Assembly: GCF_019399235.1 (NCBI RefSeq)
Contig: NZ_JAELVH010000002.1
Span: 1 to 64,000 of the forward strand
Reading direction: 5' to 3'
From: Streptomyces poriferorum
Lineage (GTDB): Bacteria; Actinomycetota; Actinomycetes; Streptomycetales; Streptomycetaceae
DNA length: 64,000 nucleotides
Shown here: positions 1-64,000 of the stretch, one piece after another
How the letters are laid out: each line of letters starts with the position of its first letter
Position numbering within the stretch: position 1 is the first letter of the stretch
The notes under the pieces: generated by a model
What the model was told of the DNA's origin: nothing
The model's database searches: none
The model's input: the letters and a program-made list of their open reading frames with translations, nothing else
Translations under genes and position numbers: made by a program

Positions 1-79
1 CGCAGCCCCCGGGCAGGCGTCCGGCCGCGTGCCGCACACCGTGTTCGGGCACGGCCGCCACGCCTGCCCGGGGGCTGCG
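1..79. repeat. Perfect 20-bp inverted repeat with 39-bp loop inside P450 gene
   Basis: Bases 1-20 and 60-79 are exact reverse complements. The loop between them is also partly self-complementary, with GCGTGCC facing GGCACG. The repeat begins exactly at base 1 of the window. That is what an assembly ending at a hairpin or fold-back would give, but a real invertible segment would look the same up to this base. Both orientations keep the P450 reading frame open, and only the flipped one gives the haem-binding signature. Confidence 0.9.
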
Positions 80-1056
80 AAGACCAGCAGGACACGCTCG
101 CCCGCCGCGATGTCCCGGCCGGCGAGCGAGGTGTGACGGGCCGCCGTACGACGCGCCTGAAGGATCGGGGGATGGCCGCGCAGGGTCTCGTCCAGCAGAG
201 CGGGCACGCCCCCGGCCGCCCCGCCCCCGGGCAGCGCCCGCAGCAGTTGTGCCCCGGCCGAGACCGTCGCCCCGAAGCCCGCCTTGACGAGGAGGACCCA
301 GTTGAGCGCGAACCCGCCGGTGGACGACGTCAGCCGGGTGGCCAACGAGGTGGGGAGGTCGTCGGCGGGGTGGGCGGTGCGGTGCCGACGCAGCCGCGTG
401 CAGAGGTGCAGGAAGGCGCGCAGCGCCTGTTCCTCGGCCTCGGGATCGGACGCCATCTCGCTGCTGTCCACGCACCAGGACCGGAACTCCTCCGCCAGGC
501 CCCGCGGCACGCCGAGGAGTTCGCCCAGCGCGTCCGCCACCACCGGCACGACCACGTCCCGCACGAGATCCGCGGCCGCCGGCTGCGGCCCGGCACCGGC
601 GGCCGTGCGGGAGAGGAGGGCCGTTGGGGCGGCCCCGGCGGCCGCGCGGGAAAGGGCAGCCGTCCGGGCGGCGGTGGCCTCCCTCACCCGGTCGCTCAGT
701 CCCCGGGCCATGTCGGCGCGCAGTGGGGCGGAGAGCCCATGCCGCATTCGGGCGTGCGGACCGCAGGACAGCCCGGGGAGCTGGAGGCGCAGCAGGGCGA
801 TCTCCTCGGGGGACGGGTCGCTCATCGCCGTTCCGAGCAGTTCCCCGCTGAAGTCCCGCGGCCTCAGCGCCGCCTCGCGCAGCGCGCGATGCCCGGTGAC
901 GGCCCAGGCCCGCCCGCCGTCAAGGGTGCGCACGGCGACACAGGGCCCCCGGGTTCCGAGGTACGGGAGCAACCCGGCCCGTAACGCCGCGGGGTAGAGG
1001 GAGCTGTCGTCCCAGGCGTCGAGGAGGGCGGCGACCGGCGCGGGGACGGCGTTCAC
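1..1056 (-). CDS. Cytochrome P450, 3' end cut by window edge; haem-loop DNA inverted
   Basis: This is a haem monooxygenase and probably the last gene of the RiPP operon. The GTG start at 1056 overlaps the TGA of the preceding gene (GTGA). Visible P450 features are a C-helix-like CGPHARMRH, an I-helix motif AGFGATVS near residue 259, and the ExxR motif ETLR at 290-293 followed by the usual beta-strand block. The Cys-loop signature is absent from the minus-strand reading. It appears on the plus strand at about 31-78 as PHTVFGHGRHACPGAA, inside a 39-bp loop bounded by perfect 20-bp inverted repeats (1-20 and 60-79). Flipping the loop restores an uninterrupted minus-strand frame with FGHGRHACPG. 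The gene therefore looks inactive as written. The meander before the haem loop is also shorter than usual. A RiPP-tailoring role is inferred from context. Confidence 0.82.
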   Translation of the reverse strand, partial: MNAVPAPVAALLDAWDDSSLYPAALRAGLLPYLGTRGPCVAVRTLDGGRAWAVTGHRALREAALRPRDFSGELLGTAMSDPSPEEIALLRLQLPGLSCGPHARMRHGLSAPLRADMARGLSDRVREATAARTAALSRAAAGAAPTALLSRTAAGAGPQPAAADLVRDVVVPVVADALGELLGVPRGLAEEFRSWCVDSSEMASDPEAEEQALRAFLHLCTRLRRHRTAHPADDLPTSLATRLTSSTGGFALNWVLLVKAGFGATVSAGAQLLRALPGGGAAGGVPALLDETLRGHPPILQARRTAARHTSLAGRDIAAGERVLLVFAAPGQAWRPCPNTVCGTRPDACPGAA

Positions 1057-2279
1057 GCCGCACCCGCCGCGGTGCGGGATGCCAGCGCGTCCAGGACGGT
1101 CCGCGCGTCGCCGTCCCCGGCCAGCACGCCCCTCACGGTCTTCCAGGCAGCCGGCGCGGCCCACCAGCGCGGGCCCCAGCCGTCCGTCAGACATCCCAGG
1201 GCCTCGTCGCGCCAGGCGAATCCGGCCAGGTAGGAGCGGAGGCGGAGGCCGTCGGCGGCGTCCTGGAGCAGGGCCTGGGGCGCGCGGTCGATACCCAGGC
1301 GGGCGTTGAGGCCGACGGTCAGCGCGAGAGCCCCGACCGGGGTGGCGCCGGGCGGCAGCTCGTCGTCGAGGGCCACTGCGGCGCGGAACATCTGGAGGTC
1401 GAGGAGGCCGGTGAACGCGGCGGTGTCGCGGACGGCTTCGGTGAAGGGGGACGGGAGGCCGAGCGTCGCGAGCCACTCGGGGTCGGTGGCCAGGGATTCC
1501 AGGAGCAGGGCCCACCCCTCGGATCGCACGGGGTCGAAGCGCCAGCGGCTCTCCAGCGCCGCGTCCGGTGCGCGCAGGGCGTGTTCGGCCACATGGGCCA
1601 GCTCATGGAGGAGGTGGGCGAGTGCCGGCACGGCGGGGGTGGTGGACTGGACGAGCACACTGCGGCCGGGTACCCGTACGGGTACGGCCACGGCGCTCGT
1701 CCAGACCTTCCGTACGAGCGTGACCCGGTGCTCCGGGGGCAGCAGGCCGGCCCGGCGCAGCCGGGGGACCAGGATCCGCAGCAGGGCGTCGGCGGACGGC
1801 AGTGCGACGGCCGGGCCGTGGCGGCCCTCCCGGAGGGCCGTCCTGAACGCGGGGGTGGTCACCTCCTCGTCCCGGCCCGCTCCGGCCCAGCGGCGCAGCA
1901 GTCCGTCGACGGGCTCGACCGGGCCGCCGCAGCGGAGCAGCCAGGACCGGGTGCCCGCCGTGAGCGGGAACGGCCGCCCCCACTCCCACCACGGGTCGCC
2001 CGTCCTTCGCCGTTCCAGGAAGCCGGCCGCCAGCGCCGAGGCGTCCACCGAGGCGAGGCGCCGGTCGACGGCGGTCCGGCGGACGGCCGGATCAGCGGTG
2101 GGACTCGTGTCGAGGGCGAGCAGGGGCGTGGGCGGTGCCCCGCGGCCGGCCGGTGCGAGCTGGGTCAGCAGCTGCCGCACGCTCCCGGAGGCGGCGGCGG
2201 GAATCGGCCCCGGGTCGGCGCCCAGCCCGAGGTGGGCCAGCACCCGAGCTTCGAGGTAGTCCTCCGCCGGCTGCGGCAT
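1053..2279 (-). CDS. HExxH...E metallopeptidase-like protein of the RiPP operon
   Basis: This is a 408-residue soluble protein with no signal peptide. It has HELAH at residues 225-229, followed about 24 residues later by SEGWALLLE with Glu254. That HExxH-x(n)-E arrangement is typical of gluzincin metallopeptidases. The SEGWAL context resembles DUF885/M3-like enzymes, but I cannot assign a family by eye. It starts 4 nt after the transporter stop and its own stop overlaps the P450 start, so it is translationally coupled within the operon. A leader-peptide protease role fits the context, but this is inference. It could also be a second, divergent HExxH oxygenase related to the neighbour at 5767-7272. 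Confidence 0.72.
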   Translation of the reverse strand: MPQPAEDYLEARVLAHLGLGADPGPIPAAASGSVRQLLTQLAPAGRGAPPTPLLALDTSPTADPAVRRTAVDRRLASVDASALAAGFLERRRTGDPWWEWGRPFPLTAGTRSWLLRCGGPVEPVDGLLRRWAGAGRDEEVTTPAFRTALREGRHGPAVALPSADALLRILVPRLRRAGLLPPEHRVTLVRKVWTSAVAVPVRVPGRSVLVQSTTPAVPALAHLLHELAHVAEHALRAPDAALESRWRFDPVRSEGWALLLESLATDPEWLATLGLPSPFTEAVRDTAAFTGLLDLQMFRAAVALDDELPPGATPVGALALTVGLNARLGIDRAPQALLQDAADGLRLRSYLAGFAWRDEALGCLTDGWGPRWWAAPAAWKTVRGVLAGDGDARTVLDALASRTAAGAA

Positions 2280-2283
2280 TCGC

Positions 2284-3561
2284 TCACCGCCTCCCGCCGC
2301 AGAGCCAGGCCGTCAGCGCCCCTCCGGCGGCAAGCCCGGCCGCGGCGACCGACCAGGTGACGGTGACCGAGTCGATGGCACCCACGAACCATCCGACGAC
2401 GAACAGTCCGACTCCGGTCACGGCTCCGGACACCAGGGAGACGAAGGACAGCATGGTGGCCCGGTTGGCGCTGGTGAGCCGGTCGTTGACCGCGCCCTGG
2501 ACGACCGGCACGGCCACACCCGACGCCGCGGAGAAGCAGGCGAACAGCGTGACCGCCTGCCAGGCGCCGTCGCTGAACGCGGTCCCCAGGAGCAGCACCG
2601 CGGCCGCGAACGACGCGGCCAGGACGATCGGCGGACGGGCGACACCCCGCTTGGTGCGCAGCCTGCGCACCAGGTCGAGGAGCGGGATCTGTACCAGCGG
2701 CCCCACGCAGCGCACCAGCCCGATCAGTACCAGGGAGGTCGTGAACTCCCCGTCCAGATAGGCCGTCCACTGCACGCCGGGCAGGCTGCTCATCAGGGCC
2801 ACGAAGGCCACCGCCCCGGCCAGGAACATCAGTACCCGGTCTCCGCGCAGCGCCGCCCCCGTGCCGCCCAGGTTCTCCCGCAGGGCCGTGGACAGCGAGA
2901 GCCCGCCGGGGCGCGGGGCCCGGCTGTGTTCGCGCATGACCAGAGGCAGGACGGCCGCGGTCACCGCACACACCACCGCCGACAGGAGGAAGGGCAGGGC
3001 CAGGCTCCGGGTGCCGATGACCGCTCCTGTCAGGACACCGGAGATCAGACCGGAGTTGCAGGCGATGCGGCTGCGGGTGAACAGCGCGTCGACCGTCTCG
3101 TCCGCTCCGAAGTGCTCGCTCTCGTCGACCGCCCAGGCCTCCAGCGCGCCCGACTCGAACGTCGTACCGATGGAGACCAGTACATGCGCGAGCAGCAGGA
3201 CGGGCAGGTCGTGAGCGAAGAACAGCACCCCGAACCCCACCGCCCGGAACACGAAGCTCGCGATGACCGAACTACGCCGCCCGAGCAGGTCGGCGACCAG
3301 GCCCGTCGGGATCTCGAAGACCGCCTCGGCCAGCCACACCACCGCGACCGTGGCGAAGATCGCCCCCGGGCTCAGGCCGATGGAGGCGAAGTAGAGGATG
3401 GAAGTCGCGGCCCAGGTGAAGTCGATGAAGTAGCCGACGTACGAGATGCCGTAGAACATCCTGGTCGTACGACGGATCGCCGCCAGGTCCTTCACAGGGG
3501 GCGGTCCGGTGTCCGCACCGAGGGACGCGGACGGCTCCTGGGCGGGCAGATCAGTGGTCAA
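2284..3561 (-). CDS. MFS transporter, putative peptide product exporter
   Basis: This is a 425-residue major facilitator protein with about 12 hydrophobic segments. A clear motif A (GLVADLLGRRSS) follows the second segment. The cytoplasmic N-tail of about 30 residues is Pro/Ser-rich. The start is a TTG at 3561, preceded by GAAGGAAGACC on the coding strand. It begins 31 nt after the radical SAM gene and ends 4 nt before the metallopeptidase gene, so it belongs to the same transcript. Export of the mature peptide or self-protection is the natural role. The substrate cannot be read from sequence. Confidence 0.85.
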   Translation of the reverse strand: MTTDLPAQEPSASLGADTGPPPVKDLAAIRRTTRMFYGISYVGYFIDFTWAATSILYFASIGLSPGAIFATVAVVWLAEAVFEIPTGLVADLLGRRSSVIASFVFRAVGFGVLFFAHDLPVLLLAHVLVSIGTTFESGALEAWAVDESEHFGADETVDALFTRSRIACNSGLISGVLTGAVIGTRSLALPFLLSAVVCAVTAAVLPLVMREHSRAPRPGGLSLSTALRENLGGTGAALRGDRVLMFLAGAVAFVALMSSLPGVQWTAYLDGEFTTSLVLIGLVRCVGPLVQIPLLDLVRRLRTKRGVARPPIVLAASFAAAVLLLGTAFSDGAWQAVTLFACFSAASGVAVPVVQGAVNDRLTSANRATMLSFVSLVSGAVTGVGLFVVGWFVGAIDSVTVTWSVAAAGLAAGGALTAWLCGGRR

Positions 3562-3592
3562 GGTCTTCCTTCTCCGTCATGCACGAGGACAG

Positions 3593-5323
3593 TCATGCGA
3601 ATCGAGTGAGCAGCGAAGGGTCCCGGTCGAGGTGCTCGTCGCCCACCGACTCCCTTACCCGGGCGATCAGTTCGGGCAATGCGGTCCGTGGAGCGCCGGT
3701 CGTGGGCAGATGGGCACCGTACTCCTCGTCGGCGACCGGCAGACCGGTACCGGCCACCTCCACCAGGTGCTGCATGTAGAGGTAGGGGACGTGCCGCAGG
3801 GCGACCAGGTCCAGTTGGAGCTGCGAGAGGTGATCGCCGGTACGGCCACCCGCACGCCACTTCTCGGCGCAGAGCTCGCCGTCGGCGAGCGCGGTGTCGA
3901 TGGCGGGCTGCCAGGCGCGGCGGAACCACCGCATGCCCGCGGCGACCGCGGCGACATCGTCGTTCTCGTACAGGCCCACGATGTCGGGGAGTTCGTTCGG
4001 AGCGAAGACGCGGCCGTGCCGACGTTCGTAGAACTCCCGGATGGGGGTGCCCTGATAGAGCACGAGGGTGGTGTAGATCGCCTCGTGCGGGACGTAGTCG
4101 TAGAAGCCGAGCCGCCGGAGGAACGACAGGTTCAACCGCAGATCGGCCAGCGTGGTGGCCGGATCGAACATGATGAAGTCGACGACGATCTCCAGCCCGA
4201 GCCGCTGCAGCGTGCGCACCGCGTCGACGTTGACCTGGGGCGACACACCCTTCGCCAGCCGTTCCAGCATCGTGGGCGAGGCGCTTTCGATGCCGAGCTC
4301 GACGAACCGCAGGCCGATCTCCTTCATCCGCGCCAGGACGTCCTCGCTGCGCAGGATCTGGTTGACGCGGGTGCCGAAGCTGACCGTGATCCCGGGGTCG
4401 TACGCATGGATCGCCTCGATGACGGCGAGGGAACGGCGCGGGTTCACGTAGAAGTTCGCGTCGCTGAAGTAGATGTGCTGGTACGGGATCCCGTCCCGCT
4501 TCCGGAAGTAGCCGATCTCCTCGACCACCGACTCCGGCGAGCGCGTGCGGTAGCGCCGCCCGATGGTGAGCACACCGCAGAAGGAGCAGTTGTACGGGCA
4601 GCTCCGGCTGGTGTTGACGGTCAGCGCGGGTTTGAGCCGGCCGCTGACGTCGTCGAAGTACGTCAGCGTCGGGTAGCCCGAGTCGGAGGTGAACCGGGCG
4701 TCGGGGAACGGCAGGCTGTCCAGGTCCTCGATGAACGGCGGGTCCTCCCGCGATGCCGCCTCTCCGCTCGGCTCCCGCCATGTCGTGCCCAGCACGCCGG
4801 TCACCGGACGACGCGCGGCGACCCGTCGCGCGATCTCCAGCATCGGCTCCTCGCCCTCGCGGCGCACCACCAGATCGACCTGCGGATGCGCGACGACCAG
4901 GTGGCCGGCGACGGCGGTCGCATGGGGGCCGCCCAGCACGACCAGGGCGGCCGGGTTGCGCTCCTTGACCCAGGCGGCCATGCGCAGGGCGTTGTCGGCG
5001 GACTCGTTGTAGACGGAGAAGCCCACGATGTCGTACGTGTCGAGACGGTGCTCGGCGGCGAGCAGCTCCGGCTCGCGGAGCGCGCCGCCGAAGTCGAAGC
5101 CCTCGCTCTCCAGGCCGTGGGAGCGCAAGTAGGCCATCACGTAGGCGAGCCCGATCGGCTTGGACTTGCGGCGGTCCGAGTACCCGACCGACGGGTTCAC
5201 GAATGCCATGGCCGGGCTGAACTCGGCAGCCTCGGCCGGGGTGAGTGCCGGGGCGATCCGCAGGATCTCGGGCCCCTGCCGGGTTCCGGAGGTCTTCCGC
5301 GTCGCCGGAGTGGTCCGCGCCAT
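3593..5323 (-). CDS. Cobalamin-binding-domain radical SAM enzyme, RiPP maturase
   Basis: The protein has 576 residues. Residues about 25-175 form a Rossmann-like B12-binding module (NPSVGY, DIVGFSVYN, VVLGGPHAT) without the DxHxxG base-off motif. The radical SAM core starts at CPYNCSFC, with cluster cysteines C242, C246 and C249, followed by TRVNQIL and ELGIES strands. There is no Cys-rich SPASM tail. Class-B radical SAM enzymes of this type most often methylate unactivated carbons, but some do other radical chemistry. The ATG at 5323 overlaps the TGA of the PqqD-like gene (ATGA), so the two are coupled, as expected for an enzyme that needs a separate peptide-recognition partner. The assigned substrate is the peptide encoded at 5603-5761. 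Confidence 0.86.
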   Translation of the reverse strand: MARTTPATRKTSGTRQGPEILRIAPALTPAEAAEFSPAMAFVNPSVGYSDRRKSKPIGLAYVMAYLRSHGLESEGFDFGGALREPELLAAEHRLDTYDIVGFSVYNESADNALRMAAWVKERNPAALVVLGGPHATAVAGHLVVAHPQVDLVVRREGEEPMLEIARRVAARRPVTGVLGTTWREPSGEAASREDPPFIEDLDSLPFPDARFTSDSGYPTLTYFDDVSGRLKPALTVNTSRSCPYNCSFCGVLTIGRRYRTRSPESVVEEIGYFRKRDGIPYQHIYFSDANFYVNPRRSLAVIEAIHAYDPGITVSFGTRVNQILRSEDVLARMKEIGLRFVELGIESASPTMLERLAKGVSPQVNVDAVRTLQRLGLEIVVDFIMFDPATTLADLRLNLSFLRRLGFYDYVPHEAIYTTLVLYQGTPIREFYERRHGRVFAPNELPDIVGLYENDDVAAVAAGMRWFRRAWQPAIDTALADGELCAEKWRAGGRTGDHLSQLQLDLVALRHVPYLYMQHLVEVAGTGLPVADEEYGAHLPTTGAPRTALPELIARVRESVGDEHLDRDPSLLTRFA

Positions 5324-5541
5324 CAGCTGCTCCGTTCCGGGAGGAGCACGCCGTCGGCCAGCAGGGAGAGGGCGAACATCCGGTCTCCTCCCTCCAGTTG
5401 GTCCGGGGTGGCCTGCCCGGCGAGCAGTGCCCGCCAGACCGCGGAGGCGGCGGAGTTGAACCGCACGCACTGCCCCTGCGGGCCCCCCTCGGCCACGTAG
5501 ACGTGACCGGCCTCGTCGAGCCAGCGATGAGTCGTCCGCAT
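5323..5541 (-). CDS. PqqD-like RiPP recognition element (RRE) protein
   Basis: This is a 72-residue protein with the PqqD/RRE layout: a short N-terminal beta-hairpin (HVYVAEGGPQGQCVRFN), then a helix containing SAASAVWRALLAG, and a C-terminal helix ending LLADGVLLPE. Such proteins bind the leader peptide and present it to the maturase. The ATG at 5541 was chosen because it is preceded by GGGAAGAACGGG. An upstream in-frame ATG at 5601 would lie inside the small hairpin just after the precursor gene. The stop overlaps the start of the radical SAM gene. Confidence 0.78.
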   Translation of the reverse strand: MRTTHRWLDEAGHVYVAEGGPQGQCVRFNSAASAVWRALLAGQATPDQLEGGDRMFALSLLADGVLLPERSS

Positions 5542-5587
5542 CCCGTTCTTCCCTGTGGTCCGTGTGTTCGGCGTGGTGGGACCACTG

Positions 5588-5601
5588 GTGCCGACCGGCA
5601 C
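5588..5601 (-). terminator. Small hairpin just after the precursor gene, possible attenuator
   Basis: GTGCCG and CGGCAC form a 6-bp stem with a 2-nt loop, starting 1 nt after the precursor stop codon. There is no T-run. It could cap the 3' end of a shorter precursor-rich transcript, as is common in RiPP operons, but it is too small to call with confidence. Confidence 0.3.
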
Positions 5602-5602
5602 A

Positions 5603-5761
5603 TCAGGTGGCGGTCCAGGTACGGCCGAGCATCTTCACGTAGCTCGCGCCGCCCAGGCTGACGGCCTCGGCCGCGGCCTCGTCCGTGTCCTCGAAGCCGT
5701 CCAGGGACAGCTCCTCGGCCAGCTTCGCCACGAGCTCCTGGTCGGTGGACTTGGTGGTCAT
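5603..5761 (-). CDS. RiPP precursor peptide, 52 aa, Cys-free
   Basis: This short gene has a strong GGGGGAGG ribosome site overlapping the stop of the hydroxylase gene, with ATG at 5761. The N-terminal part is acidic and helical (QELVAKLAEELSLDG, then EDTDEAAAEAV), typical of a leader. The C-terminal part, GGASYVKMLGRTWTAT, is small, basic and aromatic, as expected of a core. A double glycine at 37-38 is a possible leader/core border. There is no Cys and only one Ser in the core, which argues against lanthipeptides, thiopeptides and sactipeptides. Tyr41, Lys43, Trp49 and Thr48/50/52 are the obvious sites for methylation, hydroxylation or oxidative cross-linking. The peptide lies between the modifying enzymes and shares their operon. 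I do not recognise its family. Confidence 0.8.
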   Translation of the reverse strand: MTTKSTDQELVAKLAEELSLDGFEDTDEAAAEAVSLGGASYVKMLGRTWTAT

Positions 5762-5766
5762 GTTGT

Positions 5767-7272
5767 TCACCTCCCCCGTTCGTTCCGTGCGTCCCCCGCG
5801 GACTGTGTCCCCGGGGGCTGCTCGATCACCATCAGGCCGGTGTCGAGCAGGTCCGTGAGCGCCCGGGTCACCGCGGTCGCGGCCGAGCCGGGCGCGGCGG
5901 CGCGGAGGGAACTGACGGCGAGGCCGCTGTCCACCCCGTCGCACGCCGTGAAGAAGGCCCACTGGTACGCGTTCAGCACGTGGACGTCCCACGGCTCGAA
6001 CGTGGCCACGAGGCAGAGGTCGGGCTCCGGCCGCCAGGCGCGGTGGCCGGGAGCGCTGCGGCGGAGGGTGCCGGCGGGAAGGGCGGCCGTGCTGCCCGGC
6101 CGGGACAGCGGCCCCGGCTCCCGTTCCCGCCGGGGGCCCGGCCCTGGCACGGCCGCCCCGCCCTCGTGGTTCCGCGGTGCGGCGTCCAGGACGTCGCGCA
6201 GCCACCGTGCCATCCGCACGCCGGCCGGCCCCAGGTCGCGGGAGGCGTCCGCCAGCAGTTCCGTCAGCAGGTACGCGGCGCGTTCGCGGCACACGTCCGG
6301 GCCGGTCGCGCGACTCCGGGCGGACGGGGCGTGACGTTCGTACAGCGCGACGAGGTGGACGTAGACATGGGCGGCGGCGAGTGCCCGGTTGGCCAGCCAC
6401 CGGTGCGGCGCCCCGGACGCCGCGTCCCGGTGCCAGGGGACCGGCAGCAGCAGCGCGCTGTCGTCGGCCACGCCCGCGCGATGGACCGGGCGGGTCAGGG
6501 TGAGCGCGTTGAGCTTGAGGTGGAGCGCTTCGTGCAGGAGTGCTTCGGCGAGGCGGTCGGGATCGTCAATGATGCGGCGTTCGATGAAGATGATCCCCGG
6601 CTGCGAGAGAAGGGTTCCGCTGGCGAAAAGATCACCGTCGAAGAATGTGATTCCGTCGATGAACGGAAATGTTTCCCGAGTGATCTCGGGAACGGCCGCG
6701 CAGAGCAGCTCGGTCGCAGATTCGACGGCTTTCCGTTCGATTTCCCCGGCGACATAGAGGGTGCTGACCTTGAAATCCCCGTTCCCCGCGCCGAGGGCGC
6801 GGGAATGCGTTTCGCGTGAGGCCGGCGCGGTGCGTGCGTACCGTCCGAAAGCCGCGTCGACGGCCGCGGTCAGCGGCCCGTGCACCCCTTGCCACAGCCA
6901 GACGGTCTGCTGCCGCCGCTCGCCGATCCGCGCCGTGCACGAGCGCGCCGGCTCCGAGCCGGTCGGCGACAGACCATCCCGCCGGGGTGCCCGCGGCGCG
7001 ATGGCGGCCGCCAGTACGGACGACGGTTCGGTCACCGGCTCGTGCAGGCCGTCGAACATCGACTGCAACGCGGCCCATACGGCCGGGTCCCCGGCGACCT
7101 CCGGACCCACCGCGACGTCGTCCCCGTGCCCGAAACGCCGCAGGGCGGCCGCGAGGGTGAACCCGAGAACCTGCCGGGCGCGCCGCCCGATCGCGTCCGC
7201 GCGGCCGAAGTCCGGGTGCGCGGCCAGGAGGGCGGCTCGTCCGGGTGCCACCCCTGTGAGCTGCTCAGTCAT
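5767..7272 (-). CDS. aKG-HExxH-type peptide beta-hydroxylase
   Basis: The protein has 501 residues. Residues 245-256 read LLHEALHLKLNA, with H247, E248 and H251 as expected metal ligands. HVYVHLVALYERH follows about 75 residues later. This pattern matches the 'HEXXH motif domain' proteins found beside or fused to RiPP radical SAM enzymes. Fused members have been shown to be iron/2-oxoglutarate enzymes that beta-hydroxylate the peptide. Residues about 330-410 are a low-complexity Pro/Arg/Gly linker, and the last 90 residues form a small helical domain. The ATG at 7272 overlaps the previous gene by 8 nt. The stop is 5 nt before the precursor start. A protease function is the alternative reading of HExxH, but the LKLNA context favours the oxygenase family. 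Confidence 0.8.
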   Translation of the reverse strand: MTEQLTGVAPGRAALLAAHPDFGRADAIGRRARQVLGFTLAAALRRFGHGDDVAVGPEVAGDPAVWAALQSMFDGLHEPVTEPSSVLAAAIAPRAPRRDGLSPTGSEPARSCTARIGERRQQTVWLWQGVHGPLTAAVDAAFGRYARTAPASRETHSRALGAGNGDFKVSTLYVAGEIERKAVESATELLCAAVPEITRETFPFIDGITFFDGDLFASGTLLSQPGIIFIERRIIDDPDRLAEALLHEALHLKLNALTLTRPVHRAGVADDSALLLPVPWHRDAASGAPHRWLANRALAAAHVYVHLVALYERHAPSARSRATGPDVCRERAAYLLTELLADASRDLGPAGVRMARWLRDVLDAAPRNHEGGAAVPGPGPRREREPGPLSRPGSTAALPAGTLRRSAPGHRAWRPEPDLCLVATFEPWDVHVLNAYQWAFFTACDGVDSGLAVSSLRAAAPGSAATAVTRALTDLLDTGLMVIEQPPGTQSAGDARNERGR

Positions 7273-7855
7273 AGGTGGGCACCGCCCCGATGTCGTACTC
7301 GTAACCCCGGCCGGCCTCGTCGAAGGTGCGGCGGACGGCCTGACGGACGGCGGCCGGAATCTGCTGCGGATGGCGGCGGTGGAAGGCGCGCTCGTGCTGG
7401 AACATCACGAACGTCTCGGGCCGGCCGAACCCGTAGCGGGCGTGGTCCTCGCCGAAGCAGGGAGCGAAGCAGAGCACGAACGCCCGGTGCTCTCCCCACC
7501 GGAACCAGTGGCTGGGGTCCGTGACGTCCTCCGGCGACACCGCGGGGCGCCGGGGGGCCGAACGGGCCCCGTACCAGTCGAAGACCGCGACGGTGGTCTC
7601 CTCCAGCCGCTCCAGCGACTCGCCGGCCCAGCCCGGCAGTTCGAGCACATAGCCATCTGCCTCGCCGGTCAGGCACTCTGCGAAAGCGGCCCGGAAAGAC
7701 GGAAAGGCGCATTCCAGATGTTCTTCGAGTGTCGCGGAGCAGTCGCTCGGCGGTGAGGTGCGGATGACCGAACGTGCCGCGTAATGGCATTCGCTCCGGT
7801 CCAGCACGTACTGAAACGTATTCTGGCTCATACCCGGCCCCCGTCGGATATCCAT
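7265..7855 (-). CDS. YqcI/YcgG-like protein, first gene of the RiPP operon
   Basis: This is a soluble protein of about 196 residues. The segment RYGFGRPETFVMFQHERAFH near the C-terminus resembles YqcI/YcgG-family proteins, whose biochemical role is unknown. Cysteines and aromatic residues are frequent (ECHYAARS, CFAPCFGEDH). The ATG at 7855 is given. An ATG at 7831 with a better GGGGG site upstream is equally plausible and would shorten the protein by 8 residues. The gene overlaps the hydroxylase start by 8 nt, so it is co-translated with the cluster. Its role in the pathway is unknown. Confidence 0.62.
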   Translation of the reverse strand: MDIRRGPGMSQNTFQYVLDRSECHYAARSVIRTSPPSDCSATLEEHLECAFPSFRAAFAECLTGEADGYVLELPGWAGESLERLEETTVAVFDWYGARSAPRRPAVSPEDVTDPSHWFRWGEHRAFVLCFAPCFGEDHARYGFGRPETFVMFQHERAFHRRHPQQIPAAVRQAVRRTFDEAGRGYEYDIGAVPTYD

Positions 7856-7861
7856 GCTCAC

Positions 7862-7886
7862 TTCGGAAATGGTCACCACTTCCGAA
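7862..7886. promoter_or_regulatory. 25-bp dyad operator candidate upstream of the RiPP operon
   Basis: TTCGGAA and TTCCGAA flank a centre of TGGT-C-ACCA. Apart from the central base and one other pair, every position is symmetric. The dyad sits just upstream of the first start codon of the operon, so a bound repressor would block transcription or early elongation. A TTGACG hexamer on the minus strand (about 7930-7935) could be a -35 element, although no good -10 follows at normal spacing. The remaining stretch to 8179 shows no further gene. No regulator gene for this site is visible inside the cluster. Confidence 0.55.
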
Positions 7887-8179
7887 CTTCTCGCATAACA
7901 ATTGATGGCCACCGCGGGGCGGGGCGTCAATCGCACACCGGGAAATTGGCTGAAAGGGCGCGTGGCGTGAAAGTGCGTCTTGCGTGATGGTGGAAAAGCT
8001 GCCCTGGAGGCGGCCGGCCGGGCGATGCGCGGGGTGTGTCCGGGGTGCGGGGCGGTGGACGCGCTCGCTGGACCGGACCGTCGTGCCGGACGGGGCGGGA
8101 TGCCCTGCGATGTCCGCACGTTCCGCAGAGCGCCCGGCCGGGGTGCGGCGCAGGCCGCACCCCGGCCTGTCCTGCGGGG

Positions 8180-9223
8180 TCAGGGCTTGACGAGGACCTT
8201 GAGGCTCTTGCGGTCGGCCATGTCCCGGTAGCCGGCGGGGACGCCGTCGAGGCTGGTGGTGGCGTCGAAGACCTTTCCGGGCTCGATGCTTCCGTCGAGG
8301 ATGGCCGGCATCAGTTCTTCGATGTAGGCGCGGACGGGGGCGGGGCCTCCGGCGAGGCGGAGGTTGGGGCGGAACAGGCTGCCCATGCCGATGGGTGCCT
8401 CTTCGTACTGGGGTACGCCGACGCGGCTGATGACGCCGCCGGGGCGGACGATGCCGAGGGCCTGCTGGTAGGCGGGCATGTGGCCGACGGCTTCGAGAAC
8501 CACGTGCGTGCCGTGGCCGCCGGTGAGCTGACGGACCCGCTCGATGCCCTCCTCGCCGCGGGCGGCGACGACGTCGGTGGCGCCGAACTCGCGGCCGAGG
8601 TCGGTGCGTTCCCGGTGGCGTCCCATGAGGATGATCTGCTCCGCGCCCAGGAGCTTGGCCGAGAGCACCGCGAGGAGGCCGACGGCGCCGTCGCCGATCA
8701 CGGTGACGCGGGTGCGCTCGTCGACTCCGCCCATGACGGCGGCGTGGTGGCCGGTGCCGAAGACGTCGGAGAGTGTCAGCAGGGACGGGATGAGGGCGGA
8801 GTCCGCGGCGACGGGCAGCTTGACGAGGGTTCCGTCGGCCAGTGGCACGCGAATGGCTTCGGCCTGGGCGCCCTCCTCGCTCTCGCCGTCCCAGAAGTTG
8901 GCCTGCGGGTGGGAGCAGGAGGTGTGCAGTCCCTCGCGGCAGAACTCGCAGGTGTTGTCGGAGATCGCGAACGGGGCGACGACCAGGTCGCCGCGCTTGA
9001 CGGTGGTCACCTGCGGCCCGGTGTCCTCGACGACGCCGATGAATTCGTGGCCCATCCGCGCAGGGCCGTCCTCGGGCTTCATCGAGCCGTAGGGGTGCAG
9101 GTCGCTGCCGCAGACGCAGGACGCGGTGATGCGGACGAGGGCGTCGGTGGGGTGCTTGATGACGGGGTCGGGGACGTTCTCGACACGGACGTCGCCGGCG
9201 CCGTACATGAGGGTCGCGCGCAT
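8180..9223 (-). CDS. Zinc-dependent alcohol dehydrogenase family protein
   Basis: This is a 347-residue medium-chain dehydrogenase/reductase. The catalytic zinc site shows CGSDLHP, GHEFIG and an acidic residue further on. The structural zinc loop has three or four Cys (CEFCREGLHTSC). The Rossmann motif is VIGDGAVGLLA, consistent with NAD(P)H binding. It would oxidise an alcohol or reduce an aldehyde of unknown identity. The closest textbook relatives are Tdh/FDH-like enzymes. The ATG at 9223 is preceded by GGAAACGGAGCACC. It lies 200 nt downstream of the MFS gene on the same strand and may share its transcript. It is separated from the RiPP operon by the operator region. Confidence 0.88.
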   Translation of the reverse strand: MRATLMYGAGDVRVENVPDPVIKHPTDALVRITASCVCGSDLHPYGSMKPEDGPARMGHEFIGVVEDTGPQVTTVKRGDLVVAPFAISDNTCEFCREGLHTSCSHPQANFWDGESEEGAQAEAIRVPLADGTLVKLPVAADSALIPSLLTLSDVFGTGHHAAVMGGVDERTRVTVIGDGAVGLLAVLSAKLLGAEQIILMGRHRERTDLGREFGATDVVAARGEEGIERVRQLTGGHGTHVVLEAVGHMPAYQQALGIVRPGGVISRVGVPQYEEAPIGMGSLFRPNLRLAGGPAPVRAYIEELMPAILDGSIEPGKVFDATTSLDGVPAGYRDMADRKSLKVLVKP

Positions 9224-9425
9224 GAGTGGTGCTCCGTTTCCAGATGGTGTGTGGTGTGTTGACCAGGTGCCCGTGGAGAGCAGGATCTTGCTGAACCACT
9301 CTCGCCGGTTTGATGTGGGCTGTCCTTATTTGCGGTGCCTGTCCTCGCGTTCCTTCCGTGCCGGTGTCCGCGCAGGTGTCCGCAGTCTCCTAAGGGCTGT
9401 ACCGCCAGGAATCGCAGGTCAGCGC

Positions 9426-10673
9426 TCAGGCGACGGCTGCTGCCGTGCGGCGGCGCTGGAGGAGCGCGATGGCGAGTGTGGGGATCAGGGTGAGGGCGGC
9501 GATCACGGTGCCGACGACGGCGGGGCCGGTCGTGCCGAGCGAGGAGTCGAGGGTGAGGCCTGCGATCCAGGAGCCCACGGCGGTGCCGAGGTTGAACGCC
9601 GAGACGGTCAGGGCGGAGGCCAGCACCGGCGCCTGCTTCGCGAAGCGCACGGCCAGGGCCATCAGCACCGGGTTGGCGCCCAGACCGAAGAAGCCGAGCA
9701 GGGTGATCAGGATGACGGTGGGCACGGCGTAGCCGGCCAGCAGGGAGATCGCGAGCAGCAGGAGGGTGGCTCCGGCGGGAGCCAGGATCGTGACTGTGTG
9801 AGGGCGGTGGTCGCCGAGGCGGCCTCCGACGAGCGAACCGGCCAGGGCGCCCAGGCCGAAGCCGACCAGGACCAGCGGCACGCTGCCGGACTGAACCTCC
9901 GAGCGGCCGATCAGCAGCGGTGAGATGTAGGAGTACGCGGCCAGGACGCCGCCGGTCGTGGTGGCACAGGCCGCCAGCACCAGCCACAGGCGGCCGGAGC
10001 GCAGCGCGGTCAGCTCGGAGCGCACCGACACCGTCCGCTGGGCCGGTCCGTCGTGCGTGACCGTACGGGCGATCAGAACGATGGCTGCGGCTGAGAGGAC
10101 CGCCAGTGCCCAGAAGGGTCCGCGCCAGCCCGTGAGCTGTCCGGCGAACGCGCCCAGCGGCACGCCGACGACGTTGGCGAGCATCGCGCCGGCCCCGACG
10201 AGACCGAGGGCGCGGGAGCCGGCGGCCGGGCCCGCGGCGTTCGTGGCAGCCACATTGGCCACCGCCCAGAACGCCCCGGTGGCGATCGCGGTCAGGAACC
10301 GCGCCCCTAGGATCACGGTGAAGTCCGAGCCGAGAGCGACGATGACATGCCCGACGGCGAAGACCCCGAGGGCGAGCATCAGGGTGAGCCGCCTGGGCAG
10401 CCGCAGGGTGAGCATCGCCATCAGCGGCGCGCCGATGATCATTCCGACCGCGAAGACGGTGATCATCAGGCCGGTCCGGGCCACGCTCACGTCCAGGTCG
10501 CCCGCGATCTCGGGCAGCAGGCCGGCCACGACGAACTCGGTCGTTCCCATCAGGAACGTGCCGATCGCCAGGATGTGGACGACGAGCGGCAACCGGGACG
10601 GGCCTGCTGCCTGCTCGGCCGGTTCGGGCCGGACCTCGGCGGGAGCCTGGAGGGTTCCTCCTCGCGTACTCAC
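9426..10673 (-). CDS. MFS transporter, DHA1 type (AraJ/Cmx-like)
   Basis: This is a 415-residue drug:proton-antiporter-type efflux pump with 12 hydrophobic segments. The first membrane segment has GTTEFVVAGLLPEIAGDL, characteristic of the AraJ/PbuE/Cmx group, and GAGAMLANVVGVPLGAFAGQ resembles the antiporter motif C region. The GTG start at 10673 has GGAG 7 nt upstream. It is divergent from the XRE-type regulator at 10808, which probably controls it. The export substrate is unknown. Confidence 0.87.
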   Translation of the reverse strand: MSTRGGTLQAPAEVRPEPAEQAAGPSRLPLVVHILAIGTFLMGTTEFVVAGLLPEIAGDLDVSVARTGLMITVFAVGMIIGAPLMAMLTLRLPRRLTLMLALGVFAVGHVIVALGSDFTVILGARFLTAIATGAFWAVANVAATNAAGPAAGSRALGLVGAGAMLANVVGVPLGAFAGQLTGWRGPFWALAVLSAAAIVLIARTVTHDGPAQRTVSVRSELTALRSGRLWLVLAACATTTGGVLAAYSYISPLLIGRSEVQSGSVPLVLVGFGLGALAGSLVGGRLGDHRPHTVTILAPAGATLLLLAISLLAGYAVPTVILITLLGFFGLGANPVLMALAVRFAKQAPVLASALTVSAFNLGTAVGSWIAGLTLDSSLGTTGPAVVGTVIAALTLIPTLAIALLQRRRTAAAVA

Positions 10674-10807
10674 AGTGCATCTCCATGGGGGTCGTTATTG
10701 GGTACGTCATCCAGGAAACCGACCCCGCCACCCTTGAGGAAGGTCGCGTTTATGGGGGGTACAAGCTCAACCTCCCTCCCCGCCCGCCGGTGGCTACCGT
10801 GGAAGAC

Positions 10808-11719
10808 ATGGACGACCAGCACGATCACCGCACCGAGATCCGGGACTTTCTCGCCAGCCGCCGAGCGAAGATCACCCCGGAGCGGGCCGGGCTGCCCACC
10901 AGCGGCCGGCGCCGGGTCCCGGGCCTGCGGCGCGAGGAGGTCGCCGTCCTCGCGGGAGTGAGCACCGAGTGGTACACCCGCCTGGAGAAGGGCCACATCA
11001 GCGGTGTCTCCGAGGACGTCCTCGCCGCCGTCGCCCAGGCCCTCCAGCTCGACGAGGACGAGCGCACCTACCTCTTCGACCTGGCCCGCGCCGCACGCCC
11101 GGCCCGGCGCACGCCGTCGCGCCGCCGGGACGTCGCAGTCCCGCCCCGCATCGAGTGGCTGCTGGACTCCATCACGATGTCGGCCGCCTTCGTCCGCAAC
11201 GGCCGCCTGGACGTCATCGCCCACAATCCGCTCGGCCGGACCCTGCACGCGCCGATGTTCGACAGCCCCACCACCGACAGGCGCGGCCGACCCAACTTCG
11301 CCCGCTTCCACTTCCTCGACGACACCTCCCACGACTTCTTCGTCGACTGGGAATCCGGCGCCGCCGCCACCGTCGCACTGCTGCGCGCCGAAGCCGGGCG
11401 CGAACCGCACGACCGGACCTTGCGCGAACTGGTCGGCGAGCTGTCCACCCTCAGCCAGGACTTCCGCACCCTGTGGGCGGCGCACGACGTCCGCATCCGC
11501 CACGACGGCGTCAAGCGGCTCCAGCACCCCGAGGTCGGCGAGCTGGAGCTGACCTACCAGTCCGTGGACCTGCCCGTGTCCCAGCGAGCCGTGCATGACC
11601 TGAGCCTCTACACCGCCGAACCCGGCAGTACCTCCGAAGACCGGCTCAAGCTCCTGACCAGCCTGGCGGCAACCCGTACCGCCAGGACCGGCACGGCAGA
11701 GACCGATCAACGGAGCTGA
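10808..11719 (+). CDS. XRE-family regulator with MmyB-like ligand domain
   Basis: This is a 303-residue DNA-binding regulator. The helix-turn-helix covers RRRVPGLRREEVAVLAGVS and TEWYTRLEKG at residues about 30-60. The C-terminal region has the MmyB-like 'transcription regulator ligand binding' pattern (RNGRLDVIAHNPLGRTL, then FVDWESGAAATVALLRAEAG). Such proteins in actinomycetes usually control a divergent oxidoreductase or transporter. Here the divergent neighbours are the MFS pump and alcohol dehydrogenase. The ATG at 10808 follows GGAAGAC. An upstream in-frame ATG at 10685 would overlap the divergent promoter region and is less likely. Confidence 0.86.
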   Translation: MDDQHDHRTEIRDFLASRRAKITPERAGLPTSGRRRVPGLRREEVAVLAGVSTEWYTRLEKGHISGVSEDVLAAVAQALQLDEDERTYLFDLARAARPARRTPSRRRDVAVPPRIEWLLDSITMSAAFVRNGRLDVIAHNPLGRTLHAPMFDSPTTDRRGRPNFARFHFLDDTSHDFFVDWESGAAATVALLRAEAGREPHDRTLRELVGELSTLSQDFRTLWAAHDVRIRHDGVKRLQHPEVGELELTYQSVDLPVSQRAVHDLSLYTAEPGSTSEDRLKLLTSLAATRTARTGTAETDQRS

Positions 11720-11822
11720 GCGGGCGAAAGAGCGGAAACGGCTGGGTTTGCCGCCGAATGCCTCGATTGGATGCCGCAGGACGGTGGCCGGACATGACCC
11801 GTCCACGGTGATGTACTAGAGT

Positions 11823-11840
11823 TATCTCGACATCGAGATA
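11823..11840. promoter_or_regulatory. Perfect palindrome upstream of acnA
   Basis: TATCTCGA-CA-TCGAGATA is an exact inverted repeat with 8-bp arms and a 2-bp spacer. It lies in the 277-bp space before acnA and is AT-rich against a GC-rich background, as expected of a repressor site. The cognate regulator is not visible in the window. Confidence 0.55.
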
Positions 11841-11873
11841 TATGCCGAAGGCGCACAGCGGGCCACCGCGCGG

Positions 11874-11902
11874 TAAGGGTTACCTAACTAAGCCTTACCT
11901 TA
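11874..11902. promoter_or_regulatory. AT-rich repeat, weakly iron-box-like, upstream of acnA
   Basis: Repeated TAAGG/CCTTA and TTAGG/CCTAA elements lie about 95 nt before the acnA start. By eye, one register on the minus strand matches about 13 of 19 positions of the DmdR/IdeR iron box. Aconitase is an Fe-S enzyme, so iron control would make sense, but the match is only moderate. Confidence 0.3.
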
Positions 11903-11903
11903 G

Positions 11904-14711
<2,808 letters not shown>

Positions 14712-14730
14712 GCATCAGCGGCAGTACGGC

Positions 14731-14770
14731 GAGAGGGCCGCACCCCCGGCGACGGGGGTGCGGCCCTCTC
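14731..14770 (+). terminator. Strong hairpin terminator after acnA
   Basis: GAGAGGGCCGCACCCCC pairs with its complement ending at 14770 across a short GC loop, giving a stem of about 17 bp. It lies between the convergent acnA and FG-GAP genes and can serve both. Confidence 0.8.
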
Positions 14771-14796
14771 TCATGATGTGGTGGAGACTACCGGGC

Positions 14797-15708
14797 TCAG
14801 TAGAGCAGTCGGTAGGTGCTCCAGCCGCTACCGATCTTCACGCGCGCCTTGTACGGCGAGGCCGCGTTGCCGGTGCCGGAGTAGCGCCAGAGGATGCCGT
14901 CCTTGTCACGGGCGAGCAGGTCTGCCCTGCCGTCGTAGTCGAGGTCACCCGACGAGATGAGCAGGTTGTACGCGTTCCAGCCACTGCCGACCTTGGTGCG
15001 GGCGGCGAACGGGGCCTTGTAGTTGCCCGTCCCCTTGTAGAGCCACAGGACGCCGGACTTGTCCTGGGCGACGAGGTCGTGCTTTCCGTCGCCGGTCAGG
15101 TCGCCGTTGCCCGCGATCTGGTTGTACGAGTTCCAGCCGCTGCCGACCTTGTAGCGGGTCGTCAGCTTGCCGGTGCCCGTACCCAGGTAGAGGTAGAGCA
15201 CGCCCGAGCTGTCACGGGCCAGCAGGTCGCCGGCTCCGGCGCCGCCGAAGTTGCCCGCGGAGAGCATCTTGTTGTAGATGTTCCAGCCGCCGCCGAGCCG
15301 GAATCCCGCGGAGTCCCAGGGCATGTAGTACAGCGAGCCGGAGTAGTCCCGCGCCCACAGGCCGTCGGTCTTGGCGTCAGTGCCGTTGTTGACCTGGCCG
15401 AGCTCCTTGATGTCCGACCAGTTGTCGTCGCTGTTCGACTCGCGCGCCAGGAAGGCGCCCTTGCCGTTCTGCGTGTAGCCGTACGAGTTGCCGGCCTTGT
15501 CGATTCCGTACAGAGCGGACGACACGGTGGCGGCGGCGGCTGCTGCCGCGGCGGGCTGCTGAGCGGAGTTGACCGCGCTCGGAGCCACCGGGCTCGGGGA
15601 GTCGGCGGCGACGGCGGAGGTGCCGGTGCCGACGAGGGCGGCGGTGATTGCCGCTGCTGCCACGCGGGCGGCTATGCGTCTGTGCTTACGGCCAGAGGTT
15701 TTGGCCAC
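14797..15708 (-). CDS. Secreted FG-GAP/VCBS repeat protein (copy 1)
   Basis: This is an exported 303-residue protein. The GTG start at 15708 (VAKTSGRKHRR) has GGAG at proper spacing and matches the start of its paralogue. A basic N-region and a hydrophobic segment end at AVAA, a signal-peptidase I site. The mature part has repeated units of the type GDLTGDGKHDLVAQDKSG, then VLWLYKGTG, then a xKVGSGWNxYN strand, as in FG-GAP/VCBS beta-propellers with Asp-rich calcium loops. It has no catalytic domain and is likely an extracellular binding or accessory protein. It is a tandem duplicate of the gene at 15824-16675. Confidence 0.85.
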   Translation of the reverse strand: MAKTSGRKHRRIAARVAAAAITAALVGTGTSAVAADSPSPVAPSAVNSAQQPAAAAAAAATVSSALYGIDKAGNSYGYTQNGKGAFLARESNSDDNWSDIKELGQVNNGTDAKTDGLWARDYSGSLYYMPWDSAGFRLGGGWNIYNKMLSAGNFGGAGAGDLLARDSSGVLYLYLGTGTGKLTTRYKVGSGWNSYNQIAGNGDLTGDGKHDLVAQDKSGVLWLYKGTGNYKAPFAARTKVGSGWNAYNLLISSGDLDYDGRADLLARDKDGILWRYSGTGNAASPYKARVKIGSGWSTYRLLY

Positions 15709-15735
15709 GAAGTACTCCATGGTTCTCGATGAAGA

Positions 15736-15770
15736 GTGGCCTGCCCGCCCCAAGAGGGAGGGCAGGCCAC
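15736..15770 (-). terminator. Hairpin between the two FG-GAP genes
   Basis: GTGGCCTGCCC pairs with GGGCAGGCCAC across a 13-nt loop. It lies downstream of the second FG-GAP gene and just upstream of the first, so the two copies are probably transcribed separately. Confidence 0.65.
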
Positions 15771-15823
15771 GGGTTTCATCCGAATCGTGTCATGACTTCG
15801 GTCGCGAAACCTTCACTTTTTGG

Positions 15824-16675
15824 TCAGAAGATAAGACGATACGTGTTCCAGCCACCGGTACCGATCTGCGTGCGGTACCCGTACGGGGCCGCCGCCTTGC
15901 CCGTTCCCTTGTAGAGGTACAGTGCGCCCTTGGCGTCCCGGCCTACGAGGTCGGTCGTGCCGTCCAGGTCGATGTCGCCGGGGGCGAAGACGGTGTTGTA
16001 CGCGTTCCAGCCACTGCCGACCTTGGTGCGGGCGGCGAACGGGGCCTTGTAGTTGCCGGTGCCCTTGTAGAGCCACAGGACGCCGGACTTGTCGGCGGCG
16101 ACGATGTCGTTCTTGCCGTCGCCGGTCAGGTCGCCGTTGCCCGCGAGCTGCGTGTACGCGTTCCAGCCACCGCCGACCTTGTACCGCTGGGTGACGGTGC
16201 CGTCGCCGTATCCCAGGTACAGGTACAGGTTCCCGGCGGAGTCGCGGCCGAGGAGGTCACCGGCCTCGCCGCCGCCGAGGTTGCCCGCGGAGACGAGCTT
16301 GTTGTAGATGCCCCAGCCGTGGCCGACGTTCTTGAGGTCGGAGTTGTCGTTGGCGGCGTAGTTGAGCACGCCCGCCGCGTTGGTCTGCCAGCGGCCGTCG
16401 GGGAGGCTGTCCGCGTTGCTGTCCACGAGGCCGAGGAACTTGGTGTCCTTCCAGCCCGTGTCGAACGGGACGCGTGCCTGCAGGCTGCCCTCGCCGTTCG
16501 GTGCGTAGTAGTACGAGGCGCCCGTGCTGTCCACGCCCGTGATGCCGTACATGGGCGCGTCGCCCGTGTCCGCCGCGAACGCGGAGGTGCCGGTGCCGAC
16601 GAGGGCCGCGGTTATCACGGCGGCGGCGACGCGGGTGGCTGCCCGCCCGGGCAGACGGCCGAAGATCTTGGCCAC
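15824..16675 (-). CDS. Secreted FG-GAP/VCBS repeat protein (copy 2)
   Basis: This 283-residue paralogue of the preceding entry has the same architecture: GTG start (VAKIFGRLPGR), an almost identical signal peptide ending AFAAD, and FG-GAP units with GDLTGDGKNDIVAADKSG and KVGSGWNAYN. One block of about 145 nt (about 16003-16148) is nearly identical to 14980-15125 of copy 1, while the N-terminal mature regions have diverged. Its function as an extracellular binding protein is inferred from the fold only. Confidence 0.84.
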   Translation of the reverse strand: MAKIFGRLPGRAATRVAAAVITAALVGTGTSAFAADTGDAPMYGITGVDSTGASYYYAPNGEGSLQARVPFDTGWKDTKFLGLVDSNADSLPDGRWQTNAAGVLNYAANDNSDLKNVGHGWGIYNKLVSAGNLGGGEAGDLLGRDSAGNLYLYLGYGDGTVTQRYKVGGGWNAYTQLAGNGDLTGDGKNDIVAADKSGVLWLYKGTGNYKAPFAARTKVGSGWNAYNTVFAPGDIDLDGTTDLVGRDAKGALYLYKGTGKAAAPYGYRTQIGTGGWNTYRLIF

Positions 16676-16847
16676 GTGTGTTCTCCATGGATGGTGGGTC
16701 GAGGCGTGACGCGCCGCGGGATACGGGGACACGCCACGGAATTGAGGGTGATCCTTTCACGAGTCCCTCACGGCTCCAAGGGTTTGACGGAAAGGCGCCA
16801 AAGCGACATCTCCGCCCGGCCGGGAGGGCGTTGCGCCCGGGCCCAGG

Positions 16848-18932
16848 TCAGGGACGGGCTGCGGAACCGGCTGCCGCGGGTTCGGCGGAGGCCTCTGTGG
16901 TCAGCCGGTGAATACCGTGCAGCTGCGTCATCACATCCCGCAGCGACCGGCAGTCCCGCGGACCCGGGCCCGGTGCCGGCCGGGCGGTGCGGTGGCCGTC
17001 CTCCAGGGCGTCCGCCAGCAACGACAGCGCCGTCGTCACGCGCTCCGCCTCGCCGGACGAGGGCCGCGGCACCCCGTTCTCGACCCGCAGCGCGCAAGCG
17101 GTCGCCGCGTCGACGACGAGCTCGGCGGCCACCGTCACCGCCGACCAGTCGTGGCGCCGCCCGCCGAACGGGCCCGGCAGCTCGGCCGCGACGGTCTCCG
17201 CGGCGGCCCGTGCCTCGGCCAGCGCCCGGTACGCGGCGCCGCGCAGCGCCAGCCCCAGCGCGTCGTCCCGCTGCCGGTTCGCGGCGTCGCCCGGCAGCCG
17301 TGCGTACCTCGCGTCGCCCGGCAGTCGTACGTCCCCGGCCGGGTCCGGAGTGTCCAGGACATGGCGCAGATACCGCTCCGTGCAGCGCAGCGTGACGGCG
17401 AACCGGTGGCCGACGCGCACCCGGGGGTCGGCCACCAGCGGCAGATGGCCGACGAGCAGCACGATGACGCAGGCCAGGAAGGTCTCCAGCAGCCGGGACG
17501 CGGCCGCCTCGGTGTCGCCCGCGGTGTGCACGAACGACAGCACGAGCACGGTGATCACCGCGGTCTGGAACGCGAAGTGGCGGGTGGACAGGGGAACCAG
17601 GGCCCCGGCCACGACGACCGCCGCCACGACCACCTGCGCACCGAGGCCGCCGAGCGCGGCCATGAGGGCGACGAAGGCGAGGACTCCGGCGACGGTCCCG
17701 GCGAACCGGTTCACCACCCGGGAGAACAGCGGGCCCATGTCGGGCTTCACCAGGAACGCGGCGGTGGCGGGCAGCCAGTACCAGTGGTCCTCGTGCAGCA
17801 GCAGCGCGACAGCCGCCGTGACCGAGACGCAGAGCGCCACCCGCAGGCCGTACTCACGCCCGGCGGAGGTGAACAGACCCGGGCGGAGACCGGAGCGGGG
17901 GCCCGTCGTACGGGAGGAGGGCCCGGGAGCCTGCGGGGCGTGTGCGCCGGCCGTCGTCCGGTCGAAGACCACCGCGGCCTCCAGCACCGCCCGGTCGAAG
18001 GCGAGCCGTTCGACGGTGTCCGGGGGCGGGCCCGGCAGCGTACCCGCCGGTCCGCCGGAGCGGACCGCCGCGGCCAGCCGCCGCGGACCCGCGGCCACGG
18101 CGTCCGGGACGGGACGGCCCTCCCACAGCAGCGCGATGCTCGCCTCGCAGAGCGCGACCCCCGAGCCGTGCCGTTCGACGAGGGCGTGCCCGGCCCCGCC
18201 GGACCAGCGGGGCCACGGAAGCAGCCGCATCAGCCGCAACGCATCGTCGGCCTGCTGCTGCGCGGCGACCAGGGCGCGCCGGGCGGCCGGCGCACCCGGT
18301 CCGCCGAGCGCGCCCAGCGCGTCCGCGAGTGTGTCGAACACGGCGGCGACGGCCTCGCGCTCGCCGCTCCACCGCGTCGCGCCCGGCGACCGCGGGGCGC
18401 GCGGCAGGAGGCGCAGGAGGACGAGCCAGCCCGCGCCGGAGAGGAAGCACAGCGCCTTCAGCCACGCAGGACCGGCCAGCGGCATCCCCATGCCGATCGT
18501 CGTGGCGACCAGCATCTGGAGGGCGCCCGCCGACCACACGGCGCCCCGGGCACTCAGCGCCCCGGACACCCAGCCCACCAGGAAGAGCACGGGGACCGCC
18601 GCCCACCGCCCCGCCGTGTCCGCGACCAGTGCGCCGACGAGCAGCCCCAGCGCACCGGCCGCGGCCGGCAGCCCTATGTGGACGAGCCCCTTGCGGCGGG
18701 TGCCCGGGCGGTCGTTGACCCCGGCGAGCATCGCCCCGAGCGCGGCGAGGACACCCGGCCCCGGCTGCCCGAGGGCGATACCCGCTCCGAGAAGGGGGCC
18801 CGCGCCGAGCGCGCCGCGCACCATCGCCGTGCGGGGCACGGGGGCCCGGCGCAGGCGCAGGACATGGGTGAGCCAGGCGGGCGCATCGCGCCGCGGCCTC
18901 GTGGGGTCGGATCGGACGGCCGGAACGTGCAC
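16848..18932 (-). CDS. FUSC-family inner membrane protein
   Basis: This 694-residue protein has two blocks of hydrophobic segments (residues about 40-180 and 365-500). These are separated and followed by long soluble, helical, Arg/Ala-rich parts. This is the layout of FUSC/aromatic-acid-exporter and YccS-like proteins. The GTG start at 18932 has GGAGG 6 nt upstream. It stands alone, between the FG-GAP pair and the ROK regulator. A role in efflux of small aromatic or toxic compounds is a family-level guess. The sequence gives no substrate. Confidence 0.8.
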   Translation of the reverse strand: MHVPAVRSDPTRPRRDAPAWLTHVLRLRRAPVPRTAMVRGALGAGPLLGAGIALGQPGPGVLAALGAMLAGVNDRPGTRRKGLVHIGLPAAAGALGLLVGALVADTAGRWAAVPVLFLVGWVSGALSARGAVWSAGALQMLVATTIGMGMPLAGPAWLKALCFLSGAGWLVLLRLLPRAPRSPGATRWSGEREAVAAVFDTLADALGALGGPGAPAARRALVAAQQQADDALRLMRLLPWPRWSGGAGHALVERHGSGVALCEASIALLWEGRPVPDAVAAGPRRLAAAVRSGGPAGTLPGPPPDTVERLAFDRAVLEAAVVFDRTTAGAHAPQAPGPSSRTTGPRSGLRPGLFTSAGREYGLRVALCVSVTAAVALLLHEDHWYWLPATAAFLVKPDMGPLFSRVVNRFAGTVAGVLAFVALMAALGGLGAQVVVAAVVVAGALVPLSTRHFAFQTAVITVLVLSFVHTAGDTEAAASRLLETFLACVIVLLVGHLPLVADPRVRVGHRFAVTLRCTERYLRHVLDTPDPAGDVRLPGDARYARLPGDAANRQRDDALGLALRGAAYRALAEARAAAETVAAELPGPFGGRRHDWSAVTVAAELVVDAATACALRVENGVPRPSSGEAERVTTALSLLADALEDGHRTARPAPGPGPRDCRSLRDVMTQLHGIHRLTTEASAEPAAAGSAARP

Positions 18933-19058
18933 CGCGTACCTCCTCGTTCACCGGCCGGACCACGGGTCCGGGGGGCGGGTGGAGCGGGCAACGGCGGCCG
19001 CGTACACCGAACGTAACAGGGGGATTTGTCGGGCGGGCTGCGGTGATGTTTCGGGCGT

Positions 19059-19180
19059 GTGATCCTTCGGTCTGCCGGTCGAATCGGACGGAAGCCATGG
19101 GTGCGCGCGAGGCCCGTGATCCTCGGTCCGGCCGGCCGCGGCGGACGGAAACCGCAGGTCGTCCGCGGGTGCGCGCGTCG
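19059..19180. repeat. Two imperfect direct repeats upstream of the ROK gene
   Basis: A unit starting GTGATCCT(T)CGGTC at 19059 recurs at 19116. Both copies share GTGATCC, CGGACGGAA and a GGGTGCGCGCG end. The second copy has about 10 extra bases. They fill the space between the FUSC and ROK genes. No protein-coding sense is evident on either strand. Confidence 0.55.
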
Positions 19181-19214
19181 CGCGGGATGCCGAGGGCCTA
19201 CGCTCGATGGTCTG

Positions 19215-20447
19215 ATGACGACGATCCAGCCTCCCTCACCCGGCGCCAAGGCCGGAGCCGAGTCCGTGCGCCGCAACAACCTCGGCCTGGTCCTGCGTGC
19301 CGTCCTGGAGGAGGGCGAGGTGACCCGCGCCCGGGTGGCGGCCCGCGTCGGGCTGACCCGGGCGGCGGTCTCTTCGCTCGTCGAGGAGTTGCTGTCCCTC
19401 GGCCATCTGACCGAGTCCGGCAAGACGTTCAGCGGAAGCGCCGGGCGCCCCGGCACCGTCCTGAAGGTGTCGGAGACCGGCCCGGCCGGGCTCGGCGTCG
19501 AGATCAACATCGACTACGTCTCGGTGTGCGCGGTCGGGCTCACCGGCACCGACCGGGTCCGCGTCACCGAGCACATCGACAACCGGAACACCCCGCCTGC
19601 CGAGGTCCTCGCCCACGCCGCCCGGCTCACCAACCGGGTCATCACCTCGACCGGCGAGCAGGGGCTGCGGGCCGTCGGTGTCGAACTGGCCCTGCCCGGC
19701 CTCGTCTCCGGCGGCATGGTCCGCCAGGCACCCAACCTGGGCTGGTACCGCGTCGCGGCCGAAGGCATCTTCGGCCAGGCACTCAGCACACTGAGGCCGG
19801 CGGGCCGGGCGCTGGCGGTCAGTTCCGACAACGAGGCCAATCTGGCGGCGCTGGCAGAGCTGTGGTTCGGCGGCCTCGGCGACGCCCGCGGCTTCCTCTA
19901 CCTCACGGGCGAGATCGGCGTCGGCGGTGCGCTGGTGCTGCGGGGCGAACTGCTGCGGGGTGCCCACGGTTTCGCGGGGGAGGTCGGGCATGTGGTCGTC
20001 GACCCGGACGGGCCGCTGTGCGGGTGCGGCGCCCGGGGCTGTCTTGAGCAGTACGCCGGTCAGGCGGCCCTGCTCCGGGCCGCCGGCATCGACCCGGCCG
20101 CGGGGGTGCGGGGACTCGGTGAGCTGGAGAAGCGGGCGAGGTCGGACGACCCGGACACGCTGGAGGTGATGCGGGCGGCCGGGGACCGCATGGGCGTGGT
20201 GCTGGCCGGTGCGGTCAACCTCTTCGACCTGGACACCGTCGTGCTCGGCGGCATCTACCGCGACCTGATGCCGTGGCTCGCCGGGGCGGCCCAGGCACAG
20301 CTGGCGGACCGGGTGGTGTCGGGCCGGTGGCGGGACGACGGCACCGGGCTGCGGGCCTCCTCGCTCTCCGGCGACGCGGCCCGGGGCGCGGCGGCGCGGG
20401 TGGTGCGCGGGGTCCTGGCGGACCCGGCGGCGTACGCGGCGCGCTGA
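19215..20447 (+). CDS. ROK-family transcriptional regulator of the xyloside locus
   Basis: This 410-residue regulator has an N-terminal winged helix (VTRARVAARVGLTRAAVSSL at about 35-55) followed by a sugar-kinase-like ROK domain. The ROK zinc motif appears as CGCGARGCLEQY, and SSDNEANLAALAE and GEIGVGGALV correspond to sugar-site strands. Degenerate kinase residues are usual in ROK repressors. The ATG at 19215 overlaps a TGA (TGATG) and fits the family start. An upstream extension covers the direct repeats. It is convergent with the GH1/ABC operon and is the likely sugar-responsive repressor of that block (inference by location). Confidence 0.88.
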   Translation: MTTIQPPSPGAKAGAESVRRNNLGLVLRAVLEEGEVTRARVAARVGLTRAAVSSLVEELLSLGHLTESGKTFSGSAGRPGTVLKVSETGPAGLGVEINIDYVSVCAVGLTGTDRVRVTEHIDNRNTPPAEVLAHAARLTNRVITSTGEQGLRAVGVELALPGLVSGGMVRQAPNLGWYRVAAEGIFGQALSTLRPAGRALAVSSDNEANLAALAELWFGGLGDARGFLYLTGEIGVGGALVLRGELLRGAHGFAGEVGHVVVDPDGPLCGCGARGCLEQYAGQAALLRAAGIDPAAGVRGLGELEKRARSDDPDTLEVMRAAGDRMGVVLAGAVNLFDLDTVVLGGIYRDLMPWLAGAAQAQLADRVVSGRWRDDGTGLRASSLSGDAARGAAARVVRGVLADPAAYAAR

Positions 20448-20466
20448 GGGGTCCGCGCAAGGAACC

Positions 20467-20496
20467 GCCCCCGTCCGCAGCAGGGCGAACGGGGGC
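20467..20496. terminator. Bidirectional hairpin between ROK and GH1 genes
   Basis: GCCCCCGT pairs with ACGGGGGC across a 14-nt loop, in the gap between two convergent genes. Confidence 0.65.
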
Positions 20497-20536
20497 AGAA
20501 CAGGACCCGACCGGACGAGACCGGACCGGGCCGGAA

Positions 20537-21916
20537 CTACTTCCGGTGTGCCGCGATCAGCTCCTGATACCAGCGGTAGCTGTCCTTCGGCGTGCGCTCC
20601 AGGGTGTCGTAGTCGACCCGGATGATCCCGAACCGCTTCGCGTAACCCAGCGCCCACTCGAAGTTGTCCAGCAGCGACCAGACGTAGTAGCCGCGCACGT
20701 CGACGCCCGCGTCCATCGCCGCACGCAGCGCCGTGAGGTGCGTCCGCAGGTACGCGACGCGGTCCGCGTCGTGCACCGAGCCGTCGGCGTCCACGGTGTC
20801 GAACTCCGCCGAGCCGTTCTCCGTGATGTGCACCGGCGGCAGCGCGTCCCCGTACGTCTGCTTCAGCGCGGTCAGCAGGTCGGTGAAGGACTCGGGCACG
20901 ACCGGCCAGTTCATCGCCGTCTTGCGGACGCCCCGGTACTCGCCCTCGCTGTACCGGTTGTCGGTGGCGACCCGCAGGGCCGGGTCGGCCTCGCGGTGCG
21001 GGGCGGCGGCGACCACGATGGGGCGGTAGTAGTTGATGCCCAGGAAGTCCATCGGCTGGGAGATCAGTTCCAGGTCGCCCTCGCGCCGGAAGTCCTGCGC
21101 GGTGATGAGCTCGCCCCAGGTCTCCTCCTCGGTGACCGGGTAGCGGCCCGCCAGGATCGGCTCGGTCCACACGAGGTTGTGCTGGGTGTCCGCGCGGACG
21201 ACCGCGGCCAGGTCGGCGTCCGACTCGGTGGCCGGGACGTTGCGGTCCAGGTTGAGCGTGATGCCCGCCTCGCGGACACCCGCCGCGCGCAGCGCGGTCA
21301 TCGCGTGACCGTGGCCGACGAGCAGGTGGTGCGCGGCGGCCAGGGCCCCGCGGCCCTCCTTCGCGCCGGGCGCGTGCCGGCCCACCGAGTAGCCGAGGAA
21401 CGCGCTGCACCACGGCTCGTTCAGCGTGATCCAGCGCGGCACCCGGTCGCCCAGGTGCTCCGCCATGATCGCCGTGTACTCACCGAAGCGCTCCGCCGTC
21501 TCGCGTACCCGCCAGCCGCCCTTGTCCTCCAGGGCCTGCGGCAGGTCCCAGTGGTAGAGGGTGGCGGCCGGCTCGATGCCCGCTTCGAGGAGCTCGTCGA
21601 CCAGCCGGGAGTAGAAGTCCAGGCCCTTGGCGTTGACCGCCCCGGAGCCCGCGGGCTGGATGCGCGACCAGGCTATCGAGAAGCGGTACGAGTCCACGCC
21701 GAGGTCACGCAGCAGCGCCACGTCCTCGGGGTAGCGGTGGTAGTGGTCGCACGCCACGTCCCCCGTGTCACCGCCGTCGGTCTTCCCCGGCGTGTGGCTG
21801 TAGGTGTCCCAGATGGACGGCCCGCGGCCGTCTTCATCCGCGGCGCCCTCGATCTGGTACGAGGCCGTGGCCGCGCCGAAGACGAAACCGGGCGGGAAGA
21901 CCGGGAAGTCACTCAT
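20537..21916 (-). CDS. GH1 beta-glucosidase/beta-glycosidase
   Basis: This 459-residue cytoplasmic enzyme hydrolyses beta-linked oligosaccharides with retention. The acid/base is E167 in TLNEPW and the nucleophile is E366 in HITENGS. FGAATASYQIEG and the C-terminal WSLLDNFEWALGYAKRFGI are also GH1 signatures. There is no signal peptide, so it acts after import. It is the last gene of the ABC-importer operon, 9 nt after permease 2. With the alpha-xylosidase at 27939 it would strip beta-glucosyl backbones of xyloglucan oligosaccharides. The exact specificity (glucoside, xyloside or galactoside) cannot be read. Confidence 0.93.
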   Translation of the reverse strand: MSDFPVFPPGFVFGAATASYQIEGAADEDGRGPSIWDTYSHTPGKTDGGDTGDVACDHYHRYPEDVALLRDLGVDSYRFSIAWSRIQPAGSGAVNAKGLDFYSRLVDELLEAGIEPAATLYHWDLPQALEDKGGWRVRETAERFGEYTAIMAEHLGDRVPRWITLNEPWCSAFLGYSVGRHAPGAKEGRGALAAAHHLLVGHGHAMTALRAAGVREAGITLNLDRNVPATESDADLAAVVRADTQHNLVWTEPILAGRYPVTEEETWGELITAQDFRREGDLELISQPMDFLGINYYRPIVVAAAPHREADPALRVATDNRYSEGEYRGVRKTAMNWPVVPESFTDLLTALKQTYGDALPPVHITENGSAEFDTVDADGSVHDADRVAYLRTHLTALRAAMDAGVDVRGYYVWSLLDNFEWALGYAKRFGIIRVDYDTLERTPKDSYRWYQELIAAHRK

Positions 21917-21924
21917 GGAAACCC

Positions 21925-22779
21925 TTACTTGACCGAGCCGCCGGTGATTCCGGCGGCGATGTATTTCTGGGACAGGACGAGCAGGACCGCGGCGGGCACG
22001 GCCGAGAGGACCGAGGCCGCCATGACCGAACCCCAGTCACCGACGTGGGCGCCGATGTACTGGTAGATGCCCAGTGTGATCGGCTTGACGTCGTCCGTGG
22101 TGTTCAGCGTCAGCGCGAACATGAAGTCGCTCCACGCGTACAGGAACGAGAACAGCCCGGCGGTGATCAGCGAGTTGCGGCTCATCGGCAGGACGACCTG
22201 GATGAACGTACGGATGCGGCCGGCGCCGTCGACCTCGGCGGCCTCGATGACCTCGCGCGGGATGGACACCATGAACGAGCGCATCAGCACGATCGCGAAG
22301 GGGATGCCCAGCGAGGCGTCCGCCAGCATCAGGCCGAAGTAGGAGTTGACCAGTCCGAGGTCCACGTACGCGCTGTACAGGGCGTTCGCGATGACGATGC
22401 CCGGCACCATCTGGGTGATGAGCGTGCCGAAGACGATCGTCTTGCCGCCGCGCAGGTTGAACTGCGCCAGGCCGTACGCCGCCGGGGCGGAGATCGCCAG
22501 GCAGATCGCCACGGCGCCGAGCGCCACGGCCAGCGAGGTCAGCAGGTTGCCGCCCTGCTCGGTCAGGGCGGAGGTGAAGCCGGAGAAGTCCACGCCCGTC
22601 GGGACCGGGCCGACGTCGACCAGGCTCGCGTCGGGCTGCAGCGCGGTGTTGATCATCCAGTACAGCGGGAACAGCATCACCGCGAGGATGACGACGCCGA
22701 GGACGGTCGCTCCCCAGCGGCGCTTTCGCCGGTGGACGGCGGGAGCCGGGGCGGCGGGGATCTGGGTGGTGGTCGCCAT
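21925..22779 (-). CDS. Sugar ABC transporter permease, MalG type
   Basis: This 284-residue inner-membrane permease of the CUT1 family has six hydrophobic segments and the EAA loop EAAEVDGAGRIRTFIQVVLPM, which contacts the ATPase. The ATG at 22779 lies 5 nt downstream of the partner permease stop. No ATP-binding gene is present in the operon, as is usual for Streptomyces CUT1 importers that share the MsiK ATPase encoded elsewhere. Confidence 0.92.
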   Translation of the reverse strand: MATTTQIPAAPAPAVHRRKRRWGATVLGVVILAVMLFPLYWMINTALQPDASLVDVGPVPTGVDFSGFTSALTEQGGNLLTSLAVALGAVAICLAISAPAAYGLAQFNLRGGKTIVFGTLITQMVPGIVIANALYSAYVDLGLVNSYFGLMLADASLGIPFAIVLMRSFMVSIPREVIEAAEVDGAGRIRTFIQVVLPMSRNSLITAGLFSFLYAWSDFMFALTLNTTDDVKPITLGIYQYIGAHVGDWGSVMAASVLSAVPAAVLLVLSQKYIAAGITGGSVK

Positions 22780-22784
22780 GCCGG

Positions 22785-23756
22785 TCACTTCCCCTCGTTG
22801 CGGTTGGCCCGCAGGTAGAACACCGCGAAGACGGCGGAGATCAGGATCAGGATGTTGCCGACCACGGCACCGGCCCCGAAGTCCATCTGGACGAAGGAGT
22901 TCTGGTACGTGAGCGTGCCGAGCGTCTGGGTGGAGTCGGCGGGCCCGCCGTCGGTGAGGGCGAGGACCAGGTCGAGGATCTTCACCGTCGACATGAAGCC
23001 GAGCACCAGCACCACGGTGATGACGGGCTTGAGCATGGGCAGCGTGACCGAGCGGAACGTACGCCAGGCGGACGCGCCGTCGAGCGAGGCGGCCTCGTTC
23101 AGCTCCTTGGGGACCTCCTGGAGGCCGCCGTAGAGGATCACCATGTTGAACGGGATGCCGATCCAGATGTTCACCAGGATCACCGAGATCAGCGCCATGC
23201 TGGTGCTCGTCAGCCACGGCGTGTCACCGGGAAGGCCGATGGTGCCCAGGAAGGAGTTGAGGACACCGGTGTCCTGGTCGAAGATGCGCCGCCACACGAT
23301 GCCGGAGACGACCATCGGGACCAGCCACGGCAGCAGGATCAGCGAGCGCAGGATCCCGTTCAGCGGGAAGCGGCGGGTGAAGAAGACGGCGAGGCCCAGG
23401 CCGATGCAGAACTGGCCGACGAGTGATCCGACCGTGAAGAGGATCGTCTGCCACAGGGCCTTGCCGAACAGCCCGTCGTTGAAGACGTTGCTCCAGTTGT
23501 CGAAGCCGTTGAACGGCGCCTCACCGGTGAAGAACGTGGACGGCGAGTAGTCCTGGAAGCTCATCACGATGTTGCGGACGAGCGGGTAGCCGAAGAACAG
23601 CGCCATGAAGATCACGGCGGGGGCGATGAACCCCCACTGGGCGAGCGTCCGGCGCCGCTTGGCGCTCCGCGGGTTCACCGGCTTCTTGACCGCACCGGCC
23701 GCGGGGGCCTTCGGGTCGGCCGGCAGCGCGGCGGCCGAGGCTGTGGTGGATGACAT
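22785..23756 (-). CDS. Sugar ABC transporter permease, MalF type
   Basis: This 323-residue permease has an extended Ala/Pro-rich cytoplasmic N-terminus and six membrane segments. The EAA loop reads NEAASLDGASAWRTFRSVTLPM. It is paired with the MalG-type permease 5 nt downstream and the binding protein 12 nt upstream, forming a complete CUT1 channel apart from its ATPase. Confidence 0.92.
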   Translation of the reverse strand: MSSTTASAAALPADPKAPAAGAVKKPVNPRSAKRRRTLAQWGFIAPAVIFMALFFGYPLVRNIVMSFQDYSPSTFFTGEAPFNGFDNWSNVFNDGLFGKALWQTILFTVGSLVGQFCIGLGLAVFFTRRFPLNGILRSLILLPWLVPMVVSGIVWRRIFDQDTGVLNSFLGTIGLPGDTPWLTSTSMALISVILVNIWIGIPFNMVILYGGLQEVPKELNEAASLDGASAWRTFRSVTLPMLKPVITVVLVLGFMSTVKILDLVLALTDGGPADSTQTLGTLTYQNSFVQMDFGAGAVVGNILILISAVFAVFYLRANRNEGK

Positions 23757-23768
23757 GGTTCGTATACC

Positions 23769-25031
23769 TCAGTTCCCGCTCGTGACCTGCTGCTGGGCAC
23801 GCTTCAGAGCGGCCTCGCTGGACTCACCGGTGAGCGCGGACTGGAAGGCGCTCTGCAGGGCCAGCGACACGGACGACCACTGCGCGCCGAGCTTGGCGGT
23901 ACGCGAACGGGCCGTGGCGACCTGGTCGGCGAGGGCGGCCAGCTCCGGTGCCTTCGTACGCCACACGGCCGCGGCCTTCTCGTTGGCCGGGACCATCCAG
24001 CTGTTGATCGCGTAGGTGATCTGCTCCTGCTCGCCCGACATGCAGCCGATGATGCGGGCGGACATCTTCTCCCGCGCCTCGTCACCGGTGTTGGGGACGG
24101 TCAGGATTCCCCCGCCCAGCGGGCCCACCGAGTCGTCACCCGCCTTCGGAACGGGGATCTGGGCCATGCCCCAGTTCAGCCCCTTCTTGGCGTTGAGGCT
24201 CTCGACCTGCCACGGGCCGTTGATCATCATGGCCGCGTTGCCGGCCATGAACTGGTCGTTCACGTCGGCCTGGGTCCAGTTGACCGTCGACTTGGACAGC
24301 GAGCCGTCCTTGAGGAGGGCCTTCCAGTAGTCCAGCGCGCCTGCCACCTGCGGGCTGTCGAGCTTCGTCTCGTCGCCGCCGTTGGACCACATGAACGGGG
24401 CGAACTGGAAGACGCCGTCCTCCGCACCGCCCGCGCTGAGCGCGAGACCGTACCGCTTGCCCTGCGTGAGCGTCTTCGCGGTCGCCTGCATCTCGGCCCA
24501 GGTGGTGGGCACCTCCAGGCCGGCCTTGGCGAGGGTGTCCTTGTTGTAGAACAGCGCCAGGGTGTTCACGGTGCGCGCCGCCCCGTAGTACTTCCCGTCG
24601 TACGAGCCGAAGTTGACGATGCCCTCGGGGATGTCCTTCGTCGTCAGACCGAGGTCCTTCAGCGGGATCAGCCCGCCGGCCTCGGCGAACGTCGGCATCT
24701 CCGAGGCGTCCAGCTGGAGCACGTCAGGCAGCGACTTCGAGGACGCCATCCGCAGGGCCTTCGTCATCACCTGCGAGGCGGGGACGCTCTGCTGCTCGAT
24801 CCTCACCCCGAGCGTCTTGCTGCACCGGGCCAGCGTCTGGGCGTCCCAGCGGTGGTAGGACTCGTCGGTCGACGAGTTCATGACGGTGTACACGTCCGCG
24901 TCCCGCTGCTGCCCGCAGCCGGACAGGACGACGCCGCCGACCAGCGCGGAGACGACGGTGAGCGGGACGATGACCCGCCGGTGAGGACGGCGGCGCGGCT
25001 GGCGCATGCCGTCCGGAGAAGGTGCTGTCAC
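23769..25031 (-). CDS. Sugar-binding lipoprotein of the ABC importer
   Basis: This 420-residue extracellular solute-binding protein (family 1) carries a basic N-terminus, a hydrophobic stretch and the lipobox VLSGCG, so it is a lipid-anchored receptor. Typical motifs are AGNAAMMINGPWQVE and DVLQLDASEMPTFAEAG. The GTG at 25031 with AAGGG upstream is preferred. An ATG at 25007 is possible. It probably binds an oligosaccharide released from alpha-xylosyl-containing polymers, judged from the xylA, GH1 and GH31 neighbours. Confidence 0.9.
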   Translation of the reverse strand: MTAPSPDGMRQPRRRPHRRVIVPLTVVSALVGGVVLSGCGQQRDADVYTVMNSSTDESYHRWDAQTLARCSKTLGVRIEQQSVPASQVMTKALRMASSKSLPDVLQLDASEMPTFAEAGGLIPLKDLGLTTKDIPEGIVNFGSYDGKYYGAARTVNTLALFYNKDTLAKAGLEVPTTWAEMQATAKTLTQGKRYGLALSAGGAEDGVFQFAPFMWSNGGDETKLDSPQVAGALDYWKALLKDGSLSKSTVNWTQADVNDQFMAGNAAMMINGPWQVESLNAKKGLNWGMAQIPVPKAGDDSVGPLGGGILTVPNTGDEAREKMSARIIGCMSGEQEQITYAINSWMVPANEKAAAVWRTKAPELAALADQVATARSRTAKLGAQWSSVSLALQSAFQSALTGESSEAALKRAQQQVTSGN

Positions 25032-25141
25032 GATGGTGCCCTTGCGTGAGAGGGGTGCCGGGCCCGGGGGGACCACTGTGTCCCGACGAGGTGGATCCGT
25101 CCGCCCGGGCGCGGGTCCGGCAGGCCCACGCCCGGGGAGCA

Positions 25142-25180
25142 GGGGGTGTCCGACGGCGAAGGTCCGCGCCGGACACCCCC
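25142..25180 (-). terminator. Hairpin between xylA and the ABC importer genes
   Basis: GGGGGTGTCCG pairs with CGGACACCCCC across a 17-nt loop, right after the xylA stop. It separates xylA from the downstream importer genes or attenuates readthrough. Only about 110 nt remain for a separate importer promoter. Confidence 0.65.
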
Positions 25181-25187
25181 GGTGGGG

Positions 25188-26357
25188 TCAGCTGACGCCG
25201 AGCAGGTGCTCCATGGCGAGCTGGTCGAGCGCCTCGAAGGCCATCGAGCGCTCGGCGGCGCCGTCCACGTCGAAGTCCTCGTACGCGGAACGGTCCGCGA
25301 GCAGGGCCTTGACGCCGTCGGCGGCGGTGGGCTGCGCCAGCTCGTCCAGACGGGAGGCGGCCAGCGCCTCCTGGACCGCCGGGTCGGCGCGGAACGCCAG
25401 CGCGCGCTCCTTGAGGATCAGGTAGTTGCGCATGCAGTTCTTCGCGGACTCCCACACCCCGTCGATGCCGTCGGTGCGCACCGGCTTGAAGTCGAAGTGC
25501 AGCGGGCCCGCGTAGTCCGAGCTCTCCAGCAGGTCGACGAGCCAGAAGGCCTGGCGCAGGTCGCCGGCGCCGAAGCGGAGGTCCTGGTCGTACTTGATGC
25601 CGGACTGGCCGTTGAGGTCGATGTGGAAGAGCTTGCCCGCCCACAGGGCCTGCGCGATGCCGTGCGCGAAGTTCAGCCCGGCCATCTGCTCGTGGCCGAC
25701 CTCGGGGTTCACGCCGTACATCTCCGGGCGCTCCAGGCGCTCGATGAACGCCAGGGCGTGGCCGACCGTCGGGAGCAGGATGTCGCCGCGCGGCTCGTTC
25801 GGCTTGGGCTCGATCGCGAACTTCAGGTCGTAGCCCTGGTCCACGACGTACTCGCCGAGCAGGTCGAACGCTTCCTTCATCCGGTCCAGCGCGACGCGCA
25901 CGTCCTTGGCCCCGCCGGACTCGGCGCCCTCGCGGCCGCCCCAGGCGACATACGTCTCGGCGCCCAGTTCGACGGCGAGGTCGATGTTGCGGACGACCTT
26001 GCGCAGCGCGAAGCGGCGGACGTCGCGGTCGTTGGCGGTGAAGCCGCCGTCCTTGAAGACGGGGTGCGTGAAGAGGTTCGTGGTGGCCATGGGGACCTTG
26101 AGACCGGTGCGGTCCAGGGCGCCCTTGAAGCGGGACACGATCGCGGCGCGCTCGGAGTCCGAGGACCCGAAGGGGATCAGGTCGTCGTCGTGGAACGTCA
26201 CACCGTGCGCGCCGAGTTCCGCGAGCCGCTCGACGGACTCGACCGGGTCCAGAGCGGGGCGGGTGGCGTCACCGAAGGGGTCGTTGCCTCGCCAGCCGAC
26301 GGTCCAGAGCCCGAAGGTGAACCGGTCGGCGGGGGTGGGGGTGAAGCGATTCGACAT
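25188..26357 (-). CDS. xylA: Xylose isomerase
   Basis: This enzyme converts D-xylose to D-xylulose in the cytoplasm. The 389-residue length is the Streptomyces class I type. Active-site blocks are [22 protein letters not shown] (catalytic His), [14 protein letters not shown] (metal ligands), [11 protein letters not shown] and HIDLNGQ. The ATG at 26357 has GAGG 8 nt upstream. It is divergent from the xylB remnant, with operators in between, and precedes the importer operon on the same strand. Confidence 0.96.
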
Positions 26358-26450
26358 TCTGCTGCCTCTTCGACATGGCCCGGGCGGCTGCTCTGCCGTC
26401 CGACCGATTTGTTTGCTGGCAGTACTAATACGGCATCTTGGCGTTTGTTT

Positions 26451-26460
26451 CTAGACCACT
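26451..26460. promoter_or_regulatory. Half dre-like element in xylA promoter
   Basis: CTAGACCACT equals the right half and centre of the DasR-type dre consensus AGTGGTCTAGACCACT. The left half (TTGTTT) does not match. It is recorded as a weak site only. Confidence 0.25.
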
Positions 26461-26462
26461 TC

Positions 26463-26480
26463 TGTGACACATGCGTCACA
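26463..26480. promoter_or_regulatory. 18-bp near-perfect palindrome in xylA-xylB spacer
   Basis: TGTGAC-ACATGC-GTCACA is symmetric at 16 of 18 positions, with 6-bp perfect arms. It lies about 105 nt upstream of the xylA start. The spacing differs from a standard Crp site, so the bound factor is unknown. Confidence 0.45.
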
Positions 26481-26554
26481 TAGGGACAACATGGCAGTCT
26501 GTCGTGGGGTCTTGCGGCCCAGGCGGGGCGGGGTGTCGGCGGCTTCCGCGTGCG

Positions 26555-26568
26555 TCGAAGCGCTTCGA
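26555..26568. promoter_or_regulatory. 14-bp palindrome, LacI/ROK-like operator, before xylB
   Basis: TCGAAGCGCTTCGA is a perfect palindrome with the central CG typical of LacI-family sites in actinomycetes. It ends about 18 nt before a TACGAT -10-like hexamer (26587-26592), so it would overlap the -35 region of the xylB/alpha-xylosidase transcript. Confidence 0.5.
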
Positions 26569-26624
26569 AGAATTATTTGTTTTGTGTACGATCAAAATCG
26601 GGACCCACAGGAACGAGGTACGAC

Positions 26625-27876
26625 ATGCCGTCGCGACCAGCCAGAAACCCGGCCACCGCACCGGTATCGGCCGTCATCGGTGTGGACAGCTCCACCCAGT
26701 CCACCAAGGCAGCCGTGGTCGACACCGCCACCGGCCGGCTGCTCGCCGTGGGCCGCGCCCCGCACACCGTGACCGGACAGGGCGGCGCCCGCGAGAGCGA
26801 CCCCGAGCAGTGGTGGCAGGCCCTGCGCACGGCCGTCGACGTGGCAGTGGCTGCGCGAGAACGAACCGGCCACGGCCGCCGCGACCGCCGCAGTCCGCCT
26901 CCCGCACGACTTCCTCACCGAACGGCTGACCGGCGCCGCCGTCACCGACCCCGGCGACGCGTCCGGCACCTGCTGGTACGACCCCGCCACCCAGGGTTAC
27001 GACCCCGAGCTGCTCGCCCTCACCGGCATCCGAGCGGACATGCTGTCCACGGTCGCCGCCACCGGGGCCACCCGCGCCGGACACCTCACCGCCGATGCCG
27101 CCCGCGCCCTCGGCCTGCCCGCCGGTATCCCCGTCGCCGCGGGCACCGGCGACAACATGGCCGCCGCGGTGGGCCTGGGCCTGGGGGCCGAGGGCCTCCT
27201 CGACCACCCCGTGGTCAGCCTCGGCACCTCGGGCACGGTCTTCGCCGCCACCCGCAACCGCCCGCACTCCGCGCTCCTCGCCGGATTCGCCGCCACCGAC
27301 GGCACCCGCCTCCCGCTGGGCTGCACCCTGAACTGCACCCTCGCCGTGGACAAGGTCGCCGAGCTGCTCGGCCTGGACCGCGAGGACGCCGTACCCGGCG
27401 GCGAGGCCGTGCTGCTGCCCTTCCTGGACGGCGAGCGCACCCCGGACCTCCCCGCCGCCTCCGGGCTCCTGCACGGCCTGCGGCACGACACGACCCGGCA
27501 GCAGATCCTCGGCGCCGCCTACGAGGGCGCGGTCGTGGCCGTCCTGCGCGCCCTGGAGGAACTGCCGCTCGACGCGCCCGACGCGCCGCTGCGCCTGATC
27601 GGCGGGGGAGCGAAGGGCACGATGTGGGTGGAGACCGTGCGCCGCCTGTCCGGGCGTGCTGTGATCCTTCCGGACTCCGGCGAGCTCGTCGCCCTGGGCG
27701 CGGCCGCCCTCGCCGCGGGCGCCGCCACCGGCCGCGACCCGGTGGCCCTGGCGACGGAGTGGGGCACCGGTGAGGGCCGGAAGCTGCCCGCCGTGCCCCG
27801 GGACACGGCCACCTGGGACCGGGTGACCTCGGTCCTTGACCGGGCCGCACCGGCACTCCTGACGACGCACCCCTGA
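26625..27876 (+). pseudogene. xylB: Xylulokinase, broken by an internal deletion and frameshift
   Basis: The N-terminal quarter is intact from the ATG at 26625 (VIGVDSSTQSTKAAVVD, then DPEQWWQALRTAVDVAV). Near 26841-26853 the reading frame jumps. The +1 frame then continues as QWLRENEPATAAATAAVRLP, DASGTCWYDP and the C-terminal FGGY kinase half (GTGDNMAAAVGLGLG, LIGGGAKGTMW) to 27876. The segment normally between, with the substrate-binding VSGQQHG and WNDTRS motifs, is missing, about 70-80 codons. The joint lies in GTGGCAGTGGC, suggesting loss between short repeats. As written, no functional kinase can be made. A sequencing or assembly error is possible but would have to remove a whole segment. 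Confidence 0.85.
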
Positions 27877-27938
27877 ACGACGCCCCCTGACGACGTACCC
27901 CGCACGCCCCCCGTACCACCGCTTAAGGAAGACCCCCC

Positions 27939-30194
27939 ATGAAGTTCACCGACGGCTTCTGGCAGATGCGAGACGGTGTGAACGCCTCGTACGCCACCGA
28001 AATCCGCGACCTGCGTCTCGATGCCGACCGCCTCACCGCCCACGCCGCCGTCAAGCGCGTGACGCGGCGCGGGGACACCCTCAACGCCCCCCTGATCACG
28101 GTGGAGGCGTACGCCGCCGCCGAGGGCGTCATCGGCGTCCGCGTCACCCACCTCTCGGGGAAGCGCCGCCCCGGCCCGGACTTCGTCCTCCCCGGCGCGA
28201 CCGGGGACACCACGGCCACCACCCGCGAAGACGGCCCCGCCGCCGAACTCACCAGCGGCCCGCTCACGCTCCGCCTGCCCACCGAGGGCGGCTTCGGCCT
28301 GGAGTTCCTGGACGCGGACGGCCGCGTGCTGACCTCCGCCGGGCGCAAGGGCACCGCCTTCGCCACCGTCCAGGACGGCGGCCACCACATGTTCGCCCAG
28401 CTCGCCATCGGCGTCGGCGAGACGATCCACGGCCTCGGCGAGCGGTTCACCCCGTACGTCAAGAACGGCCAGGTCGTCGACATGTGGCAGGCGGACGGCG
28501 GCACCAGCAGCGAACAGGCGTACAAGAACGTCCCGTTCTACCTCTCCTCGCGCGGCTACGGCGTCTTCGTCAACCACCCCGGCAAGGTCTCCTTCGAGGT
28601 TGGCTCCGAAGCCGTGGGCCAGGTGCAGTTCAGCGTCGAGGACCAGACGATGGAGTACTTCGTCGTCGCCGGACCCACGCCCAAGGACGTCCTCACCCGC
28701 TACACCGCGCTCACCGGCCGTCCGGCCCTGCCGCCGGCCTGGTCGTTCGGTCTCTGGCTGACCACCTCGTTCACCACCAACTACGACGAGGCGACCGTCA
28801 CCTCGTTCGTGGACGGCATGTCCGAGCGCGGCATCCCGCTCTCCGTCTTCCACTTCGACTGCTTCTGGATGCGCGAGTACCAGTGGTGCGACTTCGAATG
28901 GGACCCGCAGACCTTCCCCGACCCGGAGGGCATGCTCGCCCGGCTCAAGGACAAGGGCCTGAAGATCTGCGTCTGGATCAACCCGTACATCGCGCAGAAG
29001 AGCGCCCTGTACGCGGAGGGCGCGGAGAAGGGCTACTTCGTCCTCACGCCCGAGGGCGACATCTGGCAGTGGGACAAGTGGCAGGCCGGCATGGCGCTGG
29101 TCGACTTCACCAACCCCGAGGCCACCGCGTGGTTCCAGGCCAAGCTGAAGACCCTCCTCGACCAGGGCGTCGACGGCTTCAAGACGGACTTCGGCGAGCG
29201 CATCCCCACCGACGTCGTCTGGCACGACGGCTCCGACCCGGAGCGGATGCACAACTACTACACGCACCTGTACAACAAGGCCGTCTTCGAGCTCCTGGAG
29301 AAGGAACGCGGAGCGGGCGAGGCCGTCCTCTTCGCGCGCTCCGCCACCGCCGGCGGCCAGCAGTTCCCGGTCCACTGGGGCGGCGACTGCTGGTCCTCGT
29401 TCGAGGCGATGGCCGAGTCCCTGCGAGGCGGCCTCTCCCTGTCCCTGTCCGGCTTCGGCTTCTGGAGCCACGACATCGGCGGTTTCGAGGGCACGCCCGA
29501 CCCGGGGGTCTTCAAGCGCTGGCTCGCCTTCGGCCTGCTCTCCTCGCACAGCCGCCTGCACGGCTCCTCCTCGTACCGCGTGCCGTGGGAGTTCGGCGAC
29601 GAGGCCGTCGCGGTCGCCAAGCAGTTCACCGAACTCAAGCACCGCCTCATGCCGTACCTGTACGGAGCCGCCGTCGAGGCCCACCGCACCGGCGTCCCCA
29701 CCATGCGCCCGATGCTGCTGGAGTTCCCCGACGACCCGGCCACCCGCACGGTGGACCGCCAGTACCTGCTGGGCGCCGACCTCCTCGTGGCGCCGGTCTT
29801 CAGCGAGGACGGCCAGGTCGAGTACTACGTCCCCGAGGGCACCTGGACCCACTTCCTGACCGGCGAGACCGTCACCGGCCCCGCCTGGCACCACGGCACC
29901 CACGGCTTCGACAGCCTCCCGCTGCTGGTCCGCCCCGGCGCGGTCCTGCCGCTGGGCGCGGACGCCTCCCGACCCGACGGGGACTGGACGCAGAACCTGG
30001 AGCTGCGCGTGTACGCCCCCGAGGGCCTCGGCGACTTCACCCGCACGGTGACGGTCCCCGACCTCACGGGTGCCCCGGCCGCCACGTACGAACTGGTCCG
30101 AGAAGGCGGCACGCTCCGCGTCACGGCCGACACGGACCGGCCGTACGAGGTCGTGGTCGTCGGCGACGCGGCACTCGAGGTCGTCAAGGGCTGA
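27939..30194 (+). CDS. GH31 alpha-xylosidase (YicI type)
   Basis: This 751-residue cytoplasmic enzyme releases alpha-linked xylose from isoprimeverose and xyloglucan oligosaccharides. The nucleophile is D417 in FKTDFGER and the acid/base is D483 in GGDCWSS, the same layout as E. coli YicI. YicI-type FHFDCFWMREYQWCDFEWD and the N-terminal beta-sandwich are present. The ATG at 27939 has AAGGAA 8 nt upstream, 62 nt after the xylB remnant, so it is probably co-transcribed. Its product, xylose, feeds XylA. Confidence 0.94.
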   Translation: MKFTDGFWQMRDGVNASYATEIRDLRLDADRLTAHAAVKRVTRRGDTLNAPLITVEAYAAAEGVIGVRVTHLSGKRRPGPDFVLPGATGDTTATTREDGPAAELTSGPLTLRLPTEGGFGLEFLDADGRVLTSAGRKGTAFATVQDGGHHMFAQLAIGVGETIHGLGERFTPYVKNGQVVDMWQADGGTSSEQAYKNVPFYLSSRGYGVFVNHPGKVSFEVGSEAVGQVQFSVEDQTMEYFVVAGPTPKDVLTRYTALTGRPALPPAWSFGLWLTTSFTTNYDEATVTSFVDGMSERGIPLSVFHFDCFWMREYQWCDFEWDPQTFPDPEGMLARLKDKGLKICVWINPYIAQKSALYAEGAEKGYFVLTPEGDIWQWDKWQAGMALVDFTNPEATAWFQAKLKTLLDQGVDGFKTDFGERIPTDVVWHDGSDPERMHNYYTHLYNKAVFELLEKERGAGEAVLFARSATAGGQQFPVHWGGDCWSSFEAMAESLRGGLSLSLSGFGFWSHDIGGFEGTPDPGVFKRWLAFGLLSSHSRLHGSSSYRVPWEFGDEAVAVAKQFTELKHRLMPYLYGAAVEAHRTGVPTMRPMLLEFPDDPATRTVDRQYLLGADLLVAPVFSEDGQVEYYVPEGTWTHFLTGETVTGPAWHHGTHGFDSLPLLVRPGAVLPLGADASRPDGDWTQNLELRVYAPEGLGDFTRTVTVPDLTGAPAATYELVREGGTLRVTADTDRPYEVVVVGDAALEVVKG

Positions 30195-30204
30195 GAAAGA
30201 GACC

Positions 30205-30244
30205 GCCCCCTCCGTTCGCGGCGCCGGGCGCGCCCGGGCGGAGG
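30205..30244. terminator. Hairpin between alpha-xylosidase and aldo/keto reductase genes
   Basis: CCCCTCCG pairs with CGGAGGGG around a GC-rich, partly self-pairing loop, in the gap between convergent genes. Confidence 0.5.
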
Positions 30245-30308
30245 GGCCGGCCGCGGGACGCGTGGAGGCGTACCGCAGAGTCCTGCTGCTCCGACCGGGC
30301 GGTGCCGT

Positions 30309-31220
30309 TCACGCGGTGCCGTCCTCGGTGCCGAGTGCGGAGAGCCGGGCGAACTGGTCTTCGGACAGCTGCAGCTGCAGAGCGGCCAGGTTCTCTTCGA
30401 GGTGCTGCGGGGAGGAGGTGCCGGGGATCGGTACCAGGGTCGGCGAGCGGTGCAGAAGCCAGGCCAGGGCCGTCTGGGCGGGCGTTGCGCCAAGTTCGCC
30501 CGCCACAGCGGCCACCGGGCTCTGCGGTCCTGCGTGGCCGCCCATGGCGACAGGGAAGAACGGCAGGAAGACGATGCCGAGTTCGGCGGTGAGGTCGACC
30601 ACCGCCTCGTTCTGCCGGGCGGTCAGGTTGTAGAGGTTGTTCACCGCGGCGATCGGAGTGATGGCCACGGCCTCGCGCAACTGCCCGGCGGAGACCTCGG
30701 AGAGCCCGATGTGCCGGACCTTCCCCTCGTCCTGCAACTGCCTCAGCGCGCCCAACTGGTCGGCCAGCGGGTACGCCGGGTCGATCCGGTGCAGCTGGAG
30801 CAGATCGATGCGCTCCACCCGCAGTCGGCGCAGGCTCAGTTCGGCCTGCTGACGCAGGTACGCGGGGTGCCCCAGGGGCACCCACTCGGCGGGTCCCGGC
30901 CGCACCACACCGGCCTTGGTGGCCACGGCCACCCCGTCGTACGGGTGCAGGGCCTCGGCGATCAGCTCCTCGCCCGCGCCCAGGGCGTAGGCGTCGGCGG
31001 TGTCGATCAGGTCGACGCCCTGCTCAACTGCCCGGCGAAGTTGCGCAATTGCTGCGGCCCGGTCGGTGGGGGCCCGCCAGATGGCGGCGGCTGCGGGGTC
31101 GGAGCCGGGGGCTGCGGGTCCGTCGGCCAGACGCATGGCGCCGTAGCCGATCCGGCGGACGGTCAGGTCGCCGCCCAGGTCGAAGGTGGCCTTGATGAGG
31201 GTGGGGCTCTCGTTCGTCAT
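30309..31220 (-). CDS. Aldo/keto reductase
   Basis: This 303-residue NADPH-dependent (beta/alpha)8 oxidoreductase has the catalytic tetrad visible as DTADAY (Asp, Tyr), ATKAGV (Lys) and LLQLHRID (His). The C-terminal PIPGTSSPQHLEENL is the cofactor-phosphate site. The ATG at 31220 is chosen because the further upstream extension runs into the divergent promoter and operator. It is divergent from a MerR regulator, which is the likely controller. The physiological carbonyl substrate is unknown. Confidence 0.9.
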   Translation of the reverse strand: MTNESPTLIKATFDLGGDLTVRRIGYGAMRLADGPAAPGSDPAAAAIWRAPTDRAAAIAQLRRAVEQGVDLIDTADAYALGAGEELIAEALHPYDGVAVATKAGVVRPGPAEWVPLGHPAYLRQQAELSLRRLRVERIDLLQLHRIDPAYPLADQLGALRQLQDEGKVRHIGLSEVSAGQLREAVAITPIAAVNNLYNLTARQNEAVVDLTAELGIVFLPFFPVAMGGHAGPQSPVAAVAGELGATPAQTALAWLLHRSPTLVPIPGTSSPQHLEENLAALQLQLSEDQFARLSALGTEDGTA

Positions 31221-31236
31221 GGCTGCGACGCTACGA

Positions 31237-31254
31237 TCTGACACCGATGTGAGA
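31237..31254. promoter_or_regulatory. MerR-type dyad in the aldo/keto reductase-merR spacer
   Basis: TCTGACAC-CG-ATGTGAGA forms an imperfect dyad (TCTnACA/TGTnAGA) centred between the divergent starts. This is where a MerR-family dimer would be expected to bind. Confidence 0.45.
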
Positions 31255-31279
31255 TACAAGCATATGTGAGGGGGGTCAC

Positions 31280-31645
31280 ATGAAGATCGGAGATCTCGCC
31301 CGGGAGACCGGGGTCAGCCCGCGGCTGCTGCGCTACTACGAGGAGCAGGGACTGCTCGCTTCGGAGCGCCCTTCCGGGGGCCACCGCAGATACGGTCCGG
31401 ACGCACCGGAGACCGTGCGACGGATCCGCCACCTGCTGGCGGCCGGCCTGCCGACGGCGGTGATCCGCGAGGTGCTGCCCTGCGTGGAGGGCACGGGGCC
31501 GGACGACGCACCTGCATTGGCCGCCTGCACCTGGGACTACTTGCGCGGGCAGCTGGCCGGCGTGAATGAGCGGATCACCGACCTGGAGCGCAGCCGCGCC
31601 TCGCTGGTCGCCCTGCTGGACCTCAGCGAGCGCACGGCGGTCTGA
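31280..31645 (+). CDS. MerR-family transcriptional regulator
   Basis: This 121-residue regulator has a canonical MerR DNA-binding domain (KIGDLARETGVSPRLLRYYEEQGLL, wing ERPSGGHRRY), a dimerisation helix, and a short tail with two Cys (LPCVEG, AACTW) that might sense redox or thiols. The ATG at 31280 follows GAGGGGGG. It is divergent from the aldo/keto reductase, whose promoter it probably controls. Confidence 0.92.
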   Translation: MKIGDLARETGVSPRLLRYYEEQGLLASERPSGGHRRYGPDAPETVRRIRHLLAAGLPTAVIREVLPCVEGTGPDDAPALAACTWDYLRGQLAGVNERITDLERSRASLVALLDLSERTAV

Positions 31646-31785
31646 GACGCGGCCGGATCCTGTCCCGCTCTCATCGCCGACGGCCACAGCCCTCGGCCGG
31701 TGTTCCGGAAAGGCGTTGACGGGTGGATCCCCGCTGAGGTCGTATGTCCGGTGGCCAGGGAGACCTCTTGATCCGGAAGGTGCCG

Positions 31786-32685
31786 ATGAGCGCGGGCAGC
31801 ATGCACGCCGACGAGCCCGAGACCGACGACGCCCTGGTCCGCCGGCTGATCACCGCGCAGTTCCCGCACTGGTCCGGCCTCCGCGTCGAGCGCGTCGGTG
31901 CCGCCGGTACCGCCAACGCGATGTACCGGCTCGGCGCGGACCTGGTCGTGCGGCTTCCCCGTACAGCGGGCTCGGCCGACGACACCGCCAAGGAGCAACA
32001 CTGGCTGCCGCGCCTCGCGTCCTCGCTCCCGGTCGCGATCCCCGCACCGCTGGGCGCGGGCGTTCCCGGCGAGGGCTACCCCCACCCCTGGTCCGTCTAC
32101 GGCTGGCTCGACGGGAGCTGCCCGGCGGTCGGCGACACGGCCGAAGCCGTCCCGCTCGCCCGGGACCTGGCCCGCTTCGTCACCGCGCTCCACCGCGTCG
32201 ACCCCACCGGCGGGCCCCCGTCCTACCGCAGCGAGCCCCTGGCCGCCCGGGACCGCGCAGTCCGCAAGGCCCTCGCGGACCTGACCACCGAGATCGACAC
32301 CGCGGCGGCCGCCGAGATCTGGCAGACGGCCCTGCGCGTACCCGCACCGGCCGGTCCTCCCGTCTGGATCCACGCCGACCTGCAACCCGGGAACATGCTG
32401 ACGGCCGACGGCCGGCTCACCGCCGTCATCGACTTCGGCTGCCTCGGCCTGGGCGACGCCGCCGTCGACCTGATCGCAGCCTGGTACGTGCTGCCCGCCG
32501 CGGCGCGCGACACCTTCCGCACCGCGGTCGAGGCGGACGACGCCGCCTGGGCGCGGGGCATCGGCTGGGCGCTGTCGATCGCGCTGATGGAGCTCCAGTA
32601 CTACCGGGAGACCAACGCGTTCATGGCCGACACCGCACGGCACGTCATCGCGGAGATCCTCGCCGATCAGCGGCAGCGGGCGTAG
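31786..32685 (+). CDS. APH-family phosphotransferase
   Basis: This 299-residue kinase-fold protein has the catalytic loop WIHADLQPGNML, metal-binding AVIDFGCLG, and an N-terminal ATP-side strand VVRLPRTAGS. Homologues are annotated as aminoglycoside or macrolide phosphotransferases, but most chromosomal members have unknown small-molecule substrates. The ATG at 31786 has GGAAGG 5 nt upstream and is preferred over the frame opening at 31744. Resistance is not established. Confidence 0.88.
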   Translation: MSAGSMHADEPETDDALVRRLITAQFPHWSGLRVERVGAAGTANAMYRLGADLVVRLPRTAGSADDTAKEQHWLPRLASSLPVAIPAPLGAGVPGEGYPHPWSVYGWLDGSCPAVGDTAEAVPLARDLARFVTALHRVDPTGGPPSYRSEPLAARDRAVRKALADLTTEIDTAAAAEIWQTALRVPAPAGPPVWIHADLQPGNMLTADGRLTAVIDFGCLGLGDAAVDLIAAWYVLPAAARDTFRTAVEADDAAWARGIGWALSIALMELQYYRETNAFMADTARHVIAEILADQRQRA

Positions 32686-32812
32686 CGGCATCCGGTCACT
32701 TCCGGGCGCGCCCGCCCGCCTCACCAAGGCAAGGAATGCGATCGTGGACCAGCGGGTTCGCACCATCGACAGCACGTGAGCGGTAACAGCACTGAGAGCG
32801 GATGGCCTTCAC

Positions 32813-33457
32813 ATGGGCGAGTTGATCCTGATCCGGCACGGCGAGACCGAGTGGTCCCGGAACGGACAGCACACGAGCCACACCGACCTGCCCCTGACGC
32901 CCCTCGGTGAACGTCAGGCCCGTGCCCTCGCCCCCCTGCTCGCCGACCGCGACATCGCCCTCACCCTGGTCAGCCCGTCGGTACGGGCCCGGCGAACCGC
33001 CGAGCTCGCGGGGCTTGCCGCGCCCCGCATCACCCCTGAGCTGCGCGAGTGGGACTACGGCGGCTACGAGGGCATCACCACCCGGGAGATCCACCGCACC
33101 CGCCCCGACTGGAACCTCTGGAGCGACGGCGTCACGCCGGGCCCCGAGGCCCACCCGGGCGAAACCCCCGCAGCGGTCGGCGAACGGGCCGACCGGATCC
33201 TGGCCGAGGTCAGGGAAGCCGCAGGACGGGCCGGTGACGAGGACATCGCCCTCGTCGCCCACTCCCACTTCCTGCGCGTCCTGACGGCCCGCTACCTGGG
33301 CCTGACCCCGGCGGAGGGCACGCTCTTCCAGCTCGCCACGGGCGCTGTGTCCCGGCTCGGCAGGGAGCACGGCCAGCCGGTCATCACGGCGTGGAACGTG
33401 ACTCTGCCGGAGAGTCTGTTTCCCACGGCCGTTCCGGAGACCCCGGAACACGTCTGA
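32813..33457 (+). CDS. Histidine phosphatase family protein (phosphoglycerate-mutase-like)
   Basis: This 214-residue phosphohydrolase has its phospho-accepting His in LIRHGETEWS. The second Arg is in SVRARRTAELA, the acid in REWDYGGYEG, and the second His in ALVAHSHFLRVL. The substrate is probably a phosphorylated sugar or small metabolite. It stands between the APH-type kinase and the convergent DUF397 gene, 7 nt from the latter. Confidence 0.9.
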   Translation: MGELILIRHGETEWSRNGQHTSHTDLPLTPLGERQARALAPLLADRDIALTLVSPSVRARRTAELAGLAAPRITPELREWDYGGYEGITTREIHRTRPDWNLWSDGVTPGPEAHPGETPAAVGERADRILAEVREAAGRAGDEDIALVAHSHFLRVLTARYLGLTPAEGTLFQLATGAVSRLGREHGQPVITAWNVTLPESLFPTAVPETPEHV

Positions 33458-33464
33458 GCGCGAC

Positions 33465-33674
33465 TCAGAGAGAGCCGTCCCCGAGGGCAGCGACGAAGGG
33501 CGCCCAGCGCTCCCGCGCGAAGGCGAGCGCCGGCCCCTCGGGGCCGGTCTTGCTGTCGCGTACGGGGACGATGCCGGGGACGTTGTCGGCTACCTCGACG
33601 CACTCGCCGCCGTCGCCGTTGCTGTACGACGACGTGCGCCAGACGGCCGTGCTCAGGTCAGGTGTGGTGCTCAT
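33465..33674 (-). CDS. DUF397 protein, partner of the XRE regulator
   Basis: This 69-residue protein has the DUF397 hallmarks WRTSSYSNGDGGECVEVA and VRDSKTGPEGPALAF. The ATG at 33674 overlaps the stop of the upstream XRE gene (ATGA), so the two are translated together. These pairs are very common in Streptomyces. Some behave as a regulator with an antagonist, but the exact role of this pair is unknown. Confidence 0.92.
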   Translation of the reverse strand: MSTTPDLSTAVWRTSSYSNGDGGECVEVADNVPGIVPVRDSKTGPEGPALAFARERWAPFVAALGDGSL

Positions 33675-34504
33675 GGCGTCGCGAACTCCTTCGCCGCCGA
33701 GACGATCCTTTGCAGGGATGCCTCCGGCGACAGCGCGGCAGCCCTGGCCAGATCGTATGCGGAGCGGAACTGCTCCACCAGCAGTGGTTCTTCCACGAGT
33801 TGGCCGCTGTAGGCGCCTTCCGTGTACACGACGGTGGGAGCGTCGGTGAACTGCATCAGCGTCATCGACCCGTGCAGAAAGGGATGCGCACCGGCGGAGA
33901 ACGGAAGCACTTGAGTGACGATGCGTGGGCGGGAGTCCGTCTGTTCGGCCAGGTGCGAGAGTTGCTCGGCCATCACAGCGTTGCCGCCCACCGGCAGAAG
34001 CAGGGCCGCTTCGTGAAGGACCACCCAAAGCACGGGCGCGGTAGGTGAGTCGAGAAGACTCGTACGCTCCATGCGCGTGCGGACGTGTCCCTCGATGACA
34101 TCCGTGGCGGCGAAGGGATGAGCGGCCCGGGTGAGCGCCCGCGCGTACGACTCGGTCTGCAGGAGTCCGAGGACGAGCATGGATGTGTAGCTCCCGATGG
34201 ACGATGCCTGCAATTGCAGTTCCGCCGCGTCCGCGAAGTACCCCGCCACCTTCGACGTCCGCGCCAGCCGGCACAGCCGCTGCAAATGCTCGCCGCTACC
34301 CAGCAACTCGTCGAGGGACCGGGAGAGTTCGAGCTGTGGGCGCCGTTCCCCCGCCTCGAACAGCCCGATGTACGTGCCGGAGCAGAACGCCCGGGAGCCC
34401 AGCTCGCCCTGGGACAGTCCGGCCGCCTCGCGCAGGCGGCGTAACTCGGCACCGTAGAAGGCGCGGGGATCGGTGTACGGGTCCAGGTCCTTCGGCTGCG
34501 GCAT
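33671..34504 (-). CDS. XRE-family regulator with DUF5753 domain (Scr1-like)
   Basis: This 277-residue protein has an N-terminal helix-turn-helix (LRRLREAAGLSQGELGSRAF, then SGTYIGLFEAGERRP) and a C-terminal DUF5753 region (LLQTESYARALTRAA, VLHEAALLLPVGG, QVLPFSAGAHPFLHGSM). It belongs to the WhiJ/Scr1-like group, in which the protein represses until relieved by a small DUF397 partner. The ATG at 34504 was chosen. Upstream sequence does not resemble the family. Confidence 0.92.
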   Translation of the reverse strand: MPQPKDLDPYTDPRAFYGAELRRLREAAGLSQGELGSRAFCSGTYIGLFEAGERRPQLELSRSLDELLGSGEHLQRLCRLARTSKVAGYFADAAELQLQASSIGSYTSMLVLGLLQTESYARALTRAAHPFAATDVIEGHVRTRMERTSLLDSPTAPVLWVVLHEAALLLPVGGNAVMAEQLSHLAEQTDSRPRIVTQVLPFSAGAHPFLHGSMTLMQFTDAPTVVYTEGAYSGQLVEEPLLVEQFRSAYDLARAAALSPEASLQRIVSAAKEFATP

Positions 34505-34577
34505 GGCACGGAACGTAGCGGCTGCCCATGGCCGCGTACCCACTGATCGACGCAGATCCACCCGCACGTGAGAACCA

Positions 34578-34616
34578 CGACCGGCCGGCACCCCGCAAGG
34601 AGGTACCGGCCGGTCG
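34578..34616 (-). terminator. Hairpin terminator after the GH92 gene
   Basis: CGACCGGCCGG pairs with CCGGCCGGTCG across a 17-nt loop, 21 nt beyond the GH92 stop codon. Confidence 0.7.
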
Positions 34617-34636
34617 TTCAACAGGAGCTCGGGAGC

Positions 34637-37600
34637 TCAGGAGATCAGCTCGACCTCCGCGAGCGTCGACTCACCGCTGAGCACCAGCCGGTAGTGCGCG
34701 TACGAACCGCGCGCGTTCACCGTGAAGGCCCTCGTCTGCTTGTCCCAGGCGAACGACTGGCCGGACCGCTTGTCGAGGTCCTTCCACGTCGTGCCGTCCG
34801 ACGAGCCCTGCAGCACCCAGCCGCTCGGCGCCTTGGCGGCCTCGCCCGACGTCAGCGTGTACTGGACCGCGTCCGTCGCCGACGGGACCGGCAGCTCCAC
34901 CGTGGAGACGGCGGCCGTCGTGGCCGAGGTGTTGTCGAACAGTGCGCCCTCGCCCTTCAGGACGTCCTTCTTCGGCGTCGGCACCTTGTCGTCCTTGGTG
35001 ATGGAGACCGGGGCGGCGTCCTTGCCGGTGCCCCAGGCCGACGGCTTCGAGCCCATGTCGAACTCCAGCACGCCGCCCTTGGCCAGCAGGTCGTGCGGCA
35101 GCGAGGTGGAGGTCCACTTCTTGCCGTTGACCTTCAGGCCCTGCACGTAGATGTTCTTCGCGCTGTTCTTCGGCGCCTTGACGACCAGGTCGTGGCCGTT
35201 CTCCAGGTGCACGGTGGTCTTGGTGAAGAGCGGCGAGCCGATCGCGTACTCGCCACTGGCCATGACCAGCGGGTAGAAGCCGAGGGAGGAGAAGAGGAAC
35301 CAGGCCGACTGCTCGCCGTTGTCCTCGTCGCCGTGGTACCCCTGGCCGATCTCGCTGCCCGTGTACAGGCGGCTCAGGACCTCGCGGACCTTCTCCTGCG
35401 TCTTGTACGGCTGCGAGGCCGCGTCGTACATGTACGTGACGTGGTGCGCGACCTGGTTGCTGTGGCCGTACTGGCCCATCCGTACGTCACGGGCCTCCGT
35501 CATCTCGTGGATGACGCCGCCGTACGAGCCGACGAACTCGGGGCCCGCCGTCTCGGGGGTGGAGAAGTACGTGTCCAGCTTCTTGGCCAGACCGTCCCGG
35601 CCGCCGTACAGGTTGGCGAGGCCCTTGCTGTCCTGCGGAGCGGTGAAGGCGTAGCCCCAGCCGTTGGTCTCCGTGTAGTCGTAGCCCCAGACCCGCGGGT
35701 CGTACTGGTCGGACGGGAGCCGCCAGTCACCCTTGGCGTCCTTGCCCTGGAAGAAGCCCGCCTTGTCGTCGAAGAGCTCGACGTAGTTGCGGGCCCGGTT
35801 CAGGAAGTACTCGGACTCGTCCTTGTAGTGCTGCTTGTGCGTCTTCTTGTAGAGGGCCTGGCCCATCTGCGCGATGCCGTAGTCGTTGAGGTAGCCCTCC
35901 AGCGACCAGGACAGGCCCTCGTGGGTGGAGGTGTTGGCGTACCCGGCGAACGGGGACGTCTCCATGCCCTTGCGGCCGACGCCCGAGGACGGCGGGACGA
36001 CCGTGGCGTTCTTCAGCGCGGCGTCGTAAGCGGCCTCCGCGTCGAAGTCCACGCCCTTGACGTACGCGTCCGCGAACGCGACGTCCGAGGAGGTGCCCGT
36101 CATCAGGTCCGAGTAGCCGGGGGAGGACCAGCGGGAGATCCAGCCACCGTCCTTGTACTGCTGGACGAAGCCGTCGACCATCTCGCCGGCCTTCTTCGGC
36201 GTGAGGAAGGAGTACGCCGGCCACGTCGTCCGGTAGGTGTCCCAGAAGCCGTTGTTGACGTACACCTTGCCGTCGACGATCTTCGCGCCGGTGTGCGTCG
36301 GGGTGTCCGAGCCGACCTGCGGGGAGAACGGGGAGGCGTACTTGTCCTTCTCCCCGACCTTCTCGAAGCCCGAGTTCGGGTAGAGGTACAGCCGGTACAT
36401 GCTGGAGTACAGCGTGGTCAGCTGGTCGGCGGACGCGCCCTCGACCTCGACCTTGCCCAGCAGGTCGTCCCAGGCGTCCTGGGCCTTGCCCTCGACCCGG
36501 TCGAAGGAGCGCGAGGCGGGGATCTCGGCGGCGAGGTTCTGCTTCGCCTGGTCGATGCTGATCAGCGAGGTAGCCAGCCGCAGGTTGACGGTGCGGTCCT
36601 TGCCCGCGTCGAAGCGCAGGTAACCCGTGACGTCGTCACCGCCGCCGCCGGAGAGCTTGCCGCTGCCGGTGACGGGGGCGTCGAAGACGCCGTATACGAA
36701 GAGCCTGGTGGCTCCGGTCGAGCCGCCGCTCTTCACGTCGGAGAAGCCCGTGAAGGAGCTCGTCCCCGGGTCCAGGGTCAGACCGCCGTCGTTGGAGACG
36801 TTGTCGAAGACCATGCTCGCGTCCTTGCCCGGATACGTGAACCGCATCCGTGCCGCGTGGTCGGTCGGCGTCATCTCGGCCTTGAGACCGTTCTCGAACG
36901 TCACCCCGTAGTAGTGGGGCCTCGCCGTCTCGTTCTCGTGCTTGAACGGCAGCGCGCGGGCCGTGCGCGAGGCGTCCGGGGTGCCGGAGGCCGCCGACGG
37001 CATCAGCTGGAAGGTCTGCCGGTCGCCCATCCAGGGGCTCGGCTCGTGGCTGGCGCTGAAGGCCTGCAGCGTGGGCAGGTTGTCGTCGTTGTTGCCGCGC
37101 GCGTAGTCGTACAGCCAACTGGTCGATCCGGCGTTGGTGACCGGCGTCCAGAAGTTGAAGCCATTGGGGACCGCGGTGGCGGGGAAGTTGTTGCCCCGCG
37201 AGAAGCCGCCGCTGGAGTTGGTGCCGCGGACGGTCGAGGCGTAGTCCGAGAGGTGCTTCTTGCGCTTCTCGGGCGCCTTCGGGGCGATCTTGACGTCGTC
37301 GATCCAGCCCTGGAACTTCGACGGGCCCTTGGGGGAGTCGTACGCGACGAGGATCCGGTCGACGGTCTTGCCGGCCGCGACCGTGCCGATCCGCGCGTCG
37401 ACCTTGTTCCACTGGTTGACGTACAGCCGCTTGGCGTCGGCCTGGCCGCCGGGGGTCAGCAGCCCGCCGTTGGTGTCGGTGGCGCGCAGGTCGCTCAGGT
37501 AGGTGCCGTCCGTGAACGCGAGGTCCACCGCGACGTGCGTGGCCGGGTAGGACAGGTCCGTCTCGCCCATCTGGGGGTACACCAGGTAGGAAAGTTCGGT

Positions 37601-38482
37601 GTCCCGGGTGACGGCCGTGTTGACGTCGAAGATCTTGTTGTACGAGTACGCCCGGCCGTCGGCCTTGTGCGTGCCCGCGTACCGCAGCGCCTTCTTTCCG
37701 GTGAAGCCCGCGCCGGCCTTGGCGGTGGGGGAGCCGGACGGGCCGCGGTCGATCTGGCTGCGCATGTCGTCGGGGGCGGGGGCGGAGGTGTCCCCGTCGG
37801 AGAACTGGACGTCGGCGAGCTGGGTCGCGTCCGGAGCGCCGTTGTTCTTCGTGATGTCCAGGCGGAAGTGCTGGTAGGCCTTGTCCGACGTGAAGTCGTA
37901 CGACTTGGTCTGGAAGCGCTCGCTGAAGGTCTGGCCGGTCCGGGTGTCCAGGTCGGTCCAGGTCTTGCCGTCCTCGGAGCCCTGAAGGGTCCAGTCCTTC
38001 GGGTCCCGCTCGTCGTGGTCGTCGGCCGAGGTCAGCGCGTACGTCACGACCTTGACCGGCTCGACCAGGTCGAACTCGGCCCAGGCGGTGGGCTCGAACG
38101 ACAGCCACTTCGTACCGGATTCGCCGTCGACGAGGTTTTCCTTCACCTCGCCGCCGCCGGAGTTCTCGTCGCTGGCGCGGACATCTGTCACCTTGTCGGT
38201 CACATTGCCCGGTATTCCGGCGGAGAAGCCGCCATCGATACCCGATGCCCGCTTCTTTCCGTCGGGGCCTTCTTCCACGGTATTACGCCAGTCCGGCTGC
38301 TTTTCGTCCGCCTCGAAGGACGAGCTGAAGGTCCGGTCACCGGCGGCCTTCTGGCCCTTCGCGCCCGCGCCGGCCGAGGTGGCGGCGGCCGCTGTGGGGG
38401 CGGTCACGAGCAGGACGAGTGAGGCCGCTATCAGCGCGGCCGTGCTGCTTTGTCTCTTGCGAGAACCATGTCGGGGCTGCAT
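34637..38482 (-). CDS. Secreted GH92 alpha-mannosidase with F5/8-type C domains
   Basis: This 1281-residue exported enzyme has a signal peptide of about 34 residues ending TAAAA. An F5/8 type C carbohydrate-binding domain lies at about 90-230 and a beta-sandwich segment at 250-405. The GH92 catalytic region follows (WDTYRTTWPAY, GTSSDVAFADAYVKGV, GYHGDEDNGEQSAWF). A second discoidin-like domain is at the C-terminus (about 1165-1281). GH92 enzymes are calcium-dependent inverting exo-mannosidases, often acting on fungal or yeast mannans and N-glycans. The start ATG at 38482 has GGAGGAA 9 nt upstream. A palindromic operator lies 33 nt upstream of the start. Confidence 0.93.
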   Translation of the reverse strand: MQPRHGSRKRQSSTAALIAASLVLLVTAPTAAAATSAGAGAKGQKAAGDRTFSSSFEADEKQPDWRNTVEEGPDGKKRASGIDGGFSAGIPGNVTDKVTDVRASDENSGGGEVKENLVDGESGTKWLSFEPTAWAEFDLVEPVKVVTYALTSADDHDERDPKDWTLQGSEDGKTWTDLDTRTGQTFSERFQTKSYDFTSDKAYQHFRLDITKNNGAPDATQLADVQFSDGDTSAPAPDDMRSQIDRGPSGSPTAKAGAGFTGKKALRYAGTHKADGRAYSYNKIFDVNTAVTRDTELSYLVYPQMGETDLSYPATHVAVDLAFTDGTYLSDLRATDTNGGLLTPGGQADAKRLYVNQWNKVDARIGTVAAGKTVDRILVAYDSPKGPSKFQGWIDDVKIAPKAPEKRKKHLSDYASTVRGTNSSGGFSRGNNFPATAVPNGFNFWTPVTNAGSTSWLYDYARGNNDDNLPTLQAFSASHEPSPWMGDRQTFQLMPSAASGTPDASRTARALPFKHENETARPHYYGVTFENGLKAEMTPTDHAARMRFTYPGKDASMVFDNVSNDGGLTLDPGTSSFTGFSDVKSGGSTGATRLFVYGVFDAPVTGSGKLSGGGGDDVTGYLRFDAGKDRTVNLRLATSLISIDQAKQNLAAEIPASRSFDRVEGKAQDAWDDLLGKVEVEGASADQLTTLYSSMYRLYLYPNSGFEKVGEKDKYASPFSPQVGSDTPTHTGAKIVDGKVYVNNGFWDTYRTTWPAYSFLTPKKAGEMVDGFVQQYKDGGWISRWSSPGYSDLMTGTSSDVAFADAYVKGVDFDAEAAYDAALKNATVVPPSSGVGRKGMETSPFAGYANTSTHEGLSWSLEGYLNDYGIAQMGQALYKKTHKQHYKDESEYFLNRARNYVELFDDKAGFFQGKDAKGDWRLPSDQYDPRVWGYDYTETNGWGYAFTAPQDSKGLANLYGGRDGLAKKLDTYFSTPETAGPEFVGSYGGVIHEMTEARDVRMGQYGHSNQVAHHVTYMYDAASQPYKTQEKVREVLSRLYTGSEIGQGYHGDEDNGEQSAWFLFSSLGFYPLVMASGEYAIGSPLFTKTTVHLENGHDLVVKAPKNSAKNIYVQGLKVNGKKWTSTSLPHDLLAKGGVLEFDMGSKPSAWGTGKDAAPVSITKDDKVPTPKKDVLKGEGALFDNTSATTAAVSTVELPVPSATDAVQYTLTSGEAAKAPSGWVLQGSSDGTTWKDLDKRSGQSFAWDKQTRAFTVNARGSYAHYRLVLSGESTLAEVELIS

Positions 38483-38514
38483 GCCGAGCCATTCCTCCCG
38501 AGGAAGTGCGCTTG

Positions 38515-38526
38515 GACAACGTTGTC
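38515..38526. promoter_or_regulatory. Palindromic operator upstream of the GH92 gene
   Basis: GACAACGTTGTC is a perfect 12-bp palindrome with a central CG, of the type bound by LacI-family sugar repressors. A related half (CGTTGTCAT) recurs in front of xylF at 43827-43855. Confidence 0.55.
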
Positions 38527-38981
38527 ATAGGGGGGCGCAGGAACCAGTAGGGAGTGAAGTGGCGGTTGGTGTCAAGGGTGTTGGATCAGAGCCGGTGTTC
38601 GAATCGACCGGAATGCGGAAATCGTTACATCCGAAGGAGGCCGTGCGGTGCCGAGGTATCCGCGAGGTCTCAACTCGGGAAAGACTGCCGTCCAAACCTG
38701 CATTCGATCTTGCTCAGTTGGCGGCAAGTGGACTATACCTGTCGGCGTCTGCACAGCTTCTTTCCAACTGTGCGGTCAGGGGAGACACGGGGGCAGGACA
38801 ACGGGGCGCCGCAGGTGCGTCCGCTGTTCGGTCTCCCCGTGCCCCCCACTGCAATGGCTAGCCTGAAATCTGTACCACCCAAGCGCAACTGACCGCGGTG
38901 GCGGGGCCCTTCGCCTGAGGCGAATTTCGACGGGCGACCGGTACACACCGCCTGAGTCCTGGAGAAGGCGAGGACTTGAGC
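38527..38981. other. 455-bp intergenic region between GH92 and ngcE
   Basis: No gene-like frame with codon bias is seen. The stretch is less GC-rich than its surroundings and must hold divergent promoters. The only structured elements I see are the GH92 operator at its left edge and a dre-like site at 38727-38742. Confidence 0.5.
38727..38742. promoter_or_regulatory. dre-like site (DasR type) upstream of ngcE
   Basis: AGTGGACTATACCTGT matches 12 of 16 positions of the DasR responsive element AGTGGTCTAGACCACT. DasR is the GlcNAc-responsive repressor of Streptomyces, so a site before a GlcNAc/chitobiose importer would be logical. The match is imperfect. Confidence 0.4.
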
Positions 38982-40427
38982 ATGGGATCCACCTCCGGCC
39001 ACAAGAATGAGGGCCTTGGCCGTCGCGATCTGATCAAGCGGTCTGCCGCACTCGGTCTGATCACCGTTCCGACGATGAGCTTCCTGTCGGCCTGTGCGAG
39101 CAGCGACGGCGGCGGCGACGACCAGGTCGAGAAGGGCAAGACCAGCGCGAAGAACCCGCTGGGCGTCAACGAGACGGCCGCGCTCGACGTGGTCATCTTC
39201 GACGGCGGCTTCGGCCAGCAGTACGCGATCGACGCCGAGAAGAAGTACACCGCGGCCTTCCCGAAGGCCAAGGTCAAGCACTCCGCGACCCAGAAGATCC
39301 AGTCGCAGCTGCAGCCGCGCTTCAACGGCGGCACCCCGCCGGACCTGATCGACAACTCAGGTGCCGAGCAGATGGACATGGGTGTCCTCGTCGACAAGAA
39401 GCAGCTGGCGGACCTGACGGCGCTGATGGACGCCCCGTCCATCGACGACCCGAACAAGAAGGTCCGCGACACGCTGCGCCCGGGTGTCCTGGAGATGGGT
39501 CAGTTCGACGGGGACCCGGTCTGGATCATGTACTACGCGTACACCGTCTACGGCGTCTGGTACTCGCAGACCAACCTGGAGAAGCTGGACGCCGAGTATC
39601 CCGAGGACTGGGATGCCATGCTCGCCCTGTGCGCGAAGGCGAAGAAGCAGGGCGTCGCCGGCTGGACGTACCCGGGCAAGTACCCGTACTACCTGCCGTT
39701 CTCGCTCTACCCGTTCATCGCCAAGATCGGCGGCCGGGAGGTTCTCGACAAGATCGACAACCTGGAGCCGAACGCCTGGAAGGACCCCGCCGTCAAGGCG
39801 GCGTTCGAGGCGTACTACGAGCTTCAGCAGAAGGGCTACATCCTCAAGGGCACCCCGGGCCTGACCCACATCCAGTCGCAGACCGAGTGGACCAAGGGCA
39901 AGGCGCTCTTCATCCCGAACGGTTCGTGGGTGGAGAACGAGGCGGCCCCGACCACGCCCAAGGACTTCAAGATGATGGTCGCGGCCCCCTCCGGCCTCGA
40001 CTCGTCGGACAAGCTGCCCTTCGGCACCATCTGGGCGTCCGGCGGCGAGCCCTTCGTCGTCCCGGCCAAGGCGAAGAACCCGCAGGGCGGCATGGAGCAG
40101 CTGCGCATCATGCTCTCCGAGGAGTCCTCGAAGAACTTCACCAAGCAGGTCAAGTCCCTGAGCGCCTTCAACGGCGGCACCGACGGCCTGACCCTCTCCA
40201 CGGCCATGCAGGCCGGTGTCGACGCGCTGAAGAAGGCCGGCGACAACGTGGTGAACCCGCGCCTGCAGGACTGGTACGTGAAGCTCCAGAAGGAGCAGAT
40301 CGGCACCGCCGGCATCGGCGAGATGATGGCCGGGCGTCTGACGCCCGCCGAGGCCATCAAGAAGATCCAGGGCTACGCGGACGCCGCGGCCAAGGACTCG
40401 TCCGTCAAGAAGTACAAGCACCAGTGA
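38982..40427 (+). CDS. ngcE: N-acetylglucosamine/chitobiose-binding lipoprotein NgcE
   Basis: This 481-residue substrate-binding lipoprotein has an N-terminus with a twin-arginine-type motif (GRRDLIKRSA) and the lipobox LSAC at about residue 38, suggesting Tat export before lipidation. The sequence and the gene order with ngcF, ngcG and the ROK gene agree with the Streptomyces NgcE family, which binds GlcNAc and N,N'-diacetylchitobiose for MsiK-driven uptake. The ATG at 38982 is given. An in-frame TTG lies 6 nt upstream. Confidence 0.9.
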   Translation: MGSTSGHKNEGLGRRDLIKRSAALGLITVPTMSFLSACASSDGGGDDQVEKGKTSAKNPLGVNETAALDVVIFDGGFGQQYAIDAEKKYTAAFPKAKVKHSATQKIQSQLQPRFNGGTPPDLIDNSGAEQMDMGVLVDKKQLADLTALMDAPSIDDPNKKVRDTLRPGVLEMGQFDGDPVWIMYYAYTVYGVWYSQTNLEKLDAEYPEDWDAMLALCAKAKKQGVAGWTYPGKYPYYLPFSLYPFIAKIGGREVLDKIDNLEPNAWKDPAVKAAFEAYYELQQKGYILKGTPGLTHIQSQTEWTKGKALFIPNGSWVENEAAPTTPKDFKMMVAAPSGLDSSDKLPFGTIWASGGEPFVVPAKAKNPQGGMEQLRIMLSEESSKNFTKQVKSLSAFNGGTDGLTLSTAMQAGVDALKKAGDNVVNPRLQDWYVKLQKEQIGTAGIGEMMAGRLTPAEAIKKIQGYADAAAKDSSVKKYKHQ

Positions 40428-40477
40428 GTAACCGTCACCAGCGGCGGCACCCGCGGAAAGATCGGGGTCGGTAAACG

Positions 40478-41401
40478 ATGCAGCACGGCAAGTACCGGTT
40501 CATTGTGGGGTTCCTGGTAGCCCCACTGGCGTTGTATGCGGTCTTCGTCATCTGGCCGTTCATCCAGTCCATCTACTACTCGTTCACGGACTGGACCGGC
40601 CTGAGCCCGGACTTCAAGATGGTCGGCCTCGACAACTACACGAGGATGTTCAAGGACGACATTTTCTGGAAGTCGCTGCAGCACAGCGTGCTGCTCGTGC
40701 TGCTGCTGCCGTTGGTGACGCTGGGCCTCGCGCTCTTCTTCGCCTTCATGCTCAATGTCGGAGGCCGGCGGCGCAAGAACGCCGCGGTCTCCGGCGTGCG
40801 GGGCTCGGGGTTCTACAAGATCGCCTATTTCTTCCCGCAGGTGCTCTCGATCGTCATCGTCGCCCTGCTGTTCCAGTTCGCGTACAACCCGCGCAGTGGA
40901 ATGCTGAATTCGGCGCTCAAGGGAGTCGGACTCGACTCCATCCAGCCGGACTGGCTGGGTGACCCGAACCTGGCGCTCATCTGCGTCATGGTGGTTCTGG
41001 TCTGGTCGACGGTCGGATTCTTCGTCGTCCTCTTCTCCGCCGGAATGGCGTCCATTCCGAAGGACTTCTACGAGGCCGCGCTCCTGGACGGGGCCAGCCG
41101 CGTCACGACGTTCTTCAAGATCACCCTGCCGCTGCTCTGGGACACCGTGCAGTCCGGGTGGGTCTACATGGGCATCCTGGCGCTCGGGGTCGAGGCGTTC
41201 ACGGCCGTACAGGTCATGACCGTCGGTCCCGGCGGCCCCGACTACGCGACCTCGGTCCTGCCGCTGTACGTCTACCAGACGGCCTTCCGCGACGGTCAGG
41301 CCGGATACGCGACCACGATCGGTGTGGGGCTGCTCATCGTCACCATGGTGTTCGCCGCCATCGTGATGCGTCTGGGCCGGCGCGAGCGGCTGGAGTTCTG
41401 A
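40478..41401 (+). CDS. ngcF: ABC transporter permease NgcF
   Basis: This 307-residue CUT1 MalF-type permease has six hydrophobic segments and the EAA loop YEAALLDGASRVTTFFKITLPL. It is the second gene of ngcEFG, 50 nt after ngcE. It forms the channel with NgcG. No ATPase gene accompanies the operon, consistent with use of the shared MsiK ATPase. Confidence 0.92.
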   Translation: MQHGKYRFIVGFLVAPLALYAVFVIWPFIQSIYYSFTDWTGLSPDFKMVGLDNYTRMFKDDIFWKSLQHSVLLVLLLPLVTLGLALFFAFMLNVGGRRRKNAAVSGVRGSGFYKIAYFFPQVLSIVIVALLFQFAYNPRSGMLNSALKGVGLDSIQPDWLGDPNLALICVMVVLVWSTVGFFVVLFSAGMASIPKDFYEAALLDGASRVTTFFKITLPLLWDTVQSGWVYMGILALGVEAFTAVQVMTVGPGGPDYATSVLPLYVYQTAFRDGQAGYATTIGVGLLIVTMVFAAIVMRLGRRERLEF

Positions 41402-41492
41402 TGCTGTGCTTCCCGGGACGCGTTGCCCGGATCCCCAGCAGGCAAGACAGCCCGGTCCCGGCGGCCGGCTCGACAGTACGAGGTGAGCACAC

Positions 41493-42410
41493 GTGAAGGC
41501 CACTGAAACCCCTCCCGTGGTCACGGTGACGGAACCGGCCCCCGTGTCCAAGGCGCCCGCACAGGACGGCAAGAAGAAGAGCGGCGAGGGCAAGGTCCTC
41601 AACGTCTTCTCGCACGGCGTGCTGATCATCTGGGCGATCCTGGTGGTCATGCCGCTGCTCTGGGCGGTCATGACCTCGTTCAAGACCGACGACTCGATCC
41701 TGTCGACGCCGTGGGCGCTGCCGGACAAGCTTCACTTCGAGAACTGGTCACGCGCCTGGAGCCAGGCGCACATGAGTGAATACTTCTTGAACACCATCGT
41801 GGTGGTCGGGGGCTCACTCATCGGCACTCTGCTGCTGGGTTCGATGGCGGCCTACGTGCTGGCGCGGTTCGACTTCCCGGGCAACCGCTTCGTGTACTAC
41901 CTGTTCATCGGCGGGATGAGCTTCCCGATCATCCTGGCGCTGGTCCCGCTGTTCTTCGTGATGAACAACATGGGGCTGCTGAACACGACGCACGGACTGA
42001 TCCTGGTCTACATCGCGTACTCGCTGCCCTTCACCGTCTTCTTCCTCACCGCCTTCTTCCGGACGCTTCCGGGGTCCGTGGCGGAGGCGGCGATGCTCGA
42101 CGGGGCCTCGCACACCCGGACGTTCTTCCAGGTGATGCTGCCGATGGCGAAGCCGGGCCTGATCAGTGTCGGCATCTTCAACTTCCTGGGGCAGTGGAAC
42201 CAGTACATGCTGCCCACGGTGCTGAACAGCGACCCCGACCACCGGGTCCTCTCCCAGGGCCTGGTCGAACTGGCCAACAGCCAGGGCTACAAGGGCGACT
42301 GGTCCGGACTGTTCGCCGGTCTGGTGATGGCGATGCTCCCGGTCCTCGCGGCCTACATCGTCTTCCAGCGCCAGGTCGTGGCCGGACTGACCGCGGGTGC
42401 GGTGAAGTAG
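41493..42410 (+). CDS. ngcG: ABC transporter permease NgcG
   Basis: This 305-residue CUT1 MalG-type permease has a polar N-terminal tail of about 40 residues and six membrane segments. The EAA loop is AEAAMLDGASHTRTFFQVMLPM. The GTG start at 41493 is preceded by GAGGTGAGCAC. It is the last gene of the importer operon and is followed by a strong terminator. Confidence 0.92.
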   Translation: MKATETPPVVTVTEPAPVSKAPAQDGKKKSGEGKVLNVFSHGVLIIWAILVVMPLLWAVMTSFKTDDSILSTPWALPDKLHFENWSRAWSQAHMSEYFLNTIVVVGGSLIGTLLLGSMAAYVLARFDFPGNRFVYYLFIGGMSFPIILALVPLFFVMNNMGLLNTTHGLILVYIAYSLPFTVFFLTAFFRTLPGSVAEAAMLDGASHTRTFFQVMLPMAKPGLISVGIFNFLGQWNQYMLPTVLNSDPDHRVLSQGLVELANSQGYKGDWSGLFAGLVMAMLPVLAAYIVFQRQVVAGLTAGAVK

Positions 42411-42440
42411 TACGCGCAGCGCCTCCCGCACGAAACCAGC

Positions 42441-42475
42441 GAACCGCCCGTCGGCATCCCGCCGACGGGCGGTTC
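42441..42475 (+). terminator. Strong terminator after ngcG
   Basis: GAACCGCCCGTCGGC and its exact complement form a 15-bp stem with a 5-nt loop (ATCCC), followed by TCTGTGT. It ends the ngcEFG transcript. Confidence 0.85.
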
Positions 42476-42592
42476 GTCTGTGTAAGGGGGATTTCGCGGA
42501 GCGTGCCGTGCGAGGGTCCGGTGCTCATCCGAGGCTTCGACTGCTCAAGGTCTTGACGGGGCGCACCCCAAAACTGTCAGCTTAGGGTTCAC

Positions 42593-43825
42593 ATGTTGGA
42601 GAATATGGCAGGAGTGAGTGAGTCGATGGAGACTCCGGGGTCGCAGACATCTCTGCATCGCGCCAACCTTGAGCGGGTCGTGCGCGCCGTACGTATGGCG
42701 GGCTCGCTCACCCAGGCGGAGATCGCCAGGAGCACGGGCCTCTCCGCGGCCACCGTCTCCAATATCGTTCGTGAACTGAAGGAGGGCGGCACCGTCGAGG
42801 TGACCCCCACCTCGGCCGGCGGCCGCCGGGCCCGCAGCGTCTCGCTCAGCGGGGACGCGGGCATCGTCATCGGCGTCGATTTCGGGCATACGCACCTGCG
42901 GGTGGCGGTTGGCAACCTGGCCCATCAGGTGCTCGCCGAGGAGTCCGAGCCGCTGGACGTGGACGCCTCGTCGGCCGAGGGCTTCGGACGGGCGGAACAG
43001 CTGGTGAACCGGCTGATCGAGACCACCGGGATCAGCCCCGGCAAGGTCATCGGGGTGGGTCTCGGTGTTCCCGGCCCGATCGACGTCGAGTCCGGCACGC
43101 TGGGCTCCACGTCGATCCTGCCGGGCTGGACGGGCATCAACCCCAGCGAAGAGCTCGCCGGACGCCTGGGCGTGCCGGTGTACGTGGACAACGACGCCAA
43201 CCTCGGGGCCCTGGGCGAGCTGGTGTGGGGGAGCGGCCGGGGGGTCCGGGACCTCGCGTACATCAAGGTCGCGAGCGGTGTCGGCGCCGGTCTGGTGATC
43301 GACGGGCACATCTACCGCGGGCCCGGTGGCACGGCCGGCGAGATCGGCCACATCACCCTCGACGAATCGGGCCCTGTCTGCCGCTGCGGCAACCGCGGGT
43401 GCCTGGAGACCTTCGCGGCCGCGCGGTACGTCCTGCCCCTGCTCCAGCCCGGCCACGGGCCCGATCTCACCATGGAGCGGGTGGTCCAGCTGGCCCGCGA
43501 GGGCGACCCGGGCTGCCGCCGGGTGATCGGCGACGTCGGGCGGCACATCGGCAGCGGGGTGGCCAACCTCTGCAATCTGCTCAATCCGAGCCGGGTCGTG
43601 CTCGGCGGCTCGCTCGCGGAGGCCGGCGAACTGGTCCTGGGGCCCATCCGCGACTCCGTGTCGCGCTACGCCATCCCCAGCGCCGCACGACAGCTCTCGG
43701 TGCTCCCGGGCGCCCTCGGCGGACGGGCGGAGGTGCTGGGTGCCCTGGCCCTCGTCCTGAACGAGATGGGGGATTCAACCCTTTTGGAGAGCACCCTCCC
43801 CGCGGCGACGCCTGCCTTCACTTAG
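42593..43825 (+). CDS. rok7B7: ROK-family regulator, Rok7B7-like
   Basis: This 410-residue regulator has an N-terminal helix-turn-helix (LTQAEIARSTGLSAATVSNIVREL) and a ROK domain with VIGVDFGHTHLRVAVG, VYVDNDANLGALGE and the zinc motif CRCGNRGCLET. Its position between ngcEFG and xylFGH is that of Rok7B7 (SCO6008) in S. coelicolor, a pleiotropic regulator of carbon control and antibiotic production that also governs xylFGH. This is recalled, not searched. The ATG at 42593 follows TTAGGGTTCAC. ATG codons at 42605 and 42626 are alternatives. Confidence 0.88.
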   Translation: MLENMAGVSESMETPGSQTSLHRANLERVVRAVRMAGSLTQAEIARSTGLSAATVSNIVRELKEGGTVEVTPTSAGGRRARSVSLSGDAGIVIGVDFGHTHLRVAVGNLAHQVLAEESEPLDVDASSAEGFGRAEQLVNRLIETTGISPGKVIGVGLGVPGPIDVESGTLGSTSILPGWTGINPSEELAGRLGVPVYVDNDANLGALGELVWGSGRGVRDLAYIKVASGVGAGLVIDGHIYRGPGGTAGEIGHITLDESGPVCRCGNRGCLETFAAARYVLPLLQPGHGPDLTMERVVQLAREGDPGCRRVIGDVGRHIGSGVANLCNLLNPSRVVLGGSLAEAGELVLGPIRDSVSRYAIPSAARQLSVLPGALGGRAEVLGALALVLNEMGDSTLLESTLPAATPAFT

Positions 43826-43826
43826 A

Positions 43827-43855
43827 TAACGAATGGCACCGTTGTCATCTCGTTA
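43827..43855. promoter_or_regulatory. Nested dyad operator upstream of xylF
   Basis: TAACGA and TCGTTA enclose an inner dyad ATGGCA-CCG-TTGTCAT. The inner part resembles the GACAACGTTGTC palindrome before the GH92 gene. It starts 2 nt after the ROK stop codon and lies about 95 nt before xylF, a sensible repressor position. Confidence 0.5.
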
Positions 43856-43948
43856 AGAATTTACTCCTTGACGCCAAGCCTGCGGCCGAGTTGACTCCAA
43901 CCCACCTCGGCCGCAACGTTGCGGCCTCGTCAGGGAGGCACACCCGCA

Positions 43949-45016
43949 ATGAACGCAATGACGCGACGCATCGTCATAGGCACGGCCGCCGTTTCGATGG
44001 CCGTCTCCCTCGCCGCTTGTGGCAAGGCGGGCGACGACAAGAAGGACTCGGCGGACTCGGGAAGCAAGACCAAGATCGGTCTGCTGCTCCCGGAGAACAA
44101 GACCGCTCGCTACGAGACGCTGGACAAGCCGCTGTTCATCGAAGCGGTCAAGAAGGACTGCGCGGACTGCGAGGTCGTCTACAACAACGCGGCCGGTGAC
44201 GTCGGCCAGCAGAAGCAGCAGTTCGAGCAGCAGATCGCCGACGGCATCAAGGTCATCGCGATCTCCTCGGTCGACGCCGAGAAGTCCGCCGCGTGGGTCG
44301 CCGACGCACACAAGAAGGGCGTCAAGGTCGTCGCGTACGACCGCGCCATCGTCGGTGCCGACGCCTACGTCAGCCACGACAACGAGAAGATCGGCCGGCT
44401 CCAGGGCCAGGCCGTCCTCGACGCCCTGGGCTCCAAGGCGGCCGACGCCAACCTCGTCATGATCAACGGTGACGAGAAGGACCCGAACGCCGGCCTGTTC
44501 AAGAAGGGCGCCCACGCGTCCCTCGACGGCAAGATCAAGATCGCCTACGAGGCGTCGGGCGAGTGGGACCCGAAGATCGCCGGCGAGAAGATGACCGCCG
44601 CGATCTCCTCGGTCGGCAAGGGCAAGATCAACGCCGTCTACTCCGCCAACGACGGCATGGCGGGCGGCATCATCACGTCCCTGGGCAACGCCGGCATCAA
44701 GGACATCCCGGTGGGTGGCCAGGACGCCGAGCTCCCCGGTATCCAGCGGATCATCGCCGGTACGCAGACCTTCACGATCTACAAGTCGCCGAAGCAGCTC
44801 GCCCCGGCAGCCGCCCAGTTCGCCGTCAACCTGCTCCAGGGCAAGGACATCGGCGCCCAGGGCAAGACGGACGGTGTTCCCTCCACGCTGCTCGAGCCGA
44901 CCGTGGTGAACAAGGACAACATCGAGTCCACCGTGATCAAGGACGGCATCTACAAGGCCGCCGATGTCTGCGTCAAGGACATCGCCGCCAAGTGCACCGC
45001 ACTGGGCATCAAGTAG
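43949..45016 (+). CDS. xylF: Xylose ABC transporter, substrate-binding lipoprotein XylF
   Basis: This 355-residue periplasmic-binding-protein-like (type I, family 4) lipoprotein has lipobox LAAC at residue about 24. The pentose-binding fold shows IGLLLPENKTARYETLD, ISSVDAEKSAAWV and NDGMAGGIITSL. The ATG at 43949 has GGGAGG about 10 nt upstream. It heads xylFGH and is separated from xylG by a hairpin, which fits the higher level normally needed for the binding protein. Control by the adjacent ROK protein is likely. Confidence 0.92.
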   Translation: MNAMTRRIVIGTAAVSMAVSLAACGKAGDDKKDSADSGSKTKIGLLLPENKTARYETLDKPLFIEAVKKDCADCEVVYNNAAGDVGQQKQQFEQQIADGIKVIAISSVDAEKSAAWVADAHKKGVKVVAYDRAIVGADAYVSHDNEKIGRLQGQAVLDALGSKAADANLVMINGDEKDPNAGLFKKGAHASLDGKIKIAYEASGEWDPKIAGEKMTAAISSVGKGKINAVYSANDGMAGGIITSLGNAGIKDIPVGGQDAELPGIQRIIAGTQTFTIYKSPKQLAPAAAQFAVNLLQGKDIGAQGKTDGVPSTLLEPTVVNKDNIESTVIKDGIYKAADVCVKDIAAKCTALGIK

Positions 45017-45025
45017 TCCCTCCTC

Positions 45026-45051
45026 GCGCCAGGGCCAACAGGCCCTGGCGC
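45026..45051 (+). terminator. Hairpin between xylF and xylG (attenuator)
   Basis: GCGCCAGGGCC pairs with GGCCCTGGCGC across AACA, an 11-bp perfect stem 9 nt after the xylF stop. There is no T-run. It may protect the xylF mRNA 3' end and reduce readthrough into xylGH. Confidence 0.6.
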
Positions 45052-45258
45052 GCGCGGGTTTGATCCGCCCCGCACGGCGGGGCCGGCCCGCCCCACGACT
45101 GTCCGGCCTCGGCCGGCCCACACCCCGCTGCCGGCCGGGTGCCGGACATTCTTCCCCTCCCAGTACTTCCAGTACGTCGACGCTGCCCTCGTGGCGCGGC
45201 GTCTCCGCCGGTCAGGCGGCACATCCCCGCCGGTCAGGCGGCGAAGGAGATGGTTCAC

Positions 45259-46038
45259 GTGTCACAGACGCCCGTGCTGGCGTTGCGTGGAGTCTTCAAG
45301 CGATTCGGAGCGGTCCAGGTCCTCTCCGGTGTCGATCTCGAAGTCCACGCCGGAGAAGTGGTCGCCCTGGTCGGCGACAACGGTGCAGGAAAGTCCACGC
45401 TGGTCAAGACGATCGCCGGCGTGCACCCCATCGATGAGGGCGTCATCGAGTGGGAGGGCACGAAGGTGGACATCAACCGTCCGCACGACGCCCAGAACCT
45501 CGGCGTCGCCACCGTCTACCAGGACCTCGCGCTCTGCGACAACCTGGATGTCGTCGCCAACCTCTTCCTCGGCCGCGAGATCAAGAAGGGCGGCGTCCTC
45601 GACGAGGTCGCCATGGAGAAGCGGGCACAGGACCTCCTGTCCACGCTCTCCATCCGTATCCCCAGCGTCCGTATCCCGGTTGCCGCGCTCTCCGGCGGCC
45701 AGCGCCAGGTCGTGGCCATCGCCCGTGCCCTGGTCGGCAACCCCAAGATCGTGATCCTGGACGAGCCCACCGCGGCCCTCGGCGTCGAGCAGACCGCACA
45801 GGTCCTCGACCTGGTGGAGCGGCTGCGCGAGCAGAACCTCGGCGTCATCCTCATCAGCCACAACATGGCCGATGTGAAGGCTGTCGCCGACAAGGTCGCC
45901 GTGCTGCGGCTCGGCCACAACAACGGCATCTTCCCCGTGGCGACGACCAGCCACGAAGAAATCATCGCCGCGATCACGGGCGCCACCGACAACGCCGTGA
46001 CCCGCCGCAAGTCCCGCAGCGCGGAGGCATCCAAGTGA
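45259..46038 (+). CDS. xylG: Xylose ABC transporter ATP-binding protein XylG (single domain)
   Basis: This 259-residue ABC ATPase has Walker A GDNGAGKST, Q-loop VYQDLALCDN, signature LSGGQRQ, Walker B IVILDEPTAAL and the H-loop ISHNM. Unlike the two-domain XylG/RbsA of enterobacteria it has a single nucleotide-binding domain and must work as a dimer. The GTG at 45259, 9 nt after GAAGGAG, is preferred. An ATG at 45250 sits directly against the ribosome site. Its stop overlaps the xylH start (GTGA). Confidence 0.92.
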   Translation: MSQTPVLALRGVFKRFGAVQVLSGVDLEVHAGEVVALVGDNGAGKSTLVKTIAGVHPIDEGVIEWEGTKVDINRPHDAQNLGVATVYQDLALCDNLDVVANLFLGREIKKGGVLDEVAMEKRAQDLLSTLSIRIPSVRIPVAALSGGQRQVVAIARALVGNPKIVILDEPTAALGVEQTAQVLDLVERLREQNLGVILISHNMADVKAVADKVAVLRLGHNNGIFPVATTSHEEIIAAITGATDNAVTRRKSRSAEASK

Positions 46039-47327
46039 GCAACACCAACGAGGCTTCGGCCACGGTCCCGGCCCAGGCCACCGAGGCTCCCGCGGCAGCG
46101 GCCGGCGCAGTCAAGGTCGTCGACCCCCGCCTGCTCGTCCGCGAGCAGGGCTTCAAGGGCTACTGGACCGAGTTCAAGCGCAAGGTCCGCTCGGGCGAGA
46201 TCGGCTCGCTGCCGGTCGTGGTGGGCCTGATCATCATCGGGATCGTCTTCCAGCTCGAGACCGGCAACTTCCTCACCTCGTACAACCTCGACCAGATCAC
46301 GCTGTACGCGGCGGGCCCCGGCATCATGGCCGTGGGCATCGTCTTCGTGCTGCTGCTCGGCGAGATCGACCTCGCGGTCGGTTCCGTCGCGGGTCTCGCG
46401 GGTGCGATGTGGGCCGTGGTCGGAACGGACATACCCGACTCCCTTGCCATCATCGTCGGCATCCTGTCCGGCACGGTCATCGGCGCCTTCCACGGCATTG
46501 TCTTCGCCAAGATCGGCGTGCCCGCGTTCGTCGTGACGCTGGCGGGCTTCCTGGGCTGGGCCGGTCTGCAGACCTGGGTGATGGGCGACAAGTCCACCAT
46601 CACGACCCCGCTCGGCAGCTTCGTCCGCGACCTGACCAGCTACTACTTCGCCGACGTCGCCGCCGCGTACGGTCTCGCCGTGTTCGTGATCGTCGCCTTC
46701 TACCTCGCGCAGCTGCGCGACTCGCGCCGCCGCAAGGCCGCCGAGCTGCCGCACCGCCCGCAGAGCGAGATCATCCTGCGCACCGCGCTGCTCGCCGTCC
46801 TGTGCCTCCTCGCCGCGTACGCGTTCAACCAGGAGCAGGGCCTCCCGCTCTCCCTGGTGATCTTCCTCGCGATCCTGGTCATCACCGACTTCGTTCTGCG
46901 CCGCACCACCTACGGCCGTCAGATCTTCGCGGTCGGCGGTGGCATCGAGGCAGCGCGCCGTGCCGGTATCAACGTGTCCTGGATCCGCATCTCGGTGTTC
47001 ATGATCTCCGGCACGCTCGGTGCGGTCGGCGGTCTCTTCCTGGCCTCCGCGACCGGCGGCGCCGACCGCTCGCTCGGTGGCGGCAACCAGCTCATGATGT
47101 GCATCGCCGCAGCCGTCATCGGCGGTACGTCCCTGTTCGGCGGACGCGGCAAGGTCTGGTCCGCGCTGCTGGGCATCCTGGTCATCCAGTCGATCGTCCA
47201 GGGCCTCAACCAGATGAACCTGTCGTCGAACGCGATCCAGTACATGATCACCGGTGGCGTGCTCCTCATCGCCGTGATCATCGACTCGGTCTCGCGCAAG
47301 ACCCAGAAGACCGCAGGCCGCGCGTAA
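46035..47327 (+). CDS. xylH: Xylose ABC transporter permease XylH
   Basis: This 430-residue CUT2-type permease has about 10 or more hydrophobic segments. LGEIDLAVGSVAGLAG and the C-terminal GGTSLFGGRGKVW are typical of ribose/xylose permeases. The N-terminal 50 residues are polar and Ala/Pro-rich. The GTG start at 46035 overlaps the xylG stop. It completes the xylFGH importer, which delivers free xylose to XylA. Confidence 0.92.
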   Translation: MSNTNEASATVPAQATEAPAAAAGAVKVVDPRLLVREQGFKGYWTEFKRKVRSGEIGSLPVVVGLIIIGIVFQLETGNFLTSYNLDQITLYAAGPGIMAVGIVFVLLLGEIDLAVGSVAGLAGAMWAVVGTDIPDSLAIIVGILSGTVIGAFHGIVFAKIGVPAFVVTLAGFLGWAGLQTWVMGDKSTITTPLGSFVRDLTSYYFADVAAAYGLAVFVIVAFYLAQLRDSRRRKAAELPHRPQSEIILRTALLAVLCLLAAYAFNQEQGLPLSLVIFLAILVITDFVLRRTTYGRQIFAVGGGIEAARRAGINVSWIRISVFMISGTLGAVGGLFLASATGGADRSLGGGNQLMMCIAAAVIGGTSLFGGRGKVWSALLGILVIQSIVQGLNQMNLSSNAIQYMITGGVLLIAVIIDSVSRKTQKTAGRA

Positions 47328-47371
47328 CACCACCGGGCCCGGCGGGGCCCGGTGACACGCAACGCCCGACC

Positions 47372-47404
47372 GTGCCCGGCGCCCTTTTCCAGGGCGCCGG
47401 GCAC
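47372..47404 (+). terminator. Terminator after xylH
   Basis: GTGCCCGGCGCCC pairs with GGGCGCCGGGCAC across TTTTCCA, a 13-bp perfect stem 45 nt after the xylH stop. Confidence 0.75.
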
Positions 47405-47685
47405 TGTCACGTACGGGCCGCGGGGCGGGCCGGCACACGCACGCCCGATGTCCGGCGCGGCGGGCGGAACATTACGGACTTACTCCCGGCAGGGCGCGGA
47501 TCGGCGAGCGGCGTCCTGTGGCCTCGATCGCAGGGCGGAGGAGGCGGGCGACGCGGAGCGTCGTCGACCCACGACAAGGCCGCAGGCGGAGTCGCAGGGC
47601 GTCGGGCACCCGCGCCCTGCCGGGAGGGAGGCCGTTAGACTCATCGGATCGGCATGCTCGACCAGCACAATCGCAAGGAGGCACG
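47405..47685. other. Intergenic region before dxs
   Basis: About 280 bp with no gene-like frame on either strand and no clear palindrome. It should contain the dxs promoter, but I could not pick a convincing -35/-10 pair. Confidence 0.4.
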
Positions 47686-49659
47686 GTGACACAGCCGCGC
47701 GAAGCGCGTCAGGCGGTGACGGGCGAGGGATGGGATCTGCTGGCCCGCATCGGCGGACCGCGTGACCTGGACCGTCTCACCCCCGAGCAGCTGGAGCAGC
47801 TCGCCGAAGAGATCCGGACCTTCCTCGTCGACGCCGTCTCCAAGACCGGCGGACACCTCGGACCCAACCTGGGTGTGGTCGAGCTGACCATCGCCCTGCA
47901 CCGGGTCTTCGACTCCCCGAAGGACAGGGTCCTCTTCGACACCGGCCACCAGAGCTATGTGCACAAGCTCCTCACGGGCCGCCAGGACTTCTCGAAGCTC
48001 AAGAGCAAGGGCGGCCTCTCCGGCTACCCCTCGCGTGCCGAGTCCGAGCACGACGTCATCGAGAACTCGCACGCCTCCACCGTGCTCGGCTGGGCCGACG
48101 GCCTGGCCAAGGCCAACGAGGTGCTGGGCAAGGACGACCACGTCGTCGCGGTCATCGGTGACGGCGCCCTCACCGGCGGTATGGCCTGGGAGGCGCTCAA
48201 CAACATCGCCGCCGCCAAGGACCGCCCCCTCGTCATCGTCGTCAACGACAACGAGCGCTCCTACGCACCCACCATCGGCGGCCTCGCCAACCACCTGGCG
48301 ACCCTGCGCACCACGGACGGCTACGAGCGCTTCCTGGCCCGCGGCAAGGACCTCCTGGAGCGCACCCCCGTCGTCGGGAAGCCGCTGTACGAGACGCTGC
48401 ACGGCGCCAAGAAGGGCCTCAAGGACTTCATCGCCCCGCAGGGCATGTTCGAGGACCTCGGCCTGAAGTACGTCGGCCCGATCGACGGCCACGACCTGGA
48501 GGCACTGGAGTCCGCCCTCCAGCGCGCCAAGCGCTTCGGCGGGCCCGTCATCGTGCACTGCCTCACGGAGAAGGGCCGCGGCTACACCCCGGCCCTGCTC
48601 GACGAGGCCGACCGCTTCCACGCCGTCGGCAAGATCCACCCCGACACCGGCCTCCCCGTCGCCACCTCCGGCCTCGACTGGACCTCCGTGTTCGGCGAGG
48701 AGATGGTCAAGCTCGGCCGGGAGCGCGAGGACATCGTCGCGATCACCGCGGCCATGCTCCAGCCCGTCGGCCTGACCAAGTTCGAGAAGGCCTTCCCGGA
48801 CCGGATCTACGACGTGGGCATCGCCGAGCAGCACGGCGCGGTCTCCGCCGCCGGGCTCGCCACGGGCGGCCTGCACCCGGTCTTCGCGGTATACGCCACC
48901 TTCCTCAACCGCGCCTTCGACCAGGTCCTGATGGACGTCGCCCTGCACAAGTGCGGTGTGACGTTCGTCCTCGACCGGGCCGGAGTCACCGGTACGGACG
49001 GCGCCTCGCACAACGGCATGTGGGACATGTCGATCCTCCAGTGCGTGCCGACGCTCCGGATCGCCGCCCCGCGCGACGCCGACCAGGTCCGCGCCCAGCT
49101 GCGCGAGGCCGTCGAGGTCGACGACGCCCCGACGGTCGTCCGGTTCTCGAAGGGCGCGGTCGGCCCGTCGGTCAAGGCCGTCGGCACGGTCGGCGGCATG
49201 GACGTGCTCCGCAAGCCGGCCGCCGCCCGTCCGGACGTCCTGCTCGTCTCCATCGGGGCGCTCGCTCCGATGTGCCTGGAGATCGCGGACCTGCTCGACG
49301 CCCAGGGCATCTCGACCACCGTCGTGGACCCGCGCTGGGTCAAGCCCGTGGACGAGGCCATGGCCCCGCTCGCGGCGAAGCACCGGGTCGTCGTCACCGT
49401 CGAGGACAACAGCAGGGCCGGCGGCGTCGGCTCAGCGGTCGCCCAGGCGCTGCGCGACGCCGACGTCGACGTACCGCTGCGCGACTTCGGCATCCCGCCG
49501 GTCTTCCTCGACCACGCCTCCCGCAAGGAGGTCATGGCCGAGATCGGGCTGACCGCGCCGGACATCGCCCGCCAGGTCACCGGTCTGGTCGCCAGGCTCG
49601 ACGGCCGCTACGACACGGACACGGAGACCCGTTCCGTGGTGGAGCCGGTCCGGGACTGA
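47686..49659 (+). CDS. dxs: 1-deoxy-D-xylulose-5-phosphate synthase
   Basis: This thiamine-diphosphate enzyme condenses pyruvate and glyceraldehyde-3-phosphate, the first step of the MEP isoprenoid pathway. The protein has 657 residues. [13 protein letters not shown], the TPP/metal motif [16 protein letters not shown] (GDG at 158-160), [15 protein letters not shown] with the catalytic Glu, and the C-terminal transketolase domain are intact. The GTG at 47686 is set by AAGGAGG 5 nt upstream. It gives an N-terminal extension of about 15 residues over the usual start near [12 protein letters not shown]. It is unrelated to the xylose genes except by position. Confidence 0.95.
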
Positions 49660-49725
49660 CCCGGCCGCACCGCACAGCGATGGGGCCGGGCCCGGGACCG
49701 ACCCGGCTGCCACCGCACTCCGATT

Positions 49726-49765
49726 GGGCCGGTCGCCCACCCCGTACGGGTGGTCCGACCGGCCC
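49726..49765. terminator. Hairpin between dxs and the amino-acid permease
   Basis: GGGCCGGTCG pairs with CGACCGGCCC, with an inner CCCACCCC/GGGTGG stem, forming a long imperfect hairpin after dxs. Confidence 0.65.
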
Positions 49766-49864
49766 ATTCGCGTGAAATACGGCGGTGCGCGGCGTGCTGC
49801 GCGCGCCCGGGGGGCCGGCGGGTCCGAATCATGGCGTCCACGACGAGTGCGTGGAGGTACGCCG

Positions 49865-51370
49865 GTGAGCACCCAGCAGGACCTGCCCCCCAGCGGAGAC
49901 GGACTGTTCAGGACCAAGACGGTCGAACAGTCGATCCGCGACACCGAGGAGCCGGAGCACGCCCTCAAGAAGTCCCTCTCCGCCGTGGACCTCACGGTGT
50001 TCGGCGTGGGCGTAGTCATCGGTACCGGCATCTTCGTGCTCACCGGAAAGGTGGCCAAGGAGACCGCGGGGCCGGCGACCGCACTCGCCTTCGTGGTCGC
50101 CGGGGTCGTCTGCGCCCTGGCGGCGCTCTGCTACGCGGAATTCGCCTCCACGGTTCCGGTGGCCGGCTCCGCCTACACCTTCTCCTACGCCTCGCTGGGC
50201 GAACTGGTGGCCTGGATCATCGGCTGGGACCTGGTCCTGGAGTTCGCGCTGGGTACGGCGGTGGTGGCGGTCGGCTGGTCCGGCTACGTCCGCTCCTTGA
50301 TGGACAACGCGGGCTGGCACCTGCCCGACGCGCTCTCCGGCCCGGATGTGGCGGACGGCTTCGGCTTCGACATCCTCGCCTTCGTGCTGGTGCTGGTCCT
50401 GACCGTCATCCTGGTGCTGGGCATGAAGCTCTCGGCCCGGGTCACCACGGTCGTCGTCGCCATCAAGGTGGCCGTGGTCCTGGTCGTGATCATCGCGGGG
50501 CTGTTCTTCATCGACAGCTCGAACTACTCGCCGTTCATCCCGGACGCGCAGCCCCAGCCCTCCGGATCGGGCCTGGACGCCCCGCTGGTCCAGCTGATCT
50601 TCGGCTACGAGCCCACGAACTTCGGCGTCATGGGGATCTTCACCGCCGCATCCGTGGTCTTCTTCGCCTTCATCGGCTTCGACGTCGTGGCCACGGCCGC
50701 CGAGGAGACCAAGGTCCCGCAGCGGGACATGCCGCGCGGGATCCTGGCCTCGCTCCTGATCTGCACGGTGCTCTACGTCGCCGTTTCGATCGTCGTCACC
50801 GGAATGCAGCACTACACCGAACTTTCCGTGAGCGCCCCGCTGGCCGACGCCTTCAAGGCCGTCGGGCACCCCTTCTACGCCGGTGTCATCAGTTTCGGCG
50901 CCGCCGTAGGCCTCACCACGGTCTGCATGATCCTGCTGCTCGGCCAGACCCGGGTGTTCTTCGCGATGAGCCGTGACGGCCTGCTCCCGAGGTTCTTCTC
51001 CAAGACGCACCCGCGCTTTCGCACCCCGTACCGCCCGACCATCCTGCTCGGCGTGCTCATCGCGGTCATCGCGGGCTTCACCAGCATCAACGAGCTCGCC
51101 ACGCTGGTGAACATCGGCACGCTCTTCGCCTTCGTGGTCGTCGCCCTGGGAGTCATCGTCCTGCGCCGCACCCGCCCCGACCTCCACCGCGCCTTCCGCA
51201 CGCCGTGGGTTCCGCTGATCCCGATCCTCTCGGTCGCCGCCTCGGTCTGGCTGATGCTCAACCTGCCGGCGGAGACGTGGCTGCGTTTCGGCATCTGGAT
51301 GGTCATCGGCGTGATCATCTACTTCGCGTACGGACGCGGGCACAGCCGGATCAACCGCACCCGGGTATGA
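49865..51370 (+). CDS. APC-superfamily amino acid permease
   Basis: This 501-residue cytoplasmic-membrane transporter has 12 predicted hydrophobic segments. VGVVIGTGIFVLTGKVA in the first segment and FFAFIGFDVVATAAEE in segment 8 match cationic-amino-acid-transporter-like members. The GTG at 49865 has GGAGG upstream. It is flanked by hairpins on both sides, so it is monocistronic. The transported amino acid is not evident. Confidence 0.9.
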   Translation: MSTQQDLPPSGDGLFRTKTVEQSIRDTEEPEHALKKSLSAVDLTVFGVGVVIGTGIFVLTGKVAKETAGPATALAFVVAGVVCALAALCYAEFASTVPVAGSAYTFSYASLGELVAWIIGWDLVLEFALGTAVVAVGWSGYVRSLMDNAGWHLPDALSGPDVADGFGFDILAFVLVLVLTVILVLGMKLSARVTTVVVAIKVAVVLVVIIAGLFFIDSSNYSPFIPDAQPQPSGSGLDAPLVQLIFGYEPTNFGVMGIFTAASVVFFAFIGFDVVATAAEETKVPQRDMPRGILASLLICTVLYVAVSIVVTGMQHYTELSVSAPLADAFKAVGHPFYAGVISFGAAVGLTTVCMILLLGQTRVFFAMSRDGLLPRFFSKTHPRFRTPYRPTILLGVLIAVIAGFTSINELATLVNIGTLFAFVVVALGVIVLRRTRPDLHRAFRTPWVPLIPILSVAASVWLMLNLPAETWLRFGIWMVIGVIIYFAYGRGHSRINRTRV

Positions 51371-51375
51371 CGCGG

Positions 51376-51411
51376 ACGGCCCCGCAGGCCCGTGGGGGCC
51401 GGCGGGGCCGT
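51376..51411. terminator. Bidirectional hairpin between permease and LCP genes
   Basis: ACGGCCCCGC pairs with GCGGGGCCGT across a 16-nt loop in the 57-bp gap between convergent genes. Confidence 0.75.
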
Positions 51412-51427
51412 GCAGTCTGTCGTCGTG

Positions 51428-52525
51428 TCAGCCGCCTGTGGCGGGGGACTTCTTGGCGGACTCCGGTATGGCGGAGTCCGTGCGGACCGCCTTCCAGAGG
51501 GTGTCCGCCTGCGGCTGCGCCGCCACCACCCGGTTCCTGTCGATCTTGTCGTAGGCCACGGGGAGCATGATGGTCTCCATCGAGGCCGGGTCGACACCGT
51601 TCATCGAACGGGCGAAGTTGGTCAGCGAGGTGAGCGAGGCGAGGCCCTCGTCCGTCGTCAGTGACTTGGTCGCGGAGTTGGCGATCTTGTAGGCACTGGT
51701 CGGACTGCCCAGCAGATCCTGCTTCTTGACCTCGGTGAGGAGTGCGAACAGGAACTGCTGCTGGAGCCCGATGCGTCCGAGGTCACTGCCGTCACCGATG
51801 CCGTGCCGGGTGCGTACGTAGGCGAGGGACTGGGTGCCGTCGAGCTTGTGGGGCCCGGCGGTCAGGTCGAGGCCGGAGGACGTGTCGTGGATGTCCTGGG
51901 GGACGTCGACGGTGACGCCGCCGATGGCGTCCACGAGCCCCTTGAACCCGGCGAAGTTGATCTCCAGGTAGTGGTCGATGCGGACGCCGGACATCTTCTC
52001 GACGGTCTTGACGACGCAGGCGGGACCGACCTGGGAGTAGACGGAGTTGAACATCTTGCGCTCCGCGGAGGGCACCTTGGTCCCGTCGGCCTTGGTGCAC
52101 TCGGGCCGGGTCACCAGGGTGTCGCGGGGGATGGAGATGGCGACGGCCTTGCTGCGGCCCTCGGGGATGTGCACGACCATCGCGGTGTCGGACCGGGCCC
52201 CGCTGACGCTGCCCCCGCCGCCCAGCTCCTTGTTCTCGTCCCCGGCGCGCGAGTCCGAGCCGAGGACCAGGAGGTTCTGCCCGCTGGTCGGGAGCTTCTC
52301 GGGCCGGTCCTCGCCCAGCGCCTTGTTGATGTCGACGCCCTTGATGTTGCCGTCCAGCCGGCTGTAGAGCCAGTAGGCCGTTCCGCCGGCCGCGATGGCG
52401 AGCACCAGAACGGACAGCAGGACGGCCCGGCGTATGCGCTGCCCCCGCGTCCGCACGCGCTTGCGCCCGCTGGAAGGGGTCTCCGGGGAACTCCGGTGCC
52501 CGGGCGTGATGGCGTCTTGGCTCAT
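51428..52525 (-). CDS. LytR-CpsA-Psr (LCP) family protein
   Basis: This 365-residue membrane-anchored protein has a cytoplasmic Arg-rich N-terminus, one membrane helix at about 33-53 and an extracellular LCP domain. LCP residues include LGSDSRAG, RSDTAMVVH, SIPRDTLV and YVRTRHGIGDGSDLGRIGLQQQ, the Arg/Asp set that binds polyprenyl pyrophosphate. LCP enzymes transfer wall glycopolymers such as teichoic acids to peptidoglycan. Its position beside the TagF and glycosyltransferase genes supports that role here. Confidence 0.93.
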   Translation of the reverse strand: MSQDAITPGHRSSPETPSSGRKRVRTRGQRIRRAVLLSVLVLAIAAGGTAYWLYSRLDGNIKGVDINKALGEDRPEKLPTSGQNLLVLGSDSRAGDENKELGGGGSVSGARSDTAMVVHIPEGRSKAVAISIPRDTLVTRPECTKADGTKVPSAERKMFNSVYSQVGPACVVKTVEKMSGVRIDHYLEINFAGFKGLVDAIGGVTVDVPQDIHDTSSGLDLTAGPHKLDGTQSLAYVRTRHGIGDGSDLGRIGLQQQFLFALLTEVKKQDLLGSPTSAYKIANSATKSLTTDEGLASLTSLTNFARSMNGVDPASMETIMLPVAYDKIDRNRVVAAQPQADTLWKAVRTDSAIPESAKKSPATGG

Positions 52526-52831
52526 CCTGAGTGAGTCCTCACAACTTATGGCCTGGTCAGGGCGCAGATGATGGGGTGGGACTCGGGTGGGGGGTCATGC
52601 CGGTCCGCGATTTCCTGGTGAGTGAGCACTATAGACAGTCGATCTGGTGTACGTACGAAGTCTGTGGCGCGACTGTGACACGGCGTGCGGACGGCGGAGC
52701 CCGGGAGTGGCGGCGAATCGTACGCTGGTGAGGCCCGGGAAAGGCTTCCGCGCCGGGGCTTTAGGATGTGACAGCTTCGAAATGCTGTGCGAGTTGTCGG
52801 AAGTCAGTTCTCGAAAAGGTGATCGCAGACC
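52526..52831. other. Intergenic region between divergent LCP and propeller genes
   Basis: 306 bp without a convincing gene. It must hold the two divergent promoters. The sequence is less GC-rich near 52615-52680, but I see no clean dyad. Confidence 0.4.
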
Positions 52832-53911
52832 ATGCCCGGACAGGATGCCCGTGCGACCTCGAAGGTCGCGCCTGAGACCAAGGCGCTCCGTGGCATCTGG
52901 CTCACCCGGGGCAAGGACGGCAGGCTTACCGCGTACGCACCCGGCGACGGCGGTCTGCGGCGCTGGACCGAGAGCCGTCCGGGGGGTCCGGACTGGGGTG
53001 CTTCGGGCGTTGTGCCGGCCCCGGACCTCACGCATCTGTCCGTGACGCAGGACGCCCATGCCTATGTGCACTTCGTAGGCCGTCGTGAACGGAGAGCGGC
53101 CGATGGTGACGTCACCGTCGACATCGTGCACGCGACCCAGTACCAGACGGGCCGCCCGGCCTCGTCCTGGCACTCGCTCGGCACCCCGCACAAGGAAGCC
53201 GCCGTGGGCCGCAGGCTCGGGGCTCCCGTAGCCGTCGTCAGCGAGTCCGGTGAGCTGCACATCGCCGTCCGCAACGGCGGCGGCGGCATGATGATGCGCC
53301 GCGAGCGGCCCGACGGCAAATGGCGTGGCTGGGAAGATCTGCGCGGCAGGCACATCAAGGAAGAGCCCGCCGTTGTCGCGCTCAGCTCCGGATGCTTGGC
53401 TCTCCTCGCGGCGACGGACGAGGGGTCGCTGCATTGGCAGCAGACGGAGCCGGGCGGGGGCTGGGGCGAGGTGAACGCCTTGCGGCTCGCGATGGTGCCC
53501 GGTTCGCTCGCTGCGCTGGAGACGGCCCAGGGTCGCGCCACGTACTACTGGACCGACCCTGCGGGTGGCGTCGTGGCCTACCGCACCGACGGCTGGCCCA
53601 TGGCTCTCGGCGGCGCTCCGGGGGGTGGCGCGCATGCCGTGATCCGCACGGTTCTGGACGGCTTCGACTGTACGGTCCTGGCGCATCGGGGGCTGGAGGG
53701 CACGGCGGTTGTCGGAGTGGGAGTGACCGAGAACGAGGCCAACGGGCTGTGGTGGTCGGACACCGGTGCGTCCTGTCAGGGTGTGCCGGCCCTGACCCGC
53801 GATGCCCAGGGCCGACTTGTGATGGCCGTCGTCGGCTCCGACGGGGCTCCGCGGGTGGCGCGCCAGACGGATGGGCCGGGACTGAACTTCGACGTGTGGC
53901 GCGCTCTTTGA
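52832..53911 (+). CDS. Beta-propeller-like protein in the wall-polymer locus
   Basis: This is a 359-residue soluble protein without signal peptide or membrane helix. It is made of repeating beta-rich units with conserved aromatic and Gly patterns (LTRGKDGRLTAYAP, RWTESRPGGPDWG, MMMRRERPDGKWRGWEDL, LHWQQTEPGGGWG, RVARQTDGPGLNFDVW). This resembles fucose-lectin/tachylectin-type propellers. I do not recognise a named family. The ATG at 52832 is preceded by GAAAAGGTGATCGCAGACC. It precedes the TagF-like gene on the same strand, and a scaffold or glycan-binding role in polymer assembly is an inference. Confidence 0.7.
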   Translation: MPGQDARATSKVAPETKALRGIWLTRGKDGRLTAYAPGDGGLRRWTESRPGGPDWGASGVVPAPDLTHLSVTQDAHAYVHFVGRRERRAADGDVTVDIVHATQYQTGRPASSWHSLGTPHKEAAVGRRLGAPVAVVSESGELHIAVRNGGGGMMMRRERPDGKWRGWEDLRGRHIKEEPAVVALSSGCLALLAATDEGSLHWQQTEPGGGWGEVNALRLAMVPGSLAALETAQGRATYYWTDPAGGVVAYRTDGWPMALGGAPGGGAHAVIRTVLDGFDCTVLAHRGLEGTAVVGVGVTENEANGLWWSDTGASCQGVPALTRDAQGRLVMAVVGSDGAPRVARQTDGPGLNFDVWRAL

Positions 53912-54059
53912 TCCCTCCAGGTCGATTTCGTCCAGGCGCCCGATGAAGCGAACGGGTGCGGATCACTGGCCCGGCCCGATGGTTGTGCGCTGCACTCAGT
54001 GATCTGAATCACCTGGGCGGGAGCGGTGCTTCCATGTGTCTATGGGGGGTATGGGGTCA

Positions 54060-54087
54060 TTGGTGACCTTTATGTTTCACTTAAGAT
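54060..54087 (+). promoter_or_regulatory. Candidate promoter for the wall-polymer genes
   Basis: TTGGTG, a 16-bp spacer and TAAGAT form a plausible vegetative -35/-10 pair in the 330-bp AT-richer gap before the TagF-like gene. Nothing else gene-like is seen in that gap. Confidence 0.45.
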
Positions 54088-54241
54088 TCACATCTGGCGC
54101 AGAGGTTCCAGAGTTGAGCGATAAATGGCCGACTGAGGTTCATCTCCATGTCGGATGCTCGGCGAAGACGGTGCGCAAGGGATGGAGCCTTGAGCAATGA
54201 CGCGCAAGCGCTCATTGCTGCCTTGGAGTGGAGTGTGGAGC

Positions 54242-57200
54242 ATGGCCGGTGGGCCGCGCCTGAGTGTGATCGTCCCTTTTCAGGATGTTGAGACGTATCT
54301 CACGGAGTGCCTGGAATCCATCGCGAGGCAGACTTTCCGCGACTTCGAAGTGATCATGGTCGACGACGGTTCGACCGACGGATCCACTGCGCTGGCGCAG
54401 GGGTTCTGCGACAACGACCCGCGCTTCAAGCTGATCCGCCAGGAGTCCCAGGGGCCGGGCCATGCCCGGAATACCGGACTCCGGTCCATGCATCCCGAGG
54501 GTGAGTTCCTGGTCTTCGCGGACGGCGACGACGTCATTCCCGAGTACGCCTACGAGTTGCTCATCCGCACGCTCTCGGAGTCCGGTTCGGACTTCATCTC
54601 CGGGAACGTTCAGATGATGAACTCCACGAAGAAGTGGCAGTCCCCCCTCCACAAGGGCCCCATGCAGCGGGACCGAAAGGGAACGCACATCACGCGCTTC
54701 GAGGCGCTGATCTACGACCGAACGGTGTGGAACAAGGTATTCCGGCGGACTTTCTGGGACTACCACTTCATACAGTTCCCGGAAGGTGTTCTCTACGAGG
54801 ACTCCTGGGTCAACATGTTTGCCCACTTCCGGGCCAAGAAGGTCGATGTCATCACGGATATCGTCTACTTCTGGCGTCGGCGTGACGGCGCAGCCGCCCC
54901 CTCCATTACCCAGCGGCACACTGAACTGAGCAACCTCCGCGACCGCGTCGCGGCCGTGCAGTCCGTGAGCCGCTTCCTTGCCCAGCACCGTTCGCGGACG
55001 TTCGTCGAGCACAAGCGGAAGTACGACCTCGCGTGCCTGAAGTCCGACCTGATGCTGCATCTGAAGGTTCTCCCCGACGCGGACGACGAGTACCGCGACG
55101 CGTTCATGTTCTGGGCGAGGGAGTTCCTGGAGGAGGCGGACGAGGGCATCATCGACGAACTTCCCGCCGACGCGCGGGTCAAGTGGCTCCTCGTTCAGGA
55201 AGGGAAGCTCGACGCACTCCTCGACGTCATCGAGTTCGAGCGCAAGGGTGGTCCACTGCCGGTACGCCGACGGCTGCGCCGCTACCTGAACTACCCCCAC
55301 CTGGGCAACCGGAAGACCGGCCTGGACAAGAGCGACTACCGCCTCGACAAGGAACTGTCGCCTTTCAGCTCGCTCACCGGTGCGCACTGGAACTCGGAGT
55401 GGCTGACGCTGACGGGCTCCGCCTACGTGCGCTTCATCAACGTGCACAAGCGCCACATGTCGACCAAGGCGCTGGCGCTGCGCAACAAGAAGTCCGGCAG
55501 CAAGATCATCAACATGGCCAGGACGACGTACTACCCACAGGCGACCGAGCACTCCAACCAGAATCGGTACTGCTACGACTGGGCAGGCTTCGAGAGCCGG
55601 TTCGACACCACCCGGCTCAAGAAGAAGGGTGAGTGGGTCGAAGGCACGTGGGACGTCGCCGCCGGCGTGTTCAGCCGCGGACTCTTCCGGTACAAGAGCA
55701 TCGGACGAGGTGGTGCCGGTACGGCCGCCAATCCGCCGTACCGCTATGTCGACAAGAACACGCGCATCCTGCCTCTCTTCGTGCAGGGCGGCCTGAAACT
55801 GCGCGTGGAGGTCGTCCGGTGCCGAATCACCCGGCACCGCATCGTGGGTGAGCACCTGGAAATCGGCGGTGTGTACCTCGGACCCAAGGTCCCCGAATGG
55901 GGAAAGTTCCGGGTGACCAGCATGAACGGTGCGGGTCGCCACGACGCCTGGATGAACTTCAAGCCCGGCGGCGAGGGCTGGTGCACCTTCGTCACGCGCA
56001 TTCCCCTGCGCAACGTCGTACCCGGATCCCGCAGCTCCGGCGACAATTCGGTGCCCCAGGCGTGGACGATGGGCAGCAACGGCTGGAAGACGACCGCCCA
56101 TGTCGAGGGACGGAAGGCGCCGCTGTATCCGGTGATGGCCGAGGAGGTCGAGGACGGCCACTACCGGATGCCGGACAAACTCCAGACGGCGGACGGCGAC
56201 CGCGAGATCGTGGTGCACCGCAACGGTTCCGGATACGTGGTGCTCTTCGAGCGCGCCGCCCTGCCGATGCTTGTCGACGGCTGCTGGCGTGCCGGCGGCT
56301 CGCTGGAACTGATCGGTGAGTACTCCTGCGCCGATCTGCTCACCCCCGCCGAACGCATCTCGGCCCATGTGGTGGTCAGATCCCGCGCCCACGGAGAGGA
56401 GCGCGCGGTGCCGATCACCTGGAACGGCGGCCAGTTCCGAACGGTGGTCACTCCTGCCGCGATGAAGTCCCTGGCCGGCGCCATCCCGCTCGCCGCCGGG
56501 CGCTGGGACTTCTTCCTGCGCCGCCAGGATCCGTCCGCCGTCGCCCCGGACGAACGCTCGCCCGACCTCATGATCAAGATCGTGCAGGGTCTGATAGCCA
56601 CCATGCCCCAGGAAGTGGAGGAGGGCGGCCGCGGATACGCCCTCCAGGCGGAGGCGTACGACAGGCTCTCGATGCTCGTCCAGTCCGCGATGCCGGAGAA
56701 CGCCCGGGGCCCGTACCGGCAGAAGCTCCTGCGCACCAAGGCGTACCCGCAGGCGAGGAAGGAGAGGATCCGCCCGGCGGTGCTCTTCGACGCCTTCAAG
56801 GGCACTCAGTACTCGGACAGTCCCCGGGCAGTCCATGAGGAGATGGTCCGGCGCCGGGTGGACCTGGAACAGCTCTGGGTGGTGCGCGACGACCAGGTCG
56901 AGGTACCTCCCACGGCTCGCGCCATCCGCATGTGGTCGCCCGAGTGGTACGAGGCCCTGGCAAGGTCGCGGTACGTCGTGGCCAACAACCACCTTCCCGA
57001 CTGGTTCGAGAAGCGCGCCGACCAAGTAGTCGTGCAGACCTGGCACGGGACCCCGCTGAAGCGCATCGGCCACGACATCGAGTCGGTGCACTTCGCGGAC
57101 AAGCGCTACCTGGAACGGGTGGAGAAGGAGGTACAGAACTGGGACATGCTCGTGTCTCCGAACAGTTTCTCCACTCCGATCCTCCAGCGCGCCTTCCAGT

Positions 57201-58066
57201 TCCCGGGGGAGATGGTCGAGTGCGGCTACCCCCGCAACGACATCCTCCGGCGCCCGGGCATGGAACACCGCGCCGAGGAGATCCGCAGGCGCATCGGGCT
57301 TCCGGCGGGCAAGCGCGTCATCATGTACGCGCCGACCTGGCGAGACGACCAGTACTACGCCCCGGGCAAGTACAAATTCGACTTCCGGATCGATCTGGAA
57401 GACGCCCGTGCCCGCCTCGGTGACGACCATGTGCTGATGGTGCGCCGCCACCCGAACGTGGTGGACCCGGTGCCGGGCGCCGGCGACGGATTCGTCTTCG
57501 ACGTCTCCGACTACCCGGACATGGCCGACCTCTCGCTGATCACCGACGTGATGATCACGGACTACTCGTCGCTGATGTTCGACTACGTCAACACCGGCCG
57601 TCCGATCCTGTTCTTCACCTACGACCTGGACCACTATCGCGACACGCTGCGCGGGTTCTACTTCGATTTCGCCAACAGCGCGCCGGGTCCGCTGCTGTAC
57701 GAGTCGGCCGAGTTGATCTCCGCGATCCGCGACGTCGACCGCATCCAGGCCGTCTACGCCGAACGCTACCGCTGGTTCCAGGGGGAGTTCTGCGATCTCG
57801 ACGACGGTTACGCCTCGGCGCGTCTGGCGGACCGCATCCTCGTCGCCGGCGGGGACCTGGCACCGGACCGGGCGCAGGCCCCTGCCGTCGGTACGGTGCC
57901 CGTCCACCACGGCGCGACGACCAGGGCCATGCTCCCGCAGGGGCCGGCCCCCCGGCGCGAGGAGTCCCCGTACTCCGCGCAGGGCCAGGGCAGGGCGCTG
58001 CAAGGAATGCAGCAGGGCATGGGGCATTCCGGCGGCGACCGCGTCTACGAGGGCGTGATCGTGTGA
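54242..58066 (+). CDS. GT2 glycosyltransferase fused to TagF-like glycerophosphotransferase
   Basis: This large protein has about 1274 residues. The N-terminus is a GT2/GT-A domain (LSVIVPFQDVETYLTECLESI; DDGSTDGS at about 40; acidic FADGDDV at about 91). A middle region of about 500 residues is beta-rich and unassigned. The C-terminus is a TagF/CDP-glycerol glycerophosphotransferase domain (QTWHGTPLKRIG at about 931, MYAPTWRDD at about 1028, TDYSSLMFDY at about 1105). It probably builds a polyol-phosphate (teichoic-acid-like) wall polymer and attaches a sugar. ATG 54242 fits the GT2 family start and has GGAG upstream. An ATG at 54197 is possible. The last 60 residues are Gln/Gly/Pro-rich. 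Confidence 0.9.
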   Translation: MAGGPRLSVIVPFQDVETYLTECLESIARQTFRDFEVIMVDDGSTDGSTALAQGFCDNDPRFKLIRQESQGPGHARNTGLRSMHPEGEFLVFADGDDVIPEYAYELLIRTLSESGSDFISGNVQMMNSTKKWQSPLHKGPMQRDRKGTHITRFEALIYDRTVWNKVFRRTFWDYHFIQFPEGVLYEDSWVNMFAHFRAKKVDVITDIVYFWRRRDGAAAPSITQRHTELSNLRDRVAAVQSVSRFLAQHRSRTFVEHKRKYDLACLKSDLMLHLKVLPDADDEYRDAFMFWAREFLEEADEGIIDELPADARVKWLLVQEGKLDALLDVIEFERKGGPLPVRRRLRRYLNYPHLGNRKTGLDKSDYRLDKELSPFSSLTGAHWNSEWLTLTGSAYVRFINVHKRHMSTKALALRNKKSGSKIINMARTTYYPQATEHSNQNRYCYDWAGFESRFDTTRLKKKGEWVEGTWDVAAGVFSRGLFRYKSIGRGGAGTAANPPYRYVDKNTRILPLFVQGGLKLRVEVVRCRITRHRIVGEHLEIGGVYLGPKVPEWGKFRVTSMNGAGRHDAWMNFKPGGEGWCTFVTRIPLRNVVPGSRSSGDNSVPQAWTMGSNGWKTTAHVEGRKAPLYPVMAEEVEDGHYRMPDKLQTADGDREIVVHRNGSGYVVLFERAALPMLVDGCWRAGGSLELIGEYSCADLLTPAERISAHVVVRSRAHGEERAVPITWNGGQFRTVVTPAAMKSLAGAIPLAAGRWDFFLRRQDPSAVAPDERSPDLMIKIVQGLIATMPQEVEEGGRGYALQAEAYDRLSMLVQSAMPENARGPYRQKLLRTKAYPQARKERIRPAVLFDAFKGTQYSDSPRAVHEEMVRRRVDLEQLWVVRDDQVEVPPTARAIRMWSPEWYEALARSRYVVANNHLPDWFEKRADQVVVQTWHGTPLKRIGHDIESVHFADKRYLERVEKEVQNWDMLVSPNSFSTPILQRAFQFPGEMVECGYPRNDILRRPGMEHRAEEIRRRIGLPAGKRVIMYAPTWRDDQYYAPGKYKFDFRIDLEDARARLGDDHVLMVRRHPNVVDPVPGAGDGFVFDVSDYPDMADLSLITDVMITDYSSLMFDYVNTGRPILFFTYDLDHYRDTLRGFYFDFANSAPGPLLYESAELISAIRDVDRIQAVYAERYRWFQGEFCDLDDGYASARLADRILVAGGDLAPDRAQAPAVGTVPVHHGATTRAMLPQGPAPRREESPYSAQGQGRALQGMQQGMGHSGGDRVYEGVIV

Positions 58067-58156
58067 GGCCACAGCCGCCGGCCGCGGCACGCCGACGCCG
58101 TATCGAGCCCGCCTCGCGCGCGACACCCGCCGCCTGACCATGGAGACCGAACGACT

Positions 58157-60157
58157 GTGAAGATCGCCTTCCTGCTGCACGACGCCTACGGGATCGGAGG
58201 CACCGTCAGCGCCACCCTGAACCTCGCGGGTGCGCTGGCCAAGCGTCATGAGGTCGAGATCGTGTCGGTCTTCCGCACCCGTGACACTCCGCAGGGGAAC
58301 CTGGAATCCGGCGTCCGGCTGACTCCGCTCCTCGACATCCGGGCCAACAGCGCGGACAAGGATCATCAGCTGTCGCGCCAGCCGTCCGTCGTGAGCCCCC
58401 GCAGCCCGTCGTTCTCACCTTTGTACAACGCGCTCACGGACCAGCGGATCGGTCAGTACCTGGACCAGACGCTGGCAGACGTCGTCATCGCCACGCGGCC
58501 GGTGCTGCTGATGTACCTGGCGCACTTCGGCGAGCGCGCGTATCTCAGGATCGGCCAGGAACACCTCACGCACGATTCACAGATTCCCGAGCAGCGTGAG
58601 CGACAGAACCAGATCATTCCGGACATGGACGCGTTCGTGACGGTGTCCCACGCGGATGCCGAGATCTACCAGCGGGTCCTGCCGCACGCGGCCTCCCGCA
58701 TCCTGTCCATCCCCAACCCGGTGACCCCGCCCAGCTCCATGCCGGCCCAGAGCGGTCAGCGGATCGTGGTGGCGGCGGGGCGGCTTGTGAAGGTGAAGCG
58801 GTACGACGTACTGGTGCGCGCCTTCGAACAGGTCGTCCGCGTCCGACCCGACTGGTGTCTGCGCATCTACGGCTCGGGCAAGGAGGAGCAGGCGCTGCGC
58901 GAGCTCGTGATGGAGCGCGGACTGTACAACCACGTACGCCTGATGGGGGCCCACGCACCCATGGAGACCGAGTGGGCCAAGGGTGACATCGCGGCCGTCA
59001 CCTCGGACAACGAGTCCTTCGGTATGACCATCGTCGAGGCGATGCAGGCCGGCCTTCCGGTGGTCAGCACGGACTGTCCCCTGGGCCCACGCGAGATCAT
59101 CCAGCACGGGGCCGACGGCTTTCTCGCGCTGCCCGGGGACCCCGACTCCGTGGCCCAAGCGCTGCTCGCGGTCATGAACGACGACCAACTGCGTCACCGG
59201 ATGAGCGAGGCAGCCCGGCAGAACTCGTACCGTTTCGCGCCCGAGGTCATCGCCCAGCGCTACGAGGAGCTCTTCGCCCGGCTGGGGAACGGCCGGGTGC
59301 ACCGCGAAGTGGTTCCAGCGTCCCGGATCCTGGCGCAGGGACGTCTCATGGCCGAACCCGGCGGGATGTTCAGGCTTCGGCTGAAGGTCATCGGCGAAGC
59401 AACCGCGGGCTACGAGGTGGCGGTCAAACTCCGCGACAGTCCGGAGGTCCGCACGGTTCCGGTGATCCCCGGTGGGCTCACCAAGGATGCCCGCGACCAG
59501 TTGTGGACGGACGTCGTCATCGATCCGCGCCTGCTGCGCCCGCACGAGGGCACCTGGGATTTCCGGCTCCGCACCCCGGAGGGACTGGACGAGCGCATCG
59601 TGGCCGAGGGTGTGGAAACGCAGCACCTCAGCGGCCAGTCCCCCTGGTTGGACGGACAGGGGGTCTCCTCCGCGATTCCGTACCGGACCATGGACGACTT
59701 CATCGCCATCCGTACGTGGTACAGGGCGGCCCACGCGGAGATAGGCCAAGTCGTCGTCGACCAGGGCGGTACCGGTTTCCACGTCGGTCTGCTGTTGCCG
59801 CAGCCCGCTCCGGCGGGGACCGCTCTCCAAGCGGTACTGCGGCACCGGAGCGACAGGTCCGTCGAGTTCGCTGTCCCGGTCCAGCCGACCGGTGGGGCCG
59901 GAGTCGCGTTCACCGTTCCGCACCGTGAGTTCCTGCTGCGCCGCATTGCCGCGACCGACATCTGGGACCTGTGGCTCAGAGTCGGTGCCGGAGGCCCCGA
60001 GGCGAGGGCCGGACGCATCGGCGGCGACATCATCCGCCGCAAGCACACCGACCGGTTCCCCTCGTCGCTCGACCAGTCGGACCAGGGCGTCGCGCACCGG
60101 ACCGTCGCCTATGTCACCGACGACAACGACCTGTCCTTCTCGGTGAAGCATGCGTGA
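58157..60157 (+). CDS. GT4 glycosyltransferase with beta-rich C-terminal domain
   Basis: The protein has 666 residues. Residues 1-380 form a GT-B fold GT4 enzyme (AFLLHDAYGIGGTVSATLNL; VAAGRLVKVKRYDVLVRAF; donor site ESFGMTIVEAMQAGLPVVS). Residues about 385-666 form a beta-rich extension of unknown function that resembles the middle region of the preceding protein in style. The GTG start at 58157 follows GGAGACCG. It lies 90 nt after the TagF-like gene and is probably co-transcribed, adding sugar units to the wall polymer. Confidence 0.9.
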   Translation: MKIAFLLHDAYGIGGTVSATLNLAGALAKRHEVEIVSVFRTRDTPQGNLESGVRLTPLLDIRANSADKDHQLSRQPSVVSPRSPSFSPLYNALTDQRIGQYLDQTLADVVIATRPVLLMYLAHFGERAYLRIGQEHLTHDSQIPEQRERQNQIIPDMDAFVTVSHADAEIYQRVLPHAASRILSIPNPVTPPSSMPAQSGQRIVVAAGRLVKVKRYDVLVRAFEQVVRVRPDWCLRIYGSGKEEQALRELVMERGLYNHVRLMGAHAPMETEWAKGDIAAVTSDNESFGMTIVEAMQAGLPVVSTDCPLGPREIIQHGADGFLALPGDPDSVAQALLAVMNDDQLRHRMSEAARQNSYRFAPEVIAQRYEELFARLGNGRVHREVVPASRILAQGRLMAEPGGMFRLRLKVIGEATAGYEVAVKLRDSPEVRTVPVIPGGLTKDARDQLWTDVVIDPRLLRPHEGTWDFRLRTPEGLDERIVAEGVETQHLSGQSPWLDGQGVSSAIPYRTMDDFIAIRTWYRAAHAEIGQVVVDQGGTGFHVGLLLPQPAPAGTALQAVLRHRSDRSVEFAVPVQPTGGAGVAFTVPHREFLLRRIAATDIWDLWLRVGAGGPEARAGRIGGDIIRRKHTDRFPSSLDQSDQGVAHRTVAYVTDDNDLSFSVKHA

Positions 60158-60210
60158 CAGCAGGCCCGCACGTCGGGCGGACGGATCCCGTACCAGATTG
60201 GAACCGACGA

Positions 60211-61761
60211 GTGGCGACTAAACCAGCCCCGGGCCGCACCCTTCACACGGGAATCGACACGACCGGGACGTTCCCCGTCGAGTACCGGTTCGCACATGCA
60301 CGAAACGGCAATCAGCACCTGGTGGTCGTGTTCGCCAACTTCTCGGTGCCCAACGACTACGGATGGTCGAACGGCGTCTTCGATACCCTCCGGTCCAACG
60401 TCCTGTGGATCCGCGACCGGTTCCACGGCAAGAACAGCTATTACCTGTGCAAGGACATGGACTTCGGCCTGGAGAGGTCGGTCGCCACCCTCATCTCCAA
60501 CGTGCTGAACTCACTGGGGCTGACGCCCGATCAGTGCACCATGTGGGGTGGTTCCAAAGGCGGCAGCGCTGCCCTCTACTTCGGTCTGAAGTACGGCTTC
60601 CGGAATATCGTGTCGATGGTTCCCCAGTTCCGGATCGGGACCTATGTCTCGCAGTACCCCTCCATAGCCCAGCACATGATGGGTGAGGCCACCGAGCAGA
60701 ACATCCAGATCATCGACGACGCAATTCCCTCGCTGGTCCGGGCCGGCGCGAACCGCACGGCCAACATCTACTTGCTTTCGTCGCCGCAGGACGAGCAGTT
60801 CGAGACACAGGTCGAACCGTTCCTCCCGCTGTTCGTCGGCTACGAGAACCTCAACTTCATCTTCAGCGACTCCCCCCACATCGTGAATCACGCCCATGTC
60901 ACCGGCAGGAACCTGCCGATGCTGATGGGGCTCGTCAACTTCCTCATCGACGGGATGGCGCCGAGAATCGGGTTCGTGCGCAGCGGCGGTGAACTGCCCG
61001 ACGCCGACCGTTCCGCCATCGACGCCTACCTCAAGGCCACGTCCGAGGTGCAGGAGGACTTCGCCGCACCGGTGATCCACGCGCCCGCGGCCGGGGAGAC
61101 GGTCTCCGGGCAGACCGTACGGTTCACCGGTTCCGCACCGGGCGCGGCACGCCTGAGCATCTGGGAGCACGGCAAGTTTCTCGGGGCGCCGGAAGTCGCC
61201 GCGGATGGCTCGTGGACCTGGGAACTCGGGCGGTCCTGGAGTGTGGGCAAGCACGCGGTCCGCGTGCTCGGCGTCGACGCGGCCGGCTTCCAGTCCCAAC
61301 GGTCCGAAGCCGTCTTCACCGTTGCCGCGGCGGCCGAAACCGCGGCAGACCAGCCGGCAGGGCCGGTGCCCTCATGGGCGGCACAGCCCGCACCGGAGGC
61401 ACGGACAGCGCCGCCGTCACAGCCCGCGACCCCCACCGCGCCGTACCCGCCGGTGGTCTCCGCGCCCGCGCAGGGCCAGCAGATTCAGGGCCCGTCGGTC
61501 GGGATCATGGGCTACGCGCAGGGCGCGGCACGCGTGGAGTTCGTGGAGGACGGCATGCGGCTCGGCATGGCCCAGGTGGCACCCGACAGCAGTTGGTCGT
61601 GGGAGTCCGGCTGGTCGTGGACCGAGGGACCGCACACGGTCGAATGCCATGCCGTGGACATGAACGGGCAGGGCTCGCCGCGGACGACCGTCACCTTTCA
61701 GGTGGCGTACGCCCAAGCGCCGACCTCCCCCGAGCAGCACTCCGCGGCCCCTCGCTACTGA
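60211..61761 (+). CDS. Alpha/beta-hydrolase with two Ig-like domains, wall-polymer locus
   Basis: The protein has 516 residues. Residues 1-270 look like an alpha/beta-hydrolase with nucleophile elbow GGSKGGSA (S115) and a candidate His in DSPHIVNHAHV. This is reminiscent of Asp2/acyltransferase-like proteins of glycoconjugate pathways. Two bacterial Ig-like repeats of about 85 residues follow (PVIHAPAAGETVSG... and PVVSAPAQGQQIQG...), both with a xGSWTWE/SSWSWE strand, joined by a Pro/Ala linker. There is no signal peptide. The GTG at 60211 has GGAA 8 nt upstream. It follows the GT4 gene by 53 nt. A role in O-acylation or trimming of the polymer is a hypothesis. Confidence 0.75.
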   Translation: MATKPAPGRTLHTGIDTTGTFPVEYRFAHARNGNQHLVVVFANFSVPNDYGWSNGVFDTLRSNVLWIRDRFHGKNSYYLCKDMDFGLERSVATLISNVLNSLGLTPDQCTMWGGSKGGSAALYFGLKYGFRNIVSMVPQFRIGTYVSQYPSIAQHMMGEATEQNIQIIDDAIPSLVRAGANRTANIYLLSSPQDEQFETQVEPFLPLFVGYENLNFIFSDSPHIVNHAHVTGRNLPMLMGLVNFLIDGMAPRIGFVRSGGELPDADRSAIDAYLKATSEVQEDFAAPVIHAPAAGETVSGQTVRFTGSAPGAARLSIWEHGKFLGAPEVAADGSWTWELGRSWSVGKHAVRVLGVDAAGFQSQRSEAVFTVAAAAETAADQPAGPVPSWAAQPAPEARTAPPSQPATPTAPYPPVVSAPAQGQQIQGPSVGIMGYAQGAARVEFVEDGMRLGMAQVAPDSSWSWESGWSWTEGPHTVECHAVDMNGQGSPRTTVTFQVAYAQAPTSPEQHSAAPRY

Positions 61762-61788
61762 GGGCACGCGCCGCCGGCAACCGCCCTG

Positions 61789-62700
61789 TCAACCGGTCTT
61801 CGTTCGCAGGACCAGCGCATAGTGGTCCGACGCCCCGGTGTCGTGCACGGAACAGCCCGTGCGCGGCAGGGCGGTGAACAGGTAGTCGACCTTGTGGCCG
61901 GAGGCAAGCGTGGCCCTGCCGCCGCGAGAGGACGGCGACGCCTGGTCGCACTCCTGGAAGCGGCGGAAGAAGCCGCGCGGCCAGATCCAGCCGCTCCTGT
62001 TGCGGGCCGAAGGCGGCGCGCTGTTCAGATCACCGCCGAACACCGTCCGCCCGTCCGCCGCACCCATGAGTGATTCCAACTGGTCGTCGCGGAACTCCCA
62101 GCCGGGGTGGGCGGGGTCACTGCCGGGCAGGCTCAGATGCGCGTTGCACACCCGCAGGCGGTGAACCGCGGCCGTGGCACAGATGATGCCCCGCCGCAGT
62201 CCGGCCGAAGGCTGCTGGGCGGGCACCTCCGTGACCCGTGACAGTGGCGACGAGGCGAGGATCGCGATGCCCGCCGTGCCCTGGCCGTGCGCCGCGCAGC
62301 GGACTGCGGTGCCACGGTTGTGCGCGTCCCGGTGAACGTACGCGGTGAACGCGCTGTGCCAGTTGCTGCCGAGCCGCGAACGGGCCGCGGCGAGATCCCC
62401 CGCACAGACCTCCTGGAGCAGGAACACCCGTACCCCGTCGACACCGGCCAGCCGCTCCAGCGCCCGCACCTTCCGAGAACCGTCCCCGGTGTCCTGGCAG
62501 TTCCACTGCCGCACGCCGCACATGTTCCAGGTTGCGACTCTCACCTCTCCCGGTGCGAGGGCGGCGGCGCCCTCCCGGGTGGTGGGCCACGAGACGGACG
62601 CAGCGACGAGCACAGCCAGGATCCCGGCAGGCAGGAGCTGCCGCGCCCGGCGGCGCCCGGGGGAGCGGGGTCCGCGAAGCGGCCTCGTACGACGCAGCAT
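61789..62700 (-). CDS. Secreted endonuclease/exonuclease/phosphatase family protein
   Basis: This 303-residue exported protein has an Arg-rich N-terminus and a hydrophobic segment, then an EEP-fold domain. Its motifs are VATWNMCG, LLQEVCAG (catalytic Glu), GGDLNSAP and GASDHYALVL (catalytic Asp-His). Possible substrates are extracellular DNA or phosphoesters. The ATG at 62700 is chosen because the longer frame would begin inside the terminator hairpin. It is convergent with the wall-polymer genes, with a gap of only 27 nt. Confidence 0.87.
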   Translation of the reverse strand: MLRRTRPLRGPRSPGRRRARQLLPAGILAVLVAASVSWPTTREGAAALAPGEVRVATWNMCGVRQWNCQDTGDGSRKVRALERLAGVDGVRVFLLQEVCAGDLAAARSRLGSNWHSAFTAYVHRDAHNRGTAVRCAAHGQGTAGIAILASSPLSRVTEVPAQQPSAGLRRGIICATAAVHRLRVCNAHLSLPGSDPAHPGWEFRDDQLESLMGAADGRTVFGGDLNSAPPSARNRSGWIWPRGFFRRFQECDQASPSSRGGRATLASGHKVDYLFTALPRTGCSVHDTGASDHYALVLRTKTG

Positions 62701-62730
62701 GAGCCGGGTTTCTCCTTCTCGGAACGCGAC

Positions 62731-62765
62731 GGGGGCCGTACGGGACATGATCCCGTACGGCCCCC
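62731..62765 (-). terminator. Strong terminator after the hydroxyacyl-CoA dehydrogenase gene
   Basis: GGGGGCCGTACGGGA pairs exactly with TCCCGTACGGCCCCC across CATGA, a 15-bp perfect stem, between the dehydrogenase stop and the next gene on the same strand. Confidence 0.85.
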
Positions 62766-62828
62766 GTCGCACCGCGACCGGCCGCCTACGAGCTGCGGTG
62801 GCCCGGCCGCGGCCCGTTCAGCGGCAGG

Positions 62829-64000
62829 CTACGCCGGAACGCTCGCCACGCCCTGTGCAAGGAACGGCTTCCCGTTGACCCGCTCGGACACGCCCTCGCG
62901 GTCCAGGTACGGCGTGATGCCGCCCAGGTGGAAGGGCCAGCCCGCGCCGGTGATCAGGCAGAGGTCGATGTCCTGGGCCTCGGCGACGACGCCCTCGTCC
63001 AGCATCAGGCCGATCTCCTGCGCCACCGCGTCCAGGACGCGGTCACGGGCCTGCTCCTCGGACAGGACGGTGTCGCCCTGCTTCAGGAGCGCGGCGACCT
63101 CGGGGTCCAGCTCCGGCTTGGCAGGATTCTCCGCGGAGTAGACGTAGAAGCCGCGCTTGCCGGCCTTGACGACCGCGGCCAGGTTCTCGGAGACCGTGAA
63201 GCGCTCCGGGAAGGCGCGGTTCAGGGTCTCGGAGACGTGCAGGCCGATGGCCGGGCCGACCAGCTCCAGGAGGACCAGCGGCGACATCGGCAGGCCGAGG
63301 GGCTCGACGGCCTTCTCGGCGACGGCGACCGGGGTGCCCTCGTCGATGATGTTCTGGATCTCGCCCATGAAGCGGGTCAGGATGCGGTTGACGACGAACG
63401 CCGGGGCGTCCTTCACCAGCACCGCGGTCTTCTTCAGCTTCCGCGCGACGCCGAAGGCCGTGGCCAGCGAGGCGTCGTCCGTCTGCTCGCCGCGGACGAT
63501 CTCCAGGAGCGGGAGGATCGCGACCGGGTTGAAGAAGTGGAAGCCGACGACCCGCTCGGGGTTCTTCAGCTTCGACGCCATCTCGGTGACCGAGAGCGAC
63601 GAGGTGTTGGTGGCGAGGATCGCGTGCGCCGGGGCGACCGCCTCGACCTCCGCGAACACCTGCTGCTTGACGCCGATCTCCTCGAAGACGGCCTCGATGA
63701 TGAAGTCGGCGTCGGAGAAGCCCTCAGCCTTGTCCAGCACACCGGAGACCAGGGCCTTGAGGCGGTTGGCCTTGTCCTGGTTGATGCGGCCCTTGCCGAG
63801 CAGCTTCTCGATCTCGGCGTGGACGTAGCCCACGCCCTTGTCGACGCGCGCCTGGTCGATGTCGGTCAGCACGACCGGCACCTCGAGGCGGCGCAGGAAC
63901 AGCAGGGCGAGCTGGCTGGCCATCAGGCCCGCGCCCACCACGCCGACCTTGGTGACCGGACGGGCCAGGGCCTTGTCCGGGGCACCGGCCGGGCGCTTGG
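62829..64000 (-). CDS. fadB: 3-hydroxyacyl-CoA dehydrogenase (FadB-type), 5' end beyond the window
   Basis: This is the C-terminal part (about 390 residues seen) of a fatty-acid oxidation protein. The NAD-binding motif GVVGAGLMASQLALLF lies at the right edge. ATNTSSLSVTEMAS, GFHFFNPVAILPLLEIV and VNRILTRFMGEIQNIIDEG are canonical dehydrogenase blocks, followed by the second helical dehydrogenase domain. Upstream sequence (an enoyl-CoA hydratase domain if it is the full multifunctional FadB) lies outside the window. The gene name assumes the full-length FadB arrangement and is recalled from the S. coelicolor gene order. Confidence 0.9.
   Translation of the reverse strand, partial: KRPAGAPDKALARPVTKVGVVGAGLMASQLALLFLRRLEVPVVLTDIDQARVDKGVGYVHAEIEKLLGKGRINQDKANRLKALVSGVLDKAEGFSDADFIIEAVFEEIGVKQQVFAEVEAVAPAHAILATNTSSLSVTEMASKLKNPERVVGFHFFNPVAILPLLEIVRGEQTDDASLATAFGVARKLKKTAVLVKDAPAFVVNRILTRFMGEIQNIIDEGTPVAVAEKAVEPLGLPMSPLVLLELVGPAIGLHVSETLNRAFPERFTVSENLAAVVKAGKRGFYVYSAENPAKPELDPEVAALLKQGDTVLSEEQARDRVLDAVAQEIGLMLDEGVVAEAQDIDLCLITGAGWPFHLGGITPYLDREGVSERVNGKPFLAQGVASVPA

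Follow-up and report, generated by a model that had tools for sequence, protein, structure and literature searches.

The window studied here, 64,000 nucleotides of a Streptomyces poriferorum contig, begins with an operon that is well supported as a RiPP biosynthetic gene cluster (Table 1). At close to an even chance, it represents a so far undescribed RiPP subfamily, whose product, apparently a strongly oxidised small molecule made from the precursor's tail, would carry an N-hydroxylated Arg47, modified or cross-linked Tyr41 and Trp49 and a beta-hydroxyl group, and would be trimmed and exported. The earlier note on this DNA did not recognise the enzyme combination as a named RiPP class, and no pathway with such a combination or such a core was found in the literature listings and open-access main texts.

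Table 1. Features of the operon and of the adjoining contig end
Feature	Position in window	Strand	Remarks
YqcI/YcgG-like protein	7265..7831	-	188 aa; start possibly further upstream
aKG-HExxH peptide hydroxylase	5767..7272	-	501 aa; TIGR04267 42.3 bits; motif HEALH
RiPP precursor	5603..5761	-	52 aa, Cys-free; homologue in 6/6 close relatives
Likely core SYVKMLGRTWTAT	5606..5644	-	residues 40-52; Tyr41, Arg47, Trp49; 8-precursor alignment
PqqD/RRE-like protein	5323..5541	-	72 aa; GTG start at 5601 possible; PqqD 14.9 bits
B12-binding radical SAM enzyme	3593..5323	-	576 aa; CPYNCSFC; PF02310, PF04055
MFS transporter, predicted exporter	2284..3561	-	PF07690 2.9e-13, 49.9 bits
HExxH...E metallopeptidase	1053..2279	-	408 aa; M3/M32/ACE-like fold; motif and structure model
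P450-like gene, cut by contig end	1..1056	-	TIGR04515 54.5 bits; full-length L004 homologue
Apparently inverted contig end	1..79		20-bp inverted repeats 1-20 and 60-79

The operon comprises eight packed minus-strand ORFs (window 1-7831), whose neighbours overlap by 1-8 nt or lie 4-61 nt apart, the start codons being the analyst's choice. The gene order and tight spacing described previously were seen at the same place. Locus L004 contains all eight genes in identical order, and the precursor, RRE-like, radical SAM, peptidase and MFS genes are kept in all six close relatives, L014 included. The arrangement is more than chance, since one relative preserves it completely and five more keep five of the genes. 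An alcohol dehydrogenase gene (8180-9223) and a second MFS gene (9426-10673) are located beyond the operon; they were excluded from the cluster because the L004 stretch has no homologues of them. Rfam (gathering threshold) and tRNA scans of the whole window gave no matches.

The precursor gene is located just upstream of the RRE and radical SAM genes in all six relatives with radical SAM enzymes 55-91% identical to that of the window. The precursors of these close relatives end in SYxKMLG[R/K]x[Y/W], and the core varies little between the loci. At the distant locus L013 (radical SAM enzyme 35% identical) the precursor ends in FETVLGRSY, and LG is invariant across the eight aligned precursors. 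The C-terminal motif LG[R/K]x[Y/W], composed after the peptides had been seen, ends exactly 8 of the 4138 ORFs of the window and the loci, all eight being the precursors. The alignment points to SYVKMLGRTW(TAT), residues 40-52, as the likely core. The 52-residue, Cys-free ORF that the earlier note placed between the hydroxylase and RRE genes (5603..5761) thus holds up as a precursor, with homologues in six of six close relatives. The note had regarded homologous neighbourhoods lacking a conserved peptide as evidence against a RiPP operon; such a conserved peptide is present at 8/8 loci, the window included.

The tailoring genes around this conserved part are exchanged. Among the close loci, the aKG-HExxH and P450 genes occur together only in the window and Streptomyces sp. 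CB01201, while one or two MNIO+partner pairs replace them in five of the six close relatives. Queries for MNIO or its partner from the sister loci matched at five sister loci and gave no tblastn match in the window. As was found by tblastn in the fetched loci, the YcgG-like gene is present at 4/4 close loci with a core Arg and at 0/3 with a core Lys, JmjC was found only in the core-Lys loci (3/3), and arginase only in L013, the distant core-Arg locus. The four core-Arg loci form a single radical SAM clade (97/100 in one tree, 82/96 in another), so the Arg/Lys match probably reflects one switch; the MFS tree, which consists of three pairs, is uninformative on this point. The cluster is rare and patchy, with a single occurrence in 391 sampled congeners besides the window's own genome. 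A plasmid search with the window's radical SAM enzyme yielded two distant beta-proteobacterial loci, and those with the peptidase, the L005 YcgG-like protein and the L013 radical SAM enzyme yielded no loci.

We infer the following reactions, with their sites and order. The RRE-like protein would present the leader, and the maturases would work on the C-terminal core. The YqcI/YcgG-like heme protein would N-hydroxylate the guanidine of Arg47, and the B12-radical SAM enzyme, acting together with the P450, would modify, most likely cross-link, Tyr41 and Trp49. The aKG-HExxH enzyme would add a beta-hydroxyl group, possibly on the C-terminal aromatic residue by analogy with BipH in biphenomycin A. 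The peptidase would then trim the product and the MFS protein export it. In the sister clusters, MNIO+partner pairs may stand in for the HExxH enzyme and P450, and JmjC for the YcgG-like protein where the core contains Lys. Tentatively, and somewhat short of an even chance, we propose a subfamily with the core pattern [Y/F]x3LG[R/K]x[Y/W]. In it, a heme-thiolate enzyme of the YqcI/YcgG type, not a P450, would N-hydroxylate a peptidyl Arg, whole oxidase modules would be exchanged, MNIO pairs for the aKG-HExxH enzyme and P450, and the enzyme for the basic residue would be matched to the core Arg or Lys.

According to the available text of PMC12866846, YqcI/YcgG enzymes hydroxylate guanidine N-H groups with a Cys-ligated heme, and those characterised so far use free Arg or its small derivatives as substrates. 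The assignment of the window protein to this family stands by homology, with E 2e-15 to L031, itself above the PF08892 cut-off, and with a Cys in a common column of 7/7 usable rows (the L030 row left out); the profile score of 17.4 bits falls below the cut-off of 27, as does that of the L005 homologue (22.7 bits). The protein therefore resembles AglA-type guanidine N-hydroxylases through a bridging family member and the N-terminal Cys column, where the Cys is a candidate counterpart of AglA Cys44, but differs from them in its divergence, its score below the Pfam cut-off and its place in a RiPP cluster. The fold search, made with a poor model (mean pLDDT 53.5), found nothing at or below E 0.001, and the PDB sequence search with the L005 homologue gave 0 matches. 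A PF08892 search of 12 whole genomes returned zero in G109, G596 and G399; these zeros are weak, because the search also missed the window's own gene, and the distribution given above relies on tblastn in the fetched loci instead. No report of a YqcI/YcgG protein in a RiPP cluster, or of peptidyl-Arg N-hydroxylation in RiPPs, was found in the literature searched.

It is doubtful, though a serious possibility, that the YcgG-like protein acts elsewhere than on the core Arg, either on free arginine or another residue or as a helper protein. The substrates of the characterised members (PMC12866846, in the text available) and the score below the Pfam cut-off agree with this, as do the confinement of the gene to one clade and the L013 core, which has Arg although the locus has no YcgG-like gene. 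The match with the core residue at the close loci (4/4 Arg, 0/3 Lys), the conserved Cys column and the packing of the gene within the operon at each locus carrying it argue instead for action on the peptide.

The radical SAM enzyme has the cobalamin domain reported for it before, with PF04055 (75.8 bits, 5.9e-21) and PF02310 (57.6 bits, 1.4e-15) both above the curated cut-offs, and CxxxCxxC is present at 8/8 loci. It reaches the cut-off of no NCBIfam family model, the second-best being ApyD (116.8 bits, cut-off 750). B12-radical SAM enzymes in RiPP pathways also cross-link aromatic residues. The earlier note expected an oxidised, hydroxylated and probably C-methylated peptide. Such a product could arise with the radical SAM enzyme as a C-methyltransferase and the P450 alone making any ring. 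This seems rather doubtful. Methylation is the majority activity of these enzymes in RiPPs, as stated in the accessible part of PMC12707348, and among proteins of solved structure the methyltransferase TokK is closest in sequence (3.5e-15); the 114 bits against the RiPP C-methyltransferase model TIGR03975, however, remain below its cut-off of 281.85. As to the ring, five of the six close relatives have no P450 and still keep both aromatic residues, which counts against the P450 as sole ring maker.

The P450-like gene is incomplete, since the contig stops at base 1 of the window. Its final ~79 bases look inverted, and the P450 heme motif can be read on the plus strand at 44-73. The full-length L004 homologue carries FGHGRHACPG; the ExxR site is ETLR in the window and DTLR in L004, where ETLR was expected. 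The heme motif fits the P450 label given earlier, which DTLR in L004 and the low family scores weaken: the truncated window gene reaches 54.5 of the 343 bits required by TIGR04515, with no Pfam match, and the L004 protein 15.9 of the 22.8 bits required by PF00067.

The aKG-HExxH enzyme proposed before was found by TIGR04267 (42.3 bits, cut-off 40) and HEALH at residue 247, and the L004 protein is 74% identical to it. It is likened at family level to the RiPP hydroxylases BipH and PflC (PMC12707348, PMC12636437, in the parts available), its partners and core being different from theirs. An RRE-like C-terminal domain on this enzyme was considered and rejected, having no Pfam support and a profile-comparison probability of 0.3%. 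For the separate PqqD-like RRE, homologues exist in 6/6 close relatives, but the PqqD score is weak (14.9 bits, cut-off 23.4). Among seven RRE-like proteins scanned, PqqD matched below the cut-off in four (window, L004, L005 and L014) and gave no match in L006, L011 and L013.

No Pfam or NCBIfam family matched the metallopeptidase. The HExxH and downstream Glu noticed earlier are invariant in six aligned homologues, and the model (pLDDT 73.7) resembles oligoendopeptidase F (Z 21.2), with Z from 21.2 to 15.4 among the 50 entries listed, which fit M3, M32 and M2 alike. The modelled shared fold, taken with the motif, characterises it as an M3/M32/ACE-like metallopeptidase. The MFS gene, as annotated previously, is above the curated PF07690 cut-off (49.9 bits) and kept in six relatives; export is its predicted role.

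In biphenomycin formation, labour is divided among a B12-radical SAM enzyme, JmjC, aKG-HExxH, arginase and MNIO (PMC12257519, PMC12707348, in the parts available). Like the pathways pbs, bip and bpm, the window combines a short precursor, in which aromatic residues flank a basic one, with a B12-radical SAM enzyme, an MFS protein and the optional aKG-HExxH enzyme; MNIO+partner, JmjC or arginase are shared by the sister loci only. Unlike them, it has the core SYVKMLGRTW, not FRF, with a distance of eight residues between Tyr41 and Trp49 compared with two in FRF, and a YcgG-like protein, a P450-like protein and an M3/M32/ACE-like peptidase. Arginase (L013 query) and JmjC (L011 query) had no match in the window, nor did the queries used find a TldD-type protease in it, the operon having the HExxH...E peptidase instead and the contig ending within the operon. 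Membership of the biphenomycin family was rejected: the core is not FRF, the queries used found no MNIO+partner, arginase, JmjC or TldD in the window, and only the B12-radical SAM enzyme is shared among its criteria. In our reading, the pathway logic may be biphenomycin-like, on a different core. An FHAFRF DNA pattern occurred in 5/214 genomes, and most of these matches are due to chance, because the reversed control pattern also gave 7 matches in 6 genomes. Of the five regions fetched, only L027 showed radical SAM and MNIO matches; its BLAST-matched genes are the radical SAM enzyme (23.6% identical to that of the window), MNIO and JmjC, the others being named by order and eye. This low identity and the wider spacing of Tyr41 and Trp49 weigh against the reactions inferred here. 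The aminopyruvatide (apy) cluster reportedly also unites a B12-radical SAM enzyme and a P450, and ApyD ranks among the best models here; that family was rejected as well, with 116.8 of 750 bits, a different core and no MNIO match in the window.

It is improbable that the product, instead of being an antibiotic, is a conserved peptide that serves as a signal or cofactor or binds metal, with the N-hydroxyguanidine as ligand: such groups may bind metal and the core is nearly constant across radical SAM enzymes 55-91% identical, but the patchy and rare occurrence (1/391 sampled congeners) suits a specialised metabolite.

The biphenomycins, whose pathway logic comes closest to that proposed here, act as potent antibiotics on Gram-positive bacteria (PMC12707348, in the part available). 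The family is a natural experiment in which a core residue and a tailoring enzyme change together, and the enzyme-substrate assignments are therefore testable by a single-residue swap. If the YcgG-like enzyme acts on the peptide arginine, the operon would provide a RiPP whose N-hydroxyguanidine is genetically encoded.

The operon of the window, together with its relatives, is a real, rare and conserved RiPP cluster. With its B12-binding radical SAM enzyme (rSAM) as a query, seven further loci were found. Two of them, L004 from Streptomyces sp. CB01201 (rSAM 91% identical) and L005 from S. sp. WM6378 (57%), were the relatives detected among 34 pattern-matched genome-contig stretches, and genome searches added L006, L012, L014 and L011 (genomes G109, G596, G735 and G399; 57-58%) and the distant L013 (G451; 35%). 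The cluster is rare among the genomes sampled: rSAM matches (threshold 1e-60 or 1e-50) occurred in 2/392, 4/394, 4/391, 1/394, 1/2 and 2/199 genomes of six sets, which overlap and, except for the set of two, each include the genome of the window.

The genes and gene order of the eight-gene operon described in the earlier note stand, but the P450-like gene is truncated. Base 1 of the window is base 1 of its contig (G000:C222, 115,007 bases), and this gene is cut off there. Its final ~79 bases appear to have flipped between inverted repeats of 20 bp, which leaves the heme motif FGHGRHACPG on the opposite strand. The homologue in L004 is continuous through FGHGRHACPG with no strand change, and the apparently flipped segment is probably an assembly artefact. 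In domain scans of the window proteins, B12-binding, radical SAM, MFS and aKG-HExxH domains scored above curated cut-offs and the RRE-like, YcgG-like and P450-like proteins under them; the metallopeptidase gave no family match.

Coordinates of the operon and of other loci (positions within the fetched locus, unless stated otherwise)
Feature	Location	Position	Strand
Operon, eight genes	window	7831 to contig end	-
Apparently flipped segment with inverted repeats	window	1-79	
Heme motif of the P450-like gene	window	44-73	+
MNIO-like gene	L015, contig of the window (about 77.5-78.8 kb)	13453-14772	
Second YqcI/YcgG protein	L028, contig G000:C366 (contig positions)	3636-4244	
Sister cluster	L005	9592-17904	
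Sister cluster	L014	9040-17473	
Distant cluster	L013, G451	5892-11110	
Biphenomycin-type cluster	L027, G153	9835-18401	
Radical SAM cluster	L016, Burkholderia stagnalis plasmid plas2	1-10781	

The scaffold of the cluster is conserved. A precursor homologue lies directly upstream of the RRE-like and rSAM genes in 6/6 close relatives, and peptidase and MFS genes follow the rSAM gene in all six, in varying order (in L012, gene calling overlooked or broke up the MFS gene and a portion of the partner gene, which tblastn detects). The precursor core is SYVKMLGRTWTA[T/G] in the window and L004, SYTKMLGRIYN in L005, SYTKMLGRIWS in L014, SYTKMLGKIY[A/S] in L006, L011 and L012, and FETVLGRSYS in L013. 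A C-terminal LG[RK]x[YWF] with 0-4 trailing residues, a pattern devised after the peptides were known, retrieved exactly the eight precursors out of 4138 stop-to-stop ORFs of >=40 codons from the window and 16 loci. Its recovery in L013, a locus with an rSAM of 35% identity, is difficult to put down to chance. The precursors of the window and L004 differ in 5 codons (3 non-synonymous) and those of L006 and L012 in 3 (all synonymous), too few to measure selection.

The enzymes around this scaffold are exchanged as modules. Homologues of the aKG-HExxH and P450-like proteins occur, among the eight loci, in the window and L004 only, and the other five close relatives possess MNIO genes: L006, L011 and L012 have one MNIO and partner gene each, L005 and L014 two such pairs (PF05114 matches in three scanned MNIOs, 5.9e-31, 2.4e-26 and 3.4e-27). 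The MNIO-like gene L015 is 26-28% identical to these MNIOs. A YcgG-like gene accompanies a core Arg in the window, L004, L005 and L014, and a JmjC gene accompanies a core Lys in L006, L011 and L012 (fused to the peptidase in L006; PF08007, 2.2e-16). L013 combines a core Arg with an arginase (PF00491, 1e-28), and tblastn of the fetched locus found neither a YcgG-like nor a JmjC gene. In the rSAM tree, the four loci that combine Arg with a YcgG-like gene group together as a single clade, with support of 97/100 when L013 is the sole outgroup and 82/96 with four distant rows; the match of core residue and enzyme therefore probably reflects a single switch, L013 being a separate case. The L013 cluster, with a 62-aa peptide and genes named by eye as aminotransferase-like and GNAT-like, is one more variant built on the shared core.

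According to PMC12257519 and PMC12707348, in biphenomycin biosynthesis an MNIO with its partner forms ortho-Tyr, an arginase yields Orn, which a JmjC/cupin enzyme hydroxylates, a B12-rSAM cross-links the two aromatics, and product release is the task of a TldD-type protease; in S. griseorubiginosus the aKG-HExxH enzyme BipH adds a further hydroxylation. PMC12257519 also describes cross-linking by PbsB of the plain Tyr residues of a YTY variant, and PMC12636437 describes oxidative backbone cleavage as another reaction of which aKG-HExxH enzymes are capable. The window family shares this pathway logic, but its core differs and its enzymes are not close: identity to the counterparts in the biphenomycin-type cluster L027 is 23.6% for the window rSAM and 25-29% for the MNIOs of the sister loci. 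L027 encodes a 43-aa precursor ending in FHAFRFKAVS, an rSAM, an MNIO and a JmjC protein, its remaining genes being named from gene order. C-methylation by the rSAM, the alternative stated earlier, is favoured by the best solved relative of this enzyme by sequence, the methyltransferase TokK (3.5e-15); none of the characterised NCBIfam models matched the rSAM at cut-off. In a fold comparison, the model of the peptidase, with a mean pLDDT of 73.7, hit oligoendopeptidase F and Pz peptidase at Z 19.8-21.2, M32 carboxypeptidases at Z up to 18.1 and ACE at Z up to 17.2. HExxH and a downstream Glu are invariant in 6 homologues, and this protein would most naturally be the peptidase that trims the product. 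What looks like another RiPP cluster, L016, has three radical SAM genes flanking a 55-aa peptide gene and, by annotation, P450, MFS and insulinase-family genes.

Among literature listings and open-access main texts, no RiPP pathway with a YcgG/YqcI protein, with these core strings or with this enzyme combination was found. PMC12866846 describes YqcI/YcgG proteins as heme-dependent enzymes that N-hydroxylate guanidines and use a Cys to ligate the heme. Judged from its sequence, the YcgG-like protein of the window is homologous to them but divergent: its Pfam score is under the cut-off, but it matches L031, a protein of the same genus above that cut-off, with E 2e-15, and a Cys occupies a common column in 7/7 usable rows of the alignment (the L030 row was dropped, and AglA, a YqcI/YcgG-type enzyme, is not part of it). 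Its AlphaFold model was poor and gave no useful structure match. The genome of the window also encodes a full-scoring YqcI/YcgG protein, L028 (191.9 bits). The boldest idea suggested by these comparisons is that the YcgG-like protein may N-hydroxylate the peptidyl-arginine of the core, and that the oxidase modules of the family would be swapped to suit the core.
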